DNA from: Chloroflexota bacterium
GTDB taxonomy: Bacteria > Chloroflexota > Anaerolineae > Anaerolineales > Villigracilaceae
NCBI GenBank assembly: GCA_026390015.1
Contig: JAPLGS010000141.1
Span: 37,071-101,070, forward strand
Length of the DNA stretch: 64,000 nucleotides
Direction: 5' to 3'
Made by a program: the position numbers and the translations under genes. Positions within the stretch are counted from its first letter, which is position 1, and the number at the start of each line of letters is the position of its first letter. The notes under the pieces are model-generated. The model saw only the letters and a list, made by a program, of their open reading frames with translations. It had not been told where the DNA came from and did no database searches. Below, piece by piece: positions 1-64,000 of the stretch.

Positions 1-1
1 G

Positions 2-1300
2 GATCTTAAGCAGGAGTTTTCAGATTCGGATTCAGATGACGGCGCACTGGTGCGGGTGGCCGCCCGTAATTTCGATAAAGCAATGCGTGTGCCAGCCGAG
101 TTTGTCGCAGAGCAGGCGGTTGTTACAACAGCCTCTTTTGAGGACTGGGTGAAGGCAAAGAAGAAATCCGATTTTTCAATATTTCTTCCACACCTTGAAA
201 AAGTCATGGAATTGATGCTGAAATATGTTTCATATTTTCCGCCGGCCGATCATCCTTATGACGTTTTACTTGATGATTACGAACCGGGCATGAAAACCGT
301 TGAAGTGAAAGAGATCTTTGATGAGGTGCGAACCCAGCAAGTCAAACTGATCAAGGTCATCAGGTCTGCCAAACAGGTAAAGGCTGATTTTCTCCACAAG
401 AAATATAATGAAAAGAAAGTCTGGGATTTTAGCGAAACCATTATCTCGAGGTTTGGCTATGACTTCAGCCGCGGCAGGCAGGATAAAGCCGCGCACCCTT
501 TTGAAACATCCTTCAGCGTGAATGATGTGCGCATTACAAATCGATACGAATCTGAGAATCCGCTTGCAACGTTGTTTAGTGGTATGCATGAATCGGGTCA
601 TGCCATGTATGAACAGGGCATCAACCCCGCGTATGAGCGCACACCGCTTGCGAACGGAGTGTCATCCGCGGTGCATGAGTCACAATCTCGAATGTGGGAA
701 AATCTTGTTGGCCGCTCGCTTCCATTTTGGGAACACTTCTTCCCTGAATTAAAAAAGGTTTTCCCATCTCAGTTGGACGGTGTCAGCGCGAAGTCTTTTT
801 ATAAAGCCGTCAATAAAGTTGAGCCGTCTCTTATTCGTGTGAACGCAGATGAAGCCACATACAATTTACACATCATGCTTCGGCTTGAACTTGAAATTGG
901 CATGATCGAGGGGAATATCGATCTCAAGAATCTCCCGGAAATCTGGAATACTAAAATGCAGGAATATGTAGGAATTACACCGCCAGATGATGCGCATGGT
1001 GTTTTGCAGGATATTCACTGGTCGGCCGGCTTATTCGGTTATTTCCCAACTTACGCGCTCGGCAACCTTGTCTCGGCTCAGCTTTGGGAAAAGATCAATA
1101 AGGATATTCGCGGTCTTGACGATCAGATTCGTTCCGGAAAATTTGATTCCCTTCTCAACTGGCTTCGCGAGAAAATTCATATTCACGGCCACAAGTACGA
1201 TCCGCAGGATCTGATTCAAAAGGTCACTGGGTCAAAGATAAACTCTGCGGCTTATGTCCGTTATTTGCCAAAGAAATACAGCGATATCTACGGTCTGTAA
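2..1300 (+). CDS. M32 family metallocarboxypeptidase (Taq-type), 5' end outside the window
   Basis: Cytoplasmic zinc carboxypeptidase that removes C-terminal amino acids from peptides. The frame is open from the first base, and the residues before the internal GTG at position 50 read on smoothly into the conserved part, so the true start lies upstream. The family is usually about 500 residues and about 433 are visible. The zinc motif HESGH followed by AMYEQG is at roughly residue 200 of the visible part. A distal glutamate region (SAVHESQSRMWEN) and the C-terminal stretch around DIHWSAGLFGYFPTY are both typical of M32. The stop is followed after 68 bases by a lipoprotein gene on the same strand. 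Family assignment is firm; the physiological substrate is unknown. Confidence 0.92.
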   Translation, partial: DLKQEFSDSDSDDGALVRVAARNFDKAMRVPAEFVAEQAVVTTASFEDWVKAKKKSDFSIFLPHLEKVMELMLKYVSYFPPADHPYDVLLDDYEPGMKTVEVKEIFDEVRTQQVKLIKVIRSAKQVKADFLHKKYNEKKVWDFSETIISRFGYDFSRGRQDKAAHPFETSFSVNDVRITNRYESENPLATLFSGMHESGHAMYEQGINPAYERTPLANGVSSAVHESQSRMWENLVGRSLPFWEHFFPELKKVFPSQLDGVSAKSFYKAVNKVEPSLIRVNADEATYNLHIMLRLELEIGMIEGNIDLKNLPEIWNTKMQEYVGITPPDDAHGVLQDIHWSAGLFGYFPTYALGNLVSAQLWEKINKDIRGLDDQIRSGKFDSLLNWLREKIHIHGHKYDPQDLIQKVTGSKINSAAYVRYLPKKYSDIYGL

Positions 1301-1368
1301 TTACTTCGTCCCGCGGGATAGAATCAAATGTTGATTTCGAACTTCTTGCGGGACGATGATTCCACTGA

Positions 1369-2301
1369 ATGATGAAACTTAGAATTATCCTGATCTCAAC
1401 CATACTTGGACTTTTAGCTGCCTGCTCGCAACAGACAGAGTCTACGCCCGCGGATTCTCAGACCGCATCCCTGCCGACAGTGGTGGCGCTCACAGGTCAG
1501 GCTTTACTCGCAGCATCCAATGCGTTGACGCAGTCTGTGATTCCGACAGAAACACCCTTACCCACAAAAACACTCATTCCTTCGACGCCGCTTCCGACAG
1601 TTACATCCACGTTTGAAGCAGGCTTCACCGAACACGCGCAGATCAGCTTTCTTTCACCGGGTCCCATGTCGAGTCTTTTATCGCCGATTAAATTACAGCT
1701 CATGCTTGTTTCGGGTGATAGTCAGAAGGTTTTGTTTGATCTGATCGGCGAAGACGGCCGGTTGCTGCAGCGTCTCCTGAAGCCATTCCAACATTTTTCG
1801 AAAGGCGCGTATCAAAGTATTGAGCTTTCTTTTGAGATCCGTGCTGTATCCGAAGTTGGTTATATCCGTATCAGCACAAAGGATAAACTCGGCCGCATCC
1901 AGGCTTTGAACACGATGCCGGTGCTTTTATATTCCCTGGGTTCCAACCAAATTAATCCAGTCGGGAACATGATCTATGAGCGTACCATGCTGGAAAACGT
2001 GAAGGATGGCGACAGCGTTTTTGGCGGAGTACTGAATCTCAAAGGACGTTTTTGGCCTTTTAACGATCAACCTGTATTTATTGAATTACTTCTCCCTGAT
2101 GGCGAGGTATTAGGTTCGCGTATTCTTAACTTTAAAGGCATAGACCCTGAATCTTTTGAAACTACGCTTCCTTATAAAGTCACACAGCCAACCCTCGCGC
2201 GTCTTACATTCCGTCAGGATAACCCCTCACTTAGCGTGGTGGATCCTGATCTGAAAAGAAATATATATGTTTACACAATGGAAGTTTTGCTAAACCCATA
2301 A
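1369..2301 (+). CDS. Putative secreted lipoprotein of unknown function
   Basis: A 310-residue protein with a signal peptide ending in a lipobox (LLAAC, cysteine near residue 20), so it is probably anchored to the outer face of the membrane. A low-complexity Thr/Pro/Ser linker follows at about residues 25-85, then a globular part of about 220 residues. I do not recognise a named domain. The C-terminal half has repeated short beta-rich stretches (FWPFNDQPVFIELLLPDGEVLG), which could be an immunoglobulin-like or Gmad2-like fold; this is only a guess. Start chosen at the first of two adjacent ATG codons. It lies just upstream of the tRNA-Pro promoter and is probably not part of the island that follows. 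Confidence 0.75.
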   Translation: MMKLRIILISTILGLLAACSQQTESTPADSQTASLPTVVALTGQALLAASNALTQSVIPTETPLPTKTLIPSTPLPTVTSTFEAGFTEHAQISFLSPGPMSSLLSPIKLQLMLVSGDSQKVLFDLIGEDGRLLQRLLKPFQHFSKGAYQSIELSFEIRAVSEVGYIRISTKDKLGRIQALNTMPVLLYSLGSNQINPVGNMIYERTMLENVKDGDSVFGGVLNLKGRFWPFNDQPVFIELLLPDGEVLGSRILNFKGIDPESFETTLPYKVTQPTLARLTFRQDNPSLSVVDPDLKRNIYVYTMEVLLNP

Positions 2302-2307
2302 CCTGAC

Positions 2308-2335
2308 TTGTCAAAGGAACTCGCAATGGTATAAT
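2308..2335 (+). promoter_or_regulatory. Sigma70-type promoter for tRNA-Pro
   Basis: A -35 box TTGTCA (2308-2313) and a perfect -10 box TATAAT (2330-2335) are separated by 16 bases and end 10 bases before the mature tRNA 5' end. Spacing and position fit a stable-RNA promoter. Confidence 0.75.
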
Positions 2336-2345
2336 GCACTCCGTC

Positions 2346-2419
2346 CGGGGTGTGGCTCAGACCGGTAGAGCGCACGGTTCGGGTCCGTGAGGTCGGAGGT
2401 TCAAATCCTCTCACCCCGA
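2346..2419 (+). tRNA. tRNA-Pro (anticodon CGG)
   Basis: The acceptor stem CGGGGTG (2346-2352) pairs with CACCCCG (2412-2418), with discriminator A. The anticodon stem CACGG/CCGTG encloses loop TTCGGGT, which gives anticodon CGG. The T arm GGAGG-TTCAAAT-CCTCT is present. The 3' CCA is not encoded, so it must be added after transcription. An integrase gene begins about 200 bases downstream, a common arrangement for an integration target, but I found no second copy of the tRNA 3' end in the window. Confidence 0.93.
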
Positions 2420-2436
2420 CAAGTTGTAACCCGAGA

Positions 2437-2469
2437 CCACATGTTCGGCAATTTTTGCCGAACATGTGG
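2437..2469. repeat. Perfect 15-bp inverted repeat next to tRNA-Pro
   Basis: CCACATGTTCGGCAA and its exact reverse complement are separated by three T residues, giving a strong hairpin 17 bases after the tRNA. It may terminate or process the tRNA transcript, though there is no T-run after it, or may be a recombinase arm site. The word AGACCACA at its left edge recurs at 2507 and 2606 before the integrase start. Confidence 0.7.
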
Positions 2470-2558
2470 ATTAAGGTAGTGGAGAGGGCAAAAATCCCGC
2501 TACCAAAGACCACATGACTCGTCCAGCCTGTTGGAGAAAAAAAACGAGCTTTGCAAAA

Positions 2559-2595
2559 AATCGAAATACTTTTTGCGAAAATCGAAACACTTTTT
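2559..2595 (+). repeat. Two phased 16-nt direct repeats before the integrase
   Basis: AATCGAAATACTTTTT (2559-2574) and AATCGAAACACTTTTT (2580-2595) differ at one base and are 21 bp apart, i.e. on the same face of the helix. They lie just upstream of the integrase start, in the position expected for integrase arm-type sites or an autoregulatory operator. Confidence 0.6.
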
Positions 2596-2616
2596 CTTCA
2601 ATAGGAGACCACACGG

Positions 2617-3622
2617 ATGAAAAATCCACTCACACTCAAACAAGTTATTCAGGGGTATTTGCTCTCAATTGGCGCGCGCCATCTCAGCCCGCATACCATT
2701 AGCGAATATAAGAACACGTTCAATAAGTTCATGCCTTTTGTTGGATCAGACGTTTCCTTCGCTTCGATCACGCGGCAGAATGTCGAGGCCTTCCTTGCCA
2801 GCTTTACGATCAAACAGCCAGGCAGTAAAAGAGAGAAAAATGTTATTACAAAAAAGACCCTGCTTCACTATCACATAGCACTTGCTGCCATGTGGACATG
2901 GGCTGTTTCCGAAGAGATCGTTTCCACGCATGTAATACATAAAGTCCAGGCGCCTAGGCCGGAGCAGCGCGAAATTATTCCACTCACAGAGACGGAGTTC
3001 AAACTGCTTCTGTCAGCAACTCTGCGATCCAAAACATACACTCGCCCGGGCAAACGCAATTGCGACTACGAGCTCCCCAATACTGAGCGAAGCCGCGCGA
3101 TCCTCTTGCTCATGCTCGATACTGGCTTCCGCGCAAACGAGCTATGCAACATCACGCTCAAGCAGGTTGATCAACGTAACACTCGCATTCAGGTGTTTGG
3201 CAAGGGAGCACTCGAGCGATCGGTTCCGTTCTCGCCGCGGACTGCCCAGGCGTTGTGGCGATACCTGACCACTCGCCCAGAAGCCGATCCCGATGAACCA
3301 CTATTTATTACTTCACAACATCGTGGAATGGACCGTGGGCAGTTGGCAAAGTTCTTGAATTTTCTTGCAAAGCGTGCCGGTGTGCCAAACGTGCATCCCC
3401 ATCGTTTTCGCCATTATGTAGAGTGTTGGATTATGGGGAGCTCCCCATAACCGGCATACCTTTGCTATTAACTATCTTCGAAATGGCGGAGGTGAGTTTA
3501 CATTGTGTGCTTTGCTTGGACATACAGATCTAGAAATGACTCGCCGCTATGGACGCATTGCACAAGTAGATACTGCCAATGGCCACCGCAAGGCTGGCCC
3601 AGTTGATAATTGGAAGTTGTGA
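2617..3622 (+). pseudogene. Tyrosine recombinase/integrase (XerC/D-like) disrupted by a 43-nt insertion
   Basis: N-terminal SAM-like core-binding domain (about residues 5-95), then a catalytic domain with the first Arg in DTGFRANELCNI, the HxxR box HPHRFRH, the GHT box and the catalytic Tyr in TRRYGR. The frame is intact to the second His of HRFRH, after which 43 extra bases (3415-3457) introduce a stop at 3448-3450. Downstream, the missing third ([12 protein letters not shown] ... [12 protein letters not shown]) continues in another frame to a TGA at 3620. The 277-residue upstream product lacks the catalytic tyrosine, so it should be inactive unless the insert is removed. Its place after tRNA-Pro suggests it once mobilised the island. 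ATG start preceded by AGGAG. Confidence 0.85.
3415..3457. repeat. 43-nt insertion containing a perfect 20-bp palindrome
   Basis: The extra sequence inside the integrase gene contains TTATGGGGAGCTCCCCATAA (3431-3450), which equals its own reverse complement. The triplet CAT occurs at both borders and could be a 3-bp target duplication. The two flanks of the palindrome are not symmetric. It could be an excision scar, joined element ends, or a very small inserted palindromic element; the family is not recognised. Confidence 0.65.
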
Positions 3623-3624
3623 GT

Positions 3625-4098
3625 TTGTGTCCCTATCAATTGCGCCAATTTTTGAAAGGCGTTCTCACCGTTTCGTTTGGCAGTGTTCAGGACAGTGGCT
3701 AAAACGGCATAAGTCTGAACGCCCCAATCGGAAAGGAAACTTCCCATGACTTTGCGATGAACTACGGACGATCGCAAAGCGTGTTCACAGGCATTCTTGT
3801 CAGCTGGCACATCTGTGCGATCCAGGAAGATCAAGAGCGAATCGCGTCACTTTCGATAGCGATCCAGCAGGTTGGTTCCCAAACCACTGAACCTTCGCTT
3901 CAGCAGTTGATCCAGTTTCTTCTCGATGATCGTTACCCACCTTTGATATCTTTTGTCTGTCATTTGCGCTCGCCGATTTCCCAAATGGATCGCTTTGAGG
4001 AACAAGGCTTGCATCCCTTTTGCCCACGCCAAATGAGGAGGTTTCTCGATAAAACTCTGCAGATTGCGGATCTGGTGCGCCAAGCAGACCTGGCACAT
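3625..4098 (-). pseudogene. IS66-family transposase remnant (tnpC C-terminal part)
   Basis: Reading leftwards, one frame contains QVCLAHQIRNLQSFIE (ending near 3850), typical of the IS66 catalytic core. After a frame change, the next frame carries FLDRTDVPADKNACEHALRSS and HRKVMGSFLSDWG (about 3834-3690), the signature C-terminal block with the last catalytic acidic residue region. At least one frameshift separates the blocks, and the N-terminal half is missing or unrecognisable beyond about 4100, although loosely similar sequence may extend to 4235. The similarity stops near 3625 where the integrase tail begins. It is dead and indicates past insertion at the island edge. Confidence 0.8.
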
Positions 4099-4216
4099 CT
4101 TTGCAGGTGCCCTTTTTTTATGAACGGAACGCGTAAACGATACCCATAGCCCGATGACTCTTTGTTCAGCATTTCTTCTAATTTCAAGAATCCTGACGGA
4201 TATGGAAAACTACAAC

Positions 4217-4269
4217 GCACTGCGCAAATCCGCAATCAAAATGCAGATATGTGCAGTGCGCGCTATAAT
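4217..4269 (+). promoter_or_regulatory. Putative promoter with inverted repeat ahead of the DUF4143 ATPase
   Basis: A perfect -10 hexamer TATAAT lies at 4264-4269, 38 bases before the ATG. An inverted repeat GCACTGC (4217-4223) / GCAGTGC (4253-4259) covers the likely -35 region, so it could be an operator. No convincing -35 box is visible. Confidence 0.45.
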
Positions 4270-4307
4270 ACTGGTTGCACCGTATTTCCAGCATATGGAG
4301 CACTTTT

Positions 4308-5459
4308 ATGATTGAAAGAACCCTTACCCTCAAAATCATCGCTTTGGCGCAAAAATTTCAAGTCATCACACTCACTGGTCCCCGCCAATCCGGTAAGACC
4401 ACCCTTGTCCGCGCTGCCTTTCCCGCCCTGCCATACGTCTCATTGGAAGAACCTGACATCCGCCAAATCGCGCTCACCGATCCGCGCGGATTCCTCTCGA
4501 ATTACCCTGCTGGCGCAATCCTTGATGAAGTTCAAAACACGCCCGACCTGTTTTCCTACATCCAAAAAATTGTGGATGAGAACCGGCAGATTCAATTCAT
4601 CCTGGCTGGTTCATCAAACTTCCTTTTGATGGAAAAAATCAGTCAGACGCTGGCGGGACGTACCGCGATTCTTCACCTTCTACCACTTTCCTTTGAAGAA
4701 CTTGAACCCGGTGCGAGACAGTATGAAAGCGTGATATTCAAAGGTCAATATCCCCGCATTTACGATCGCGACATCGCTCCTACTGATTTTTATCCCGCCT
4801 ACATTCAGACTTACCTTGAAAAGGATGTGCGCCTGGTGAAAAACATTGGAGATATCAACGCTTTCATCCAGTTCACTCAATTGTGCGCCGGGCGCGTCGG
4901 GCAACTACTTAATTACACAAGGCTGGCGAACGATGCCGGGATCAGCCCGAATACAGCGAAAGCGTGGCTCTCAATATTAGAGAGTTCCTACATCCTGTAT
5001 CGATTGCAACCATTTCATCGGAATTTTAACAAGCGATTGGTTAAATCATCCAAACTCTATTTTTACGATACGGGTATCGCCTGCTCGCTGCTTGGCATCC
5101 ACGATGAGAATCAAGTCAAATTGCATTACATGAAAGGCGCACTCTTTGAGAATTTGATTATCAACGAGTTTATCAAGTACAATTTTAATCGCGGTGAATA
5201 TCATCTGCCGTATTTTTGGCAGGACAGCCGAGGCAAAGAGATTGACTGCCTGCTGGTGGATGGTGAAAAAGTCGTACCAGTTGAGATTAAATCTGGTAAG
5301 ACAATTTCCAATAGTTACTTTGATAATCTCGAATATTGGCATCAACTTGCCGCAGCACCTAAAGAACCAGGTTATATGGTTTATGGCGGTGATCAGTCCC
5401 TGCAAACCAGCGCAGGCTCATTTGTCAGTTGGCGGGAATTGAACCGCATCCCGCGTTAA
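4308..5459 (+). CDS. AAA-family ATPase with DUF4143 domain
   Basis: 383 residues when started at the ATG at 4308, which has a GGAG 7 bases upstream; a TTG 33 bases earlier is less likely. The Walker A motif GPRQSGKTT is at residues 24-32, Walker B is in GAILDEVQN near residue 83, and a sensor-like LAGSSNF follows. The C-terminal half has a DUF4143 domain with a restriction-endonuclease-like stretch (EIDCLLVDGEKVVPVEIKSG) in which E, D and the E-x-K elements of a PD-(D/E)xK fold can be seen. Such proteins are common in variable regions and are often annotated as ATP-binding proteins of unknown role. Stand-alone gene between the IS66 remnant and the opposite-facing helicase module. Confidence 0.88.
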   Translation: MIERTLTLKIIALAQKFQVITLTGPRQSGKTTLVRAAFPALPYVSLEEPDIRQIALTDPRGFLSNYPAGAILDEVQNTPDLFSYIQKIVDENRQIQFILAGSSNFLLMEKISQTLAGRTAILHLLPLSFEELEPGARQYESVIFKGQYPRIYDRDIAPTDFYPAYIQTYLEKDVRLVKNIGDINAFIQFTQLCAGRVGQLLNYTRLANDAGISPNTAKAWLSILESSYILYRLQPFHRNFNKRLVKSSKLYFYDTGIACSLLGIHDENQVKLHYMKGALFENLIINEFIKYNFNRGEYHLPYFWQDSRGKEIDCLLVDGEKVVPVEIKSGKTISNSYFDNLEYWHQLAAAPKEPGYMVYGGDQSLQTSAGSFVSWRELNRIPR

Positions 5460-5593
5460 GCTGTCTAGTACTGAAGATTGTAGCTAATCAGATATTAGAA
5501 CACCGCTATTATTAGCTGCGGCTGATCAATCGAGTAGATAATGCCAGGTAGTTTGTGATAGTGGTAACGCCACGCCCCTTCCAAACTTATTGA

Positions 5594-7399
5594 TCAACCT
5601 GAATTCCTCTTGCTCAGCTCATGGAATCCTTTCCGCGCTTTTGCAAGGGTTCCCTCATCCCGCCAACCTGAAGGGATTTTCAACTTCTTCTCCTCAAATG
5701 GCTTGCCCAAGCGGATTTGAAAATAGCGCGTCTTGTTATGAGGCAAATAATATTCATCGCGGAAGCGATTCAGCAGATCATTCATTTGCTCATTCAAATC
5801 CGCCCAGGGCAAATATACCAGCCCGCGTTCTTTGCAGTCCCATGCTTTCTCGCATTCACAGTTCGCAGAAATTCCCTTTTCAGTCATCACCCATAAACGC
5901 ACAGCCAACTCGCTTTTTCTTCGAATCATATACGCGGTGATCGTCCCATCGGAAGGATCGCTGTACACTTCAACGTAATCCGCCAGCGGCTTGGGCGGCG
6001 CGATGATCTTATGCAGAATCGGTTTCACTTTCTGGATTTCCTTCCGTGCGAATTTTTTCTCCGTTACGGACAGTGGATTCGCGGATTTTTTCTTCCCCAG
6101 TTTTGATTCTGTTTTCTCGACTAATCCCTCAGACACGATGATTTTGCGCGGCTCGCCATTCAACGCGTGACATTCACCCGCGTGTTCAGCGCATGTCACG
6201 CGCTGACACTCTTTGCAGCGCGTCAAACTGTGAATACAAATCGGGCGCGCGCAGACCACGCACTGGGTCACTTCCTTTGCACAGTGTTGACAATATTCCC
6301 GTTTACACTCCGCGCACTGCGGCGCGAGACACTCCGCGTGCGCGAGATGACCGTTCTCACATAAATGCAATTTTGTCCCGCCGCGATTACATACCTCGCA
6401 CAACAAAGGCTGAACCACATGCAGCAGCGGATTCCACGTCACGGTGCGTTTGATGGTCGCGGCGCGGCTGCGAATCTCCACCATCAAATCCAGTTTGGTC
6501 ATGGCGATCACGGCGAAGTTGACCAATTCCAATTGAATCCGCAAATGATATTTTTGCTCAACATCCGCGAGTTTGGATTCGCGCTCTGCATTAATCACTT
6601 CAATTTTCGATTCCATCGCGGCGCGGCGATCTTCCTCTGCCTTTTGTAATCGTTTTTTCGCGTCTTTCAATAAATCAGCGTAATAATTATTCAAGCGCGC
6701 GCGATCAAGTTCGAGGAAGCGCTCCAATCTTTTTTGCAGGTGAGTGAGCGTATCGCCAAGTCCATGCGGCACAGCCTTGCGCGCGCGTTCCAACAGCGCA
6801 GAAAGAGTCTTCGGATTAAGCGCGGGTTCATTGTTCCAAAATGCAGGCGCAGGTTGAACATGAAGGAATTGACTCTCCTCGTCGAGAATCGCCAGCCGTT
6901 CGATCTCCGCCCCGTTGACGGGATAGCCGTTTTGCAGATCCATCCACACGGGCAAAACCAACTCGCGCTTTTCGTCCGCAATCAAACTCACCTTAAAGTT
7001 GAAGCGCGCGTAATAATGATAGTGGATCGATTCCTTTTCATTGGCGATGAAAAAGATTTTTGCGTTTGGCAGCAAAAACGCCTTTTCGATTTCGGATTTA
7101 AAGCCTGGCTTGTCAGGTCTGACATTGTTGATGAAGAAATGCCCGTTGGCACTTTGTCCGCGCAGTTCTTCAACGATCGTTTCCACCAGCGCGTGCCCGT
7201 AATGCAAAAAGGTCGCGCCATCCTGTTGGTGCGCGGCGTCGAAGACAATTTTTTGCTCGGCGGAAATCCCCCAGCGTACCGCGACATCATCGGGCAACAG
7301 CGCTTCATACGTCCCGTAAGCGGGCGGCTCGACCACCCCGCCGAGTTGGAGGAAGTATCCCAATACAAGTTGTTCGAGAGAGGTTGAGTCTTGAATCAT
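5594..7399 (-). CDS. Coiled-coil/zinc-ribbon partner of the SNF2 helicase (YqhG-like arrangement)
   Basis: A 601-residue protein. The N-terminal domain (about 1-200) begins with LEQLVLGYFLQLGG and carries no motif I can name. Residues about 215-300 form a charged coiled coil (KKRLQKAEEDRRAAMESK). Residues about 330-420 have a dense cysteine/histidine array (CEVCNRGG, CENGHLAHAEC, CAECKREYCQHC, CVVCARPIC, CKECQRVTCAEH) that should bind several zinc ions. The C-terminal part is unrecognised. The start is two bases after the helicase stop, so the two are translated as a unit. A SNF2 protein followed by such a partner recalls the YqhH/YqhG pair of Bacillus; that parallel is inferred from the arrangement only. 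A role in nucleic-acid surveillance or defence is plausible but unproven. Confidence 0.8.
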   Translation of the reverse strand: MIQDSTSLEQLVLGYFLQLGGVVEPPAYGTYEALLPDDVAVRWGISAEQKIVFDAAHQQDGATFLHYGHALVETIVEELRGQSANGHFFINNVRPDKPGFKSEIEKAFLLPNAKIFFIANEKESIHYHYYARFNFKVSLIADEKRELVLPVWMDLQNGYPVNGAEIERLAILDEESQFLHVQPAPAFWNNEPALNPKTLSALLERARKAVPHGLGDTLTHLQKRLERFLELDRARLNNYYADLLKDAKKRLQKAEEDRRAAMESKIEVINAERESKLADVEQKYHLRIQLELVNFAVIAMTKLDLMVEIRSRAATIKRTVTWNPLLHVVQPLLCEVCNRGGTKLHLCENGHLAHAECLAPQCAECKREYCQHCAKEVTQCVVCARPICIHSLTRCKECQRVTCAEHAGECHALNGEPRKIIVSEGLVEKTESKLGKKKSANPLSVTEKKFARKEIQKVKPILHKIIAPPKPLADYVEVYSDPSDGTITAYMIRRKSELAVRLWVMTEKGISANCECEKAWDCKERGLVYLPWADLNEQMNDLLNRFRDEYYLPHNKTRYFQIRLGKPFEEKKLKIPSGWRDEGTLAKARKGFHELSKRNSG

Positions 7400-7401
7400 A
7401 A

Positions 7402-9231
7402 TTACTCCGCTGTGAAATCCTCTCCGAACAACGCTTCGTCATACTCTTGCGTCTTCTGATGTGTCTTGTGCGCTTCAATCAATTTGTCGCCGAGTTGATT
7501 GAATTTCTCACGCAGGTCTTCCGCATTTTGCGCGCCAATCCACGCGTCCACCAGCAAATCTTCAAAGTCGCGCTCGTCCTCGATCTGACCGAGGATCATA
7601 TCCATCTCGCCGATGACCAACTCGAACATGTTGAGTTTCTGGTCAAGGATTTCAAGCAGGTAATCTTCCACCGTGCCGCGCGCGGACAGGTTATAGATTC
7701 GCACATCGCGCGTTTGACCGATGCGATGAATACGACCCACGCGCTGTTCGATCCGCATGGGATTCCACGGGATGTCGAAGTTGATCATCGTGCGGCAGAA
7801 TTGCAGATTGCGTCCCTCACCCGCCGCTTCGGTGGAAAGCAATATACTTGCGCGGCTTTCAAAATCCGCGATGGCTTGATTTTTGGAGGGCATATCCATC
7901 TCGCCGTGATATTGCACAAAATCCACATCCATGAGCCGCAGCAATTCGGCAATTTTCTCCAACGTGCGGCGGAAATGCGTGAAGATGATGACCTTCTCTG
8001 TTGGGTCACGCAAAATCGTTTTGAGCAATTTTTCCAACGCCTCTGCCTTCGCCCACGAATGAATTTGTGTGGATCGTTCCGCAAGACTGATCAGTTGATG
8101 GCGACTTTCTTCATTTGTGATTCGCGCGCCAAGCGAACGCAGCGTCGCCTCCGCCGCTTTGGGGCTGCTGCCAATTTCGCGCTGGAGAGTCAACAGCGCG
8201 AAGCGATCTGTTTGGCGAATCGAAGAATTTGACTGCAAAGTCTCCTGACTTTGCACGGGGTCCGTTTGCTCCAAAGTCTGGAGACTTTGGACTCCAGATG
8301 GAGTCAGCAAATCGCGCACGCAATCACTCACTGCCTTATAAAACTCCGCCTCTTCATTTGAAAGATTCAAGCGTACGGTATTCGCTTGTCGTGGCGGCAG
8401 GTTGATATTGACCTGGCTGCGTGTGTGACGCACCATCACGTCGCCGAGCAGCTCGCGCAGTTGACCGCGATTCTTCGGCAGGCGCGGATCGCCGCTGACC
8501 ACGAATTGTTTGCGGAACTCGCGCGGCGTCTTCAACTGTCCAGGCTTGAGAAGGGTGATGAGGTTATACAACTCGTCAAGATTATTTTCCACAGGTGTGG
8601 CAGTTAACAACACAATATATTTGCGCTGTAACTCGTTGACAAATTTCCACGACGCGCTGTTGCGATTCTTGAGGTGATGAGCCTCATCCAGCACGACGAG
8701 ATCAAACGGGATTTGAACAAGCCGCGCACGATGTTCGGCGCGGCGGGCAGTGGCGAGTGAAGCGATCAGCAGCGGAAATTTTTCCCACGCTTCTGATCCA
8801 GCCGCACGAAAGTCGGCATCCGAAGTGGTGACAAAGCCTGTCAATCCAAACTTGACCGCCAGTTCTTCGCGCCACTGCTCCACCAGCGAAGCGGGTGTCA
8901 CCACCATCAAACGCTGGATAATGTTGCGCGAGAGATATTCCTTGATGACCAAGCCCGCCTCGATGGTTTTGCCGAGACCGACCTCATCACAAAACATTCC
9001 TCGTCCGCGAAAACGGCGCAACATGATCTGTGCCGCGCGCATTTGATAATCGAACGGTGCGAAACTCAACTGCTCGAGGCAGATCAACTCATCGAAGCCA
9101 CTCACCAACTGCGCGTGTTCCGCCCACAAACGCAGGTGATACAATTCGCGGCCGGCAAATTTTCCCGCATTGATCGCGTTGAAGATGGATTCATCAATGG
9201 GGGATAGGCGAATATCAGGTGTCGCGTTCAT
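7402..9231 (-). CDS. RapA/YqhH-like SNF2-family DNA helicase/translocase
   Basis: 609 residues from the ATG whose A overlaps the preceding gene's TGA (TGATG); a TTG one codon earlier is possible. Helicase motif I is DEVGLGKT near residue 88, motif II is LDEAHHLKN near 184, motif III is LLTATPVEN, motif V is STEAAGEG and motif VI is QRVGRIHRIGQ. Length and motif spelling fit the RapA-like branch of Snf2 ATPases, which move on DNA or displace proteins rather than unwind. It is the third gene of a leftward set of four. An unusual middle insert (about residues 310-350, rich in Gln/Thr/Ser) interrupts the region between the two RecA lobes. It lies next to a Wadjet locus, which supports but does not prove a defence role. 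Confidence 0.9.
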   Translation of the reverse strand: MNATPDIRLSPIDESIFNAINAGKFAGRELYHLRLWAEHAQLVSGFDELICLEQLSFAPFDYQMRAAQIMLRRFRGRGMFCDEVGLGKTIEAGLVIKEYLSRNIIQRLMVVTPASLVEQWREELAVKFGLTGFVTTSDADFRAAGSEAWEKFPLLIASLATARRAEHRARLVQIPFDLVVLDEAHHLKNRNSASWKFVNELQRKYIVLLTATPVENNLDELYNLITLLKPGQLKTPREFRKQFVVSGDPRLPKNRGQLRELLGDVMVRHTRSQVNINLPPRQANTVRLNLSNEEAEFYKAVSDCVRDLLTPSGVQSLQTLEQTDPVQSQETLQSNSSIRQTDRFALLTLQREIGSSPKAAEATLRSLGARITNEESRHQLISLAERSTQIHSWAKAEALEKLLKTILRDPTEKVIIFTHFRRTLEKIAELLRLMDVDFVQYHGEMDMPSKNQAIADFESRASILLSTEAAGEGRNLQFCRTMINFDIPWNPMRIEQRVGRIHRIGQTRDVRIYNLSARGTVEDYLLEILDQKLNMFELVIGEMDMILGQIEDERDFEDLLVDAWIGAQNAEDLREKFNQLGDKLIEAHKTHQKTQEYDEALFGEDFTAE

Positions 9232-10691
9232 CAATATAAAATCAACTCCGTGTAATGTTCTTCATAATGTTCCGCATGTTTTTCGGCGCATAGTTCACAT
9301 AAGAGTTTTTCTTCGTTGGGATTCTTTGTACAGGTTTGGCATACAATTGTCGCCTTGTTTTCCTTACCTTTCTTCAAGCACTCCACGCAGTTGGCATATT
9401 TAGGCGTATTACGTTTTGTTTCACGCGGATACTTCGCGTCAGGCTGGGGCGCTTCAATCGCTTCGAGTGTTAACACGTGTTCGATCCAATCTCCAAAATC
9501 GAAAACATACTTCATTTTACTCCCCACCCCAAGTTCAAGTTCGGCAATGGTGACGTCAGCAGCCTCACCGCCACCGAACGGATCCACACTTCCTAGATCC
9601 ACTTCGCGGTAGCGGGTGACACCGCGCTTTGCGCCTCCATGCGCCACACGCGGAACAAGTTTCCAAAATCCGCCAAGATGATCAAAGTCATGGTCAAATA
9701 CGTCAACAAGAATTCTATTGAAATCTTCAAGCGTATCCTTGCCTTGAATTTCGATCATGCGCCAAATTTTGGGGCGATGTTTCAATTCTGCTTTGAAGCG
9801 ATACACCTGTTCCTTTTGCTCTTTAGAAATGGATTTCTTCAGAGACTTACGTTTAGTCCCATCGAACTCTTCAAACAAAGAATCCAACATGGATTTTTTA
9901 CCGTCGCGATACGTAATATCTCCAAATCCTGTGAGCACCATTCGCTCATCACTCGATATGATCATGACCCAATGATAGGGTGGATAACCATCCTTTTGAG
10001 GCAGGCGCGCATACGCCGTAGGGAGCGCTTGCGAAAGATACAGCCTCTCACTCGAGAAAGATTCGAGCATTTCATAAAAAATATTCGCAAGCAGTTGGTT
10101 GCGGCTTTCAAGCAATGCAGTATTGATTTGCTTGCTCGGCTCATGTTCCATTTTGAGCATGCCGTTTTCGCGGTCCAAAATGGTAAACAGCAAATGATCT
10201 TTTTGGGCAAACTTACACGCGCGCAACCAATCGGGGATATGACAGTAGTAAAAAGTCTGTTCGGTAGTTCCGAAAATTCCTTTGATATTCTTCTTGATGG
10301 TGTTTATCTTGACTTTGATCACCTCCCCATTGGTATCCATCAAATGCAAATTTGCCAGATTAAATCCTTCTGGCAAATAATGTGAAAACATATTGGCGAC
10401 ATCAAAAAAGCCCTTGCTGACTTCCTCGCGGCTCAATTCCATGCGAAAGCGAACTCCCTGCCAGGCAAGGCGCAGCGGAGTAATGGTATCGGAATCTATG
10501 AAGACCAATTGGCGTCCAATGGCTTCTTTGATCTTTTTCTCCGCCGCTTTTATCGGGTCTTTTGAGGTGGATGGACGCACAACGACAATCTTCTGCGCCA
10601 ATTCCAACACAGACATCGGCGCAGATACGTCACGCAGGACGGATTCAATTACCTGATCATAATTTGGGGCAAGGTCTTGTGGGCGGGGCAT
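9231..10691 (-). CDS. pRiA4b ORF-3-like domain protein with C-terminal zinc finger
   Basis: 486 residues from the ATG at 10691, which has GGAGA six bases upstream; a longer frame reaches into the previous gene and lacks such a site. The N-terminal part (about 10-90) resembles a winged-helix/HARE-type domain (ESVLRDVSAPMSVLELAQKIV). The central part is unrecognised. A pRiA4b ORF-3-like domain spans about 315-435, with a relaxed form of its usual W-R start (KIWRMIEI), the HLGGFW segment and the YVFDFGDWIEH block. A cysteine/histidine-rich tail (CVECLKKG, CQTC, CELCAEKHAEH) probably binds zinc. It overlaps the SNF2 gene start. Function unknown; the domain mix suggests nucleic-acid binding. Confidence 0.75.
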   Translation of the reverse strand: MPRPQDLAPNYDQVIESVLRDVSAPMSVLELAQKIVVVRPSTSKDPIKAAEKKIKEAIGRQLVFIDSDTITPLRLAWQGVRFRMELSREEVSKGFFDVANMFSHYLPEGFNLANLHLMDTNGEVIKVKINTIKKNIKGIFGTTEQTFYYCHIPDWLRACKFAQKDHLLFTILDRENGMLKMEHEPSKQINTALLESRNQLLANIFYEMLESFSSERLYLSQALPTAYARLPQKDGYPPYHWVMIISSDERMVLTGFGDITYRDGKKSMLDSLFEEFDGTKRKSLKKSISKEQKEQVYRFKAELKHRPKIWRMIEIQGKDTLEDFNRILVDVFDHDFDHLGGFWKLVPRVAHGGAKRGVTRYREVDLGSVDPFGGGEAADVTIAELELGVGSKMKYVFDFGDWIEHVLTLEAIEAPQPDAKYPRETKRNTPKYANCVECLKKGKENKATIVCQTCTKNPNEEKLLCELCAEKHAEHYEEHYTELILY

Positions 10692-10758
10692 AGAAGTCTC
10701 CAGCGAGAAGTGTGGATGTGGGCAAGTGCAACGCAGCCAAATAAAACGATGTAAGGGT

Positions 10759-11736
10759 TTATTCCTCGAACTGCTCGCAGCCTTGATGTTCAAATGTCAA
10801 CAAACCTACGCGCGGACTATTTGCATTCGCACATACACCCCAATCCATACCAAGTTTGCCAGGCAATTTAAGAAAGTGCTTGCAACCGCAGGAACAATCC
10901 GCGCCGTCGCGTTCGCGCCCGTGGTAAGGTTCAAAATCAATAGGCAGATAACGACAGATGGAAAGCAAGTGTTCATGAAGGGAAGGTTTGTCGTCGCTTC
11001 CTTTTCCGATCAAATATAGGTAATCGTCCGCAAATTTCTCAAATATCATCTGCAACAGTTCTTCGTCCTCATGCGAAAACATGTAATGCTCGGGCAAGTG
11101 ATGAACTTCCATGTCGTACTTTGCCGTTTCATCATTCCATTTCGCATGGGATTGTAATCCACGATATTTGAAATGCAGCTGCGGATGCGGGTCGGGCGGT
11201 TGCGGCGCTGGCGGAGTGCGATCAAATGTTTCCCGCTCAGGCTCGCCCGTTTCGGGGTTGCGCGTCAAAACGGCTTTCAATTTGCGATCTTCAATTTCCA
11301 ACCAGACTTTGACATATACCCATTCATCTTTTGTGCTGCAACCTTGGCACTTGAATTCTTCAGCGATGAAGTAGTGTCCCGAATATTTCGGAACTTCATC
11401 GCCTACAAAGAAATGATCCATAACGTTTTCAAATTCTTTCGTTTGAATTTCCGCCAACCCCAAAGTGCGTTCCGTGCGATGCGCCTCGATCATATCGAGT
11501 GTATCCAGTTGCTCGATCCAAGCGTCAATATCTTCAAAGCCATCACGCCCTGCCCAAAAATCCTGTAAGTAGAATTTGCGCTCGCCGCGCAGGTATTCCT
11601 GCCGCGATTGGATTTGTTGCTGTTTGTATTCCATTACCTTTTGTTCCGCCTGTTCGTGAGTCAACGGCGCGTGGCGATATTGCCTCTCGCAAAAAGGGCA
11701 ATCTAATTCAGCGTAAATAGTGTCAAACATTCCCAT
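10759..11736 (-). CDS. Zinc-binding protein of unknown function, first gene of the SNF2 module
   Basis: 325 residues starting at the ATG at 11736, not at the much longer upstream frame, because a 51-residue duplicate across the junction starts with the same MGM(F/Y)DTIYAELDCPFC. The N-terminus has a CPFC half-site and a Q/E-rich helix (EQAEQKVMEYKQQQ). Near residue 105-140 are GCS and further cysteines (FKCQGCSTKDEW). The C-terminal third has a long helical stretch and CSCGCKHF, another probable zinc site. A proline-rich linker (PPAPQPPDPHPQ) is near residue 185. It has not been matched to a named family. It leads the leftward transcription unit 10759-5594, with 67 bases to the next gene. Confidence 0.72.
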   Translation of the reverse strand: MGMFDTIYAELDCPFCERQYRHAPLTHEQAEQKVMEYKQQQIQSRQEYLRGERKFYLQDFWAGRDGFEDIDAWIEQLDTLDMIEAHRTERTLGLAEIQTKEFENVMDHFFVGDEVPKYSGHYFIAEEFKCQGCSTKDEWVYVKVWLEIEDRKLKAVLTRNPETGEPERETFDRTPPAPQPPDPHPQLHFKYRGLQSHAKWNDETAKYDMEVHHLPEHYMFSHEDEELLQMIFEKFADDYLYLIGKGSDDKPSLHEHLLSICRYLPIDFEPYHGRERDGADCSCGCKHFLKLPGKLGMDWGVCANANSPRVGLLTFEHQGCEQFEE

Positions 11737-11903
11737 AAAGGCCTCATTCCAAGTTGAGGTGGTTATTATACACAAGGCGCTCCATTCAAGAAAGAATCTC
11801 CTTGCATCGAGTTTGCAAAGCCATGTTGAAAAATTCAATTTGCAAGAAAATTGGCAAAAGAGCAGCTTGACGCCGAGTGATATACTACGCCAAAAGGAGT
11901 TCC

Positions 11904-12389
11904 ATGAGCGAATATCAATACTATGGCTGGCAGGCAATAGATCGTTCCCTCACTGCGCATGAACTTGAAGAAGTAGACCGCCTTTCCAGTCACATGGATG
12001 AGGTCACATCCACCCACGCTTCAGTCACTTATTAATGGGGTGATTTCAAACACAAACCGGATCAGATCCTGCTCAAATATTTCGATGTTTTTGCGTACGA
12101 CTCCAATTTTGGATACCGGCGCGTTCTCTTTCGCATCCCCAAAAAACTGCTTGACCCTCAATCTGTGACCCCATACCTTGATGATGAGAATATCAGCCTC
12201 GAAACGCATGGAAATTTTCATATCCTCGAGCTTGCCTGCAACGAAGATTGGGATCTCCCCGCTGACGCCGAGCCAGTCATCTTCACCCCGCTCGGTTATC
12301 CAGCCGACGAGCCTGGAGCTAAAACTCGTAAGCCGCTGGCTGACCTGGTGCGCTATGAACATGGTAAAAGATTCACCTTTTTGAGTTAA
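11904..12389 (+). pseudogene. Conserved protein frame (starts MSEYQYYG) with one in-frame TAA
   Basis: From an ATG with AAGGAG seven bases upstream, one continuous frame of 162 codons is interrupted only by TAA at 12033-12035 (codon 44), between ASVTY and WGDFKHKPD. Both halves read like one protein: the stop falls where one ordinary codon (for example CAA) would be expected, before the WGDF motif. From memory, proteins starting SEYQYY with a later WGDF and YFDxFxY stretch form a widespread bacterial family, usually longer than this frame, so a C-terminal part may also be lost. It is divergent from the zinc protein gene at 11736. It could be a fresh nonsense mutation, a sequencing error or a readthrough site; I favour a pseudogene. 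Confidence 0.65.
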
Positions 12390-12665
12390 TTTAACGATAT
12401 ACTTCCCCTACTCGGAATTTAATATTCCGCCCAAAAAGGAACGAAAAATAGCTACTATAGAGCTCACGGCTCCTTAATTACCTGACTTCACGGCTACTAA
12501 AATGAGCTATCCGTGAGGTCTACTGTTAACTAAAAATTTGCTGGGGTTAACAAAGATATCAAAATTTTGATCTCTTTTTGGGAAAAAAAGAACTAATAGT
12601 TTCATCCTCGGTATTCAACCTATGGCGGAGCAGTATAATCATACTAACTGTGAAAAGAGGCTCTT
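12390..12665 (+). promoter_or_regulatory. Intergenic region with putative promoter for the small protein and Wadjet operon
   Basis: No gene is seen in these 276 bases. A perfect -10 hexamer TATAAT is at 12634-12639, 26 bases before the ATG of the 51-aa gene, with no clear -35 box (nearest GTATTC). AGAGG 6 bases before the ATG can act as ribosome binding site. This is the best candidate for the jetABCD promoter. Confidence 0.45.
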
Positions 12666-12821
12666 ATGGGAATGTATGACACAATTTACGCCGAATTGGA
12701 CTGCCCCTTTTGCGGCAGACAATATCACGATGCTCCTTTGACGCAAGAACAGGCTGAAAAAGAAATCAGGGAATACAACCAGCGTCAGATCCGATCTTGG
12801 CAGGATTTTATTGCTCCATGA
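12666..12821 (+). CDS. 51-aa truncated duplicate of the zinc protein head, coupled to jetA
   Basis: Starts MGMYDTIYAELDCPFCGRQY and ends SWQDFIAP. Residues 1-45 match the N-terminus of the 325-aa protein encoded at 11736-10759 at most positions, including the CPFC site and the Q/E-rich helix. The frame then stops: its TGA overlaps the jetA start as ATGA (12818-12821), so translation of jetA is probably coupled to it. It could be a relic of a deleted full-length paralogue whose 3' part was replaced by the Wadjet genes, or a small functional leader or zinc peptide. It is too short for routine gene calling. Confidence 0.7.
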   Translation: MGMYDTIYAELDCPFCGRQYHDAPLTQEQAEKEIREYNQRQIRSWQDFIAP

Positions 12822-14251
12822 CGAATCCATTTGATATTCTTCCCCCCAACCTCTTCAACCTTTTTACCACACAGGGACAATCAACTCTTCAGCGGCATTA
12901 CGCGGCAATCTTGTTGCGGATTTATGCGCTGGCGGAATTCAACCGCTTCGGCGTGACGCGCGAAATCGCCTTCGCTGAGATCGTGGATTATTTAAAGGAA
13001 GCCAACGCCGAAGCAGAAGTGGCGGCTGACATAGCGGATCATGAGTCGGGGGAAGCTGATTCTGTTTCGACAGCGAATCAGACTTCCGAGCAGGATTATG
13101 CGGGTTACATCATCCGCAGGCTGGCAGAGACGGGCTGGATCGAACGCGAACAACACGCTGATTATTCCGAGACGATCATCCTGCCTGATTACGCTTTCAC
13201 TCTTTTGGAAGCGCTCCGCAATATTCAGGAACAAAAGCCGCGCGAATTTACAGGGCAGTTATATGCAGCGCACCAATTGATGACTTCTTCGCGCACAAAG
13301 GATTTTTCAGCATCGCTGGCAGTGACACAAACTTATGAAAATGTGCGTCAGGTTGCGCGTGGATTAAGCGAGTTGAATCACAACATCCGCCGCTATGTGG
13401 AACGCGCCACGAAGCAAACCGATGTCGCTGAATTATTGCGAATGCAATTTGATGATTATTCGCACACGCTGGGGCCCGCGTACCATGCCTTGAAAACATC
13501 CGATCATGTTTCTCGTTATCGGCGCGGCATTGTCAATCAGGCGCAGAAGTGGTTGTTCAATGAAAAATGGTTGAAGGAAACAGCGGAGGAACTCTCCTTG
13601 CAAAGCAGGTTTACACCTGCGCAAGCCGAGCAGGAGATTGCTCACTGCCTGGATTTCATCGTCAACCAATTAGAGGGACTCGATCCACTCATCGCAGATA
13701 TTGACGTACGTCACGCCCAGTATTTACGAACATCGCTGCGTCAGGTTCGCTATCAACTCAGCAGCGCGGATGGGAATTTCAAAGACCGTTTAATTTCGCT
13801 GGCACAGCATCTTTCCGCGTTGCGTCTGGAGGGGATGATCGAATTGCCAGAAGATTCGCCACAGTTGAGACAGTTTCCCGTCAAGATTCCAGACTCGCAT
13901 GGCTTTTATACGCCGCCACAAAAACGCGCGCCGTTCATCCCCAACAATATTCTTTCGCCTATATTAGCCCCCGCTGATCTGGCTTTATTGCGCGCGGATA
14001 CCATGCGCGATGTGACTCAAGCTTTTTCACCTGATAAAGTAAATCGCAAAGCGCTGGCTATGCTCGGCAAGTTGCAGCGCTTGTCCGTGACAAAATTTCC
14101 TGAGGATGTGCGCGACGATCTGCATTGGCTGACAACCATGATCGCTTATGCTCATCATCCCGATGTTGAATATGGTCTGGATGTTATGGACGGTGACGCG
14201 GTAGCTTTGGGTGGATATCGAGTCATGCCGTTTGAGTTGGTCAAATTATAG
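12818..14251 (+). CDS. jetA: Wadjet system subunit JetA (kleisin-like)
   Basis: 477 residues. Wadjet JetABCD is an SMC-type complex that recognises and cleaves small circular DNA and so limits plasmids; JetA is its kleisin subunit. The sequence begins NPFDILPPNLFNLFTTQ, followed by winged-helix-like and long helical segments, as expected for JetA-family proteins. Recognition also rests on its place: directly ahead of a small DUF4194-like protein, a large SMC-like ATPase and a Toprim-like nuclease in canonical order. ATG chosen at 12818 within ATGA of the upstream small gene; the TTG seven codons earlier is less likely. Codon use looks like its neighbours. Which Wadjet subtype it is was not decided. 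Confidence 0.85.
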   Translation: MTNPFDILPPNLFNLFTTQGQSTLQRHYAAILLRIYALAEFNRFGVTREIAFAEIVDYLKEANAEAEVAADIADHESGEADSVSTANQTSEQDYAGYIIRRLAETGWIEREQHADYSETIILPDYAFTLLEALRNIQEQKPREFTGQLYAAHQLMTSSRTKDFSASLAVTQTYENVRQVARGLSELNHNIRRYVERATKQTDVAELLRMQFDDYSHTLGPAYHALKTSDHVSRYRRGIVNQAQKWLFNEKWLKETAEELSLQSRFTPAQAEQEIAHCLDFIVNQLEGLDPLIADIDVRHAQYLRTSLRQVRYQLSSADGNFKDRLISLAQHLSALRLEGMIELPEDSPQLRQFPVKIPDSHGFYTPPQKRAPFIPNNILSPILAPADLALLRADTMRDVTQAFSPDKVNRKALAMLGKLQRLSVTKFPEDVRDDLHWLTTMIAYAHHPDVEYGLDVMDGDAVALGGYRVMPFELVKL

Positions 14252-14270
14252 AACCTGGAGCGTAGAACGT

Positions 14271-14897
14271 ATGCCTTTTGATTCATCCATCATCTTTAGC
14301 GATATTCCCGAAAAGTCGCGGCGTGAAGTTCCACGCATTGTGAACCGTTTGCTCGGACAAACATTTTTATATCAAGACGCTGATTCGGATAAGGATGATT
14401 ATTATTTTGTCCATCGTTATCGTTCGATATTTGAAGGCTTGCTGGAATTGGCGGGCTTCAATCTTCTTCACGATGACTATCACCGAATCTTTCAAGTTGT
14501 TTCCGAATACGGATATAGTCGCGCACGCTTCAAATTGGACGAATCCCTGATGATCGTTGTTTTGCGAAAACTATATGAGGAAAAAATCGAGCATTTGAGT
14601 CTGGCAAATGACCCCGTTGTAACCATCGGCGAGGTGCGCGAAGAATATCGCACAATTACAGGCAGGGAGCGTGACCTGGGCGTGGTGCAATATGAAACGC
14701 TTCTTCGTCGTTTGCGCTCGATCGGATTGGTGGAGACAATTGACGGGCGCAACATTGATGTCCGTGATGGAGAAGCGCGGCTTCGTCTGCGCGGTTCGGT
14801 CAAGTTGATTCTGCCCATTCAAAGCGCTGATGAAATGGAGGCCTGGTTGAGAAAATATCGCGCAGGCGGGGAAGATACTGCGGAGAGTGAAGAATGA
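14271..14897 (+). CDS. jetB: Wadjet system subunit JetB (KITE-like, DUF4194)
   Basis: 208 residues from the ATG at 14271, which has GGAG about ten bases upstream; an earlier frame start would overlap jetA by 40 bases. The protein is largely winged-helix in character, with conserved-looking segments IVNRLLGQTFLY, AGFNLLHDDY and RLRLRGSVKLILP, matching JetB proteins that bridge kleisin and SMC heads. The stop overlaps the jetC ATG (ATGA), which fits tight co-translation of complex subunits. Confidence 0.85.
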   Translation: MPFDSSIIFSDIPEKSRREVPRIVNRLLGQTFLYQDADSDKDDYYFVHRYRSIFEGLLELAGFNLLHDDYHRIFQVVSEYGYSRARFKLDESLMIVVLRKLYEEKIEHLSLANDPVVTIGEVREEYRTITGRERDLGVVQYETLLRRLRSIGLVETIDGRNIDVRDGEARLRLRGSVKLILPIQSADEMEAWLRKYRAGGEDTAESEE

Positions 14898-17800
14898 AAC
14901 TCTTAACTCGTATCCGTCTTGTCAACTGGCATTTGTTTGAAAATATATCCATCAACTGCAACGGCACAACATACTTCATCGGCATTAACGGCGTTGGAAA
15001 ATCCACAATTCTGGATGCGGTGCAGTTTGCTCTGGTGGGTGGACAGCGTGATGTGCGCTTTAATCAAGCCGCTTTGAGCGGAGGCAAGCGCACGCTGGCA
15101 AGTTATGTCCGCGGCGAACTTGGCACGGAAGGTCAACGTTTTTTGCGCGGCGACACGACAAGCATAGTTGCGCTGGAATTCAAAAATCCAGACGGCACGT
15201 ACTTCGCTCATGGCGCGCTGATCGACGCTTTTGAAGATGGGCGCGCTCCGGATGTCGCATATTTCATTGTGCATAACGCGCAATTAAACGATGACTGGTT
15301 CTTCAAAGCGCAGGGACAATTATTCGACACGCGCGCATTCAAACGTCATCTTGAAAATTTCTCACTGCCATTAAACGCAGGTGCGCGCGTCTTCACCAAG
15401 ATCGAAGATTATCGCGTGCATTTGCTCAACAGGCTTGGACAGCTCAAGGATACGTTTCCCGCGAAGATCGTCAAAGGTCTTGCGTTCAGCCCGCTGACCG
15501 ATATTCGCTCGTTCGTTCATAATTATTTGCTTGATGAAAATCTGGTGGATGTCAAAACCCTGCAAGCGCAACTCGAAACCATGCGTCATTTTGAAACTTT
15601 GGCAATCGGTGTGCGCGAGAGAATTGATTCGCTGAATGTTATTGAAGAGTTAAATAAGGAACGTGTTGCCAATCGCAGGAAGCGCATTAGCAATACTGCC
15701 ATCGCGCGTCTTGCGGAGGCGGATACTTTTCTCGACCAGTTGAGACAATTGCGTCTTGAGTTGGATTCTTTCAAACTGGAATACAGCCGCGAAGAATTAC
15801 AGCATGATGAAATTGCCCGCGCACAGAAATTTGCCCACGCGGCGCTGACCGACGCCGAGATTGCCCTGCGTACCGATCAGAATGCCATCCGTGAAAAAGA
15901 ATTGCGTGACAAGATCGCGATTCTGAACAACGAATTGACATTCCTGCGCGAGCGCCAACAGCAAGCCGAGTCGTCGCTTGCGCGCGAATTATCCGACGCG
16001 CAAACACTTCACGCTCATCTCATCATTGATCAGCTTGCCATTCCCGCGGAAATCGAATCATTTCTTGCTTCCCCGCGCCCTGCACTCCAAACAATACAAT
16101 CCCTTCATCCAATTTTTTCATCGCTCGCCAACGATTACTCTCGCGAAGAAATATTACTCACGCAAAAAGTTAATGAACTGCGCGATGAAGGCGCGAAACT
16201 GGAAGATGAAATTCGTAAGCTGCGGACAGGTGACCGCGACACATCCTACGAAACCGAGTCGCCGCATGCGGCGCGTTTACGTCATCTCCTGCGCGCGGAA
16301 TTGAATCTCGGAGTAAATGAGGTCAAGTATTTGTGCGACGAACTTTCCATCCCCGACGAATCCTGGCAGGATGCGGTCGAAGGTCTGCTTGGTTTCAATC
16401 GCTTCACCCTGCTTGTGCCGCCCGAACAGTATAACGCCGCGATGAAGGTCTATCGCAAGCACAAGGATTCGATTCATGGCGCGGCGATATTGGATTCGGA
16501 AAATATCCTCAAACAAAAATTCTCCGCACGTGGGAAAGAATTTCTTTCTAATGAAGTGACTGCAAAGAATCCTGCTGCGCGTGCTTATGTAGATTTACTG
16601 CTCGGTGGATATGTCAAATGTGAAAATATGGAAGACCTGCGCCAGCATAACCGCGCTGTGACACGCGATTGTTTTGTGCGCCGCAATTTTACAGACAGTC
16701 ATCTTAACCCCAATGCGTACCGCCGCTGGTTTATCGGGGAGCGCGCCGCGCCGCGTCAGATCGAACAGCGTCAGGCGCGGCTGGATGAGATTGCGGGCGA
16801 GATGATTTCCCTCAACGAAAGAACAACTGCTCTGCGTGAAAGGTTGACTCTTACCCGCGACAAAATGCGTCCCTTTGTTGATTTGGAACACGCGCTTTCT
16901 GCGTTGACTCGTCTTGCGCCTGTGGAAGATGAATTGAAAGCGTTGAACAAGGAACTCAAATCATTAGATTCTCGTAATTTGGATGCGCTCAAAGCGGAAG
17001 TTGAAAAGCGGCGCAATGAGTTAAATCAGATTCAAGGGGCAGCAAGTGATTCCGCGCGCAAGTTGGGAAGTTTCGAAGCGGAGATCAGAAAACTCGAAAC
17101 AGAATCAATTCCGAGTTTGGAAAGAAGCGCGGCGGAAAAAATCAAAGCGCAGGAAGATTTTCTGGTAGCAGAAAATGCCGACGATGAGACAAAATCCGAT
17201 ATTCAAAAAGAATATGATAAACGCCGTGAGCGCCAGCCGCTGGAGGTGATCCTGCAAAATTCGCGGCGGTATGAAAATGATTATCAAAATGCTGAACAGC
17301 GTTCGCGTGATAAATTGCGCGAGGCGAAGCAGGCGTATTCGATGCGCTATGATTTTGGCTACGATGACGCTGATGATGATGCGCGTTATTTGGCGGAACG
17401 CGACAAACTTGTTTTGTCGGAGCTGCCGCAATATGAAGGACAGATCGCAAAACAGCGCGGCATGGCGGAACAGGAACTTGTGGAGAATTTCATTCACCGC
17501 CTGCGTGAGCAAATTGAAGATGCGCGCCAGCAATTGGGATTCTTGAATACATCGCTTGCCACGCTGCGTTTTGGCGGCGAGCGTTTTGAATTCATTACCA
17601 GCCACGCGCCCGCGCTTAAACAAATTTACGACATGGTCATGGATAGCCAGCAGATCATGGGCGACTCGTTGTTTGAATCGGAGTTCCGTCAGAAACATCA
17701 GGAAGGCTGGGACTTGCTCTTTGAGCGGCTTACCTCTGCGAACGATGATGATAATTTGGAATTACACGAATTACAGGATTACCGCAACTATCTCAATTAT

Positions 17801-18190
17801 GATATTCGAATTCATTATCCAAACGGCGACCGCGCCTTGTTGAGTCAGATCAACGCCAAGAAAAGTGGAGGTGAAACCACTACGCCGTTTTACGTGGCGA
17901 TGGCGGCTTCCTTCGCACAAGCGTATCGCTTAAATCAAGCGCGCCCATCCGATACGATTCGACTCGCGATGTTCGATGAAGCCTTCGGTAAAATGGATAC
18001 GGCGCGTACCGCCAGCGCATTGAAATTCATGCACGATGCGGGTTTGCAGGTTTTACTCGCCACGCCGCCCGATAAATCTGGCTCGCTGCTTCCATTTGTA
18101 GATACCATTTGCACGGTGGTTCGCAAGGATAATCGTTCGTTTGTGGTCGAGATCGATAAGAGTGAGATGTTGAAGGAGTTGGAGAAATAA
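14894..18190 (+). CDS. jetC: Wadjet system subunit JetC (SMC-like ATPase)
   Basis: 1098 residues. The Walker A motif GINGVGKS is at residues 30-37, a long coiled-coil region with a central hinge-like insert covers roughly 240-900, and the C-terminal head has a SGGE signature followed by Walker B in LAMFDEAFGKMD. This is the motor that extrudes DNA loops to sense circle size in the Wadjet complex. The hydrophobic beta/alpha segment near 455-530 (VEGLLGFNRFTLLVP) is probably the hinge. Start overlaps the jetB stop by four bases. Intact throughout. Confidence 0.93.
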   Translation: MKLLTRIRLVNWHLFENISINCNGTTYFIGINGVGKSTILDAVQFALVGGQRDVRFNQAALSGGKRTLASYVRGELGTEGQRFLRGDTTSIVALEFKNPDGTYFAHGALIDAFEDGRAPDVAYFIVHNAQLNDDWFFKAQGQLFDTRAFKRHLENFSLPLNAGARVFTKIEDYRVHLLNRLGQLKDTFPAKIVKGLAFSPLTDIRSFVHNYLLDENLVDVKTLQAQLETMRHFETLAIGVRERIDSLNVIEELNKERVANRRKRISNTAIARLAEADTFLDQLRQLRLELDSFKLEYSREELQHDEIARAQKFAHAALTDAEIALRTDQNAIREKELRDKIAILNNELTFLRERQQQAESSLARELSDAQTLHAHLIIDQLAIPAEIESFLASPRPALQTIQSLHPIFSSLANDYSREEILLTQKVNELRDEGAKLEDEIRKLRTGDRDTSYETESPHAARLRHLLRAELNLGVNEVKYLCDELSIPDESWQDAVEGLLGFNRFTLLVPPEQYNAAMKVYRKHKDSIHGAAILDSENILKQKFSARGKEFLSNEVTAKNPAARAYVDLLLGGYVKCENMEDLRQHNRAVTRDCFVRRNFTDSHLNPNAYRRWFIGERAAPRQIEQRQARLDEIAGEMISLNERTTALRERLTLTRDKMRPFVDLEHALSALTRLAPVEDELKALNKELKSLDSRNLDALKAEVEKRRNELNQIQGAASDSARKLGSFEAEIRKLETESIPSLERSAAEKIKAQEDFLVAENADDETKSDIQKEYDKRRERQPLEVILQNSRRYENDYQNAEQRSRDKLREAKQAYSMRYDFGYDDADDDARYLAERDKLVLSELPQYEGQIAKQRGMAEQELVENFIHRLREQIEDARQQLGFLNTSLATLRFGGERFEFITSHAPALKQIYDMVMDSQQIMGDSLFESEFRQKHQEGWDLLFERLTSANDDDNLELHELQDYRNYLNYDIRIHYPNGDRALLSQINAKKSGGETTTPFYVAMAASFAQAYRLNQARPSDTIRLAMFDEAFGKMDTARTASALKFMHDAGLQVLLATPPDKSGSLLPFVDTICTVVRKDNRSFVVEIDKSEMLKELEK

Positions 18191-18239
18191 ATGGAAAGAG
18201 ATTAGGCAGGTATACAAGTAAACAGGTAAACATGTTGCC

Positions 18240-19502
18240 GTGAAAATTTCTTTTGCGCCATCTGCTGATACTAAAGTGATTATCAATGTGCTGCTTGATA
18301 TATTCGAGAGGCGCGCTGATTCTGTTTCCACGCGCGTAATTAAAGTTAAATTGCGTGAGATAAATTTGCCCGCTTATTTTTCGCAGCAAGACCCTGAACC
18401 TCGCATGATCGCAAACCAGCAATTGCAAAGTCTCACAGATTTAAATTTGATTCAACTCAAATGGCTTGCGGGTGAAGAACATCATTTACTTGAATCAGTA
18501 ACACTTATTACAGCCCATGAACTTTACTCTCTACTCCATCGTATTCCCATCTCCAAGCAACGTTCCCAACTCGAATCCTTTTTGCTTGCCGATAAATTCC
18601 GTTTTTCTTCGGATGATTGGCGCGCCCGCGCATTGAATTACATCCTGGACAAAATCCGCGCTGGAAAATCCCCGTCCCCGTTCAGTCTTTCCGCTTCAGA
18701 CTTTAACGCAGATCTGCTCGCTGCACTACTGGCATTATCCACCCTTCAGGCAGAGACCCCTCAGCGCGTGTTTAGTGTACACGTTTTCAATGACACCAAG
18801 CGCTTCGATTATTTACGACCCGCGCTGATTCGACTTGCGCGTCCAGCCAATCCCGAATGGAAATTACTAACCAATGAAGACTTGCTGCGTGAATTAAATC
18901 TTGTCGCCAACCCAGGTTATATTCACCTTTCGGGTAACTGGCAACTTACCACCGTTGATGGGGAAGTGCTTTCGCTGAATGGCTTTTCACCATCTATTGG
19001 ATTTCCCGCTGCGCAAATCTCATCCATCCAAACCGTATCTGTCCACGCGGATTCTGTTTTATGCATCGAGAATCTAACTTCTTTCCACGAATTTATCCGC
19101 GCCACATCCCACTCGCCGCATCCTCTGCCTTTCGCAATTATTTGTTTAATGGGCAATCCTTCCCCCGCCATCCGCCGCCTGCTGCGACTTATTCCTGAAG
19201 AAACAAAAATCCACCTTTGGTCAGATATGGATTATGGCGGATTCAACATCCTATCTCAACTACGGAAACAAGTCAGCATGCACGCTGAACCTTTTCTGAT
19301 GGATATATCCACGTTTGAGAAACACGCGGCGTTATCACGCCCTTTGACTCAAGCTGATATTCGCAATTTGAAGCGGCTTGCCTTCAACCCCAATTTGCGG
19401 GATGTTCAGTCGGTGATCGAATATCTACTCAGTCGCGGGCTGAAGTTGGAGCAGGAAGCGATTGATCAGTCACAGCTAATAATGGCGGCACCTAATACCT
19501 GA
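18240..19502 (+). CDS. jetD: Wadjet system subunit JetD (Toprim nuclease, DUF2220)
   Basis: 420 residues with a GTG start. The N-terminal half contains winged-helix-like DNA-binding sequence. The C-terminal half is a Toprim-like domain: conserved Glu in LCIENLTSFHEF near residue 280, and the D-x-D motif in WSDMDYGG near residue 330, as in topoisomerase VI/Spo11-related nucleases. JetD cuts the DNA once the SMC motor has judged it to be a small circle. It lies 49 bases after jetC, closing the operon. All expected catalytic elements are visible, so the system is likely functional. Confidence 0.9.
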   Translation: MKISFAPSADTKVIINVLLDIFERRADSVSTRVIKVKLREINLPAYFSQQDPEPRMIANQQLQSLTDLNLIQLKWLAGEEHHLLESVTLITAHELYSLLHRIPISKQRSQLESFLLADKFRFSSDDWRARALNYILDKIRAGKSPSPFSLSASDFNADLLAALLALSTLQAETPQRVFSVHVFNDTKRFDYLRPALIRLARPANPEWKLLTNEDLLRELNLVANPGYIHLSGNWQLTTVDGEVLSLNGFSPSIGFPAAQISSIQTVSVHADSVLCIENLTSFHEFIRATSHSPHPLPFAIICLMGNPSPAIRRLLRLIPEETKIHLWSDMDYGGFNILSQLRKQVSMHAEPFLMDISTFEKHAALSRPLTQADIRNLKRLAFNPNLRDVQSVIEYLLSRGLKLEQEAIDQSQLIMAAPNT

Positions 19503-19595
19503 TCATTCACGTTTGTTCAGCAACGTCATTTGTGAATGGCAACTGCTTCAATCGCAATACGCAATGAGATCTTATGCGGGATGCGGTTCAGTTCC

Positions 19596-19618
19596 CTGTG
19601 CTGGCTACTTGCTTCATC
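19596..19618 (+). repeat. Dispersed 23-nt intergenic repeat, copy 1
   Basis: Matches the pattern CTGTGCTGGCTnnnTGCTTyATC also seen at 38604-38626 and 46004-46026. All three copies fall outside recognised genes. Here it lies between jetD and the end of the galactoside operon, in a 130-base gap with no gene. Confidence 0.5.
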
Positions 19619-19632
19619 CGTCAATTTTTTTG

Positions 19633-20856
19633 TCAGTCATTACACGCCATCCAATAATCCTGCAAAATCCTGCTAATCTTCCATTCAATGACCTTCGCAG
19701 CGTTTATATCGGTGCGCCCAACGAATTGGCTTAACAACGAATAAGGCAAAGTTATTTCGCCAAGGTTTTTCATCAACCGCAAAAATGCAGCGTGTACTTC
19801 TGGTTGAACCCAATAATAACGAACACGGTCACACAGACTATAAATGCGTTTGGACGCTTGCTCGGCTTCAGTCCCCCGATAATATTTTTCCCAGTATTGA
19901 GGGTGTTGTACCATTACCTTATCCAGAATCTGAATCAAATTGGAACGCTGATCTTTTGCAAACAACTCATCCTCGATTATTGACAGCGCAATGATCGCTT
20001 CGCGGAAAGCAAAAGTCAGGCCAGGGCCAACTTTGAGGATCGCAAAATGATCACACACAAGATCCTTCAAGGCTGCGCGCGTTTGGTAATCAGTCGAATG
20101 CGCTTCATAGATCATGGATTGATTTTCTATAAAACGCGACAATTCGCTTGCTTTCTTTGGTTGATATTCCAAAATGAAATCATCGCCGAATTCCACGCCC
20201 GGTTGGACGACAACTCCAATGACACTTTCCCACGCTGATTCCAATCCTACTCTCAAAAACGCTTCACGCGTGACCTGAATTGTTTGCTGCACCGCTTCAA
20301 TATTTGTCACGCTGACAGTTTCTGCATGTCCGCGCGCGCCGCCCGCAACAGGCACCTCTGTGCCGATCACATAACACAAATTTTTGTTCCCAATTTCATC
20401 AGCCACCTTTGCCAGTTGCGCCGCCCGTTTGGCAGAGACTTCCACGCTCAGCGCGCCTTTCGGATCATCGCCCAAATTCATACTGCAATCGAGATGGATT
20501 TTGACAAAGCCTGCCCGCACATAATCGTGGATCAAGCTTTCCGCTTTTTGCATGGCCGAGTTTGCAAATTCATTTTGCCAGACATTTGGACCTAAATGGT
20601 CGCCGCCTAAAATAATATTTTCAAATGGAAAATTACTTTCTTCAGCAATGCCGCGGACATAAGTGACAAAATCTTTGGGGGTCATGCCAGTGTATCCGCC
20701 AAATTGATTGACCTGGTTGCAGGTGGCTTCGATCAATAATTTCCCATGCTTTTTTTGCATGGCGGCCCGTAATACCCATGGATGCGCCGAGCAAATGGAA
20801 GTGATACCTTTTGCTTCGCCGCTTTTTTGAGCAGAGATAATTTCATTCAAATACAT
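19633..20856 (-). CDS. GatZ/KbaZ family protein, probable ketohexose-6-phosphate C4-epimerase
   Basis: 407 residues from the ATG at 20856. It belongs to the family annotated as the class II tagatose-bisphosphate aldolase non-catalytic subunit (GatZ/KbaZ). Recognisable blocks are GITSICSAHPWVL, IEATCNQVNQFGGYTGMTP, ILGGDHLGPN, IHLDCSM, GTEVPVAGGA and FEAHSTDYQT-like YEAHSTDYQT, which line a TIM barrel. No catalytic GatY/KbaY partner is encoded here. Homologues from Anaerolineae have been used as fructose-6-phosphate/tagatose-6-phosphate 4-epimerases, so I infer conversion of tagatose-6-P to fructose-6-P. Last gene of the operon, overlapping the kinase stop by 14 bases. Confidence 0.85.
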   Translation of the reverse strand: MYLNEIISAQKSGEAKGITSICSAHPWVLRAAMQKKHGKLLIEATCNQVNQFGGYTGMTPKDFVTYVRGIAEESNFPFENIILGGDHLGPNVWQNEFANSAMQKAESLIHDYVRAGFVKIHLDCSMNLGDDPKGALSVEVSAKRAAQLAKVADEIGNKNLCYVIGTEVPVAGGARGHAETVSVTNIEAVQQTIQVTREAFLRVGLESAWESVIGVVVQPGVEFGDDFILEYQPKKASELSRFIENQSMIYEAHSTDYQTRAALKDLVCDHFAILKVGPGLTFAFREAIIALSIIEDELFAKDQRSNLIQILDKVMVQHPQYWEKYYRGTEAEQASKRIYSLCDRVRYYWVQPEVHAAFLRLMKNLGEITLPYSLLSQFVGRTDINAAKVIEWKISRILQDYWMACND

Positions 20857-21763
20857 GGCGCATTGCCTCTGCCAATGTTGGCTGGCCTTGTGTGCCGCCC
20901 GCCTTTTGCGTGGAGATGGCTCCGCACACACAGGCTAATCTCAAGGATTTTTCAATCGGCCAGTTATTGAGAAAGCCGTATAAGAATCCAGCATCAAAAG
21001 TATCACCTGCTCCAACTGTGTCTACAACTTTCACGGAAATAGATTCGGATTGGACAATATTATTTCCACTGCAAGCCAGCGCCCCTTGCGCGCCGAATTT
21101 GATGGCGGCAAGTTTACTTTTACAAGCAAGCTGTCGGGAAGCGGATTCAATATCGCCTGACTTTGTAATGGAAAGCGCTTCGGTTTTGTTCGGCAGGATT
21201 ACATCGGTGACTGAAAGCAACTCGTCGAAGCCCAGCCATTTTTCAGACGGGTCATAATTTGTATCGAGCGATGTGGTTAATCCTAATGAATGTGCGCGTT
21301 GAAACAGCGCGGGCAAATCGGGTTGAAGTTTGGTTTGTAGAAAATAGGAAGCCACATGCAGGTGACGTGTTTGGCGGAGCAAACTGTCAGAGACGTCTGA
21401 TGCTTGCAGTTCGGCGATCAGGCCGAGGTGAGTCAATATCGCGCGGTCTGCATCCCGATTCAAAATCACACTGAGTCCAGTTTGTGCATCTGGTCGAACG
21501 ATCACGTTGCTGACATCCACATTTCTTTTTTGCATTTCATCCAGCATGAAATGGCCGAAGACATCATCACCGCACACGCCGATGAATGCAACTTTCAACC
21601 CAAGCCGCGCCGCACCTAATGCAAAAATCGCAGAGGATGAACCCACCGTGAGTGTGGATGAGTCGACGAGTTTTTCCACCTGTCCGAATTCAGGGTTTAC
21701 ATCGCCCGTCAGAATCAGATCGGGGTTGATCTCACCTGTGACGAGAATATCAAACTCAGGCAT
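20843..21763 (-). CDS. PfkB-family sugar kinase
   Basis: 306 residues from the ATG at 21763, the start that best fits the family (PEFDILVTGEINPDLIL). PfkB signature 2 is DTVGAGDTFDAGF near residue 250, with the catalytic Asp in GAGD. The N-terminal signature region around GSSSAIFALGAARLG is present. In this operon the likely substrates are tagatose-6-phosphate (to the 1,6-bisphosphate used by the LacD-like aldolase) or a free ketose; sequence alone cannot decide. It overlaps both neighbours, a sign of tight translational coupling. Confidence 0.87.
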   Translation of the reverse strand: MPEFDILVTGEINPDLILTGDVNPEFGQVEKLVDSSTLTVGSSSAIFALGAARLGLKVAFIGVCGDDVFGHFMLDEMQKRNVDVSNVIVRPDAQTGLSVILNRDADRAILTHLGLIAELQASDVSDSLLRQTRHLHVASYFLQTKLQPDLPALFQRAHSLGLTTSLDTNYDPSEKWLGFDELLSVTDVILPNKTEALSITKSGDIESASRQLACKSKLAAIKFGAQGALACSGNNIVQSESISVKVVDTVGAGDTFDAGFLYGFLNNWPIEKSLRLACVCGAISTQKAGGTQGQPTLAEAMRHVFE

Positions 21764-22901
21764 ACTGAACCTTTGGAATACGTTTTTCAAGAAAGAGATA
21801 AATAAGCAAGGTGATGGAAATTAGCGCGCCAAAAATGGCATACATTTGCGCGCCGCCTACTTTTTCAAACAAGATTGCGCTAAGGAAACCGCCAGCGGCA
21901 GAACCAAAGCCAAAAAGCACGGCGCCGAAAACTCCCTGTGCCGTGGCGCTTAACCCTACAGGCGCATTTTCACTTGCGTACGAAACTCCAGCCACCCAAA
22001 CCGCAGAAAATGTAACACCGTTAATTAATTGAAATACAAGAATGCCCGCGGTGGAATTAAATATCGCATACAGAAATAATCGCAGAGCGGTTACGATCAT
22101 TGCAATGATCAACAATCCATGCGGCTTGAAGCGTGCCAGTAGTTTGTCTGAATAAAAGAACATCGGCAGTTCAGAAACTGTGGCAATGCTCAAAGCGATA
22201 CCCATGAGTGTTTTATTAATTCCCAACTGTTCCATGTACGCGAATAAATATACATTGATACTGGTCAACGCCATGCCGCAAATAAAAGCGGTAAAAAGAA
22301 AAAGGATCAATCTGCGATTTGATAGCAAGGCGCGCAATCCATGTTTAAAAGACGTCTCTTGTTTCACTGGATTAAAAACAAATTTCTGGCTGACGATAAA
22401 TCCAACGAACATCACTATCGCATAAGACCAGAATGCCCAATTCAAGCCATACCTGCCAATCAACACTCCTGCGATCGGAGCGGCCACGCCCCAGCCTATC
22501 GTCCCGCCCACACGGATACGACCATACATTTGACTTTCATCGCCGAGCATGGAAATAGTTGCCGTATCTGCCAGTGAATTAATCGGCGCGACCATAAACG
22601 AGAAAAGTATAACAAGCGTAAAAACTGCGGTAATTGTTTTTACAATAGGATACATCAATGCAAGAACAATCATCAACAAAATCGTTGTACTCATTACCAA
22701 TTTATGGCGATGAGTAATGTCTGCAATGCCTGTCCAAAACGGAGCGCCAACCAATGTGATCAGGGGTGAGATGGCAATCAATAATCCGATCTGCGTGGCT
22801 GAAAAATTCAGGCTTTGATAATACAAAACCAGATAGGGCAGAAAAAAAGCATTCCCGCCAAAGTAAAGCAAATAGAAAGTGAAAGGCCAGATCTTCCGCA
22901 T
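21756..22901 (-). CDS. MFS sugar transporter (LacY/NHS-like MFS_1 subfamily)
   Basis: 381 residues with about 12 predicted membrane helices. The N-terminus (WPFTFYLLYFGGNAFFLPYLVLYY) is typical of the LacY-like/PPP branch. The loop between helices 2 and 3 has the GxxxD-type motif (FWTGIADITHRHK). This is a second uptake route in the operon besides the ABC importer, probably a proton symporter for a free galactoside or hexose, or an efflux route for excess sugar. The ATG overlaps the stop of the LacD-like gene by one base. Confidence 0.87.
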   Translation of the reverse strand: MRKIWPFTFYLLYFGGNAFFLPYLVLYYQSLNFSATQIGLLIAISPLITLVGAPFWTGIADITHRHKLVMSTTILLMIVLALMYPIVKTITAVFTLVILFSFMVAPINSLADTATISMLGDESQMYGRIRVGGTIGWGVAAPIAGVLIGRYGLNWAFWSYAIVMFVGFIVSQKFVFNPVKQETSFKHGLRALLSNRRLILFLFTAFICGMALTSINVYLFAYMEQLGINKTLMGIALSIATVSELPMFFYSDKLLARFKPHGLLIIAMIVTALRLFLYAIFNSTAGILVFQLINGVTFSAVWVAGVSYASENAPVGLSATAQGVFGAVLFGFGSAAGGFLSAILFEKVGGAQMYAIFGALISITLLIYLFLEKRIPKVQYA

Positions 22902-23854
22902 TAAGTTCCGTAGGATTTATACCAATCAAACGGAGCGTCGGTAGTATAGAAATCGGTATAGGGTTTTGCGAGCGCATGACATAACGATGTAAGACGCGAG
23001 ATTCTTTGACGGGCGGTGGTGCGCAGAAATTTTATTCGTTCGTCACTATTCAGCAAAACCGCTTCCTTCCACACGGCGCGGCCAACGGCGATTCCGCTGG
23101 CGCCTGCTTTGCAGGCAACTCCAACTTGTTGAAGAAAGATTTCATAATCAACCGCCGCGGATAGGAGAATCCACGGGATGGGCGATGCTGTGGAAATTTC
23201 TTCGCACGCGTCTTTCCATAATTTTTGATCTGATTCAGCCGCGTCGAGCGGGAACTCCGCTTTGAGAATATCCGCGCCTAGTGGAGTTAATCGTTTTGCA
23301 GATTCGACAACCACATATCTTTTTTCTTCCGATGAAAGTTTTTTGTTTTCATCGAGTGAATACGATAACGGCTCAAGCATAAGTACGAGATCCTGTTTGT
23401 CACATTCGTTCGCAATATTTTTTGTAAATGATTCTATTTCTGGTGCTGTTGGCGAATCAGGATGGTAGTACACGAGCAATTTGATCGCGGATGCGCCCAT
23501 GCGTTTGGCTTTCTCCACGCTCCAGCCTGGGATGATCTGCGCGTGACGGGCAGTTGCGTCACCTGTGTAACCAGTGGATTCAACTGCCACAACCAAGCCA
23601 ACATTATTTGGAATGCAACGCGCGGCAATGGCTTGTGCGGCTGAAACTTCAGGGTCAAGTAAAATAGCTGTCGCACGGGATGCGAGTGCGGAAGTCACAT
23701 CTAATTTGAAACGCGAGAGTTCTTCGTCGCTGGTGAGCGCGGGATTTGCCTTACGCAAATTTTGGCGATGGTCCAGTGCGAGCGCGGTGAAGGTTCCGCG
23801 CGCGGATGAGGTTTGTTGCAGTCCGCGTAATTTTCCTAAAGAAATTTTTTGCAT
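22901..23854 (-). CDS. lacD: LacD-like class I tagatose-1,6-bisphosphate aldolase
   Basis: 317 residues from the ATG at 23854; the longer frame lacks a plausible start. LacD-family blocks are ALALDHRQNLRK, AILLDPEVSAAQA, VVAVESTGYTG, IKLLVYYHPDS and DILKAEFP. The lysine in the last block matches the Schiff-base lysine of class I enzymes. It would cleave tagatose-1,6-bisphosphate to DHAP and glyceraldehyde-3-phosphate. The family also includes sulfofructose-phosphate and related aldolases, but the alpha-galactosidase neighbour favours tagatose. It starts 7 bases after the GH4 stop. Confidence 0.85.
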   Translation of the reverse strand: MQKISLGKLRGLQQTSSARGTFTALALDHRQNLRKANPALTSDEELSRFKLDVTSALASRATAILLDPEVSAAQAIAARCIPNNVGLVVAVESTGYTGDATARHAQIIPGWSVEKAKRMGASAIKLLVYYHPDSPTAPEIESFTKNIANECDKQDLVLMLEPLSYSLDENKKLSSEEKRYVVVESAKRLTPLGADILKAEFPLDAAESDQKLWKDACEEISTASPIPWILLSAAVDYEIFLQQVGVACKAGASGIAVGRAVWKEAVLLNSDERIKFLRTTARQRISRLTSLCHALAKPYTDFYTTDAPFDWYKSYGT

Positions 23855-23861
23855 ATTCTTT

Positions 23862-25193
23862 CTACACTTTATGGATCTTAAATTGCGGCAGATACTCTTT
23901 GTGCTGTTCAAATAATTCATTGGTCATATCGCGAATCTCAGCGAGAGATAGAACTGCCGAGGTGAGTGGGTCGTGAGCTATGGCGCGATAAACCATGGTC
24001 GGGTCGCCTGCAATGGAGGCGGTGATCGCCATTTCTTCGATGCCGCTCGAAAGCTGTGTGAGCAACGCGCATTCAGCAGGCAGCGCGCCAACGTGAATGG
24101 GATGAAAGCCGGCCTTATCCACAACAACGGGGACTTCAACGCACGCGCCATGCGGAAGATTGGTGATGAGATTCGTGTTGCGCACATTGCCGTTGAACTT
24201 GAACATCTCGCCGCCTTTCAGGGCGTTGATGATGTAAGCGGCATATTCATGTTCGCGCTGTAAGTCTTCGGGGGTCAGTGGCTGCGCGAGCCTTTCTTTT
24301 ACTTGATCCTGCCAGGTGGCTTCATTGTGCTGATACTCTTTGAGAATATAAGCATACTCGCCAGGATTCCAGCCTGTGCCTTCCTTGCAATATTTTTCTA
24401 TCAAGTCGGGGCGTTTGCGGAACCACGGATTATATTCAGAATTGTGTCCGCTGGATTCGGTGACGAATTTTCCAAGCGCGAGATACATCTCATTGCGGAC
24501 TTGTTCGTGATTATAGATCTGAGGATTCTCGGTAACAGCTTTATGAATAAGCGGATATGCGTCTTTGCCGTTCCATTTGAAATCCAGATACCATGCCTGA
24601 TGATTGATGCCTGCGCACAAATAATCTATTTCGTTCATCGGAGCGCCGATCCATGCGGCAAGCATTTCGGCGGTGCCTTGCACAGAATGACATAAGCCAG
24701 TAACCGTAATAAAAGTTTGTCTTTGGATCGCGGCGCATAACATTGCCATTGGATTTGTGTAATTGAGCAATACCGCGTTCGGACAATATTTTTCCATGTC
24801 GCGCACAATATCCATCATCGGGTTGATGGTGCGCAGAAAGCGGAAAATTCCCGAAGGTCCGCGCGTGTCGCCGACGTTAATATCCACGCCATATTTTTTG
24901 GGGATTTCAATATCATGCCTCCAGACTTCTGTTGAGCCTGCGAGGATGGTAGTGAGGACAACCTCTGCGCCTTTGAGCGCTTCGGCTCGATCAAGTGTCG
25001 CTTCGACCTTGGCTGGACGGTTGCCCGCCGCGATCAGTTTTTCGACTCCCTTTTTAGCCCATGCGAGTCTTTCAGGGTGAATGTCCATTAATGAGATGGT
25101 GGCATCTTCCAAAAGCGGAAAGGTGAGGATGTCGCGCACGAGTTCGGATGTGAATCCGAGGCTGCCGGCGCCGATGAATGTGATCTTGGTCAT
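23862..25193 (-). CDS. melA: GH4 alpha-galactosidase (MelA-like)
   Basis: 443 residues from the ATG at 25193, preceded by AAGGAG. NAD- and Mn-dependent family 4 glycosidase. The N-terminal Rossmann motif is [11 protein letters not shown], followed by NYTNPMA, the LCHSVQGT block (Cys metal ligand) and the INHQAW block (His metal ligand). CHSVQ is the variant usual in alpha-galactosidases rather than 6-phospho-glucosidases. It would split melibiose or raffinose-type galactosides brought in unphosphorylated by the ABC transporter. Substrate preference is inferred from the motif and operon. Confidence 0.9.
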
Positions 25194-25250
25194 GTTATCT
25201 CCTTTTATTTTATATTTTTCCCGTAAGTGATTCGGGAATGACATCAGTTA

Positions 25251-25817
25251 TTACCAGGGTAGTCCACACAAATCTATTTCACCTGAAAGCCAAATTTGAT
25301 CGGCTAACGGCAGAATCATAACGGATGTTTTTAATGAACGACGCTGACTGGTTTGAGTAAAAAATATTTCGTCTGCGAGATGCTCCCAGCCAACGCGCCC
25401 ATAAAATGTACGGCGTTCGTCCGCGCAAACCAATAAACCGAAAGAAGAGTTCATCTTTTCACGCATGAATTTTTCTGCGGCTTTTAATAGCGTGGAGGAT
25501 AGTCCGTGTTTTTGCCAGTTGGGATGAGTTGCCACGCCGCCGACCCCGACCACCCAAACTGGTTTCCCGCCGACAAGAATTTCACGCCTGAGAAAACCCA
25601 ACAAAGTAACGAGTTCGCCGTCTATGTAGCCGAGCGCCATGTATTCTATTGGCGATGACCAGTCAATGCTGTCAAATTCGGGATCGACAGGTGCGGACGG
25701 GTGATGTGCAAAGGCGAGGTGGTCGAGTTGATCAATTAGTTTATTCAACTCAACGGAGATATTGTCGGTGTGGATGATTTCGGTCTGAAGAGTATTCATC
25801 ATATCAAGATTTTTCAT
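25251..25817 (-). CDS. GNAT-family N-acetyltransferase
   Basis: 188 residues from an ATG; a GTG two codons earlier is also possible. GNAT fold: motif A region VVGVGGVATHPNWQKHGLSSTLLKAAEKFM (acetyl-CoA loop Q-x-x-G-L-S), followed by FGLLVCADERRTFYGRVGWE. The substrate is unknown and there is no sugar-specific signal. It sits inside the galactoside operon between the GH4 gene and the DUF4832 lipoprotein, with gaps of 57 and 25 bases. Confidence 0.85.
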   Translation of the reverse strand: MKNLDMMNTLQTEIIHTDNISVELNKLIDQLDHLAFAHHPSAPVDPEFDSIDWSSPIEYMALGYIDGELVTLLGFLRREILVGGKPVWVVGVGGVATHPNWQKHGLSSTLLKAAEKFMREKMNSSFGLLVCADERRTFYGRVGWEHLADEIFFTQTSQRRSLKTSVMILPLADQIWLSGEIDLCGLPW

Positions 25818-25842
25818 TTGCACTCAAAGGTTACCCTGTTTA

Positions 25843-27276
25843 TTATGGCATGACCTTTTCAGATGAAGATTGGATCACAATAAAATTTTTTCCGTGCTTA
25901 AACTTGCCGCCCGCTGATTCCGTTATGGATATATTTCCCAACACGTTGAGTCCTGTCGCCGCGTCAAAAATATTTTCGTTAGCGAATTGAATCGCATATA
26001 GTGGATTTTCGCGCAATGATTCATATCCATCGGGAAGCCAGAGCGCGAGGCGGTATGCACCTTCTTCCGCGTTGGATGGGATGTGCAGCTTTGCTATGAA
26101 TATAGTTGTGCCTGGTTCCCAGCGGCGCGGGTCAATTTCGAGTTTGATTTTGTATGGTGAAGTTTCGTCTTGCCCAACAAGTACAACGTATAAATTACGC
26201 TCATTAATGATCGAGGCAAAACCTGTATTCCGCAAATTGACTATGAGATTCAAGTCGCCGCCTGGGCGGACCTGTTCGTTGAATTCAGCAGAACTAAGCG
26301 ATAGGCGATAGCCCATGCGATTATTGATCTCTTCCATGCAACCAGCAGTTTTCCAGCTTCGAAGCATAGTTTTATTATAAGCTTCGCTGATCGCCGAAAA
26401 ATGCAGCAGGGACATTTCTTGTAATGCACTTTGGCAATCGGAGCGCGGCGGATTAGGCGCGCAGGATTCGCCGCTCATGGGTGTAAAACGAGTCAACTCG
26501 GCCAGGTAGGCTTGGTCACGGATAATGGTGTTTGTGCCGTCGCGTTCGTAGGTGCCGACATCCGTATCGCTGGAAAGGAAACAATCGTTATGATGAGCCA
26601 CACGAGATTGGATTGAACCATCAAAAGCATTTGCTTCCGTCAGAACATTCGGAAATATCTCAATAATATTGGCGGGGTAACGCACCTGAATTGACCGCGT
26701 TTCTGGTAATGCCTTGAGCAACGCAAACAAAATTTCCTGTTTGTCTTGGATATTATCCAATCCATTTGTGGATGTGTGCCACTCGCCCCACGCTCCGATA
26801 AAACCAGCTTCAAGCCATGCGATGACATCCGCGTTATTTTCCATAAGAGGAGTTAATTGGTCAATATGGCGAAGGATTTGTTTCTTGCTAGCATCAGGCT
26901 CAGAATCTGGATATGGGCCTATGTTGTAAACAAAACGAACAATGGCCTTTATGCCCGCATCACGCATATCGGAAAAATTGGTGTTTAAATCGTCAAGCGC
27001 ATCTTCCGGAAGATCGGTCTCGCGCCAATGATCCAAACGAATCTCTGCGTGCACAAGCGTGCTGCCGGTAGCACGTAGAGAACTAAAGCCTACAGGTCCT
27101 GGCAAATCATATGGAGAAAAGAATCCGCGCTCAGGGTTGAGGATGAAAGCGTTAGAGGCGATGTAGGTATGGGTCACACTGACAGGCTCGGGCGAGGGGG
27201 AAGCGAAATTACATCCGATCAGGAAGGAGGAAAGAAGAAAGATAGAAAGTGGAAAGTGAAAAGTGGTGCGCCGCAT
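25843..27276 (-). CDS. DUF4874/DUF4832 lipoprotein, probable extracellular glycosidase-like protein
   Basis: 477 residues. The signal peptide ends in the lipobox FLIGC (Cys about residue 22). The N-terminal DUF4874 part carries the hallmark ILNPERGFFSP and a TIM-barrel-like core with acidic residues in FIGAWGEWHTS, which resembles a glycosidase active site. DUF4832 follows (NDCFLSSDTDVGTY, LLHFSAISEAYN), then a beta-sandwich tail (about 330-430). Found three bases before the permease stop in an operon for galactoside use, so it may act on extracellular oligosaccharides before uptake. Activity of the family is unknown to me. Confidence 0.8.
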   Translation of the reverse strand: MRRTTFHFPLSIFLLSSFLIGCNFASPSPEPVSVTHTYIASNAFILNPERGFFSPYDLPGPVGFSSLRATGSTLVHAEIRLDHWRETDLPEDALDDLNTNFSDMRDAGIKAIVRFVYNIGPYPDSEPDASKKQILRHIDQLTPLMENNADVIAWLEAGFIGAWGEWHTSTNGLDNIQDKQEILFALLKALPETRSIQVRYPANIIEIFPNVLTEANAFDGSIQSRVAHHNDCFLSSDTDVGTYERDGTNTIIRDQAYLAELTRFTPMSGESCAPNPPRSDCQSALQEMSLLHFSAISEAYNKTMLRSWKTAGCMEEINNRMGYRLSLSSAEFNEQVRPGGDLNLIVNLRNTGFASIINERNLYVVLVGQDETSPYKIKLEIDPRRWEPGTTIFIAKLHIPSNAEEGAYRLALWLPDGYESLRENPLYAIQFANENIFDAATGLNVLGNISITESAGGKFKHGKNFIVIQSSSEKVMP

Positions 27277-27279
27277 GAT

Positions 27280-28134
27280 TTATTTAAAAGCTGATGAGGT
27301 CGCCTGATCCACAATCCAGCGTTGCAGGAAGATATAAACAAAGAAGATGGGCAGGAGAGTTAGAATGGACGCGGCGAGTACCAATCCTTGATTGGATACG
27401 TGTTGGGTTTGAAACCAAACGACCAGCAATGGAATGGTGCGTTTTTCTGGAGAAGTGAGTACGATCAATGGCCAGAGATAATCATTCCAGGTGGACATAA
27501 AAGTGAAGATGCCGAGTGAGGCGAGAGGCGGCCCCATTTGTGGAAGAATGATCTTCATGTAAATACCGAATTCAGATGCGCCGTCAATACGGGCGGCATC
27601 CATCAGCTCACCGGGCATGGCTTCAATGAATTGCTTCATCATGAAAATACCGTAAGCGTCTACGAATGCAGGAATGATGAGCGCCCAAAGGGAATCGATT
27701 AGTCCGAGTTTTACAACGAGCAGATAATTGGGAATCATGACTACTTGAAACGGAATCATGATTTGGATCAGGATGACTCCGAAGGCAAGGTCTTTTCCTT
27801 TGAAATGATATTTGGCAAATATATATCCCGCGAAGGAACTGGTGAACAAGGTGATGACCACGCGTGAAAGGGAGACGAAAATGCTGTTGAATAGATTTTG
27901 TACCAGCGGAATTTTTTCGTCTGTTAGGATGGTGATGTAATGCTTGAGCGTGGGTTCCTTGGGGAAAAAATCTGGCGGGGTCTGGCGCAGCTCTGCTTCA
28001 TTTTTTAGGGAAGAGACAATAATATAGAAGAACGGCAGAAGTGTTGCGACAAGTCCTATGATAAGGATTATGTAAGCGCCAGATTTGCCGAGAACAAAGC
28101 CAACGGAGTTTTTTTTTGGTATTCCGATTGTCAT
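27280..28134 (-). CDS. Carbohydrate ABC transporter permease (MalG-type)
   Basis: 284 residues with six membrane helices. The binding-protein-dependent permease signature EAA loop reads AARIDGASEFGIYMKIILPQMGP near residue 185. It pairs with the 330-aa permease one base upstream. No ATPase is encoded in the operon, as often seen for CUT1 systems that share a common MsiK/UgpC-type ATPase encoded elsewhere. Confidence 0.93.
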   Translation of the reverse strand: MTIGIPKKNSVGFVLGKSGAYIILIIGLVATLLPFFYIIVSSLKNEAELRQTPPDFFPKEPTLKHYITILTDEKIPLVQNLFNSIFVSLSRVVITLFTSSFAGYIFAKYHFKGKDLAFGVILIQIMIPFQVVMIPNYLLVVKLGLIDSLWALIIPAFVDAYGIFMMKQFIEAMPGELMDAARIDGASEFGIYMKIILPQMGPPLASLGIFTFMSTWNDYLWPLIVLTSPEKRTIPLLVVWFQTQHVSNQGLVLAASILTLLPIFFVYIFLQRWIVDQATSSAFK

Positions 28135-28135
28135 G

Positions 28136-29128
28136 TTAATACTCCCATTCCGTTCTAAGAATTCGGAATTGAGTCACTGTCAGGATCAGAATAATAATAA
28201 AGAGGATCATGGACATGGCAGAGGAAAGCCCAAGGTTGTTTGCGAAGCGAAACGCGTTTTCGTAAATACTCAAGACCATGGTTTGGGTTTGATTCTGTGG
28301 CCCGCCGCGTGTAAGTAATTGGAAGATGACAAAAACCTGAAGCGAGGAAATCACTGTCAGAACGCTGGTCAGCATCACTGTGCGGCTGAGAAGTGGAACA
28401 ACAACCAGCCAGAATTCCTGCCACAAATTCGCACCATCTACGCGAGCGGCTTCGCGCAGCGTCTTCGGGATGGATTGCAAAGCGGCGACAAAGATGACCA
28501 GGTTGTAGCCAAAGTCCTGCCAGACATGCGCGACAACAACACAGAGCATTGCCAGTGGCACACCAAGGTAAATTGTGTTTGGATCCTGCAGCCAGGATTT
28601 AGGCGGGACGAGTCCGATGGTTTTGAACATAATGCTGAGCAGTCCCCAGCCAGGCGCGTACATGTACGACCAAATAATAACAAGCGCAACAGAAGATGAA
28701 ATAGTTGGAAGAAAATAGATGGCGCGGAATAAGGTCTTGAATCTTTCGCCGATACTTTCAAGTAAAACGGCAAGCGGCAATGTGATAATCAAATTCATTG
28801 GAAGAACAAGCGCGGTGAAAAGAAATGTATTCTTCACAGCCAGCCGAAAAACCTCCGCGGGTTTGCCTGTGCCTGAGAACAACTCAATATAGTTCTTAAT
28901 ACCTACGAATGGATTCTGTCCGCCGAGGCCAAGGAACCAGCTCCCTTCGCGGATGGGGGTATAGCTGAAGAAGCTCATTATCACTGCCCAGAGGATCGGG
29001 AACAGCGTGAATAATCCCATATAAAGGAGGATGGGCACAATGCCCGTGTACGCAAAGCGGCGCTGCTTTGCCATGAGTTTGCCGCTGTCGCTGATGATTT
29101 CTTTTTTGAAGAACGTGTTAATTGCCAT
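28136..29128 (-). CDS. Carbohydrate ABC transporter permease (MalF-type)
   Basis: 330 residues with about six membrane helices. The EAA loop is AARVDGANLWQEFWLVVVP near residue 225. The N-terminal cytoplasmic tail (MAINTFFKKEII) precedes the first helix at about 28-50. It forms the CUT1-type importer with the next gene and the lipoprotein binding protein encoded 102 bases upstream. Confidence 0.93.
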   Translation of the reverse strand: MAINTFFKKEIISDSGKLMAKQRRFAYTGIVPILLYMGLFTLFPILWAVIMSFFSYTPIREGSWFLGLGGQNPFVGIKNYIELFSGTGKPAEVFRLAVKNTFLFTALVLPMNLIITLPLAVLLESIGERFKTLFRAIYFLPTISSSVALVIIWSYMYAPGWGLLSIMFKTIGLVPPKSWLQDPNTIYLGVPLAMLCVVVAHVWQDFGYNLVIFVAALQSIPKTLREAARVDGANLWQEFWLVVVPLLSRTVMLTSVLTVISSLQVFVIFQLLTRGGPQNQTQTMVLSIYENAFRFANNLGLSSAMSMILFIIILILTVTQFRILRTEWEY

Positions 29129-29153
29129 GAGTTTCTCCAGTAAGAAAAACTTT

Positions 29154-29205
29154 CACCACGGAGACACAGAGTTCTTTAATTTTCTTGCCCAGTGCCTTCG
29201 TGGTG
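29154..29205. repeat. Intercistronic inverted repeat between binding protein and permeases
   Basis: CACCACG (29154-29160) and CGTGGTG (29199-29205) flank 38 bases containing GAGACACAGAG and CCTTC. In many ABC operons a stem-loop after the binding-protein gene lowers expression of the permeases; this hairpin is placed for that. The words resemble a degenerate intergenic repeat seen in many bacterial genomes (CACCACGAAG-type), so it may also be an inserted repeat. Confidence 0.5.
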
Positions 29206-29230
29206 CATTCTTAACTAACAGATGATCAAT

Positions 29231-30541
29231 TTATTGCGCCGCGTCAACCATGGCATTGGCTGTTTCGTTGATGCTATTCGCAGCTTCTTGAGCGGTGAGA
29301 TTCCCTTGAAGCGCATTGAGGATGGTCGGATAGATTATCTCGTATGCAAGCTGATCAGGATCTGTCAGATAGCCCTGATATTGACCTGCGTCAAGCAGTG
29401 GTAAAGTGGCGGCGATGAATGGAGCAGCTTCCAACAATTTGGGATCAGCAGCAACCGCTTTCATCGCAGGGACTGTTCCTGAAGTGGAGTTGAAAGCAAG
29501 CACATTCGCCTGATTGGCGCCCAGGAATGCGGTTAACTTCCAGGCAACATCTGCATGTTTGGTGCTTTTACCTACCACGTAACCCCATCCACCCACAGAT
29601 GCGAACTTGTACTCAGAACCCATCATGGGCGGCAAAGTCACATAATCAAACTTCAAGTCTGGATAGGCGATCTTGGCATCACCCGCATACCATGAACCGA
29701 GGATACCGATCGCATTGTGGCCTTGGGCAAATGATTCGCCAGTCCATTCACTTTCAGCGTTGAAGATGATCGGGTCAACGATTTTATCAGCCTGCGCCAT
29801 ATCGATTAACTTCTGGATGGTCGCGATCGCTTCAGGTGAATTGAAATTAAAATGCTTGCCATCTTCCGCAAAGTAATTAGCACCCTGCTCAAGGATACCC
29901 GCCAGAAAATAAGTGAACAACTGGTCGCTGTTGGTAAAGTGCATACCTGCAACGGTCATCACACCATCCGAGCCAAGCGTGGTCATCTTCTTCGCGTCTG
30001 ACACGAGCGCATCCCAATTATCCCATTTGGGTGGGTAGGCAACATCAGCGGCATCAAACAAAGATTTGTTCACATATGCGCCGCCATATTCAATGTTGTA
30101 TTCAGCGGGGAAACCATATAATTTACCGTCACAAGTCTGCCCGCCTAATGGGGCGGCGTAAAATATTTCCTTCGCGGCATCCAGGGTCATCACGTCCGCG
30201 GGAACTTCCAGCAACTGTCCACCAGAAGCGTAGCGGCAGGTATATCCACCAGGGATCAAAATAACATCCGCGGTATTGCCTGCAGGCAATGAAGTCTGGA
30301 TCGTTTGAATGAAAACATCCCATGGGAAGGTTTCGTATTTAATGGATACATTTGGGTTCTGCTTCATGAATTCATCAAACATAGCCTGGTCGGCAGCGTT
30401 GAACGCAGCGGCCTGATGTCCCCATACACGAAGCTCGATCTTCTCATTGAGAACGGCGGTCGCGCCAGTATTACTGCAGGCACTCATGAGCACGGAAGCC
30501 ATAATAAGCAAGCTCAATAAAAATGTAAATTTCCTGTTCAT
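29231..30541 (-). CDS. Carbohydrate ABC transporter substrate-binding lipoprotein
   Basis: 436 residues from the ATG at 30541. The signal peptide ends in lipobox LMSAC (Cys about 22). The family 1 extracellular solute-binding fold is shown by ELRVWGHQ at the start of the mature part, AGNTADVILIPGG, and the SWYAGDAKIAYPDLKFDYVTLPPM segment with GGWGYVVGKSTKHADVAWK. It captures an oligosaccharide, probably an alpha-galactoside given the GH4 enzyme downstream. It lies 56 bases after the SIS gene and 102 bases before its permeases. Confidence 0.92.
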   Translation of the reverse strand: MNRKFTFLLSLLIMASVLMSACSNTGATAVLNEKIELRVWGHQAAAFNAADQAMFDEFMKQNPNVSIKYETFPWDVFIQTIQTSLPAGNTADVILIPGGYTCRYASGGQLLEVPADVMTLDAAKEIFYAAPLGGQTCDGKLYGFPAEYNIEYGGAYVNKSLFDAADVAYPPKWDNWDALVSDAKKMTTLGSDGVMTVAGMHFTNSDQLFTYFLAGILEQGANYFAEDGKHFNFNSPEAIATIQKLIDMAQADKIVDPIIFNAESEWTGESFAQGHNAIGILGSWYAGDAKIAYPDLKFDYVTLPPMMGSEYKFASVGGWGYVVGKSTKHADVAWKLTAFLGANQANVLAFNSTSGTVPAMKAVAADPKLLEAAPFIAATLPLLDAGQYQGYLTDPDQLAYEIIYPTILNALQGNLTAQEAANSINETANAMVDAAQ

Positions 30542-30597
30542 TTTCTTCTCCTTTGATTTAATCGCTCGATCAGTGAAAATTAGAAATATAGGCAAGA

Positions 30598-31629
30598 TTA
30601 ATTCGGACCCGCACCTCCTTGGATATTTAATTTCACAACAGCAGTTAAATTTTTTGGACTATCAGGATTTAATCCCTTCGCCAGCGAACGATAGAACGCC
30701 ATCAATTGCAAAGCAGGCAGATATAAGACACCGCGCACCTGTTCTGGGATTTGACTTATAAATGAAACCTCAGCATCTGATTCGGCTAAGGCCACGGTCT
30801 TTCCCCCGAGCGCCCGCATCTCGTTTAAGACAGCTTTTTCGTGGCTGAGATTTGACTCTGAAACCATCCCGATCACCACCGCGTTTTCATTGACCATGCT
30901 CATCGGCCCATGGCGAAACTCCATAAAATGAAATGGCTCGCTATGAGTCAAAGTCATCTCTTTCATTTTAAGATTCACTTCGCACGCCAGCCCGTAGCGA
31001 ATGCCAGAGCCGAGAAAATAGAATCGGTCAAAGGACAAGTTCTCGCCGATTTCTTTTGCGTACGATTCGTAATTACCAATTACCCAATTACCAACTTCTG
31101 GCAACTTCCCCATCGCCTCAACCAAATCCTCCCGCCCCGCCATGCGCGCGCACATCGCTGTCGCCGCCACATACATCGAAGCGAACGAACGAGTCTGCGC
31201 GACAGATTCTTCCTGCCCTTTGTCGATCAGAATATTCACATCAGCCAGACGCGAGAGCACTTCATCATAGTTGCTGATGACCACAACATCCCCGCGATTT
31301 TCCCTCTTGAATTTTTCAACAGCCTTTACCGTTTCGGTTGTTGTCCCTGAGCGGCTAATGGCAACCAGTAAAGTTTTTTGATCTGTCAAAACGGTTTGCG
31401 AATTTAACAGCAATTCGCCACCAGGCACAGCGCGGGCTGATCGTCTCGTCAATTCCTGATACATTGCCGCCGCCGAAAGTGACAGGTAAAAGGTCGAGCC
31501 GCAGCCTGTGAAAATGATCTGGGTGTAGTCACCAGCTATCGGCAAGTGCGAAGCCTTCACTACATCCAATGCCTGCGCCCAGGCCTGAGTCTGTGATTTA
31601 ATTTCGTTATAGGTGTGATGGTTGTTCAT
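30598..31629 (-). CDS. SIS-domain sugar isomerase/deaminase (AgaS/GlmS-C-like)
   Basis: 343 residues from the ATG at 31629, which overlaps the amidohydrolase stop. Two SIS domains: the first has FTGCGSTFYLS and AISRSGTTTETVKA, the second LGSGIRYGLACEVNLKMKEMTL and MEFRHGPMSMV. This layout is shared with the isomerase half of GlmS, with AgaS (galactosamine-6-P to tagatose-6-P) and with FrlB. With tagatose enzymes downstream, an AgaS-like step is attractive, but no deacetylase is seen, so the assignment to one of these is inference. Confidence 0.85.
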   Translation of the reverse strand: MNNHHTYNEIKSQTQAWAQALDVVKASHLPIAGDYTQIIFTGCGSTFYLSLSAAAMYQELTRRSARAVPGGELLLNSQTVLTDQKTLLVAISRSGTTTETVKAVEKFKRENRGDVVVISNYDEVLSRLADVNILIDKGQEESVAQTRSFASMYVAATAMCARMAGREDLVEAMGKLPEVGNWVIGNYESYAKEIGENLSFDRFYFLGSGIRYGLACEVNLKMKEMTLTHSEPFHFMEFRHGPMSMVNENAVVIGMVSESNLSHEKAVLNEMRALGGKTVALAESDAEVSFISQIPEQVRGVLYLPALQLMAFYRSLAKGLNPDSPKNLTAVVKLNIQGGAGPN

Positions 31630-32660
31630 AGAATTTTCAATACTTTCTTTGCGTTTTCGCAATAGATTTTTTTCAAGACATCCTCGGGTAGATACATGCC
31701 ATGCACATACCAGCGTCCCTGCCCAGGATTTTCACCCGTGTTGTAGTTGAAGTATTCATCGTCTGTTTCGAGGAAGCGATAAAACAAACGATATGAATCC
31801 AAATGAGGGCTGGCGTCGGTGCCAAATAAAATACGGTCTTGATATTGAATAAAAAATTTTCGCGCGGTGTAGGGTTGTCTTCCAAGTTCGCCTAGGCGCG
31901 CAGAAAAATCAATGTAATAGTTTGGACAATCCTCCAGCATCTTTCCCACCCAATCAAGGTTTTCGCCGTAACACCCTACATGCGCGCCGATGAAAATTGT
32001 GTTTGCATGGCGCTTTACAAGATTGAAAAATCCATTCATGATTTCCATGAATGCAGGAAACGGCGGACTGGTAAACGCCCAATCAGGGTTCGCACCGATC
32101 TCTTCCCAGCGTTCGTTCGTTTCATCAATCGGGTCGAAAAAAGCAACTGGGTCAGCGACATGGATCATCACAGGGAATCCTAATTCACCAGCCATTTCCC
32201 AAATTGGATTTAAGCGCGCATCATCCACTTTGACCAATTGCCCTTTATCGTCTTTGACATGCAATCCAAACGGCTTCCAGATCTTCAAGCCCTGCGCGCC
32301 CGCGTCTTTCTGGGCCTTGAGCCTGCCAGCCGCCCAATCAGCGAATCCATCGCCCATGCTTTCCCACTTCGACCAATCCACGCCGCCGAAGATTTGGAAT
32401 CGTTCTGGCGCTTTGGCTTTGAAATAATCAAGATGACGATAAAGAATATCTTCACCCCAACCGCCATCGAGGTCTACATAATGAGTCACGCCTGCTTCAT
32501 CCAACAGGTCGAGCAATTCGTTGAGCGGCTTTTTATCCCAGCCGCCGCCGAATGGTTCGCCAAGATGATCGTGCGCGTCGATGACAGGGAACTTTGGCTT
32601 ATTTACCAAAGTGGTTTTGGTCACTAATTTTGATTGCGGACGAAAGTTTTTTAGCAGCAT
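31626..32660 (-). CDS. Amidohydrolase-2 family metal-dependent hydrolase
   Basis: 344 residues. TIM-barrel hydrolase with the metal motif IDAHDHLG near residue 27, HVADPVAF, IGAHVGCYGENLDW and the distal Asp in FGTDASPHLDS. These match PF04909 (decarboxylases, lactonases and amidohydrolases). The substrate is unknown; the context suggests a sugar lactone or an amide of a sugar. It is the second gene of the operon, six bases after the regulator stop and overlapping the SIS start. Confidence 0.85.
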   Translation of the reverse strand: MLLKNFRPQSKLVTKTTLVNKPKFPVIDAHDHLGEPFGGGWDKKPLNELLDLLDEAGVTHYVDLDGGWGEDILYRHLDYFKAKAPERFQIFGGVDWSKWESMGDGFADWAAGRLKAQKDAGAQGLKIWKPFGLHVKDDKGQLVKVDDARLNPIWEMAGELGFPVMIHVADPVAFFDPIDETNERWEEIGANPDWAFTSPPFPAFMEIMNGFFNLVKRHANTIFIGAHVGCYGENLDWVGKMLEDCPNYYIDFSARLGELGRQPYTARKFFIQYQDRILFGTDASPHLDSYRLFYRFLETDDEYFNYNTGENPGQGRWYVHGMYLPEDVLKKIYCENAKKVLKIL

Positions 32661-32666
32661 AATTTA

Positions 32667-33452
32667 TTACGCCTTTATTACCTTGATGCCACGCTTCTGA
32701 ACAGCTGTGACAAATTCGTCCGATGTCTGTTCATCTGTAACAATGGTATGGATGCTTTCAACCGGAGCCAACAAGACCGCGGCGGCGCGTCCAAATTTGG
32801 TATGGTCAGCCAGAACGATGATTTCCCTGCCCACTTTTAGCACGGCGCGGTCGGTGACGGTTTCAGGAAAATAATCATGCGTTAAACCATGTTCGAGGCT
32901 GATGGCGCGCGTTCCAAGTAAAATTTTGTCTGCGCGCAATTTGGACAGAGACTGCTCAGTGATATGCCCGATGAACGAGAGTTCGCTGTTACGCAACATA
33001 CCCCCCAAACAAATGACCGAAATGCCTTCTGCGCCAGCTAGTGCATTGACCACTGCCAGCGAATTTGTAATAACTGTCAGGTTGCGGCGTCCGCGTAAGG
33101 CACGCGCAGCTTCGAGCACAGTGGTGCCTGAACTAAGAAAAACTGTTTCGCCATCCTCAACCAGTGCGGCGGCGGCTTGTCCGATGCGGTGTTTTTCGTT
33201 TGCCTGCTCACTCTCGCGCAGCAAGATGGGCAATTCGGGCGGAGCCTGCTCGACGAGAATCGCGCCGCCATGCACTCGTTTGAGTTTGCCCTGCTCAGCA
33301 AGTGACTCGAGGTCACGGCGGGCAGTTGCTTCGCTGATGGAGAATTGTTTGCAAATCTCAGCTACTGAAAGTCTTTGCTGACGGTTTAAAAGGCGCGCAA
33401 TTTGTTGCTGTCGTTCAGGGCTGGAAAGGGTTTCAAGTGACATATCAATCAT
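32667..33452 (-). CDS. DeoR/GlpR-family transcriptional regulator of the galactoside operon
   Basis: 261 residues. The N-terminal helix-turn-helix reads RLSVAEICKQFSISEATARRDLESL (residues about 27-50). It is followed by the DeoR sugar-phosphate sensor domain with VFLSSGTTVLEAARAL, and by ICLGGMLRNSELSFIGH. The family is usually a repressor released by a phosphorylated sugar; here tagatose-6-P or a related ester is the likely effector. First gene of the 14-gene operon. One copy of the CAATCAT operator word covers its own start codon, so autoregulation is likely. A start at MSLETL three codons later is possible. Confidence 0.9.
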   Translation of the reverse strand: MIDMSLETLSSPERQQQIARLLNRQQRLSVAEICKQFSISEATARRDLESLAEQGKLKRVHGGAILVEQAPPELPILLRESEQANEKHRIGQAAAALVEDGETVFLSSGTTVLEAARALRGRRNLTVITNSLAVVNALAGAEGISVICLGGMLRNSELSFIGHITEQSLSKLRADKILLGTRAISLEHGLTHDYFPETVTDRAVLKVGREIIVLADHTKFGRAAAVLLAPVESIHTIVTDEQTSDEFVTAVQKRGIKVIKA

Positions 33453-33507
33453 TTTCCTTCATAATTCAATCATAAACAATCATATTGTAATCGTATTCGA
33501 TTGAATT
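33446..33507 (-). promoter_or_regulatory. Putative DeoR operator with phased repeats
   Basis: CAATCAT occurs at 33446-33452, 33467-33473 and 33477-33483, i.e. 21 and 10 bp apart and thus on one face of the helix. In addition AATTCAATC (33463-33471) is the reverse complement of GATTGAATT (33499-33507). This cluster covers the start and upstream region of the regulator gene. Repeated short words with helical phasing are typical of DeoR-family operators. Confidence 0.6.
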
Positions 33508-33755
33508 GCAAGGGCGAAATATAAAAAACAGAATTCTCATTATAGTTTTAATCAATCCGCAGATGACGCAGAAAAAGCGCACTACCGCAAAAGTCACTTG
33601 GCTGGTATTCTCAAAGTTGGAAATTCCGCAACGCGAATGGCGCTAAAGGAGCGAATGGTGCAAAAATGAAAAATTCGCGCTTTTGTGAAATATCCGTCCG
33701 ATAGCTCCAAAAAATTGGCGGATGTGCCACGCAGTCAGCACAAGGAGAATTACCT
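33508..33755. other. Gene-free gap before the ABC exporter
   Basis: No gene is supported. The only structure noted is GCGAATGG twice (33634-33641 and 33652-33659). It should carry the promoter of the exporter gene, but I cannot point to confident boxes. Confidence 0.4.
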
Positions 33756-35522
33756 TTGAAACCACTTCAACTGATCTTTACGTATGCAAAAAAATATAAA
33801 AGTTCTTTGACGATTACTGCAATCAGCATGTTATTACTGGTTGGAGCGCAGCTGCTCCTTCCGTGGATCGTCAAACTTCTGGTGGCGGCTGTCACCGCGC
33901 CAGATGCGACAATGGATGTGATGGGACTGGTGCGCCAGTTGACCATTATTGTGCTGATCGTTTATGTCAGCCGCGCGGGGTTGCAATTCCTGCGTTCTTA
34001 TCTGGCACATCTGGCCGGATGGGGCGTGGTTGCTGACGTGCGGAAATATATTTACGAGCACATGCAGCGCCTTTCACTTCGTTATTACGAAGACAAACAA
34101 GTCGGACAGTTGATGTCGCGTGTGATCAATGACACCGAGTTATTTGAGCAACTCATCTCGCATGCCCTGCCCGATATCATTGTGAATGCCATTACGTTTA
34201 TTGGTGTGACTGCGGTGTTGTTGAGTCTCAACTGGCAACTGACACTTCTCAGCACCATTCCGATACCGTTGGTTCTATTGTCTTTGCAGATCTACGCCAA
34301 AAGAGTTCGGCCTGCATTCCGTTACCGCCAGAAAGAACTTGGTGATTTGAATGCCATGCTCAACGATAACCTGTCTGGCATCCGTGAGATCAAGGCTTTT
34401 ACCCGCGAAGCACAGGAAGCCGTTCGTATTGACGAGCGTATAGATAGTTACTACCGATCCAATTTACGCGCGCTGAAACTAATGGCCACCTTTCAACCTT
34501 TCGTGGAATTCACTTCTTCCTTAGGAACATTGATCGTGATCTTCTTTGGTGGACGTTTGACCCTGCAAGGTATTCTTCCGGTCGCTGACCTGGTTGCTTT
34601 TTTTCTGTATCTTGAGATGTTCTATGCACCGGTGCGGAATCTGTCCAATGCGTGGGAGGCCATCCAAAGTTCGCTGGCGGGAGCGGATCGTGTGTCGGGA
34701 TTAATGGCCGAAGATGAAGAGCCGCACAATTCCCCTGATGCGGTGGCAATTACCAGTCAAGTGCGAGGCGAGATCGTTTTCCGAAATGTAGATTTCGCAT
34801 ACACGCCCGAGAGTCTTGTTTTGGAAAATATCAGCCTCGACATCCCAGCGCGATCAGTCATCGCGTTGGTGGGACCAACAGGCGTTGGAAAATCCACGCT
34901 GGTTGGTTTGATCCCGCGTTTTTACGATGTGACCAAAGGTACGATTACGCTCGATGGTCGGGATATTCAGGAATACAAAATGGATGATCTGCGTCAACAG
35001 ATCAGCATCGTGCTGCAGGATGTGTTTCTTTTTTATGGCACTGTGCGTGAAAATATATTGTTCGGGCGAACCGACGCGACCGAAGCTGAAGTGATCGCGG
35101 CAGCGCAGACGGCTAACGCGCACTCGTTTATCACGCAACTGCCCGATGGTTACGATACATTGATCGGGGAGCGCGGCGTTAAACTTTCAGGTGGACAGAA
35201 ACAACGTCTGGCTGTGGCGCGTGCGGTGCTAAAGGATGCGCCGATTTTAATTTTGGATGAGGCTACTTCGTCCGTGGATACGGAGACGGAGATGCTTATC
35301 CAGCAAGCATTGGAGCGGCTGATGAAAGGACGGACTACGATCATTATTGCGCATCGCCTTTCTACTGTGCGCAATGCTGACAAGATCGTGGTACTGGACG
35401 ATAGATCAATCTGCGAGATGGGCACACATACCGACTTGATGAAGCTGGAGGACGGATTGTATCGCCGATTGTATTCGGTGCAGCGCGACTTGCAGCCAGT
35501 TATGTTATTCGGAGTGAACTAA
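33756..35522 (+). CDS. ABC exporter with fused membrane and ATPase domains (MsbA/LmrA-like)
   Basis: 588 residues. TTG start decided by a strong AAGGAGAA six bases upstream. Residues 1-310 form a six-helix type IV exporter domain; residues 335-575 form the ATPase with Walker A GPTGVGKST near 371, Q-loop SIVLQDVFLF, signature LSGGQKQR near 475, Walker B ILILDEATSS and switch His in IIAHRLST. As a half-transporter it should work as a homodimer, exporting lipids, peptides or drugs; the substrate is unknown. Single gene, facing the TldE gene. Confidence 0.93.
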   Translation: MKPLQLIFTYAKKYKSSLTITAISMLLLVGAQLLLPWIVKLLVAAVTAPDATMDVMGLVRQLTIIVLIVYVSRAGLQFLRSYLAHLAGWGVVADVRKYIYEHMQRLSLRYYEDKQVGQLMSRVINDTELFEQLISHALPDIIVNAITFIGVTAVLLSLNWQLTLLSTIPIPLVLLSLQIYAKRVRPAFRYRQKELGDLNAMLNDNLSGIREIKAFTREAQEAVRIDERIDSYYRSNLRALKLMATFQPFVEFTSSLGTLIVIFFGGRLTLQGILPVADLVAFFLYLEMFYAPVRNLSNAWEAIQSSLAGADRVSGLMAEDEEPHNSPDAVAITSQVRGEIVFRNVDFAYTPESLVLENISLDIPARSVIALVGPTGVGKSTLVGLIPRFYDVTKGTITLDGRDIQEYKMDDLRQQISIVLQDVFLFYGTVRENILFGRTDATEAEVIAAAQTANAHSFITQLPDGYDTLIGERGVKLSGGQKQRLAVARAVLKDAPILILDEATSSVDTETEMLIQQALERLMKGRTTIIIAHRLSTVRNADKIVVLDDRSICEMGTHTDLMKLEDGLYRRLYSVQRDLQPVMLFGVN

Positions 35523-35571
35523 ATTTCCTTCAACTGCAAGGTGAGAGAGTCCCATCACGGAACCGTAATTT

Positions 35572-36957
35572 CTAATAGGACGAGTTGGAATGTGAGATAT
35601 CCAGATCATTGACTTGGATGAATATGGGCACAATCAGCGCTGTGGGATTGCGTGAGCCATAACTCTGGGATGTATTGTTGATGGTTTGTGACTTTGACAT
35701 CCATGCCACCTTATCACCAAAGATGTCAAGTAAACTTTGAGTGACGCGCACATTGTAGGGGACAACCACTGAACCATCCTTCTTAAGCAAGAGCGCGCCA
35801 AAGCGTGAGCTCGCAGTGACCAATCCCTTGGATGGATTGACCAAATTCATGTAATGCAGAAAGGGGATATAAAGAATGTCATTCTCACGCGGCATCGCCA
35901 CCAATTCTTCCAGCGTAGTTACCTCTTTATCGCCGCCGCTTAGCACAAGACTCTTGTGCATCACTGTGTGGCCAGTAGGTTGTGCTCCATATTCATCTGC
36001 ATCATCCTGACTCCAGGTAAAGCATTTGAATACACCATTTTCAAAAATGGGGAATGAACTTCGCGGCATGCCCATCAGGTCTCGCTGGAACGGGAAGGTA
36101 TCCAGACAGGCGGGGTCATCGGTGAGGTTGAATTTGTCCGAGAAGACTTTTGTTCCAACTTGTTCTTCACTGATAAAGGAAAATCCACGCTTCATGGAGC
36201 CGCCGCTGAAACCAATCCAATTCATTATGCTGAGCAAATCACCGGATGCGGCTGGGCCGAAGACGATGTCATACTTCCCAAGCGGGATTTGCTGCGGGGC
36301 ATCGTTTTGATAATGTTCCATTAGGTATGAAAGATCACGATGCAATGCGGTTGGATTTAAGTCCGACTTTTTCTGTGCGGACTGTTCGGCGATCACTTCC
36401 CACTTGAGCATGGAATGAGACAGGACAATACTGATTTGCGCATCCGATGTTTTAAAGTATTGCGTGTGTTCTGAACGGGTGTTGATCTGCGCGATGGTGT
36501 TCGCACCACAGGAAAAAATACCGGAGAGTTTAATGTCGTCAGTTTCAAGTCCTGCCACAGCTTTATTGAAATACTCAAGTCGCTCTTCGTTGCTGAGTGT
36601 CGCCAATGAAGAGTCAAATCCGTTTTCGTCAACAAAAGAATCCTTGAATGTTGGGACCGTGGTTTGATAGCTTAGCGGCGTGGCGTGCTTCACCATTTCA
36701 GCGGTGATATCCACGCCTTGCTTCATCTCATCCAGGTTTTTCAGATCAGTGATCAGTTCGTAGGAGGCGCGTCTTCTATCATCATAAGCTGTGATCTCCA
36801 AACGGATCAAATGCTCGTTGGTATTCAGTGAAATCGCTGAGTTGGCAAAGCGCATCAGGTAGCTGTCTTCTTCGTGATAGAAGAAAGTCGCTTCGATGTT
36901 TTTTTTGAGGGCATAGTCGCGTAGGTCACGCAGGGCTTGTAAGATTTGGTCCTTCAT
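35572..36957 (-). CDS. tldE: TldE/PmbA-family metalloprotease partner
   Basis: 461 residues. It matches the TldD/PmbA fold but lacks the HExxxH zinc motif, as expected for the TldE subunit, which supports the active TldD subunit in unfolding and degrading peptides. Family blocks are NEHLIRLEITAYDDRRRA, VFGPAASGDLLSIMNW, the RDLMGMPRSSFPIFENGVF segment and FLHYMNLVNPSKGLVTASSRFG. It begins two bases after the TldD stop. In other bacteria the pair processes ribosomally made peptides (microcin B17) and antitoxin CcdA. Confidence 0.88.
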   Translation of the reverse strand: MKDQILQALRDLRDYALKKNIEATFFYHEEDSYLMRFANSAISLNTNEHLIRLEITAYDDRRRASYELITDLKNLDEMKQGVDITAEMVKHATPLSYQTTVPTFKDSFVDENGFDSSLATLSNEERLEYFNKAVAGLETDDIKLSGIFSCGANTIAQINTRSEHTQYFKTSDAQISIVLSHSMLKWEVIAEQSAQKKSDLNPTALHRDLSYLMEHYQNDAPQQIPLGKYDIVFGPAASGDLLSIMNWIGFSGGSMKRGFSFISEEQVGTKVFSDKFNLTDDPACLDTFPFQRDLMGMPRSSFPIFENGVFKCFTWSQDDADEYGAQPTGHTVMHKSLVLSGGDKEVTTLEELVAMPRENDILYIPFLHYMNLVNPSKGLVTASSRFGALLLKKDGSVVVPYNVRVTQSLLDIFGDKVAWMSKSQTINNTSQSYGSRNPTALIVPIFIQVNDLDISHSNSSY

Positions 36958-36959
36958 GG

Positions 36960-38414
36960 TTACTCTCCTATTCTCACATTATCGAAACGGCAGATGGGAA
37001 TGCCATGCCCCAATTGCATGATCTGGTTGGGTTGACCTTTCCCGCAGTTATCTACGTAACGCACCTCCCAGGTGGATTGATCGCCCACGGCAGAAAGTGA
37101 ATTATAGAATTTGACCGTCTCACCTTTGTAGGTGGAGTTCTTCACCACGCGGGTGATCTGACCATTCTCCACTAGCCAGCCGATGTCTGTCGCAAAATGG
37201 AATTGCTCGCGGTTCGAACCGATCGACCAGCTCTTGTCTCCATCCAGGATGATGCCTTTCTCAGTATTCTTGACGATATCTTCAAGCGAACCATCATTAC
37301 CAGGGTCAATATTGATATTGGTCATGCGCTCGATCGGAACCCGATAGAAAGCGGTTGCACGGTTGGCACCGCCGCTGCCATTGAAAATTTGTTTGTGGGC
37401 GCGGGCGTTCGCTTCCTCCACCATCTGACGTCCGGTGATTGCGCCGACGAGAATGCCTTTGTCGATCAGCAGGTTATCTTGCGCGGGGACTCCATCGTCA
37501 TCGTAGCCGAAACTGCCGGGGCTGTTAGGAAGAGTCGCATCGGCACGGGCGGTCAATTTTGTCGAGCCATATTGCAAGTTTCCGAAATCATTAAGGGTAA
37601 CGAAGGAACCGCCGGCAAATCCCAATTCATATCCGAGGATGCGGTCGAGTTCGAGGGCGTGCCCGATCGTCTCATGTGTTTGAAGGTACATGATACCCGG
37701 CAGCAGGATCACCGAGCGATCTTCCTTCGGGCAATCGTCTGCGACAAGAACTTCGTTCATCTCCCTGACGATCCGCTCTGCGTTCTCACTGAAAAGCTGC
37801 GGGTTGACTGTTTCCCAACCGCGTGTTTCTCCCATGCGCGCAGGACTGAATTTACGTGAATGCGATTCGCCTTGCGAATCAACGCCCATCACTTGAATGC
37901 TCGGAAAAACTTCAATGATCTTCTTCTCGAGCTCACTGCCTTCCGAGTCGATGTAAACGATCTGTTTGCGCATGAATATTAACTCGCTGACTCGCTGAGT
38001 AACCCCGGGTTTGTTTAACTTTTCATCCAAATCTTTCAGGAATGAAATCTTATCTGAAAGTGAAACAGCAAACGGGTCGATTCGATTTGGGCTGGAAAAC
38101 GAACCTTGAACAGCTTCCTTCTCCGCAAGCCTCACAGGAAAAGTCACGCGCTCCGCCGCGACTCGCGCATTATCAAAAGCCTTGTTAAACAAAGCGTCGA
38201 TATTACTGACATCCGAAGACGCGGAGAAACCCCACGCACCTTTATAAAGCGCGCGAATGCCCACACCGCTTTCTCGCGAGGAAGTGGCATTTTTCAGATT
38301 ACCGTTCCACATCATTAAGTAGTTGCTTTCTTCAACTGGATACCAGCGCGCATCCACGTATGTTGCGCCAGCTTTTTTGAGTCGTTCGATCTGCTCTTGT
38401 AGTTTCTTTCGCAT
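36960..38414 (-). CDS. tldD: TldD-family zinc metalloprotease
   Basis: 484 residues. The catalytic motif H247-E248-x3-H252 (THETIGHALELD) and a later cysteine in VDNCGKGQPN give the His/His/Cys zinc site of TldD. The N-terminal part has DARWYPVEESNYLMMWNGN and ESGVGIRALYKGAWGF. It forms a heterodimer with the TldE subunit encoded next. ATG preceded by AGGAG. No RiPP precursor is apparent nearby, so a general peptide-degrading role is as likely as a biosynthetic one. Confidence 0.92.
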   Translation of the reverse strand: MRKKLQEQIERLKKAGATYVDARWYPVEESNYLMMWNGNLKNATSSRESGVGIRALYKGAWGFSASSDVSNIDALFNKAFDNARVAAERVTFPVRLAEKEAVQGSFSSPNRIDPFAVSLSDKISFLKDLDEKLNKPGVTQRVSELIFMRKQIVYIDSEGSELEKKIIEVFPSIQVMGVDSQGESHSRKFSPARMGETRGWETVNPQLFSENAERIVREMNEVLVADDCPKEDRSVILLPGIMYLQTHETIGHALELDRILGYELGFAGGSFVTLNDFGNLQYGSTKLTARADATLPNSPGSFGYDDDGVPAQDNLLIDKGILVGAITGRQMVEEANARAHKQIFNGSGGANRATAFYRVPIERMTNINIDPGNDGSLEDIVKNTEKGIILDGDKSWSIGSNREQFHFATDIGWLVENGQITRVVKNSTYKGETVKFYNSLSAVGDQSTWEVRYVDNCGKGQPNQIMQLGHGIPICRFDNVRIGE

Positions 38415-38603
38415 TGAACTCTCCTTTACATTATTATTTTCTTTGAGATGGTGTTAATATTATCATGGGTATGATCGTGATGTCGGTAACCAGTTTTGCA
38501 CCTCATTTTCGGATAATTGACGTATCTTGCTTCCATCTGCATTCCATAGGTAGTAAATAAAAAAAATGAAAGGGGCTGGTATTACTAAAAACTTATTAAG
38601 GAT

Positions 38604-38626
38604 CTGTGCTGGCTGTTTGCTTCATC
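38604..38626 (+). repeat. Dispersed 23-nt intergenic repeat, copy 2
   Basis: CTGTGCTGGCTGTTTGCTTC followed by ATC, matching the copies at 19596 and 46004. It lies in the 289-base gap between tldD and ecfT, which holds no gene. Confidence 0.5.
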
Positions 38627-38663
38627 TGCCAGAAATTTCCGAGTGTTATTAGTGATCAAAACA

Positions 38664-38697
38664 CTGGCCTCACTCAAACTAGTTTGAGTGAGGCCAG
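38664..38697. terminator. Perfect 34-nt palindrome, probable terminator of the ecf operon
   Basis: CTGGCCTCACTCAAACT is followed directly by its reverse complement, so the RNA from either strand folds into a 17-bp hairpin (with a few central bases unpaired). On the minus strand it lies just after the ecfT stop and is followed by GTTTTG, a weak U-run. It separates the ecf operon from tldDE. Confidence 0.65.
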
Positions 38698-38703
38698 GTA
38701 TGG

Positions 38704-39480
38704 TTAAAAAAGATGTCGTTCCCAGAATATTAACCATGTTCCCAATATAATAAATAGAAACATAAGTACAATTCCGGGGAAAGTCCAGCGGAAATCTTTG
38801 ACGTAGGTGCGGTCGGGGAAGGCACCGAATCCGCGAGACTCAATTGCGAGTGCGGTGCTTTCCGCTTTGCGTAATCCATTGACGATGACCGTGAACAAAT
38901 AACGCTGCCACAAACGGAAACGATGGCGGACGGGAGAGCTGGAGGCGCGTCCGCGAATGGCGTGTGCGGCTTTGACTGCATCTACTTCCTGCTGGACAAT
39001 CGGCAGGAAGCGCAGCGCCATGAAGATGGCGAACGCATAACGATAGGGAATGCCCAAGTGTACAAGACCAACCATCAGTTCGCGAATGTCCGTTGTCCAG
39101 ATCAGCATAAAAGAAGCCATAACCATGATTGCAAGGCGGAAGAAAAATTCCAACCCTTTAGTCAAGCCTTCTTGTGTGGCGGTCAGTGGACCTAAACTGA
39201 AAAGAGTGTTAATTCCAGGCGTGATAAACAGGTGGAATATTCCCAGCAGGAATGCAACTCCGAAGATCAAGGGAGAAGCACGCAGAATTGCAGTGATGGG
39301 TATGCGTGCAAAGAGCAACGCACAGATAAACAAACTGGCAAGCATAATCCCACGCGCTTCAGCAGATCGAAATTGGAATGTAAAAATGACAACGATCAAG
39401 ACCCAGCCCAGTTTGCTCAGCGCATCGACGCGGTGGAAGATCGAGTTGTTATCAATGTATTGAAGAGTATTTTCGCTCAT
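38704..39480 (-). CDS. ecfT: ECF transporter transmembrane component EcfT
   Basis: 258 residues with about five to six membrane helices, CbiQ/EcfT family. It starts NSIFHRVDALSKLGWVLIV, and the coupling-helix motif region has AIRGRASSSPVRHRFRLWQR followed by a second ARG-like motif ALAIESRGFGAFPDRT. It couples the ATPases to the S component. ATG overlaps the ATPase stop by four bases. Third member of the transporter after the S component and the fused ATPases. Confidence 0.9.
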   Translation of the reverse strand: MSENTLQYIDNNSIFHRVDALSKLGWVLIVVIFTFQFRSAEARGIMLASLFICALLFARIPITAILRASPLIFGVAFLLGIFHLFITPGINTLFSLGPLTATQEGLTKGLEFFFRLAIMVMASFMLIWTTDIRELMVGLVHLGIPYRYAFAIFMALRFLPIVQQEVDAVKAAHAIRGRASSSPVRHRFRLWQRYLFTVIVNGLRKAESTALAIESRGFGAFPDRTYVKDFRWTFPGIVLMFLFIILGTWLIFWERHLF

Positions 39481-41222
39481 ACGAATGCAACCGCCGCCAC
39501 AAAAGAATCAACAATGTTCAAGCCATTTGGTACTGGCGTGCCGGCAGCACGCAGCCCGTCCACTATGCGGCGCAGGGCTGTAGTTCGCAAGGAGGCACGT
39601 TCTATAATTTCTGGAGATTGAAACAGATCGCTGGGTGTACCGTCAAAAATCTTTTCTCCATTGGCCATCACAAGTGCGCGATCTACGTAAGCATCCACTA
39701 GACGCATATCGTGTGTGATCATGATAACGGTAATGCCTTCGCTGCGCAGATTATTGATCAGTTCCATCAATCGTTCAGTGAGACGGCGATCCTGTCCATA
39801 GGTTGGCTCATCCACGATCAACAGCCTGGCGCGCCCGCCGACGAGCATGGTTGCAACCCCGAGTCTGCGTTTCGAGCCTGCGCTTAGAGAAAAGGGATGG
39901 GTCTCTGTTGCGTCTGTAATATTCAGTCGCTCCAGCATGCTATTGACTCGTTTTTCAACCTCTCCAGGGTCAACGATTCCCTGTGCAAGCAGGCTGTATG
40001 CAAGTTCTTCATGGACCGTGTCGCAAAGGAATTGATGTTCGGGATTTTGAAAAACGAGCGCAACATCATTTGCCAGATCTTGTACATTCCACTGAGACGC
40101 TTTACGCCCAAACATAGTCAGGCTTCCGTGGGATGGTTTGAGTAGACCTACCAGCATTTTGCTAAGCGTGCTTTTACCCGCGCCGTTCTGTCCCACAATG
40201 GCAACGATCTCGCCTTGATTGATATCAAATGAAACGCCACGTAATGTTTTTGTTTTGCGAGTGTATCCAAATTGAACGTTCTCAGCTCGGACGAGTATTT
40301 CGCCAAGGTTGGATTCTTTCTTTTTGGAGGAAATTTCTTTGAAGCGAATATCTTTCAATGCATCCACTGCTTCAGCAACTGTGATCGGTACGGCCTTATT
40401 TTTCAACAGACCAAGTTGTTTTAATCGCAACCCGATTTCAGTCGGATCAGGGAGCCATACACCGAGATCAAGCATGATACTGCCGTGCTCAGAGATTACA
40501 TCGCGCGGCGTGCCTTGCGCAAGGGCACGACCCTCGGATAATAGGATCATATGGTCAGCCTGGGCCATGAACTCGTCAAGATCCTTGGTAACAAGAATGA
40601 TCGTTCTGCCTTCTTCGCGTAACCGCAGGATCAGTTCATGGACTGAATGTGTCGTTGCGGGATCGAGATTGGCTGTCGGTTCGTCAAGCACGATGATCTC
40701 TGGGGACATCGCCAAAACAGCAGCTAATCCAAGTTTTTGAATCTGTCCGCCCGAAAGCGCCCAAACCAGATTCTTTCTCAGGTGATTCATGCCGACATAT
40801 TCAAGAGATTTTGTTACTTGTGCTGCGATCTCCTGAGGCGGCAGTCGCAGGTTTTCCGGACCAAAGGCCACTTCGTCTTCTACTTGCAGAGTCGCAAACA
40901 TCCATTCCGGGTCTTGAAAAAGCAGCCCAACCGAGTGAGCCATGTTTTGAACCTTGGACTCCGAAACATCCTTCCCATCAACAATAACTTTGCCCGTCAA
41001 TTCTCCCCCCAGAATTTGCGGGATAATTCCGTTGAGCAGCATACACAAAGTGGACTTGCCTGATCCGGAGGGACCAACAAGCAAAGTAAATGAGCCGCGT
41101 TTAATCTCCACGTTGATATCGGTCAACGCAGGTGCGGTTTTTCCGTAATGCTGGTAGGTCAACCCGCTTAGGCGAACGATCGGTCCAGCGGAAGCGGATG
41201 ACGGGGAGGATGGCTGTATCAA
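39477..41222 (-). CDS. Fused ECF transporter ATPases (EcfA-EcfA')
   Basis: 581 residues with two ABC ATPase domains in tandem, like YkoD. Domain 1 has Walker A GPSGSGKST (about 50-58), signature ALSGGQIQKLG and Walker B IIVLDEPTANLDP. Domain 2 has GQNGAGKST near residue 345, LSAGSKRRLG as signature and LLIVDEPTYGQD. The frame begins at TTG with no clear ribosome binding site, and a hairpin lies in the 80 bases before it; the exact start is uncertain. It powers uptake with the EcfT and S proteins. Confidence 0.9.
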   Translation of the reverse strand: MIQPSSPSSASAGPIVRLSGLTYQHYGKTAPALTDINVEIKRGSFTLLVGPSGSGKSTLCMLLNGIIPQILGGELTGKVIVDGKDVSESKVQNMAHSVGLLFQDPEWMFATLQVEDEVAFGPENLRLPPQEIAAQVTKSLEYVGMNHLRKNLVWALSGGQIQKLGLAAVLAMSPEIIVLDEPTANLDPATTHSVHELILRLREEGRTIILVTKDLDEFMAQADHMILLSEGRALAQGTPRDVISEHGSIMLDLGVWLPDPTEIGLRLKQLGLLKNKAVPITVAEAVDALKDIRFKEISSKKKESNLGEILVRAENVQFGYTRKTKTLRGVSFDINQGEIVAIVGQNGAGKSTLSKMLVGLLKPSHGSLTMFGRKASQWNVQDLANDVALVFQNPEHQFLCDTVHEELAYSLLAQGIVDPGEVEKRVNSMLERLNITDATETHPFSLSAGSKRRLGVATMLVGGRARLLIVDEPTYGQDRRLTERLMELINNLRSEGITVIMITHDMRLVDAYVDRALVMANGEKIFDGTPSDLFQSPEIIERASLRTTALRRIVDGLRAAGTPVPNGLNIVDSFVAAVAFV

Positions 41223-41245
41223 TATAAATGCTTGGGTTGAAAGTC

Positions 41246-41286
41246 AATAAATGGAGTTGAAGCGATCTGCTCCAACTCCATTTATT
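41246..41286 (-). terminator. Intercistronic hairpin between S component and ATPase genes
   Basis: AATAAATGGAGTTG (41246-41259) and its exact reverse complement CAACTCCATTTATT (41273-41286) enclose 13 bases. On the minus strand it follows the S-component stop by 16 bases and precedes the ATPase start by 23. It is probably a partial terminator or an mRNA-stability element that makes the upstream methyltransferase genes more abundant than the transporter ATPases. Confidence 0.55.
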
Positions 41287-41302
41287 GTTTATATAATTCG
41301 GA

Positions 41303-41968
41303 TTATTTTTTACGTGTTGTACGGAGTAACCCTGTCCGCTCAATGGTTTTGCCGAGCCACCAGCCGAGCATTCCCGAGAAAATGAAACCCGAGATCAAAT
41401 TGATGGGCGTGGCTGTCCAATAGGCACTGACAATTTCAGGGGTCGAATCCCAGCCGAAGAGCCAGGCCGTCCATGTTGTTCCGAATTGTGACGCGGCGGC
41501 GCCAGCCAGCGCGAATGCCCACCAGCCAAAGTTTCCATATACCACGAAAGCCATGACTGCTTCAGCGCCAAATCCCTGCGTGATGCCCCAGCCGATCGTG
41601 GAAATGCCGGATGGGTTGCCGAGTAATGCTTCCATCGTAGTCTCGATCAGGCCGATGATCAACATGCTGCCCGGCTTACGAACAAGAAAAAATGCCAGCA
41701 GGTACGCCCACATGAATACACCTTGCAAAGCTGCACCAGCCAGCGGCCCACCAGCTGCATTGGCGGCGTTCCAAACAATGCCAGTGCCTGTGTTCACAAC
41801 GCCGGCGATGGCTCCGATCACGGCCAGGATGATCAGGTCGGATGTCGTGTAGTTGAAATTAAATCCACCCGCAGTCGTTTCTGCGGAGCCCACTTTCACA
41901 TACTTCGCCAGTAATCCGAGCACGGCGACGATCAAAATGTTGACAACGAGCATAAGCGGAAGAGTCAT
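41303..41968 (-). CDS. ECF transporter S component, YkoE-like
   Basis: 221 residues with about six hydrophobic helices. The pattern DLIILAVIGAIAGVVNTGTGIVWN and the glycine-rich AAGGPLAGAALQGVFMWAYLLAFFLVRKPG recall the YkoE family (PF09819), whose known members take up the thiamine precursor hydroxymethylpyrimidine. Here the gene is directly downstream of a methyltransferase and its corrinoid protein, not thiamine genes, so it may instead import the methylated substrate or another cofactor. 64 bases after the methyltransferase stop. No riboswitch was recognised in that gap. Confidence 0.8.
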   Translation of the reverse strand: MTLPLMLVVNILIVAVLGLLAKYVKVGSAETTAGGFNFNYTTSDLIILAVIGAIAGVVNTGTGIVWNAANAAGGPLAGAALQGVFMWAYLLAFFLVRKPGSMLIIGLIETTMEALLGNPSGISTIGWGITQGFGAEAVMAFVVYGNFGWWAFALAGAAASQFGTTWTAWLFGWDSTPEIVSAYWTATPINLISGFIFSGMLGWWLGKTIERTGLLRTTRKK

Positions 41969-42032
41969 TAGTATTTTCTCCTTGAGATTTGGTCTTTACA
42001 GAGCGTATCCGCTCTGGTTTGCCCTGTCTGGT

Positions 42033-43400
42033 TTATACCTTTAAACCCATCTCTTTCAATTCAGTTTTGACTTCTTCATACATTTTTTGCCAGAAATCCA
42101 GCGGTTGGAGCTTTTGTAAATCATACACTTCATCAAATGGCTTTCCGGGATTTCCATCCTGCGTAAAGACATGTTCATATTTTGGTAATAATTTGAGAAC
42201 ATAATCATTCGCATCTTTCAGACTCATTTTCATACGATGAGTTGCCAGTGCGACTTCCGCCATGAGGCGCGCTTCCAACCCTGAACAATTGGGGGCGTTG
42301 CCGTCAGCGGATCCGCAGCCTTCGAGATGATTTCCGCTGACTGCGTTAACAATGGCGTTAGCCGCCGTTTCATAGAGCAGTTCCTTCGTTCCCGCACCGG
42401 ACTTTGGATAAATATCTGCGACGATAATGGTTGGCGCATGCCGGGCAAATGCCTGCCCAGTGGCATTGATCACCCACAGCACATCGCGAGTGGAAGTGGC
42501 GATATGACGCATGTGAATGGGGTGCAGGATATGGTAATCCGCGAGGCAGGTAATGTTCGCGATCAAGTAGGAGGCCACGTTGACTACCGCAGAACCGGTT
42601 GGCCCGCCGCCGAGTCCGCCGACGATGACACAAGGAAGGGATGCATTCACCATGCCATATTCCAGCGAATTGACTGCACGTGAAATATTACGGTGATCCA
42701 TCTTAAGTTCATTAAGCATCGGCACAAGATGTGAATCACAAGGGCGCAAGTAATCAGGGTGCGCAGCAGCCAGATCACCGAGTTCAGAGACCGAGCTTTG
42801 CGCGGCTAACATTCCCATTCCGGCGCGGCCAACGCGCTTGAGTCCCTGACGCATGTAATGCAATTCGCGCCGCGTGGATACGATCTCGATCGGGTTTCCC
42901 GTGCGAACCTCACGCCCGTCGACTTCGACGAGGGTGCCGCATGTGGCAAGGTCAATCAAAGGTTCCTGCATGTAGGACATGACATTGGCCAGGAAAAATC
43001 TTTCGGGCACAGGCGTTCCTGGCGAACCGCCAAAGAATAACGGAGCCCGCTCATCGTTCAGGTGACGAGCGTATAAAGTCCGCGCATCTTTTCCTTCGCC
43101 CATCACAACATTTTGCGGCATGTTGCGGATTCCCCCGTCAATTTCATCCTGAGAGATCTCAATAACGCGTTCCGTGGTGCGGCTATACGAGCCGAGCGTT
43201 ACCGCAAGTTCATATCCAGCGTTATAAATTGCTTCTGATAGGGAAGCATCATCAGTAACTAATTCTTCCTTGTTCCATTCAAGTTTATATTTCTTGACCA
43301 GCTTTTTGGTGGTCATTGCTACTTTTTCAAGATCCCAATTTTCTTCAGCCAGGTAGGGCCCGGTATTCGCGCGATCCAGGATTTCAAGATAATTTAACAT
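42033..43400 (-). CDS. MtmB-family corrinoid methyltransferase without pyrrolysine
   Basis: 455 residues from the ATG at 43400. Full-length similarity to archaeal monomethylamine:corrinoid methyltransferase MtmB (about 458 aa): GxGRDAxxxxxRxxxD-like MGEGKDARTLYARHLNDE, the GSPGTPVPE stretch, GRAGMGML, and CDSHLVPMLNELKMD matching the TDSHxVxxLNELKID block. In MtmB the UAG-encoded pyrrolysine follows GRPGMGV; here that site (residue 198) is leucine and the frame has no UAG. Catalysis must therefore differ, and methylamine is not a safe substrate call; a quaternary amine or another N-methyl compound is possible. It follows its corrinoid protein gene by 30 bases and precedes an ECF transporter. 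Confidence 0.88.
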   Translation of the reverse strand: MLNYLEILDRANTGPYLAEENWDLEKVAMTTKKLVKKYKLEWNKEELVTDDASLSEAIYNAGYELAVTLGSYSRTTERVIEISQDEIDGGIRNMPQNVVMGEGKDARTLYARHLNDERAPLFFGGSPGTPVPERFFLANVMSYMQEPLIDLATCGTLVEVDGREVRTGNPIEIVSTRRELHYMRQGLKRVGRAGMGMLAAQSSVSELGDLAAAHPDYLRPCDSHLVPMLNELKMDHRNISRAVNSLEYGMVNASLPCVIVGGLGGGPTGSAVVNVASYLIANITCLADYHILHPIHMRHIATSTRDVLWVINATGQAFARHAPTIIVADIYPKSGAGTKELLYETAANAIVNAVSGNHLEGCGSADGNAPNCSGLEARLMAEVALATHRMKMSLKDANDYVLKLLPKYEHVFTQDGNPGKPFDEVYDLQKLQPLDFWQKMYEEVKTELKEMGLKV

Positions 43401-43430
43401 GTTGTCTCCACAAAAATGCATCAACCAGGA

Positions 43431-44087
43431 TTACGCACTGACCAGTGTGTGTACCACTTTGACAGCATCTGCCGCATTACGCGCGGTACCATCCGCGCCG
43501 ATGTGATTAACCCAGGTTTCGTTCACAGATGCGCCTCCGACCAGGACAATGTATTTTTCACGGATGCCGCGCGCTTTGAGTATCTCGATCAGGTCGCGCA
43601 TAAAAGGCATCGAGGTGGTTAGCAAGGCTGACAGGCATATCACCTGCGCTCCTATTTCTTCCGCTTTATCAATAATGGATTTGATCGGTACGTCCACGCC
43701 CATGTCTGTGACTTCATAGCCTGCCGCAGTTAACATGGATGAGACAATGTTTTTACCGATATCATGGATGTCTGTTTGCACGGTGGCTGAAACTACCCTG
43801 GCTTTTACCTTGGTATCAGTCCCTTCATATTTTTTCAACAAGGATGGCTTAACCACTTCCATCGCAGCCTTGAGGGCGCGTCCTGCGAGCATGAGTTCAG
43901 GCAGGAAGTATTCGCCGCGTTCAAAGCGCTTGCCCACTTCATCTGCACCAATCATCAGACCTTCATTCAGAATAACCAATGGATCGGTGTTGGAGTCGAG
44001 GGCAGACAGTGTTGCTTCAGCGGCATCTTCTGCTTCACCTTCGATCACTGCTTCGATAATTGCTTGGATATGTTGGTTTTCAGGCAT
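43431..44087 (-). CDS. Methyltransferase cognate corrinoid protein (MtmC/MtbC-like)
   Basis: 218 residues. The N-terminal four-helix cap domain includes IEGEAEDAAEATLSAL and LPELMLAGRAL. The C-terminal cobalamin-binding Rossmann fold has the D106-x-H108-x-x-G111 motif (TDIHDIGKN, His ligand to cobalt), LSALLTTSM and VGGASVN. It carries the methyl group from the MtmB-like enzyme to an unseen acceptor methyltransferase. First gene of the cluster. No RamA reactivase or second methyltransferase is encoded in the window, so those must lie elsewhere. Confidence 0.93.
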   Translation of the reverse strand: MPENQHIQAIIEAVIEGEAEDAAEATLSALDSNTDPLVILNEGLMIGADEVGKRFERGEYFLPELMLAGRALKAAMEVVKPSLLKKYEGTDTKVKARVVSATVQTDIHDIGKNIVSSMLTAAGYEVTDMGVDVPIKSIIDKAEEIGAQVICLSALLTTSMPFMRDLIEILKARGIREKYIVLVGGASVNETWVNHIGADGTARNAADAVKVVHTLVSA

Positions 44088-44207
44088 GGTTTATTCTCTC
44101 CAAAAAGTGGATCAAAAATCTGGCTGGATTGTATGATCGGGCTTAGAACCCGCCGCACTACCTAGGGCGTTGGTAGCACGGAGGGTTTTTGTTTTTGGCT
44201 TTAGCCT

Positions 44208-44231
44208 CCGCAAAGCGTCTACACTTTGCGG
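44208..44231. repeat. IS605 left-end hairpin
   Basis: CCGCAAAG and CTTTGCGG flank an 8-base loop, 54 bases before tnpA. TnpA of this family recognises such imperfect hairpins near the element ends. Confidence 0.55.
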
Positions 44232-44284
44232 CTTGCTTGAGTGTCAATTGTAGTATATTAATGTAACTATGAAAATAGCAGACT

Positions 44285-44659
44285 ATGAACGGCAGGGTAC
44301 ACCTTCTCAAGTTCCATCTAGTATGGACACCCAAACGCTGCAAGCCAGGGCTAGTTGGTGAGGTCGCAAAAGATTGTCGCATGATCATAGAAGCCAAGTG
44401 CGAGGTAAAAGGCTGGATAATAAAAGAGCTTGCGATTCAACCAGAACACAGCCATTTATTTATTCAGGTGTGGCCTGCCAACTCAGTATCCGGTGTGGTA
44501 AAGGAAATCAAAGGCATAACAGCATTTGAACTTCGCAAGAAAAATGTTCACCTCAAGAAACTTCCATCCATGTGGACGCGCGCTTATTTTTCAGCTACTG
44601 TTGGAAATGGTTCAGCACAGACTATTGAAAAATATATAGCCGCTCAAAAGGGTCTATGA
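44285..44659 (+). CDS. tnpA: IS200/IS605 transposase TnpA (Y1 HUH)
   Basis: 124 residues. HUH motif H55-S-H57 in PEHSHLFIQV and catalytic tyrosine Y117 in IEKYIAAQ; FHLVWTPKRC at the N-terminus is typical. It cuts and joins single-stranded element ends at hairpins. Slightly shorter than the usual 130-155 residues but with all catalytic parts. Its stop overlaps the tnpB start (ATGA). Confidence 0.92.
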   Translation: MNGRVHLLKFHLVWTPKRCKPGLVGEVAKDCRMIIEAKCEVKGWIIKELAIQPEHSHLFIQVWPANSVSGVVKEIKGITAFELRKKNVHLKKLPSMWTRAYFSATVGNGSAQTIEKYIAAQKGL

Positions 44660-45837
44660 TTCTTACTCAAGTATTCCGCGCGATGCAACCAAAATCCATA
44701 TTGGATGAATGTAATATGGAGTCTGGACGTATCTATACCCGCACGATGGTGGAGCACTGGCGGATATGGAGAAAACACGAAGTATGGTTGTCTCAATTTG
44801 ACGATATGCACATGAACGATTTTCTTTTCAAGGAAACCACGCTGCACGCGCATAGCAGAGACGCCGCGCAGGAAGGATTTGCCAAAGCAGCTAAGACTAC
44901 TCACGCGCTTCGCAAGGCTGGGATTGCGGACGCGCAATTTCCACACAAAACAAAATACTGGAAAACAACCGTCTGGAAAAATACAGGCATCCGGGTTAGA
45001 GACGGCATCGCTTTTCTTGCGCGAGCGAGAGGGCTCGCGCCTATTTGCGTCCAACTCCCATTCGACCTGCAACACCTAAAAATTGTGGAAGCGCGGCTGG
45101 TCTATAACCGCAAGATATCTCGCTATGAATGGCATTTCGTAATAGACGATGGAAAAGAGCCGATCATGCGTAGCGAGGGCGCAAGCGTGGGCGTGGATAA
45201 GGGAGAAATACATCCCGCAGTGATCACCGACGGCAACACGGCACTGGTAATTTCAGCGCGAGAACTTCGCTCAACAGGGCAGGGACTTGCGAAAGCGATC
45301 TCGATATTAGATGCAAGAAAAGCGAAGATGAAACGTGGGTCCAAAAGATACAAGCGCATGAGCAAGGCTAAGGCCAAAGCCCGCAGAGTTGCAAGCGCCA
45401 GACAGCGAGATATTCTACACAAGGTCTCACGTGCTGTTGTGGAATACGCTGTTGAAGCGAATGCCAAAGAGATCATTATTGGCGATGTGCGCGATATTGC
45501 CGATGGGATCAATATTGGCAAACACACCAACCAAAAGATCAGCCTGTGGCCGCATGGAAAACTAAGAAGCTATATCGCGTACAAGGCTCTTATGCAGGGA
45601 ATGGAAATTCTGCTTGAAGATGAACACCATACAACACAGACTTGCCCGAATTGTGGCTCACGCAAAAAGCCGAGCGGACGAATCTATTCCTGTGGAGAGT
45701 GTGGTTTTGTGGGACACAGAGACGTTGTAGGGGCTTCCAACATTCTCTCCCGTCGTTTGTTTGGGGAGCTTGGCAGAGTCCAAATTGCAAGTGAAATGTA
45801 TCGTCATCCCTACTTCTTGAAGCAGGGTCATGCGTAG
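44656..45837 (+). CDS. tnpB: TnpB RNA-guided nuclease with displaced RuvC glutamate
   Basis: 393 residues. TnpB proteins use an RNA from the element end to cut DNA and favour element retention. The first RuvC acidic residue is D181 (GVDKG). At the usual second site, where most TnpBs have I-E-D-L, this protein has I-G-D-V (G276-D277). A glutamate instead occurs at E323 in EDEHHTTQTCP, fitting the TnpB clade with a relocated catalytic Glu. The third residue is D356 (GHRDVVGASN). A zinc finger is formed by CPNC and CGEC. The N-terminus has FPHKTKYWKTTVW. Intact, so probably active despite the altered motif. Confidence 0.9.
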   Translation: MILTQVFRAMQPKSILDECNMESGRIYTRTMVEHWRIWRKHEVWLSQFDDMHMNDFLFKETTLHAHSRDAAQEGFAKAAKTTHALRKAGIADAQFPHKTKYWKTTVWKNTGIRVRDGIAFLARARGLAPICVQLPFDLQHLKIVEARLVYNRKISRYEWHFVIDDGKEPIMRSEGASVGVDKGEIHPAVITDGNTALVISARELRSTGQGLAKAISILDARKAKMKRGSKRYKRMSKAKAKARRVASARQRDILHKVSRAVVEYAVEANAKEIIIGDVRDIADGINIGKHTNQKISLWPHGKLRSYIAYKALMQGMEILLEDEHHTTQTCPNCGSRKKPSGRIYSCGECGFVGHRDVVGASNILSRRLFGELGRVQIASEMYRHPYFLKQGHA

Positions 45838-45905
45838 CCGCGTCCGACACCGCGCAAGTAGCTCGATTAGTCGAGAAACCGCCGTCTCTTTTGAGCGGGC
45901 GGAGT
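45838..45905 (+). ncRNA. Candidate right-end omega-RNA (reRNA) segment
   Basis: Directly after the tnpB stop, two stem-loops occur: CTCGA-TTAG-TCGAG (45862-45875) and CCGCC...GGCGG with an inner CTC/GAG (45879-45902). TnpB guide RNAs normally overlap the tnpB 3' end and run to the element end, with guide sequence just beyond it. This segment fits; the 5' part would lie inside tnpB. Confidence 0.5.
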
Positions 45906-46142
45906 GTCACAGGTATATTCTCTGGTCAATAGAGCCAGCAATTGAAAGTTGGCATTGATTATGAAGCCTATAAATCCGCCATGTGTTGAGATCACGATAA
46001 CGCCTGTGCTGGCTAAATGCTTTATCCTCAAGGATATAGGTGGATGACAGAAGTAATCTGAACACGTGTTTTGCTCAGAGTTAGGTGCGTTCTTGTAGCC
46101 AGAGAAGGAATTTCCCCGTTTTACTGCTCCGTGAAATTATGA
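45906..46142. other. Gene-free gap beyond the IS605 right end
   Basis: No gene is recognised. It contains copy 3 of the dispersed 23-nt repeat. The first bases after the true IS end would be the present guide sequence of the TnpB RNA. Confidence 0.4.
46004..46026 (+). repeat. Dispersed 23-nt intergenic repeat, copy 3
   Basis: CTGTGCTGGCTAAATGCTTTATC, differing from the copies at 19596 and 38604 mainly at the three variable central bases. Confidence 0.5.
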
Positions 46143-46394
46143 GACTCTTCCTTTATCCAACAAATACGGGCGGACGGCCCAAGCAACCTGCCATTACTCG
46201 AACGCGCATCGGATCGGGTTCAAACGATCCTTGACACACATCAGCCCGTCGCTCTTCCGCAAGATGTAAAGGCACAACTGCGGAGATTGTCTAGCGAGCT
46301 GGCGGCATGTGATATTCTGATCTGTTTCATCGACCCCTTAATACAGCACAAGCAAATCTTTGAAGGCATTTTCAACCAGGAATTTATCACCTGA
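46143..46394 (+). pseudogene. C-terminal fragment of an MttB-family (trimethylamine methyltransferase-like) protein
   Basis: An open stretch after a TGA at 46140 reads NLPLLERASDRVQTILDTHQ then PVALPQDVKAQLRRLSSELA. This has the shape of the C-terminal end of MttB-family methyltransferases (LLERAxxRvxeIL...P.pLpedv...L..I). No start codon or N-terminal body is present, and after about 46310 the frame runs into unrelated sequence antisense to the next gene. It appears to be the last piece of a deleted methyltransferase gene near the MtmB-like cluster. The match is made by eye. Confidence 0.55.
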
Positions 46395-47162
46395 AATTCG
46401 TGCCCGCTTCATACCTTCTTCGTATGAAAACCGCCCTGAGACAAAGATATTGAAATCTAGGACATCCATTTCTATTTCGGCAGCAGGATCAGCTTTACCA
46501 ATCCTCCATGTGCCACCAGCAATGCCTGTGAGGATGAGCGTAATGCCGCGTCCTCCGAGTCTGTTTTTCAATTTCTTTGCTGTATCCAAAACCACCAATT
46601 CATTGATACGTCCGTCGTGTTCACGGGTTTGCTCAAAGGGGCGGTTGGCGGCGCGGCAGATATCGAGACGGTGCATCCAGGTGTCACGGCTGTGAATGAC
46701 CCACATCAGGTGGCGCAACAACAAAAATCCGGCGACTGGATGGGGCGTGACTATCCACTTTATAGCGCGAAATCCATAAGCCCAGTTGTGAGCAGTTTTT
46801 TTTCCGATTTGTTTTAATTCATTGATCAGGTCTGCGGGAGTTTTATCCCCGCGCTCTGCTACTTGAAGTGCATTGATCGCATCTTCGGGCAACTGGCCTG
46901 ATTTTGGTTTGCTTGTGTATTGACGAATCATTTCTTTATAACTTGTGCCACTTGCGTAGCCGCCCGCCTGATGTGCCACCATGTCATGCACATTCCACGC
47001 AGCGCAGGCGGTGGGTTTGGTCCAATCTTCAGGGGCGAGTGATTCGATCAAGTGTATTAAACGGTCTAATGCGGTGTTCATGAGCTGATAGGCTTCATCT
47101 TCATTGGTATAAGGGATACTTTCAGCTGATGCAATGGTCGCGGCGGTAATTGTTGCGCTCAT
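46338..47162 (-). CDS. Maleylpyruvate isomerase/DinB-like metal-binding protein
   Basis: 274 residues. N-terminal four-helix DinB-like domain with LAPEDWTKPTACAAWNVHDMVAHQAGG (first metal His in HDMVAH) and a distal His in HSRDTWMHRLD. The C-terminal domain with ITLILTGIAGGTWRIGKADPAAEIEMDVLDF resembles an SCP2-like fold. Proteins of this type use thiol cofactors in isomerisation or transfer; the substrate is unknown. It is co-transcribed with the TetR regulator upstream through an ATGA overlap and is probably its target. Confidence 0.82.
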   Translation of the reverse strand: MSATITAATIASAESIPYTNEDEAYQLMNTALDRLIHLIESLAPEDWTKPTACAAWNVHDMVAHQAGGYASGTSYKEMIRQYTSKPKSGQLPEDAINALQVAERGDKTPADLINELKQIGKKTAHNWAYGFRAIKWIVTPHPVAGFLLLRHLMWVIHSRDTWMHRLDICRAANRPFEQTREHDGRINELVVLDTAKKLKNRLGGRGITLILTGIAGGTWRIGKADPAAEIEMDVLDFNIFVSGRFSYEEGMKRARISGDKFLVENAFKDLLVLY

Positions 47163-47791
47163 TTATTTTCTCCTTTGATGGGCATGGTTTTTTCAAGAAT
47201 GGATAAAACGACGGGAATTAACGAGCCAAATCGTCCCTGTCCGACGGGTAGATGCGGCTCATTGGAAATGTGCATGGCGGTCAAGCCGTGGGATATGGCG
47301 ATGATCGTATCCACAATCTGCTGGCAGGTTAATTTTGTGTCCAATTCTTTTTTGAATCCTTCAGCGCGTTGGTACGAGCGGTTGAGGATGCCGAAACTCA
47401 TTTGCAGGCTTTCCTGCGAAGGGATAAAGCCAGGAACAGGATGTTCAAAGCATAACTGGTAAAGCTCGGGATTTTCCAGCGCGAAGGACATATATCCTTC
47501 AATATTAATTCGCAGTTCATCATGCCAGCTTGTGGATGCCTTCATCAACCCCTTGATGTGTTCATCATACCGTGTAAAGCCGAGACGAAAAAGTGTATCG
47601 TAAATTTCTGCCTTCCCTGAGAAATAGTTGTATAGAGATGGGGCGCGCATGTCCATACGACGAGCGAGCTCCTGCATAGAAAGGGCAGCGACGCCTTCTT
47701 CACGCATAATCGTGCGCGCGGTGCTGAGTATATTTTGGATGGTGGCTTCACGGTTGCGTTGCCTGCGGGGGGAGGTGGGTTGATTTTTCAT
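47159..47791 (-). CDS. TetR/AcrR-family transcriptional repressor
   Basis: 210 residues. N-terminal HTH: ALSMQELARRMDMRAPSLYNYFSGKAEIYDTLF (about residues 39-70), the most conserved TetR segment. The C-terminal ligand domain is TetR_C-like with FEHPVPGFIPS. It probably represses its own operon, since two AT-rich palindromes lie just upstream of the start. The effector is unknown. Confidence 0.92.
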   Translation of the reverse strand: MKNQPTSPRRQRNREATIQNILSTARTIMREEGVAALSMQELARRMDMRAPSLYNYFSGKAEIYDTLFRLGFTRYDEHIKGLMKASTSWHDELRINIEGYMSFALENPELYQLCFEHPVPGFIPSQESLQMSFGILNRSYQRAEGFKKELDTKLTCQQIVDTIIAISHGLTAMHISNEPHLPVGQGRFGSLIPVVLSILEKTMPIKGENK

Positions 47792-47795
47792 TTGT

Positions 47796-47828
47796 CTAAT
47801 AGTATTAGTTTTTGCTAATTATATTAGC
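47796..47828 (-). promoter_or_regulatory. Paired palindromic operators of the TetR gene
   Basis: CTAATAGTATTAG (47796-47808) and GCTAATTATATTAGC (47814-47828) are both perfect palindromes around an odd centre and share the half-site CTAAT; their centres are 19 bp apart. They begin 5 bases upstream of the TetR start codon, as expected for an autoregulatory TetR operator. Confidence 0.6.
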
Positions 47829-48177
47829 AATATGATATTTGTCAAGAGCTGTTCCACCTGCTTAGGAATACGAATTAAATAAGAGTCGTATTAGGAATAG
47901 CGCGATAATTCCATTGCGGAAGGAAAGCGTCAAAAACGATACGCATGTTAGTTCTAAAATCTTCGGCTACTGTCCGCCCAGTTTGATAAACTGTTTTGAC
48001 AACTTCAACGATAACCTTCAAGCATTTTCTAGCTTTGGTTTTTTCCATTAACCCTTTAACCAGCGCCACACTGGTAAAAATAACTCCTTAACAGGTACGC
48101 GTGACATGTGGAAATAAACGGTGTTCAATCCCTGTGCTGACACAATCCTGCCACAAATTTATGATATGCTTTCGAGC
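47829..48177. other. Mostly gene-free gap with a possible transposase fragment
   Basis: On the minus strand an open stretch of 64 codons at 47875-48069 reads VVKTVYQTGRTVAEDF and FLPQWNYRAIP. The FLPxWNYxxxP ending looks like the end of a transposase, but I cannot name the family. The rest of the gap should hold the promoter of the two-component system. Confidence 0.35.
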
Positions 48178-48864
48178 ATGTCACACCGAATTCTTATCGT
48201 GGATGATGAACCGTCCGTGACCGACTTGATCGCCTATAACCTTCGCAAGTTTCTGTACGATGTGCAGACTGCCGCGAATGGACGCGAGGCACTGCGCCTT
48301 GCCCGTGAGTATAAGCCCGACCTGATCCTGCTTGACCTTATGATCCCCGAAGTGGACGGTCTTGATGTTTGCCGTGAACTTCGCAAGACCAGTGATGTTC
48401 CCATCATCATGATCACGGCGCGCGGCGAGGAGATCGATCGCGTACTCGGCCTCGAGATCGGCGCGGATGATTATGTTACCAAGCCGTTCAGCGTGCGTGA
48501 GTTGATGGCGCGCATCAAAGCAGTTTTACGTCGCCCACAGAAAGATAGCCAGGTCGAATCAGCAACGCTGCTGCGCGGTCCTGGAAATTTATTGGTGGAT
48601 GTTGAGCGACGCAGTCTGACCATCGATGGTACATCCATTGAATTAACCCGCCTCGAGTTTGATCTTCTTCATCGTCTGCTGATCAACCCCGGGCGAGTCC
48701 TAACCCGTGAACGGTTGTTGGAACAAGCCTGGGGTTATGAATATATCGGGAACACACGCGTGGTCGATAGCGCGGTCAAACGTCTACGTGCAAAACTTCG
48801 CGCAGTTTCTCTCGAAGCCGATTGCATCGAATCTGTGCGCGGCCTTGGGTATCGAATCAATTAA
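48178..48864 (+). CDS. OmpR/PhoB-family response regulator
   Basis: 228 residues from the ATG at 48178, the start that leaves a normal receiver N-terminus (HRILIVDDEP). The receiver domain has acidic pair D9-D10, phosphoacceptor D53 (LLDLMIPEVDG) and the KPF lysine near 102. The winged-helix output domain (about 130-228) ends VKRLRAKLR...VRGLGYRI. It is joined without a gap to its histidine kinase. The target is unknown; the SIMPL gene 57 bases beyond the kinase is a candidate. Confidence 0.94.
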   Translation: MSHRILIVDDEPSVTDLIAYNLRKFLYDVQTAANGREALRLAREYKPDLILLDLMIPEVDGLDVCRELRKTSDVPIIMITARGEEIDRVLGLEIGADDYVTKPFSVRELMARIKAVLRRPQKDSQVESATLLRGPGNLLVDVERRSLTIDGTSIELTRLEFDLLHRLLINPGRVLTRERLLEQAWGYEYIGNTRVVDSAVKRLRAKLRAVSLEADCIESVRGLGYRIN

Positions 48865-50322
48865 ATGCAAACCATTCGCACGCGCCTCTTTCTAAATTAT
48901 TTTATTGTGCTGAGTCTTGGCATGTTCCTCGTCAGCGCGTTGGTGTGGCTCGCGGTTAGTGATCTATATATCAACACACAGCGGGAGAATCTTTTGGCGC
49001 AGGCCAAACTTATTGCGGCGAATTTCCAGGATACAACTTTCCCAACGCAAACCATCCAACCTTATTCGCAAACATCCAATGTTGTGCCCGGCGTTCACAC
49101 GCGATTGATCAGAGACAGCGGCGCGGTCATTGTGGAGTTGCCGCTATCGGATGAAATGATTCAGCTTACTAATGCGGATCAGTCCGAATCGATTTCGCCC
49201 CGAGAGTTAATTCAGCGTCCTGAAATAGCCTCCGCCTTAAAAGGGACTCCCACCACGGCGCAGCGAAAAGTGATCGGCAGTCGGCGCGTCTTGTATGCCG
49301 CCGCGCCCGTTCAAAATTCCAACGGACAGATCTCTGGCATTGTGTATATTGCCATGCCCTTGCCATCAAACGGATTGCCCGCCGCTATGATTTTTCAGTT
49401 ACTCGGCGCAGTTGTGATCGCAGTGCTGCTTGCTGGTCTTGCAGGCAGATTGCTTGCGCGAAAGATCGCGACCCCACTTGAAGAATTGGCGAATGTGGCA
49501 GCCGCTGTTTCACTAGGCGACCTCAATCAAACGGTGTCCATCAATACCGACATCTTGGAATTTCAAAGTGTCAGCCTGACTTTCAATGAGATGACTGAAA
49601 ATCTGCGGCAATCTGACGAAGCGAAAAAAGCCTTTATCGCAGACGTCACCCACGAATTGCGGACTCCACTCACAGTCATCAAGGGCACAATTGAGACGCT
49701 CGAAGATGGCGCGTTAGATGATCTCGAAGGGCGGGGTTCCTTGTTGGTTTCAATGATGCGCGAAACGGATCGCTTGATCCATATGGTCAATGAATTGCTG
49801 GTGCTGACTCGCGCTGATGCGGGTTCGTTGCAGTTGAAAATTCAAGATGTAGATTTGGTGGAGCTGGCGCGCGCGCGCTGTGAAAATATATCCCTGCTAG
49901 CTGCTCGCCGAAAAGTGGAATTCAAGATTGTCAGTGCTTCCCAGTCATTGCATGTCCATGCTGACCCGGACCGCATCTCGCAGGTTATTGATAATCTGCT
50001 GAGTAACGCCATCCGCCATTCGCCAGAGAATTCCGTCATTGTTTTTTCGGTCAATCTAAAGGAAGATGGAATCGAATGTTCGGTCAGCGATTCCGGCGCA
50101 GGTATCCCCGCGAAACATCTACCCTTTATCTTTGACCGTTTTTATCGCGTTGAATCATCGCGTGACCGCATCAGCGGCGGCACAGGTTTGGGACTCGCCA
50201 TTGTGCGGGCGATCATCACAGCACATGGCGGGAAGATTTTTGCGCAGAGTATTGAAGGCGCAGGCACAACGATCACTTTCTGGTTGACGGAACAAAGTGA
50301 CATCCAACTGACCGAGTTTTGA
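48865..50322 (+). CDS. Membrane sensor histidine kinase
   Basis: 485 residues. TM1 is about 10-32, the extracellular sensor about 33-170, TM2 about 173-197 and HAMP about 198-250. HisKA has the phosphorylated H263 (FIADVTHELRTPL), and HATPase_c has N box DNLLSNAIRHSPEN, G1 VSDSGAGIP and G2 GGTGLGLAIV. It starts right after the regulator stop. The signal sensed cannot be read from the sequence. Confidence 0.94.
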   Translation: MQTIRTRLFLNYFIVLSLGMFLVSALVWLAVSDLYINTQRENLLAQAKLIAANFQDTTFPTQTIQPYSQTSNVVPGVHTRLIRDSGAVIVELPLSDEMIQLTNADQSESISPRELIQRPEIASALKGTPTTAQRKVIGSRRVLYAAAPVQNSNGQISGIVYIAMPLPSNGLPAAMIFQLLGAVVIAVLLAGLAGRLLARKIATPLEELANVAAAVSLGDLNQTVSINTDILEFQSVSLTFNEMTENLRQSDEAKKAFIADVTHELRTPLTVIKGTIETLEDGALDDLEGRGSLLVSMMRETDRLIHMVNELLVLTRADAGSLQLKIQDVDLVELARARCENISLLAARRKVEFKIVSASQSLHVHADPDRISQVIDNLLSNAIRHSPENSVIVFSVNLKEDGIECSVSDSGAGIPAKHLPFIFDRFYRVESSRDRISGGTGLGLAIVRAIITAHGGKIFAQSIEGAGTTITFWLTEQSDIQLTEF

Positions 50323-50379
50323 CACACATCTGACGGGGCAAAGGGATATCCTAGCGTTAATCACAACAAGGAGATTCCC

Positions 50380-51213
50380 ATGAAATATTTTTCAAACATC
50401 GTAAATACAATTCTTGCCTGCACGTTGATCTTTATTCTGTTTGGCATTAGTCTGCCGAATTTGAATGTCAGCGCGGCAACACCAACTCCCACCACAGAAT
50501 CAACGAAGCAGTATCAGCCTGCAGTTTGCGACCCGACCCGCTTTATTCAAGTCAGCGGAGTGGCCGTGGTTAATGTCACTCCTGACCGTGCGCTGATCAA
50601 ATTGGGCGTGCAATCAAATGGCAGGTCTGCAAAAGAGGCGCAGGCAAAAAACTCGGCAACGATCAATAAGGTCAACAATGCGCTAAAAGCGCTGGGGATT
50701 GAGTCGAAAGACATCGCCACTAACTGGTACACCATCGAACCGATGTATAAAGATTATGATTCTTTGTACATCGAAGGTTATCGAATTTACAACACGATTG
50801 AGATCACAGTCCGCGATGTAAGCAAGGCGAATAACGTGATGGTTGCCGCTTTTCAGGCAGGCGCGAATCAGGTTGTGGACGTTTCGTTTTACGCAAGCGA
50901 ACTGCGAAAGTATCGCGATCAGGCGCGTGAAATGGCGATGAAAGCCGCGCAGGAAAAAGCGGACATGCTTGCCGGCACCGCAGGTTCCGGCGTCACTTGT
51001 GTTTTGAGCATTGCCGAAAATACACAATCCAGTTTTTATGATGGGGGTTGGGGCTGGTATGGTTACAACTCAAACCAAAACCTGATGACTCAAAATGCGA
51101 TGCAAAACGTGGCGCCTTCCGGCGGTGAATCTCCGAGCCTGGATGATGGCCCGCTTAGTGTAGGGCAGGTCTCGATCCGTGCTGAAATTAATGCTTCCTT
51201 TGGTTTGAAGTAA
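50380..51213 (+). CDS. Secreted SIMPL-domain (DUF541) protein
   Basis: 277 residues with an N-terminal signal segment (residues about 8-32, ending NVSAA), no lipobox and a short Thr/Pro linker. The SIMPL/DUF541 domain starts at FIQVSGVAVVNVTPDRALIKLGV and includes the NKVNNALKALGIESKDI block. Family members are periplasmic or surface proteins linked to oxidative stress or signalling complexes; the precise role here is unknown. It is followed by a strong terminator. Confidence 0.87.
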   Translation: MKYFSNIVNTILACTLIFILFGISLPNLNVSAATPTPTTESTKQYQPAVCDPTRFIQVSGVAVVNVTPDRALIKLGVQSNGRSAKEAQAKNSATINKVNNALKALGIESKDIATNWYTIEPMYKDYDSLYIEGYRIYNTIEITVRDVSKANNVMVAAFQAGANQVVDVSFYASELRKYRDQAREMAMKAAQEKADMLAGTAGSGVTCVLSIAENTQSSFYDGGWGWYGYNSNQNLMTQNAMQNVAPSGGESPSLDDGPLSVGQVSIRAEINASFGLK

Positions 51214-51225
51214 TGATGAAGAATA

Positions 51226-51258
51226 AAAGGTCTCGCACCCAATAGGCGCGAGACCTTT
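51226..51258. terminator. Hairpin terminator after the SIMPL gene
   Basis: AAAGGTCTCGC and its exact reverse complement GCGAGACCTTT enclose 11 bases, 13 bases after the stop codon. The A and T flanks suit a bidirectional terminator. Confidence 0.75.
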
Positions 51259-51275
51259 ACCCATTAATTGCCAAC

Positions 51276-51389
51276 TCAGATCTTTTTGAATCTCCAAACT
51301 GCCAGCGCAAAGAACCCAATTGCGTAGAGAAATAAAATTCCCGCAGGCAAAAGAGTTGAAGATAGATTCAACCCGCGAAGGAAGATGCC
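51276..51389 (-). pseudogene. C-terminal fragment of an ABC-2-type permease
   Basis: On the minus strand a short open stretch reads GIFLRGLNLSSTLLPAGIL then a membrane helix FLYAIGFFALAVWRFKKI and a stop. This is the usual end of ABC-2 efflux permeases (IFLRG...LAVWRFxKx). A stop lies just upstream and no ATPase or N-terminal part is present, so it is a leftover of a deleted gene. Confidence 0.5.
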
Positions 51390-51578
51390 TCAGATCCAAG
51401 TCAATTCTTAAGGGACTGCATCACAACTATTCACGTGCGACAGATCTGAATTTATACAAAAAATGTAAATAAGACACAATGATCATATTCACCTCATCAA
51501 AGTAACAAATGTCATAATTGTATTCTTCTTTTTAAACACTAGAATGTAATGAAGGTATTTGTATAAAAATTGTCAGGT
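51390..51578. other. AT-rich upstream region of the hydrogenase operon
   Basis: No gene is visible. A TATAAA at 51562-51567 could be a -10 box for the hydrogenase operon, without a clear -35. Confidence 0.35.
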
Positions 51579-51598
51579 TTTGTGAATAATATCACAAA
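51579..51598 (+). promoter_or_regulatory. CRP/FNR-type binding site before the hydrogenase operon
   Basis: TTTGTGA-ATAATA-TCACAAA is a perfect inverted repeat containing TGTGA-N6-TCACA, the classic site of CRP-family regulators. Its right edge is 20 bases from the ATG and only 7 bases from the AAGGAGGT ribosome site (51606-51613), which suits repression or a very short leader better than ordinary activation. Confidence 0.65.
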
Positions 51599-51618
51599 CT
51601 ATCCCAAGGAGGTCGAAC

Positions 51619-52740
51619 ATGCTCGAAACCAATCTGCAAGAAACCGCGCTTAAACAAGGGGTATCGCGGCGAGACTTCCTGAAATTCTGCTCGATGATGG
51701 CTGGCGTTCTGGCTCTGCCGCGCTCCTATTCGACTTACATCGAACAAGCTCTGGCTGCACCAAAGCGTTTGCCTGTCATTTGGTTGGAGCTTCAGGATTG
51801 CGCGGGTTGTACAGAAGCGTTGCTGCGTGCCACAGCGCCCACTGTCTCACAACTCGTTCTGGATGTACTCTCAGTGGATTACCATGAAACCATCATGGCA
51901 GCTGCGGGAGATCTAGCCGAAGCTGCGAAACAGGCCAGTATCAAGGCTGGGGGATACTTGCTTGTGGTGGAAGGTTCCATCCCAACCGGAGACGGAGGTG
52001 TTTATTGCACAGTCGGTGGGAAAACAGCTTTGCAGTTACTTGAAGAAGCCGCATCCAATGCGGTGGCTGTAGTCGCGGTGGGGAATTGCGCTTCGTTTGG
52101 AGGCTGGCCAAAAGCTGGGCCAAATCCCACAGGCGCTACTTATGTTTCAGAACTGGTAACAGACAAACCCGTAATGAATTTGCCGGGCTGTCCATATAAC
52201 CCGGTCAACCTGACAGCTGCCATCGTACATTTTCTAACTTTTGGCGAGCTGCCCGCCATGGATGATCTGCATCGTCCATTATTCGCGTATGGCGCACGCA
52301 TCCACGATAATTGCCCGCGCCGCGGTCACTTTGACGCCGGCGAATTTGTTGTCGCTTGGGGTGATGAAGGCCACAACAAAGGTTTTTGTTTATATAAGAT
52401 GGGTTGCAAAGGCCCAGTTACCTTCCATAACTGCCCCGCGGTTGGATATAACGATGGAACCAGTTGGCCTATCAAGGCCGGTCATGGCTGCATCGCTTGT
52501 TCAGAACCAGATTTCTGGGAACTCGGTGTTTACAATCTCGCGGATTTGCAACAGTACGCGCCTCCGACCACCTATGCACCGGTTCAACTGCCTACCCAGA
52601 AAGTTGATCCTGCAACTGCTGGTGTGATCGGCGCTATGGCAGGCGTCGCAGTCGGCGCAGCGGGTGTCGCCGCCTACAAAGCTCTCTCCAAATCGGACGA
52701 GGATGAATCAGCCCCGCCTGCCCAGAACGCGAAAAAGTAG
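51619..52740 (+). CDS. hybO: [NiFe] hydrogenase small subunit, Tat-exported (HybO-like)
   Basis: 373 residues. Tat signal R17-R18-D-F-L-K followed by a hydrophobic stretch. The proximal cluster has CAGCTEALLRA near residue 58, with further ligands in VGNCASFGGWPKAG, LPGCPYNP and the medial/distal cluster region (YKMGCKGP, FHNCPAVGYN, CIACSEPDFWE). A C-terminal hydrophobic helix (about 335-360, GVIGAMAGVAVGAAGVAAY) anchors the enzyme to the outer face of the membrane. It passes electrons from the NiFe site to the iron-sulfur subunit encoded next. Strong AAGGAGGT five bases before the ATG. Confidence 0.94.
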   Translation: MLETNLQETALKQGVSRRDFLKFCSMMAGVLALPRSYSTYIEQALAAPKRLPVIWLELQDCAGCTEALLRATAPTVSQLVLDVLSVDYHETIMAAAGDLAEAAKQASIKAGGYLLVVEGSIPTGDGGVYCTVGGKTALQLLEEAASNAVAVVAVGNCASFGGWPKAGPNPTGATYVSELVTDKPVMNLPGCPYNPVNLTAAIVHFLTFGELPAMDDLHRPLFAYGARIHDNCPRRGHFDAGEFVVAWGDEGHNKGFCLYKMGCKGPVTFHNCPAVGYNDGTSWPIKAGHGCIACSEPDFWELGVYNLADLQQYAPPTTYAPVQLPTQKVDPATAGVIGAMAGVAVGAAGVAAYKALSKSDEDESAPPAQNAKK

Positions 52741-52749
52741 GAGGCTGAG

Positions 52750-53622
52750 ATGACCCTTAGCCGCAGAGATTTTTTCAAAGCCGCCGGGTTGGCAATTGGT
52801 GGCGCACTCATCACAGCAGGGCCTGCTCAAGCAAGCACAGGCGAAGCAGATCCGAACGAATATGCCGCGATGCTCTATGATGCGACCATGTGCGTAGGTT
52901 GCAATGCCTGCACCAACGCCTGCCGTCAATGGAATAAAACCACGGCGGAGCCGGATGCGAGATTGCTATACGACGCTCCCAAAGAACTCTCCGCTGATAC
53001 TTGGACAATGATCCAGTTGTATCAAGGTGAGTCTGAAACATCCTTTGTCAAACGACAGTGTATGCATTGTGTTTCTCCAGCCTGTGTCAGCGGATGCCCG
53101 GTGCAGGCGCTTCAAAAGACAGCGGAAGGCCCGGTTACATACGATCAGGAACGCTGTATCGGTTGTCGTTATTGCATGTACGCCTGTCCATTCCATATTC
53201 CGCGCTTTGAGTGGGGCACAGCTCAACTCCCGGTGATCGCCAAATGCACATTGTGCGCAGACCGGCTAAAAGATGGATTACAAACAGCCTGCGCAGAACG
53301 ATGCCCGACCAGTGCGCTCATCTTTGGAAAACGCGGCGACTTGATCGCGGACGCGGAAAAACGCATCAGCGAGAATCCTGCCCGTTACGTGGACCATCTA
53401 TATGGCAAGGATGATGCGGGCGGCACTTCCGTCATGTATCTTTCCGGAGTCCCATTTGAAAAATTGGGATTGGAAGACCTCGGCACGATGCCCATCCCAG
53501 AGATCAGTGAAGGGACTGCTAATATTCTTCTGCCCGGTATTTTAGTTGGCGGGCCGATTTTGTTGGGCATGATCCGCATGACCGCCAAGCGCGGTGGCTG
53601 GGAGGACACATGGCCGCTTTAA
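52750..53622 (+). CDS. hybA: Tat-exported ferredoxin-like electron-transfer subunit (HybA-like)
   Basis: 290 residues. Tat motif RRDFFK at 5-10 and signal to about 28 (PAQAS). Four [4Fe-4S] binding sets are visible: CVGCNACTNACRQW, CMHCVSPACVSGCP, CIGCRYCMYACPF and CTLCADRL with CAERCP. A C-terminal membrane helix is about 255-275 (ILLPGILVGGPILLGMI). It links the hydrogenase dimer to the NrfD-like membrane subunit. The order small subunit, HybA, HybB, large subunit, protease is that of E. coli hydrogenase 2. Confidence 0.92.
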   Translation: MTLSRRDFFKAAGLAIGGALITAGPAQASTGEADPNEYAAMLYDATMCVGCNACTNACRQWNKTTAEPDARLLYDAPKELSADTWTMIQLYQGESETSFVKRQCMHCVSPACVSGCPVQALQKTAEGPVTYDQERCIGCRYCMYACPFHIPRFEWGTAQLPVIAKCTLCADRLKDGLQTACAERCPTSALIFGKRGDLIADAEKRISENPARYVDHLYGKDDAGGTSVMYLSGVPFEKLGLEDLGTMPIPEISEGTANILLPGILVGGPILLGMIRMTAKRGGWEDTWPL

Positions 53623-54749
53623 CCCGATCGAATAAAAACAACATCCCGATTGCCTTCTGGCCCTTGCTGGCGCTGACATTGCTTGGTATCGGTCTTGCGA
53701 TCTACCGTCTTGTAGTTGGGCTTGGCGTTTCAACGAATATGAGCGATCATTATCCGTGGGGCATTTGGATCACGGTTGATCTTTTCCTCATCCCAGTTGC
53801 AGGCGCGGCTTTCACAATTTCACTGCTCTCGTATTTCCTTGGGCGTGAAGATTATCACTCCATCATTCGTCCTGCGGTTTTGGCTGGCTTCCTCGGCTAC
53901 TGTGTTGTAGGCGTGTTGCTCTTCCTCGACATCGGCCGCTGGCCTCAGTTTTACAACATCTTTGTGCCGGGCTACATCAACTTGCATTCCTTTCTTGAAG
54001 AAGTAAGTCTGTGCGTCACGTTGTACACGCTCATTCTTATTTTGGAGATCGCGCCAGTCTTTCTTGAGAAATGGGGTTACACAGTACCTATTCGCTGGAT
54101 ACAGCGCGGTATCTTTGTCATCGCTGGCGTGGGCATTGTACTTTCGATGCTGCATCAATCCTCGCTTGGTTCGATGTTCCTCTTGATGTCGCATAAACTG
54201 CATCCGCTTTGGTGGACGCCCGCCCTGCCGCTTTTGTTTTATTTGCAGGCTGTGTACACCGGGCTTGGCGCGACCGCAATTGCCGTAAAATTGATCTGGA
54301 AGGCGATGGGATTACCGATCGACCGTGTGCTTTTTCGGCGCATCGGCCAGGCGATGAGCATCAATTTGATGTTGTACGCCGCCATCAAAGTCGGTGATTG
54401 GATGGGCGCGGGTGAAATTCCACTACTTCTTAAACCTGATGCCTTTGGCTTTCTGGCTTGGTTCCAGTTCCTGATCGGTATCGTTCTACCGCTGGCGATT
54501 CTGCTTTCGAAACTGGTCGGACATACCTCAGGCCCATTTTGGGCGGGAGTATTCGCCTTAATCGGCACATTTATCGAACGTCTGGTCGTCTCGTGGATTG
54601 GTCTTGCTGAACCCAATCCGGTTTCATATGTTCCATCGTTTACCGAGGTTTTCATCACGATCGGAATGATCGCCGGCGGGGTGCTGGTTTACGGAGCGGT
54701 CGTTCGTTACTTCAAGCTGTTCCCGGACCCCGAGCATGCTCACGCCTGA
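53610..54749 (+). CDS. hybB: NrfD/HybB-type integral membrane quinone subunit
   Basis: 379 residues with about ten membrane helices and no heme-binding signature needed by this family. Recognisable parts are PLLALTLLGIGLAIYRL, SDHYPWGIWITVDLF and LHQSSLGSMFLLMSHKLHPLWWTP, the most conserved NrfD/PsrC block. It exchanges electrons with the quinone pool and may translocate protons. Its start overlaps the ferredoxin gene by 13 bases. Confidence 0.93.
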   Translation: MAALTRSNKNNIPIAFWPLLALTLLGIGLAIYRLVVGLGVSTNMSDHYPWGIWITVDLFLIPVAGAAFTISLLSYFLGREDYHSIIRPAVLAGFLGYCVVGVLLFLDIGRWPQFYNIFVPGYINLHSFLEEVSLCVTLYTLILILEIAPVFLEKWGYTVPIRWIQRGIFVIAGVGIVLSMLHQSSLGSMFLLMSHKLHPLWWTPALPLLFYLQAVYTGLGATAIAVKLIWKAMGLPIDRVLFRRIGQAMSINLMLYAAIKVGDWMGAGEIPLLLKPDAFGFLAWFQFLIGIVLPLAILLSKLVGHTSGPFWAGVFALIGTFIERLVVSWIGLAEPNPVSYVPSFTEVFITIGMIAGGVLVYGAVVRYFKLFPDPEHAHA

Positions 54750-54791
54750 AATTTTATATCAATCACTCCACCCTGAAGGAGACACACAACT

Positions 54792-56555
54792 ATGACAAGA
54801 ATAGCGATTGACCCCATTACCCGCATCGAAGGCCATCTGCGAATCGAGGTTCAAGTGGATGCTGGCGCTGTAACAAACGCCTGGGCGTCCAGTACTATGT
54901 TCCGAGGCATCGAGATCATCCTCAAAGGACGTGACCCGCGCGAAGCCTGGGTAATGACCCAGCGTATCTGCGGTGTCTGAACGACTGTACATGCACTCAG
55001 CTCCGTGCGAGCTGTCGAAAACGCCCTAGGAATTACCATCCCGAACAACGCGCGTATTTTGCGCAACATCATTGAAGGTATTCAGTACGTTCAAGATCAC
55101 GTTATCCACTTCTATCATTTACACGCGTTAGATTGGGTGGATGTGGTCAGTGCATTGGATGCGGACCCGGTCAAGACCTCAGAAATGGCTCAAGCTAATT
55201 CTGATTGGCCAAAATCCAGTGCCGATTATTTCCAAATCGTCAAAGATAAATTAGCCGGCTTCGTCAAGAGCGGACAGTTAGGCCCGTTCGCCAATGCCTA
55301 TTGGGGACATCCCGCCTACAAACTTCCACCTGAAGCGAATCTGATGGCTGTGGCGCATTACCTCGAAGCGTTGGATTGGCAGCGAGACGTCATCCGCGCA
55401 CATGCTTTGCTCGGCGCGAAGAATCCGCATTTGCAGACCTATCTTGTCGGCGGCATGGCTTCACCCATTGATCCGACCAGTCAGGCCGCCATCAACGCAG
55501 ATACGATTGCACAGTTGCTTGGAATGTTTGCCCGCGCCAAGGAATTTGTGGATAAAGTATATCTGCCAGACGTGCTGGCTGTCGCCCCGTTCTATCTGGA
55601 TTGGGCAGCGATCGGCGGCGGCGAAGGCAACTTCCTATCTTATGGAGATTTCCCCGGCGCTGATGGCGAGCAATGGTTGCCACAAGGTTTTATTCTCGGA
55701 AAAGATCTGAGTAAAGTTTATCCGCTCGATCAAAAGGATATTACCGAGCACGTCTCTCATTCCTGGTTCAAGTATGAAGATGAGACCAAAGGCTTGCATC
55801 CGTCAGTAGGCGAGACTGTCCCGAATTACACAGGACCGAAACCGCCCTACAAATTCCTTGAGACCGATCAAAAATACACATGGATGAAAGCTCCACGCTT
55901 AAAAGAACACGCCATGGAAGTTGGTCCGCTGGCTCGAATGCTGGTAGCTTATGCAAGCGGCCACAAACGGGTTGTGGAAACTGTGGACTATGTGCTTGGC
56001 GCATTGAGCAAAGCGGCGGGAACTCCCATCGGTGCCGGTGCCCTCTTCTCGACGCTGGGACGAACCGCTGCACGTTGTATTGAGACCGTCGTAGTTGCTG
56101 AAAAACTTGGCGACTGGACAAATGAATTAATCGCCAGCATTGCAAGCGGTGATACGAAAATTCACTCCGGCGCTGAGATGTGGGATCCTAAAAACTGGCC
56201 GGCCGAAGCACAAGGCTGGGGATTCACCGAAGCGCCGCGCGGCGCGTTGGGTCACTGGGTCAGTATCAAAGATACCAAGATCGCCAACTATCAGGCGATT
56301 GTGCCAAGCACATGGAACTGCTCACCGCGTGATGAAAAAGGCGTCCCCGGCCCGTATGAATCAGCGCTGATCGGCACTCCCATCGCTGACGAAAAAATGC
56401 CGCTGGAAGTATTACGCACCATCCACTCGTTTGACCCTTGTATGGCGTGCGGCGTGCATCTGCTGGATATAGAAGGTAATGAGATCAACCAGATCAGCCT
56501 TGACGCTGCCGACCAGTATAGTAATCCGCTGTTGAAAGTTCGCGGCGCCTGCTAA
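54792..56555 (+). CDS. hybC: [NiFe] hydrogenase large subunit with in-frame TGA at a nickel-site cysteine (possible selenocysteine)
   Basis: One continuous frame of 587 residues if TGA (54978-54980, codon 63) is decoded. It starts [16 protein letters not shown], and the first nickel motif reads R-I-C60-G-V-[TGA63]-T-T-V-H-A where family members have RICGVCxxxH. The sequence after the TGA ([14 protein letters not shown]) continues as in homologues. The second nickel motif DPC550-M-A-C553-G-V-H is intact, followed by a 31-residue tail to be removed after His556 by the protease encoded next. In known [NiFeSe] enzymes Sec replaces the first Cys of the second motif, not this one. A SECIS-like stem-loop lies 17 bases after the TGA. 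Sec insertion, nonsense mutation and sequencing error all remain open. An independent start at 55005 would lack half the active site and is unlikely. Confidence 0.85.
54998..55014 (+). promoter_or_regulatory. Candidate bacterial SECIS element
   Basis: CAGCTC-CGTGC-GAGCTG forms a 6-bp stem with a 5-base loop whose second base is G and which contains GU. The stem begins 17 bases after the TGA and the loop lies 23 bases after it, within the range used for bacterial SECIS elements. It is inside the hydrogenase coding region, so codon constraints could also produce it by chance. Confidence 0.45.
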
Positions 56556-57046
56556 TGTTTGAAAGGCCTGCTTTCAAAACCCTCGTACTAGGTGTTGGCA
56601 ATAAGCTAATGTCGGACGAGGGCGTGGGGGTGCATGTAATCGAGCGTTTGTCAGCAGGCTATGGTATACCAAAAGAGATCCAGCTCCTAGACGGGGGTAC
56701 GCTAGGAATGGATCTCTTGTATTACCTTGAAGGCATCGAGAATCTCCTGCTGGTAGATGCGGTGGAAACACACAAAGAACCCGGTACGATCATTCGACTC
56801 GAAGATGACGAAGTGCCCGCTTTTCTCGCGATGAAGATTTCTCCGCACCAGATCGGCGTCCCTGATATGCTGGCCGCCGCGAGATTCAAAGATCTTTATC
56901 CGAAGAGACTCGTTCTATGGGGCATTCAACCAGAGTTAATGGAAATTGGCCTGGAACTATCTCCGCTGATCGAATCCAAAATGGATCAACTTGTGAGCAA
57001 TATGGTTGAGCAATTAAAAGCCTGGGGACACGCCGTAACTCCTTAA
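56555..57046 (+). CDS. hybD: Hydrogenase maturation protease (HybD/HyaD-type)
   Basis: 163 residues. Starts LVLGVGNKLMSDEGVGVHVIERL (Glu and Asp nickel-sensing positions in SDEGVG), then LLDGGTLGMDLLYYLEG and the His region KISPHQIGVPDML. It removes the C-terminal tail of the large subunit after nickel insertion. Its ATG overlaps the large-subunit TAA by one base. It follows the hydrogenase genes, so the operon encodes its own specific protease. Confidence 0.94.
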   Translation: MFERPAFKTLVLGVGNKLMSDEGVGVHVIERLSAGYGIPKEIQLLDGGTLGMDLLYYLEGIENLLLVDAVETHKEPGTIIRLEDDEVPAFLAMKISPHQIGVPDMLAAARFKDLYPKRLVLWGIQPELMEIGLELSPLIESKMDQLVSNMVEQLKAWGHAVTP

Positions 57047-57072
57047 TCCAATCTAAATATTTACCTAATTTT

Positions 57073-57107
57073 GAGGAAAGTTATCCATTAATACGGTGAC
57101 TTTCCTC
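57073..57107. terminator. Hairpin between the hydrogenase and hyp gene groups
   Basis: GAGGAAAGT and ACTTTCCTC form a 9-bp stem with a 17-base loop in the 106-base gap. There is no clear U-run after it, so it may be a weak terminator or a processing site between structural and maturation genes. Confidence 0.45.
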
Positions 57108-57152
57108 ACTTATTTATTGGGCAGAATAAAAGTTTAATTACATTCAGAATCT

Positions 57153-57494
57153 ATGCATGAATTAGTTGTAACTCAAAGCATCCTTGACATATCCCTGCGT
57201 CACGCACAGAAAGCTGGTGCAGAAAAGATCACAGGTATTAATTTGGTGATCGGTGAATTCGCGTCCATAGTGGATGACTCGGTCCAATTTTATTGGGAAC
57301 TGTATGCCCAAGGGACCATCGCGCAAAATGCGCAGCTTCATTTCGAGCGCATCGCCGGCGAAATGACCTGTACCAACTGCAAACTTTCCTTCCATCCCAA
57401 AGACACTGACTTTGCATGCCCCGATTGTAAAAGTGAATTTGTGCAGATCACCAAAGGTGATGAGTTTCGAGTGGAAAGTATTGATGTTGAATAA
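57153..57494 (+). CDS. hypA: Hydrogenase nickel chaperone HypA
   Basis: 113 residues. It starts MHE (His2 binds nickel). The zinc site is formed by CTNC and CPDC in the C-terminal half. It delivers nickel to the large subunit together with HypB, whose gene follows after 12 bases. First gene of a hypABFCDE set. Confidence 0.94.
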   Translation: MHELVVTQSILDISLRHAQKAGAEKITGINLVIGEFASIVDDSVQFYWELYAQGTIAQNAQLHFERIAGEMTCTNCKLSFHPKDTDFACPDCKSEFVQITKGDEFRVESIDVE

Positions 57495-57506
57495 CTGGAG
57501 TTTCTC

Positions 57507-58169
57507 ATGACCATACGCGTTCCCATTGTTGAAAATATCCTTAATGCCAATGATCATTTGGCAGTGGAGAATAACTCTCGCCTTGAATCTGCGGGAGTAT
57601 ATTCCATTAATATCATGGCTTCGCCTGGTGCGGGCAAAACCTCGCTGATCGAGCAAACTCTGCCGCGCTTGAAAGATAAACTGCGCGTGGCTGTTGTGGA
57701 TGGCGACATTGCCACTTCCATTGACGCTGACCGCGCTGCGAATGCCGGCGCTCAAGCCGCGATCCAGATCAACACAGGCGGCGATTGTCATCTTGACGCT
57801 GTCATGCTGCGCGGCGCACTCGAACAACTGGACCTGACGCAATTTGACCTGCTTATCGTTGAGAACGTGGGCAACCTCGTCTGTCCGGCCAGTTTCAAAC
57901 TCGGCACTCACAAGTCCATCTTGATCGCTTCCATCCCTGAAGGCGACGATAAACCCTATAAATACCCCGGCATGTATCGGGGCGTTGACGCTTTGGTCAT
58001 CAACAAAATAGATCTTCTGCCATACGTTCCCTTCAAAATGGATTACTTCGAGCGCGGTGTCGAAGTGTTGAATCCGGGTGTGGTGACATTTCCATTATCA
58101 GCCAAAACAGGCGAAGGCATGGATGCCTGGACTAACTGGTTGGTTGAACAAGTAAAGAGTAAACGATAA
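57507..58169 (+). CDS. hypB: Hydrogenase nickel-insertion GTPase HypB
   Basis: 220 residues, a short form without the N-terminal histidine-rich nickel-storage stretch. P-loop ASPGAGKTSL near residue 36, VVDGDIATSIDADR, NTGGDCHLDA (metal-site Cys and His), ENVGNLVCPA and the NKIDLLPY base-recognition motif. It hydrolyses GTP to drive nickel insertion with HypA. Confidence 0.95.
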   Translation: MTIRVPIVENILNANDHLAVENNSRLESAGVYSINIMASPGAGKTSLIEQTLPRLKDKLRVAVVDGDIATSIDADRAANAGAQAAIQINTGGDCHLDAVMLRGALEQLDLTQFDLLIVENVGNLVCPASFKLGTHKSILIASIPEGDDKPYKYPGMYRGVDALVINKIDLLPYVPFKMDYFERGVEVLNPGVVTFPLSAKTGEGMDAWTNWLVEQVKSKR

Positions 58170-58171
58170 AA

Positions 58172-60523
58172 GTGATCATTGCAAAGCATATCCATGTGAC
58201 AGGCGTTGTGCAGGGCGTTGGCTTCCGTCCATTTGTGCATGGACTGGCAACCCGCCATGATCTGCGCGGCTGGGTATGCAACACTTCAGCAGGCGTGGAA
58301 ATTCATATTGAAGGCGAAGCAGAAAATATTCAGGCGGTTATCGAAAATTTATCTGCCGAGAAACCTCCGCTCGCCATTCTTGACCAGATAAAAATAACAG
58401 AAGTTCCAACAGAAAACTTTACAGCCTTCAACATTCAACCTTCAACACAAATTGAAGGCGCCTTCCAACCCATTTCTCCCGATGTGGCCATTTGCGCAGA
58501 TTGCGAACGCGAGATGCTGGACCCGAACGATCGGCGTTATTTGTATCCCTTCATCAATTGCACCAATTGCGGGCCGCGCTTTACGATCATTAAAAATCTG
58601 CCGTATGACCGACTCTCGACCACAATGGCGGAATTTCCGATGTGTGATGCCTGCCGCGCCGAATATGAAGATCCACTCGATCGCCGCTTCCATGCCCAGC
58701 CGATAGCGTGTCCTGATTGCGGACCTTTTGTTCAACTGAGAAATTCATCGAACAGTTCATCTTACGTTTCAAGTATTGATCTGCGCTTATCCGCGATCCT
58801 AAAAACAAGACAACTTTTACACGAAGGTAAAATTGTTGCAGTAAAGGGTTTGGGAGGATTTCACCTGGCATGTGACGCATCCAACGCAAATGCGGTGGAA
58901 GAGCTGCGAAGTAGAAAAGGTCGTGCGGGCAAACCTTTTGCGTTGATGTTCGCCGACATAAACGAGATTCAAAATTATTGCGAGATCAATGAGGCAGAAC
59001 TTGCCTTGCTGAGAGGGCACGAAAAACCGATCGTATTATTGAACGCGTGGGAAGAAAATAAAATCGCCAAAAATGCTGCGCCTCTAATGGATACGCTTGG
59101 CGTAATGCTGGCTTACACGCCGTTGCACCATCTTCTGCTAAACCAAACCGATCCCATGCTCGCCAAACAACCTGCGCCATCCTTATTAATAATGACCAGC
59201 GGAAACTTCAGTGAGGAACCAATTGCAATCGATAATGAAGATGCGCTTGAAAGACTTGCGCCGATCGCAGATGCATTCCTTTTGCATAACCGAACCATTC
59301 ACATTCGCTGTGATGATTCGGTGGTTAGAGTTGATAGTCAAAGATCGAAGGTGGAAGGTCAACCGACTTTTGATTATCGGCCTTCGACAATTTATCTAAG
59401 ACGTTCACGATCTTATGCACCCTACCCTGTTGCATTGCCGTTTGATTCAAAACCAACGCTGGCAGTCGGTGGCGAATTGAAAAACACTTTTTGTCTCACG
59501 CGAGATCGATACGCATTCCTGAGTCAACACATTGGCGATATGGAAAATGCCGAAGTCTATGAATCATTTGAACAAAATATCGAACATCTTTCGCGTTTGT
59601 TTTGCGTCCAGCCTGAGATCATCGCTTATGACATGCATCCAAATTATTTCACAACACAATGGGCGTTATGGTCGCAGCGATCAAACCCCGATACTAAATT
59701 CGTTACAATTCAACACCATCATGCGCACATCGCAGCCTGCATGGCAGATAATAAATTGGACGACCGCCAACTGATCGGCCTGTCATTTGATGGAACCGGA
59801 TACGGAACAGACGGCGCGATCTGGGGCGGAGAAGTACTACTCGCTTCTTACGCAGACTTTGAGCGGATTGCTCACCTTGAATATTTGCCACTGCCCGGCG
59901 GCGACTCTGCCACCCAAAATCCGTGGCGAATTGCAGTGGGTTATGCTGAATCGCTGGGACTCGATATTGGAAATTTGCCATTTCTGGAACCCATTGACTC
60001 GCAAACTGTGGAAATTGTCCGCAAGCAGGTGCAAAAGAAATTGAATACGCCGCAAACTTCGAGCATGGGACGTCTCTTCGACGCGATCAGTTCACTGATC
60101 GGGATCAGGAATCAGGTCACGTATGAAGCGCAAGCTGCCATCGAGATGGAAATTCTGTCAAAGAGATTCATCAGCACAACGAATCCATATACCTTTGAAA
60201 TGGAGAATGAAATCATTCGAGTCGGAGAGCTGCTTAAGCAGATCATTCAGGATGTGAAGTCCGATCAAAAAGTTGGAATTATCGCCGCCCGTTTTCACCA
60301 TACCGTGTGCGCGATGGCAGTTGAGGCCAGCAGGAGAGTTCGCCAAAAAACAAAAATAAATGAAGTGGCGCTCTCGGGTGGCGTTTGGCAAAACCAAACT
60401 CTGCTTGACCTTACGCGCTCAAGTTTATTGCGCGAAAATTTTGTCGTTTATACTCATCAACAAACTCCTGCCAATGACGGCGGACTCGCGCTCGGGCAGG
60501 CGGCGATCGCCAATTTTCAATAG
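58172..60523 (+). CDS. hypF: Carbamoyltransferase HypF
   Basis: 783 residues, GTG start two bases after the hypB stop. Domain order: acylphosphatase (GVVQGVGFRPFVHGL, about 10-90), two zinc fingers (CADCEREML...CTNCGPRF and CDACRAEY...CPDCGPF, about 108-190), YrdC-like (KGLGGFHLACDA, about 210-390) and a Kae1-like C-terminal domain (QHHHAHIAACMAD, SFDGTGYGTDGAIWGGE, LSGGVWQN). It transfers carbamoyl from carbamoyl phosphate to the HypE cysteine for cyanide ligand synthesis. Length is normal. Confidence 0.96.
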   Translation: MIIAKHIHVTGVVQGVGFRPFVHGLATRHDLRGWVCNTSAGVEIHIEGEAENIQAVIENLSAEKPPLAILDQIKITEVPTENFTAFNIQPSTQIEGAFQPISPDVAICADCEREMLDPNDRRYLYPFINCTNCGPRFTIIKNLPYDRLSTTMAEFPMCDACRAEYEDPLDRRFHAQPIACPDCGPFVQLRNSSNSSSYVSSIDLRLSAILKTRQLLHEGKIVAVKGLGGFHLACDASNANAVEELRSRKGRAGKPFALMFADINEIQNYCEINEAELALLRGHEKPIVLLNAWEENKIAKNAAPLMDTLGVMLAYTPLHHLLLNQTDPMLAKQPAPSLLIMTSGNFSEEPIAIDNEDALERLAPIADAFLLHNRTIHIRCDDSVVRVDSQRSKVEGQPTFDYRPSTIYLRRSRSYAPYPVALPFDSKPTLAVGGELKNTFCLTRDRYAFLSQHIGDMENAEVYESFEQNIEHLSRLFCVQPEIIAYDMHPNYFTTQWALWSQRSNPDTKFVTIQHHHAHIAACMADNKLDDRQLIGLSFDGTGYGTDGAIWGGEVLLASYADFERIAHLEYLPLPGGDSATQNPWRIAVGYAESLGLDIGNLPFLEPIDSQTVEIVRKQVQKKLNTPQTSSMGRLFDAISSLIGIRNQVTYEAQAAIEMEILSKRFISTTNPYTFEMENEIIRVGELLKQIIQDVKSDQKVGIIAARFHHTVCAMAVEASRRVRQKTKINEVALSGGVWQNQTLLDLTRSSLLRENFVVYTHQQTPANDGGLALGQAAIANFQ

Positions 60524-60538
60524 AGATGGAGGTATCTC

Positions 60539-60796
60539 ATGTGTCTCAGTATCCCCGGCAAGATCACGGAAGTTTACGAAGATGGTTCGCTCATCATGGG
60601 CAAAGTGGATTTCGGCGGTGTCCTCAAAGAAGTGTGCCTTGACTACGTGCCAGAAGCGCAGACGGGGCAGTATGTCTTGATCCACGTTGGTTTCGCCATC
60701 AGCGTTTTAGATGAAGACGAAGCGATGGCGCGCATGGATTTGCTGCGCGAGATCGAGAGTTTTGAAGAAGAATTAAACCCCGATGAAATACGTTGA
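60539..60796 (+). CDS. hypC: Hydrogenase maturation chaperone HypC
   Basis: 85 residues. Starts MCLSIPGKI with the essential Cys2, and continues [32 protein letters not shown], the OB-fold core. It carries the Fe(CN)2CO unit from HypD to the large subunit. GGAGG lies eight bases before the ATG; its end overlaps the hypD start by 14 bases. Confidence 0.96.
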
Positions 60797-61886
60797 CGAA
60801 TACCGCGACCCCGCGCAAGTAAAATCTTTGCTTGAAGAGATCGCTAAAATAGTCAGCCGCCCATGGACGTTGATGGAAATTTGCGGCGGACAAACTCACG
60901 CTTTCCTTCATCATGGCCTCGACGATATGCTGCCGGGTGAAATCGAATTAGTGCATGGGCCAGGCTGCCCCGTTTGCGTAACTCCGCTTGAGCAGATTGA
61001 TCGCGCACTGGCAATCGCTGCTCGTCCGGAAGTTATCTTCACATCCTACGGCGATATGCTGCGCGTGCCCGGCTCGACTGTTGACCTGTTCAATGTGCGC
61101 GCCAAAGGCGGGGATGTGCGCGTGGTGTATTCTCCGCTTGAATCGTTGAAGATCGCGCAAGCTAATCCTGATAAACAAGTTGTCTTTTTCGCGATCGGTT
61201 TTGAAACCACCGCGCCCGCCAACGCGATGGCTGTCCTGCAGGCGCAAAAACAAAATATAAAAAACTTTTCCGTGGTGGTCTCGCATGTGTGCGTTCCGCC
61301 CGCCATGGAAGCTATTTTAAGTTCAAAGCATAATCGCGTGCAAGCCTATCTCGCGGCGGGACATGTCTGCGCGGTGATGGGATATCACGAATATCCACCG
61401 ATCGCCGAGAAATATAAAGTACCAATCGTGGTCACGGGTTTTGAGCCAGTGGATTTGTTGCGCGGCGTATTGACGGCGATAAAGCAATTGGAAGCGGGTA
61501 AAGCTGAAGTTGAGAATGCTTATGAACGCGCCGTGACCTTGGAAGGAAATTTGCCCGCGCAAAAAGTTATCAATACTGTCTTGCAGCCTGTAGATCGAAA
61601 GTGGCGCGGCATTGGAATGATCCCCAAGAGCGGCTGGGGCTTGCGCCCGGAATTTGAATCCTTCGATGCAGAAACGCGTTTTTCTGTCGGCGAGATCGTC
61701 ACACAAGAATCACCGTTATGTATTGCGGGAGAAATTCTGCAAGGAATTCAGAAACCGCCGCAATGCTCAGCGTTTGGAAAAGAATGTACGCCATCAACCC
61801 CACTCGGCGCGCCGATGGTTTCTGCGGAAGGCGCGTGCTCGGCTTATTATCGCTATCACCGCGAGGCTGTTTTTCATGAAAGATGA
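60783..61886 (+). CDS. hypD: Hydrogenase maturation protein HypD
   Basis: 367 residues. Key blocks are [20 protein letters not shown] (catalytic Cys near residue 38), [11 protein letters not shown], the [10 protein letters not shown] stretch and a C-terminal [4Fe-4S] region with cysteines in [17 protein letters not shown] and GACSAYY. It assembles the iron-cyanide-CO centre with HypC and HypE. Overlaps the HypE start by 11 bases. Confidence 0.96.
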
Positions 61887-62931
61887 ATTTGATTTCGAAG
61901 GCTACACCTGTCCTGTTCCGATCAAGCCAAATGATACCGTAGTGCTTGGCCACGGTTCTGGCGGACGATTGAGTCACGACCTGATCAACAGACTCTTCCT
62001 GCCTGAGTTGGGCAAAGCCGCGCCGCGCGCATTGGACGACTCAGCGATCGTGAATATCAACGGGCAACGACTCGCGCTGACAACTGACTCACACGTTGTC
62101 TCACCGCTCTTCTTCCCCGGTGGAGATATTGGCCGCCTCGCGATCTGCGGTACGGTCAATGATCTGGCGATGGTGGGAGCTAAACCCATCGCGCTTACTT
62201 GTGGATTTGTTATAGAAGAAGGATTGTCGTTTGAGATTTTGCAGCGCGTGGTTCAATCTATGCGTGATTCAGCGGCGGAAGCGGGCGTCTACATCGCGGC
62301 GGGTGATACGAAGGTTGTCCAAAAAGGCGGCGCGGACAAACTCTTTATCAATACCGCCGGCATTGGATTTGTTGAATCTACGATCAATATTTCCGGCGCA
62401 AACGCGCGAGTGGATGATGTGATCATCATCTCCGGCACACTGGGTGATCACGGCATCGCGGTCATGTCTGCGCGAGAAGGATTAAATTTTGAAACCGATT
62501 TGAAATCAGATGTCGCGCCGCTCAATCATCTTATCGCGGCGATGATCCAGGCCGGCGAGATCCATGTACTGCGTGATCCAACTCGCGGCGGACTGGCCAC
62601 TACCTTAAATGAAATTGCAATTCAATCAAATCTCACTGTTGAATTGCAGGAGACTGCGCTGCCTGTCAAGCCACAAGTGCACGCTGCCTGTGAAATGCTT
62701 GGCTTTGATCCGCTGTATGTTGCCAATGAAGGGAAATTGGTTGCATTTGTCAAAGCCGAAGATGCCGAAAAAATCCTTTCGGTCATGCACCAGACCAGAT
62801 ACGGGGAAGAGGCGGTCATCATTGGCAAAGTCGTCCAAACAAAAAATCCGCACGTCAGGTTGCGGACTGCAATCGGGGGAACTCGTTTGATCGATATGTT
62901 GCCCGGGGAAATGCTTCCGCGAATTTGTTAA
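61876..62931 (+). CDS. hypE: Hydrogenase maturation protein HypE
   Basis: 351 residues from the ATG at 61876; the longer open frame upstream only shadows hypD. The PurM-like fold starts with [14 protein letters not shown], then [22 protein letters not shown] (ATP site) and [15 protein letters not shown]. It ends PRIC, whose last Cys accepts carbamoyl from HypF and is dehydrated to thiocyanate, the cyanide donor. Complete hyp set closes here. Confidence 0.95.
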
Positions 62932-62936
62932 TATGA

Positions 62937-63896
62937 TCAGGCGCTGGCTTTCAATGCGCGGCAATCTTCCAGCGGATAATATTGATAAGCGCCTAAGCTG
63001 GCCGGTATCAGCGCGGTTTCGTATTTCGCAAGTTCAATCCTCTCTGTCTCAGTTTGCAGGCGGGCTTTTCCTTCGATCATTGTTATTGTATGAAAAGTTT
63101 CGTTTTTAGTATCAAGCTCAATCGGATGGGTGGCGGCCGCGAGTAACTCCAAGGTAAAATATTCACATTGCACGAGCACTTCACGCGTGCCATCTCCGCA
63201 AACAGGCGGGGGAATTACCGGGGAGGAGAAATCGGCCCGCGTTACTTGAATTGACTTTTCGATATGCAAGCGGCGAGTTTCTGTTTGCGGACGTCCCCAA
63301 TCATAGACCCGATACGTAAGGTCAGACGTCTGTTGAACTTCGTAAACGAACAAGCCTGGCCCCAACGCATGCAGTGTACCAGCGGGCATAAAAATAGTTT
63401 CGCCCCGCGCTGCTGAAACATATTGTAATTTCTCAGCAACTGTCCCATTGCGGATGTCATCCGCAAGTTCATCGGCAGATGTGTTCGGTTTCAATCCTGC
63501 GATCAGTTTTGAATCGGGCTGAGCATCCAGAATGTGCCATGCTTCAGTCTTGCCAAATTGAGCGGAGCCTTCCAATTTAATGGCTTGCTCATCGTTGGGG
63601 TGCACTTGCAAGGATAACCATTGTGAGCAATCGAGCAGTTTCACAAGGATTGGAAATCGCAGACCGCTGCGCGCAAGAACCCGTTGACCGAGCAGATCAG
63701 CACCAAATTCAAGCGCCGCTTTGCCGAGAGTTTTTCCAGCCAAGGCTCCCGTTTCGATTCGATCTCCTTCCCAAACCACCCAAGCCTCGGCAGTCGGATT
63801 ATGCCCCGGGCGTAAACGGTCACCGCCCCAGACGTAATCACGATATTCGGGGATCAATTTCAAAAAGGAGCTCAGACCCATTTCGAAAACCTCCAT
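62937..63896 (-). CDS. manA: Class I mannose-6-phosphate isomerase
   Basis: 319 residues, the short bacterial type. Zinc ligands are visible in SLQVHPND (Gln, His), KTEAWHIL (Glu) and PAGTLHALGPG (His). It interconverts mannose-6-phosphate and fructose-6-phosphate. ATG at 63896 or the second Met five codons later. It faces hypE, with 5 bases between stops and no obvious terminator. It follows another leftward gene by 14 bases. Confidence 0.93.
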   Translation of the reverse strand: MEVFEMGLSSFLKLIPEYRDYVWGGDRLRPGHNPTAEAWVVWEGDRIETGALAGKTLGKAALEFGADLLGQRVLARSGLRFPILVKLLDCSQWLSLQVHPNDEQAIKLEGSAQFGKTEAWHILDAQPDSKLIAGLKPNTSADELADDIRNGTVAEKLQYVSAARGETIFMPAGTLHALGPGLFVYEVQQTSDLTYRVYDWGRPQTETRRLHIEKSIQVTRADFSSPVIPPPVCGDGTREVLVQCEYFTLELLAAATHPIELDTKNETFHTITMIEGKARLQTETERIELAKYETALIPASLGAYQYYPLEDCRALKASA

Positions 63897-63910
63897 GATG
63901 CAATTGGAAT

Positions 63911-64000
63911 TTAAATATTGAGCGGCGGTTTTGTTCCGGGCGGGATCGGGGAAATATAATTTGCCGCAGCACGTTTTTGTTTGAATTCTGTTTTTGCTTG
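63911..64000 (-). CDS. C-terminal end of an unidentified leftward gene
   Basis: The minus strand is open from the window edge to a TAA at 63911-63913 and ends AAANYISPIPPGTKPPLNI. The 29 visible residues are not enough to name it. Its short distance to manA suggests an operon, perhaps for sugar-phosphate metabolism. Confidence 0.45.
   Translation of the reverse strand, partial: QAKTEFKQKRAAANYISPIPPGTKPPLNI

Follow-up and report, generated by a model that had tools for sequence, protein, structure and literature searches.

The window, the whole stretch of 64,000 nucleotides of Chloroflexota DNA that was analysed, carries a hydrogenase operon whose large-subunit gene contains an in-frame TGA codon. 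In the reading to which we assign a probability of about 95%, this gene would encode a natural selenoprotein, the large subunit of a periplasmic [NiFe] hydrogenase of the Hyb type, with UGA codon 63 being read as a selenocysteine (Sec) that bridges nickel and iron. The analysis showed conservation of the TGA codon, a covarying hairpin, the Sec machinery and purifying selection; the insertion of Sec, its placement at the metals and a benefit from it are inferences. The conserved TGA and the Sec machinery support the original prediction, according to which Sec at the second N-terminal Cys would make a new kind of selenohydrogenase; the hairpin, a double form of the motif and the occurrence in several phyla were not part of that prediction.

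In the proposed mechanism, SelB with Sec-tRNA (anticodon UCA) would bind the hairpin listed in Table 1 and decode UGA codon 63 as selenocysteine. By homology, Sec63 would be the second ligand provided by the N-terminal motif (L1), so that nickel and iron in the mature site would be linked by a Ni-Se-Fe bridge. Most relatives with a TGA have UGA at the first L1 Cys codon as well (UxxU, as opposed to CxxU in the window), which would give a terminal and a bridging selenolate.

The large-subunit gene, its operon and the likely fold of the protein

Re-reading of the large-subunit gene (ATG 54792-54794, stop codon 56553-56555, 587 codons) confirmed that an in-frame TGA stands at the second L1 Cys with a good frame on both sides. 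It is the sole in-frame stop of the gene, lies in the context RICGV-U-TTVH and is aligned with a conserved Cys, as is characteristic of selenoprotein genes. Mechanical frame calling places the start at GTG 55005 and so leaves L1 out of the protein, which shows how genes of this kind can be overlooked. Read through the TGA, the protein has all features of a group 1 [NiFe] large subunit, namely the PF00374 domain, the motifs L1 (RxCGxC) and L2 (DPCxxC) with U for C, and a fold extending over the whole length. The partner small subunit, the protease and the hyp genes are all present beside it (Table 1). The other subunit and maturation genes, which had been described as intact, are indeed open frames with matching families in profile searches. 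The hypE frame as listed overlaps hypD and begins inside it with TTG; judged by the translation, its true start is probably at ~61880. Elsewhere in the window (44285-45837), a gene for an IS200-type TnpA adjoins one for a TnpB/Cas12f-like protein, which together represent an IS200/IS605-type element.

Table 1. Features of the hydrogenase operon, with positions counted from the first letter of the window
Feature	Position	Strand	Remarks
Hydrogenase small subunit with Tat signal	51619..52740	+	TIGR00391 429 bits, TIGR01409
HybA-like iron-sulfur subunit	52750..53622	+	NF008134 272.8 bits, cut-off 263
NrfD/HybB-like membrane subunit	53610..54749	+	NF008133 250 bits (below cut-off 450), PF03916
[NiFe]-hydrogenase large subunit	54792..56555	+	587 residues read through TGA; PF00374 755 bits
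Cys60, first L1 Cys	54969..54971	+	TGC, intact; codon is TGA in UxxU relatives
TGA, putative selenocysteine codon 63	54978..54980	+	at the second L1 Cys; by homology, position of the bridging ligand
Putative SECIS hairpin CAGCTC-CGTGC-GAGCTG	54998..55014	+	17 nt after TGA
L2 motif DPCMAC, Cys550 and Cys553	56439..56450	+	TGT 56439-56441, TGC 56448-56450, both intact
HybD-type maturation protease	56555..57046	+	TIGR00140 155 bits, cut-off 151.8
hypA	57153..57494	+	PF01155
hypB	57507..58169	+	PF02492; named by position and family
hypF	58172..60523	+	HypF domains
hypC	60539..60796	+	PF01455
hypD	60783..61886	+	PF01924 502 bits
hypE	61654..62931	+	AIRS domains; named by position and family

Each of the two motifs of [NiFe] hydrogenases provides a terminal ligand with its first Cys and a bridge between nickel and iron with its second. 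The closest solved chain to the large subunit is 3myr (691 bits); the chains of Hyd-1 and Hyd-2 reach ~534-628 bits, and classical [NiFeSe] chains score lower, with at most 330 bits. An AlphaFold model built from 23 sequences, those of the window and of loci from the pattern scan described below, had a pLDDT of 76 and a pTM of 0.81. When superposed with VIA-align on Foldseek's top chains only, it matched 3myr with a Z score of 42.8 and an rmsd of 2.8 over 535 aligned residues at 54% identity. Confidence was low for residues 536-562, in the vicinity of the second metal motif, and because the model is weak there the positions of the active-site residues are taken from sequence alignment. This weakness leaves some room for the idea that Sec is inserted but the protein is no working hydrogenase, or that residue 63 does not bridge nickel and iron in an altered site. 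We consider this unlikely, since both metal motifs, the small subunit, the protease and the hyp genes have been kept, the protein is 44-54% identical to the standard [NiFe] enzymes among the solved structures listed, with Z scores of up to 42.8, and most residues round L1 are invariant.

Selenocysteine machinery and the reading of UGA

The genome from which the window stems is a draft of 177 contigs (4.3 Mb, 95% complete). A check for selA, selB, selC and selD in this genome had been proposed, and all four were found, with scores of 64.4 bits for tRNA-Sec (anticodon UCA), 360 bits for SelB, 556 bits for SelA and 356 bits for SelD. Its selD also has an in-frame TGA, in the context CAG-U-ASK. 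Typing of the tRNAs (46 RF00005 matches and tRNA-Sec) revealed the anticodon UCA in tRNA-Sec only, GCA in tRNA-Cys and CCA in tRNA-Trp.

These assignments bear on the question of whether UGA might be decoded as cysteine or another ordinary residue, with no selenium involved. A tRNA-Cys with the anticodon UCA is a known recoding, and the homologues of the large subunit have Cys at the position in question. We nevertheless regard such a decoding as very unlikely, since among the typed tRNAs of the genome UCA is found on tRNA-Sec alone, as opposed to GCA and CCA on the tRNAs for Cys and Trp, and since SelA and SelD are present; at a completeness of 95%, a missing tRNA is conceivable.

Within 33 TGA-bearing genomes, tRNA-Sec was found in 30, SelB in 28 and both in 27. 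A match to tRNA-Sec was missing in three and to SelB in five; both were missing in two, which are 72% and 85% complete. The tRNA-Sec matches of genomes G235 and G072 were weak (50 bits), and second, perhaps Ser-like, matches also reach this level. As tRNA-Sec was also present in 25 of the 32 Cys-only genomes, the Sec machinery is needed but does not discriminate between the two types of gene. Outside the genomes named Chloroflexota, 26 of 30 tested genomes of pattern-scan loci had tRNA-Sec, two of these matches being near 50 bits. In the 60 of the 119 listed pattern loci searched with ARAGORN, no selC linked to the operon was seen. On contig C103 of genome G109, a selB match (2627-3712) lies ~8 kb from a UxxU hydrogenase gene (11721-13421).

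Conservation of the TGA codon and of the SECIS hairpin

Relatives were collected in two protein searches, the first in 61 genomes (the same genome, the same genus and the same order) and the second in 396 genomes of the class, 66 of which had a homologue at E <= 1e-60. The alignment of close homologues, suggested earlier as a way of telling TGA from TGY, showed that TGA is kept in sister genomes and in many other species. The same TGA is present in G008 (95.9% DNA identity over 4758 bases) and in G016 (82.7% DNA identity), and in G052, which belongs to another family, both L1 Cys codons are TGA; G022, with 80% protein identity, has Cys at L1. Of the 77 loci obtained from both searches, from which class-search fragments without the L1 region were left out, 35 had TGA at L1 (8 CxxU and 27 UxxU). 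The other 42 comprised 32 CxxC genes with a readable motif and 10 genes outside the motif pattern, which on re-reading had Cys at both L1 positions. UxxU, found for example in L021, L048 and L050-L053, and in L116 from the pattern scan described below, is therefore commoner than the CxxU of the window. TGA at the first L1 Cys alone occurred in none of the 67 homologues with a readable L1, and L2 was Cys-Cys in all 61 of them in which it could be read. Among 20 remote loci outside the 77 (L027-L046), both L1 positions were Cys wherever the motif was matched. A sample of 400 genomes from the whole phylum gave matches outside the class that were nearly all listed without an internal stop; the seven that were read consisted of one CxxU gene with the hairpin (L243), five CxxC genes and one without a motif by the pattern (L244).

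From the start to the L2 motif, the 35 TGA genes contained no stops other than TGA in place of the first or second L1 Cys codon. Other stops were present in 2 of the 32 Cys-type genes (TAA in L077 and TAG upstream of the motif in L081), so that decay looks different from the pattern of TGA at L1. Purifying selection on the part of the gene that follows the TGA is strong, with dN/dS values of 0.015-0.15 in 13 of 14 pairs and saturated dS in the remaining pair, L017-L047.

The spread of such genes was followed by scanning ~85,000 species genomes with the DNA pattern RI[C/U]GV-TGA-TxVH, of which the hairpin is not a part. The scan yielded at least 119 loci, at least 83 of them UxxU and at least 36 CxxU, and each of the 119 matches listed could be read as this motif with hydrogenase-like surroundings. 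According to their titles or NCBI names, the matches listed belong to the Nitrospirota (52), Chloroflexota (43), Thermodesulfobacteriota (10), Myxococcota (4, mostly under old 'Deltaproteobacteria' names), Pseudomonadota (1) and Bacillota (1), with no phylum given for 8. To judge by the titles, the genomes behind the named loci were assembled from metagenomes or are of otherwise uncultured origin. Past the second TGA, the frame ran for 500-540 codons in 89 of the 119 matches listed and reached the end of the stretch without a stop in 28; early stops were seen in two, L121 (428 codons) and L177 (164 codons). The latter is a UxxU gene in the Nitrospiraceae chromosome record CP070788.1, its stop being counted from the second TGA. 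Pooled with the 35 TGA genes, the pattern loci provided at least 127 distinct 90-nt contexts (at least 90 UxxU and at least 37 CxxU). The hairpin-type survey, the synonymous-shuffle test and the extra-stem count given below, as well as the tree and the protein-column comparison of the last section, used 80 of the 119 listed loci.

According to the accessible text of PMC13188914, a bacterial SECIS has a stem of 4-16 bp and a loop of 3-9 nt with a G in its first two positions, located 16-37 nt from the UGA. The hairpin of the window fits this model, with a stem of 6 bp, the loop CGTGC and a distance of 23 nt from UGA63 to the loop. All six of its pairs are kept in 35 of the 35 TGA genes. Three pairs change on both sides, the first between A-U, U-A and G-C, the second between G-C and C-G, and the third between C-G and U-A. 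The covariation score was 0.448 compared to 0.116 in shuffles, with 0 of 500 shuffles reaching it (33 distinct rows). At the same positions of 32 Cys homologues, 51.0% were paired versus 50.7% after shuffling. The changes in the hairpin alter the residues flanking SVR (Ser, Cys or Ala before it and Ala, Gly or Ser after it), so it seems to be the RNA rather than the protein that is kept. The 69-nt stretch round the TGA of the window showed no unusual stability (z -0.71), and at lowest energy it adopts another fold; the case for a SECIS rests on the covariation.

Different hairpins were found in other lineages: many Nitrospirota have ACCGCCUC-GGU-GAG(A)GCGGU, and Desulfobacterales have CUCGGUC-CGGGC-GAUCGAG. 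Over the pattern matches listed and the 35 genes, a rule-fitting hairpin of -6 kcal/mol or lower was present in 117 of 127 distinct TGA contexts; the corresponding figures were 3 of 32 for the Cys rows and 11% for 2300 synonymous shuffles. One of the 10 contexts among the matches listed that lack a strong hairpin, L217, was cut off or too short. Since the loop is 23 nt away from the second UGA and would be 32 nt away from a first one, both within the limits of 16-37 nt, one hairpin could serve both, and it probably does so in UxxU genes. An extra stem, GACGG-(6 nt)-CCGUC, precedes the SECIS hairpin within the first 17 nt after the second UGA; among Chloroflexota it was present in 23 of 30 UxxU contexts, in 4 of 13 CxxU contexts and in none of the 32 Cys rows. 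We discarded it as a general separate SECIS of the first UGA because it occurred in 0 of 28 Nitrospirota UxxU contexts.

That TGC or TGT became TGA through an error of sequencing or assembly, or through decay of the gene, is hardly credible, even though one base separates TGA from either Cys codon and the genome is a draft: the same TGA recurs in many separate genomes, which makes a base error untenable, it does so at the two L1 Cys codons only, and it is followed by a covarying hairpin and by codons under purifying selection. The one-base error, previously named as the main alternative, was rejected because of the conservation of the TGA in separate genomes.

Relation to known hydrogenases and evolutionary history

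The gene order of the operon, including an NrfD-like subunit, resembles that of E. coli hydrogenase-2 (HybOABC), and this enzyme and Allochromatium HydSL (3myr) are the best matches in structure and sequence. Both have Cys at all four ligand positions. When the NCBIfam models of Hyd-2 were applied, HybA exceeded its cut-off (272.8 of 263), and HybC (622 of 969), HybB (250 of 450) and HybO (368 of 659) scored below theirs.

With the [NiFeSe] hydrogenases, such as HysAB of Desulfovibrio and Desulfomicrobium and VhuU and FrhA of methanogens, the window group shares the fold, Sec as a nickel ligand, and UGA with a SECIS. In the known [NiFeSe] enzymes, however, it is the C-terminal motif that contains Sec, with the pattern UxxC (PMC13188914 and PMC4730141, as far as their accessible text goes), at the position of C546 of Hyd-2 (accessible text of PMC11212049), whereas in the window group L2 is Cys-Cys and Sec would belong to L1, with the pattern CxxU or UxxU. 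The label of a classical [NiFeSe] hydrogenase was rejected for the large subunit on account of TGT at the first L2 Cys, the Cys-Cys L2 motif and scores below the cut-offs of the NCBIfam NiFeSe models, 416.7 of 780 for NF045518 (HysA) and 555.7 of 600 for NF033181. Judged by these differences, the group looks like a distinct natural class with a bridging selenolate, usually accompanied by a second, terminal one.

The available parts of two selenoproteome reviews, of 2022 and 2026, give UxxC for hydrogenase alpha subunits. Natural selenohydrogenases are described in the literature searched, as far as its text was accessible, as having a single Sec, which takes one of the four nickel-ligand positions. 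In the open PMC literature, which contains no preprints and few subscription papers, we found no report of an N-terminal Sec in a hydrogenase large subunit, nor, in the accessible parts of the open literature searched, of a natural enzyme with selenium at the place bridging nickel and iron. Two Sec residues two codons apart are also found in Prx-like and mercuric-reductase-like UxxU selenoproteins, which are not hydrogenases and, in the accessible text of PMC9312934 and PMC13188914, are not listed as having metal-bridging ligands.

Chemists have asked why the natural ligand position is special, and the other three replacements were built by hand in Hyd-1 and Hyd-2 (PMC11212049; the earlier Hyd-1 Cys-to-Sec study is known to us as told in the accessible text of this paper and of PMC9961374). 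The Hyd-2 variants C61U, C64U, C546U and C549U were all active, below the native level, in the part of PMC11212049 available, which suggests that a bridging Sec is chemically workable. By alignment codon 63 corresponds to C64, so that C64U is the substitution of the window; the Hyd-2 variants described there were obtained by UAG-directed insertion in the laboratory with one Sec each, whereas the window group would be natural and often double. Evolution would thus appear to have used two of those other ligand positions, widely and often together. What a bridging Sec is good for can only be guessed: easier recovery from or protection against oxidation, a tuned H2 chemistry or a shifted catalytic bias. 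The group offers ready enzymes with which to probe the effects of bridging or double selenium on oxygen tolerance, catalytic bias and maturation, and with the UxxU genes one can ask whether a single bacterial SECIS is sufficient for two UGA codons.

Taken over all loci, we find it likely, with less assurance than for the window gene itself, that there is a multi-phylum natural class of hydrogenases with a selenolate bridge between nickel and iron, in which most members would have one SECIS, two Sec two codons apart and a nickel with terminal and bridging selenium, and in which Sec sites have repeatedly arisen or been lost; this class would include a remote clade, mostly of Desulfobacterota, whose SECIS elements are of other types. 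In a quick, unrooted tree of 112 large subunits, computed with the columns from L1 to the hairpin omitted, we counted 17 changes among the states CC, CU and UU. By site, 8 changes fell on the second Cys and 12 on the first; as the root was not inferred, gains and losses of Sec are indistinguishable in these counts. Comparison of the protein columns outside L1 gave none that clearly separates Sec genes from their Cys neighbours, and two weak ones (positions 358 and 551). The remote clade consists of eight CxxU genes (L122, L132, L154, L156, L165, L171, L173 and L175; seven from Thermodesulfobacteriota and one from Nitrospirota) on a branch of 0.99. They have other hairpin types, and the three measured show 48-50% identity to the protein of the window; this clade possibly represents a second, independent origin. 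In two genomes, G235 (L047 and L078) and G108 (L070 and L080), a CxxU gene and a UxxU gene occur together.
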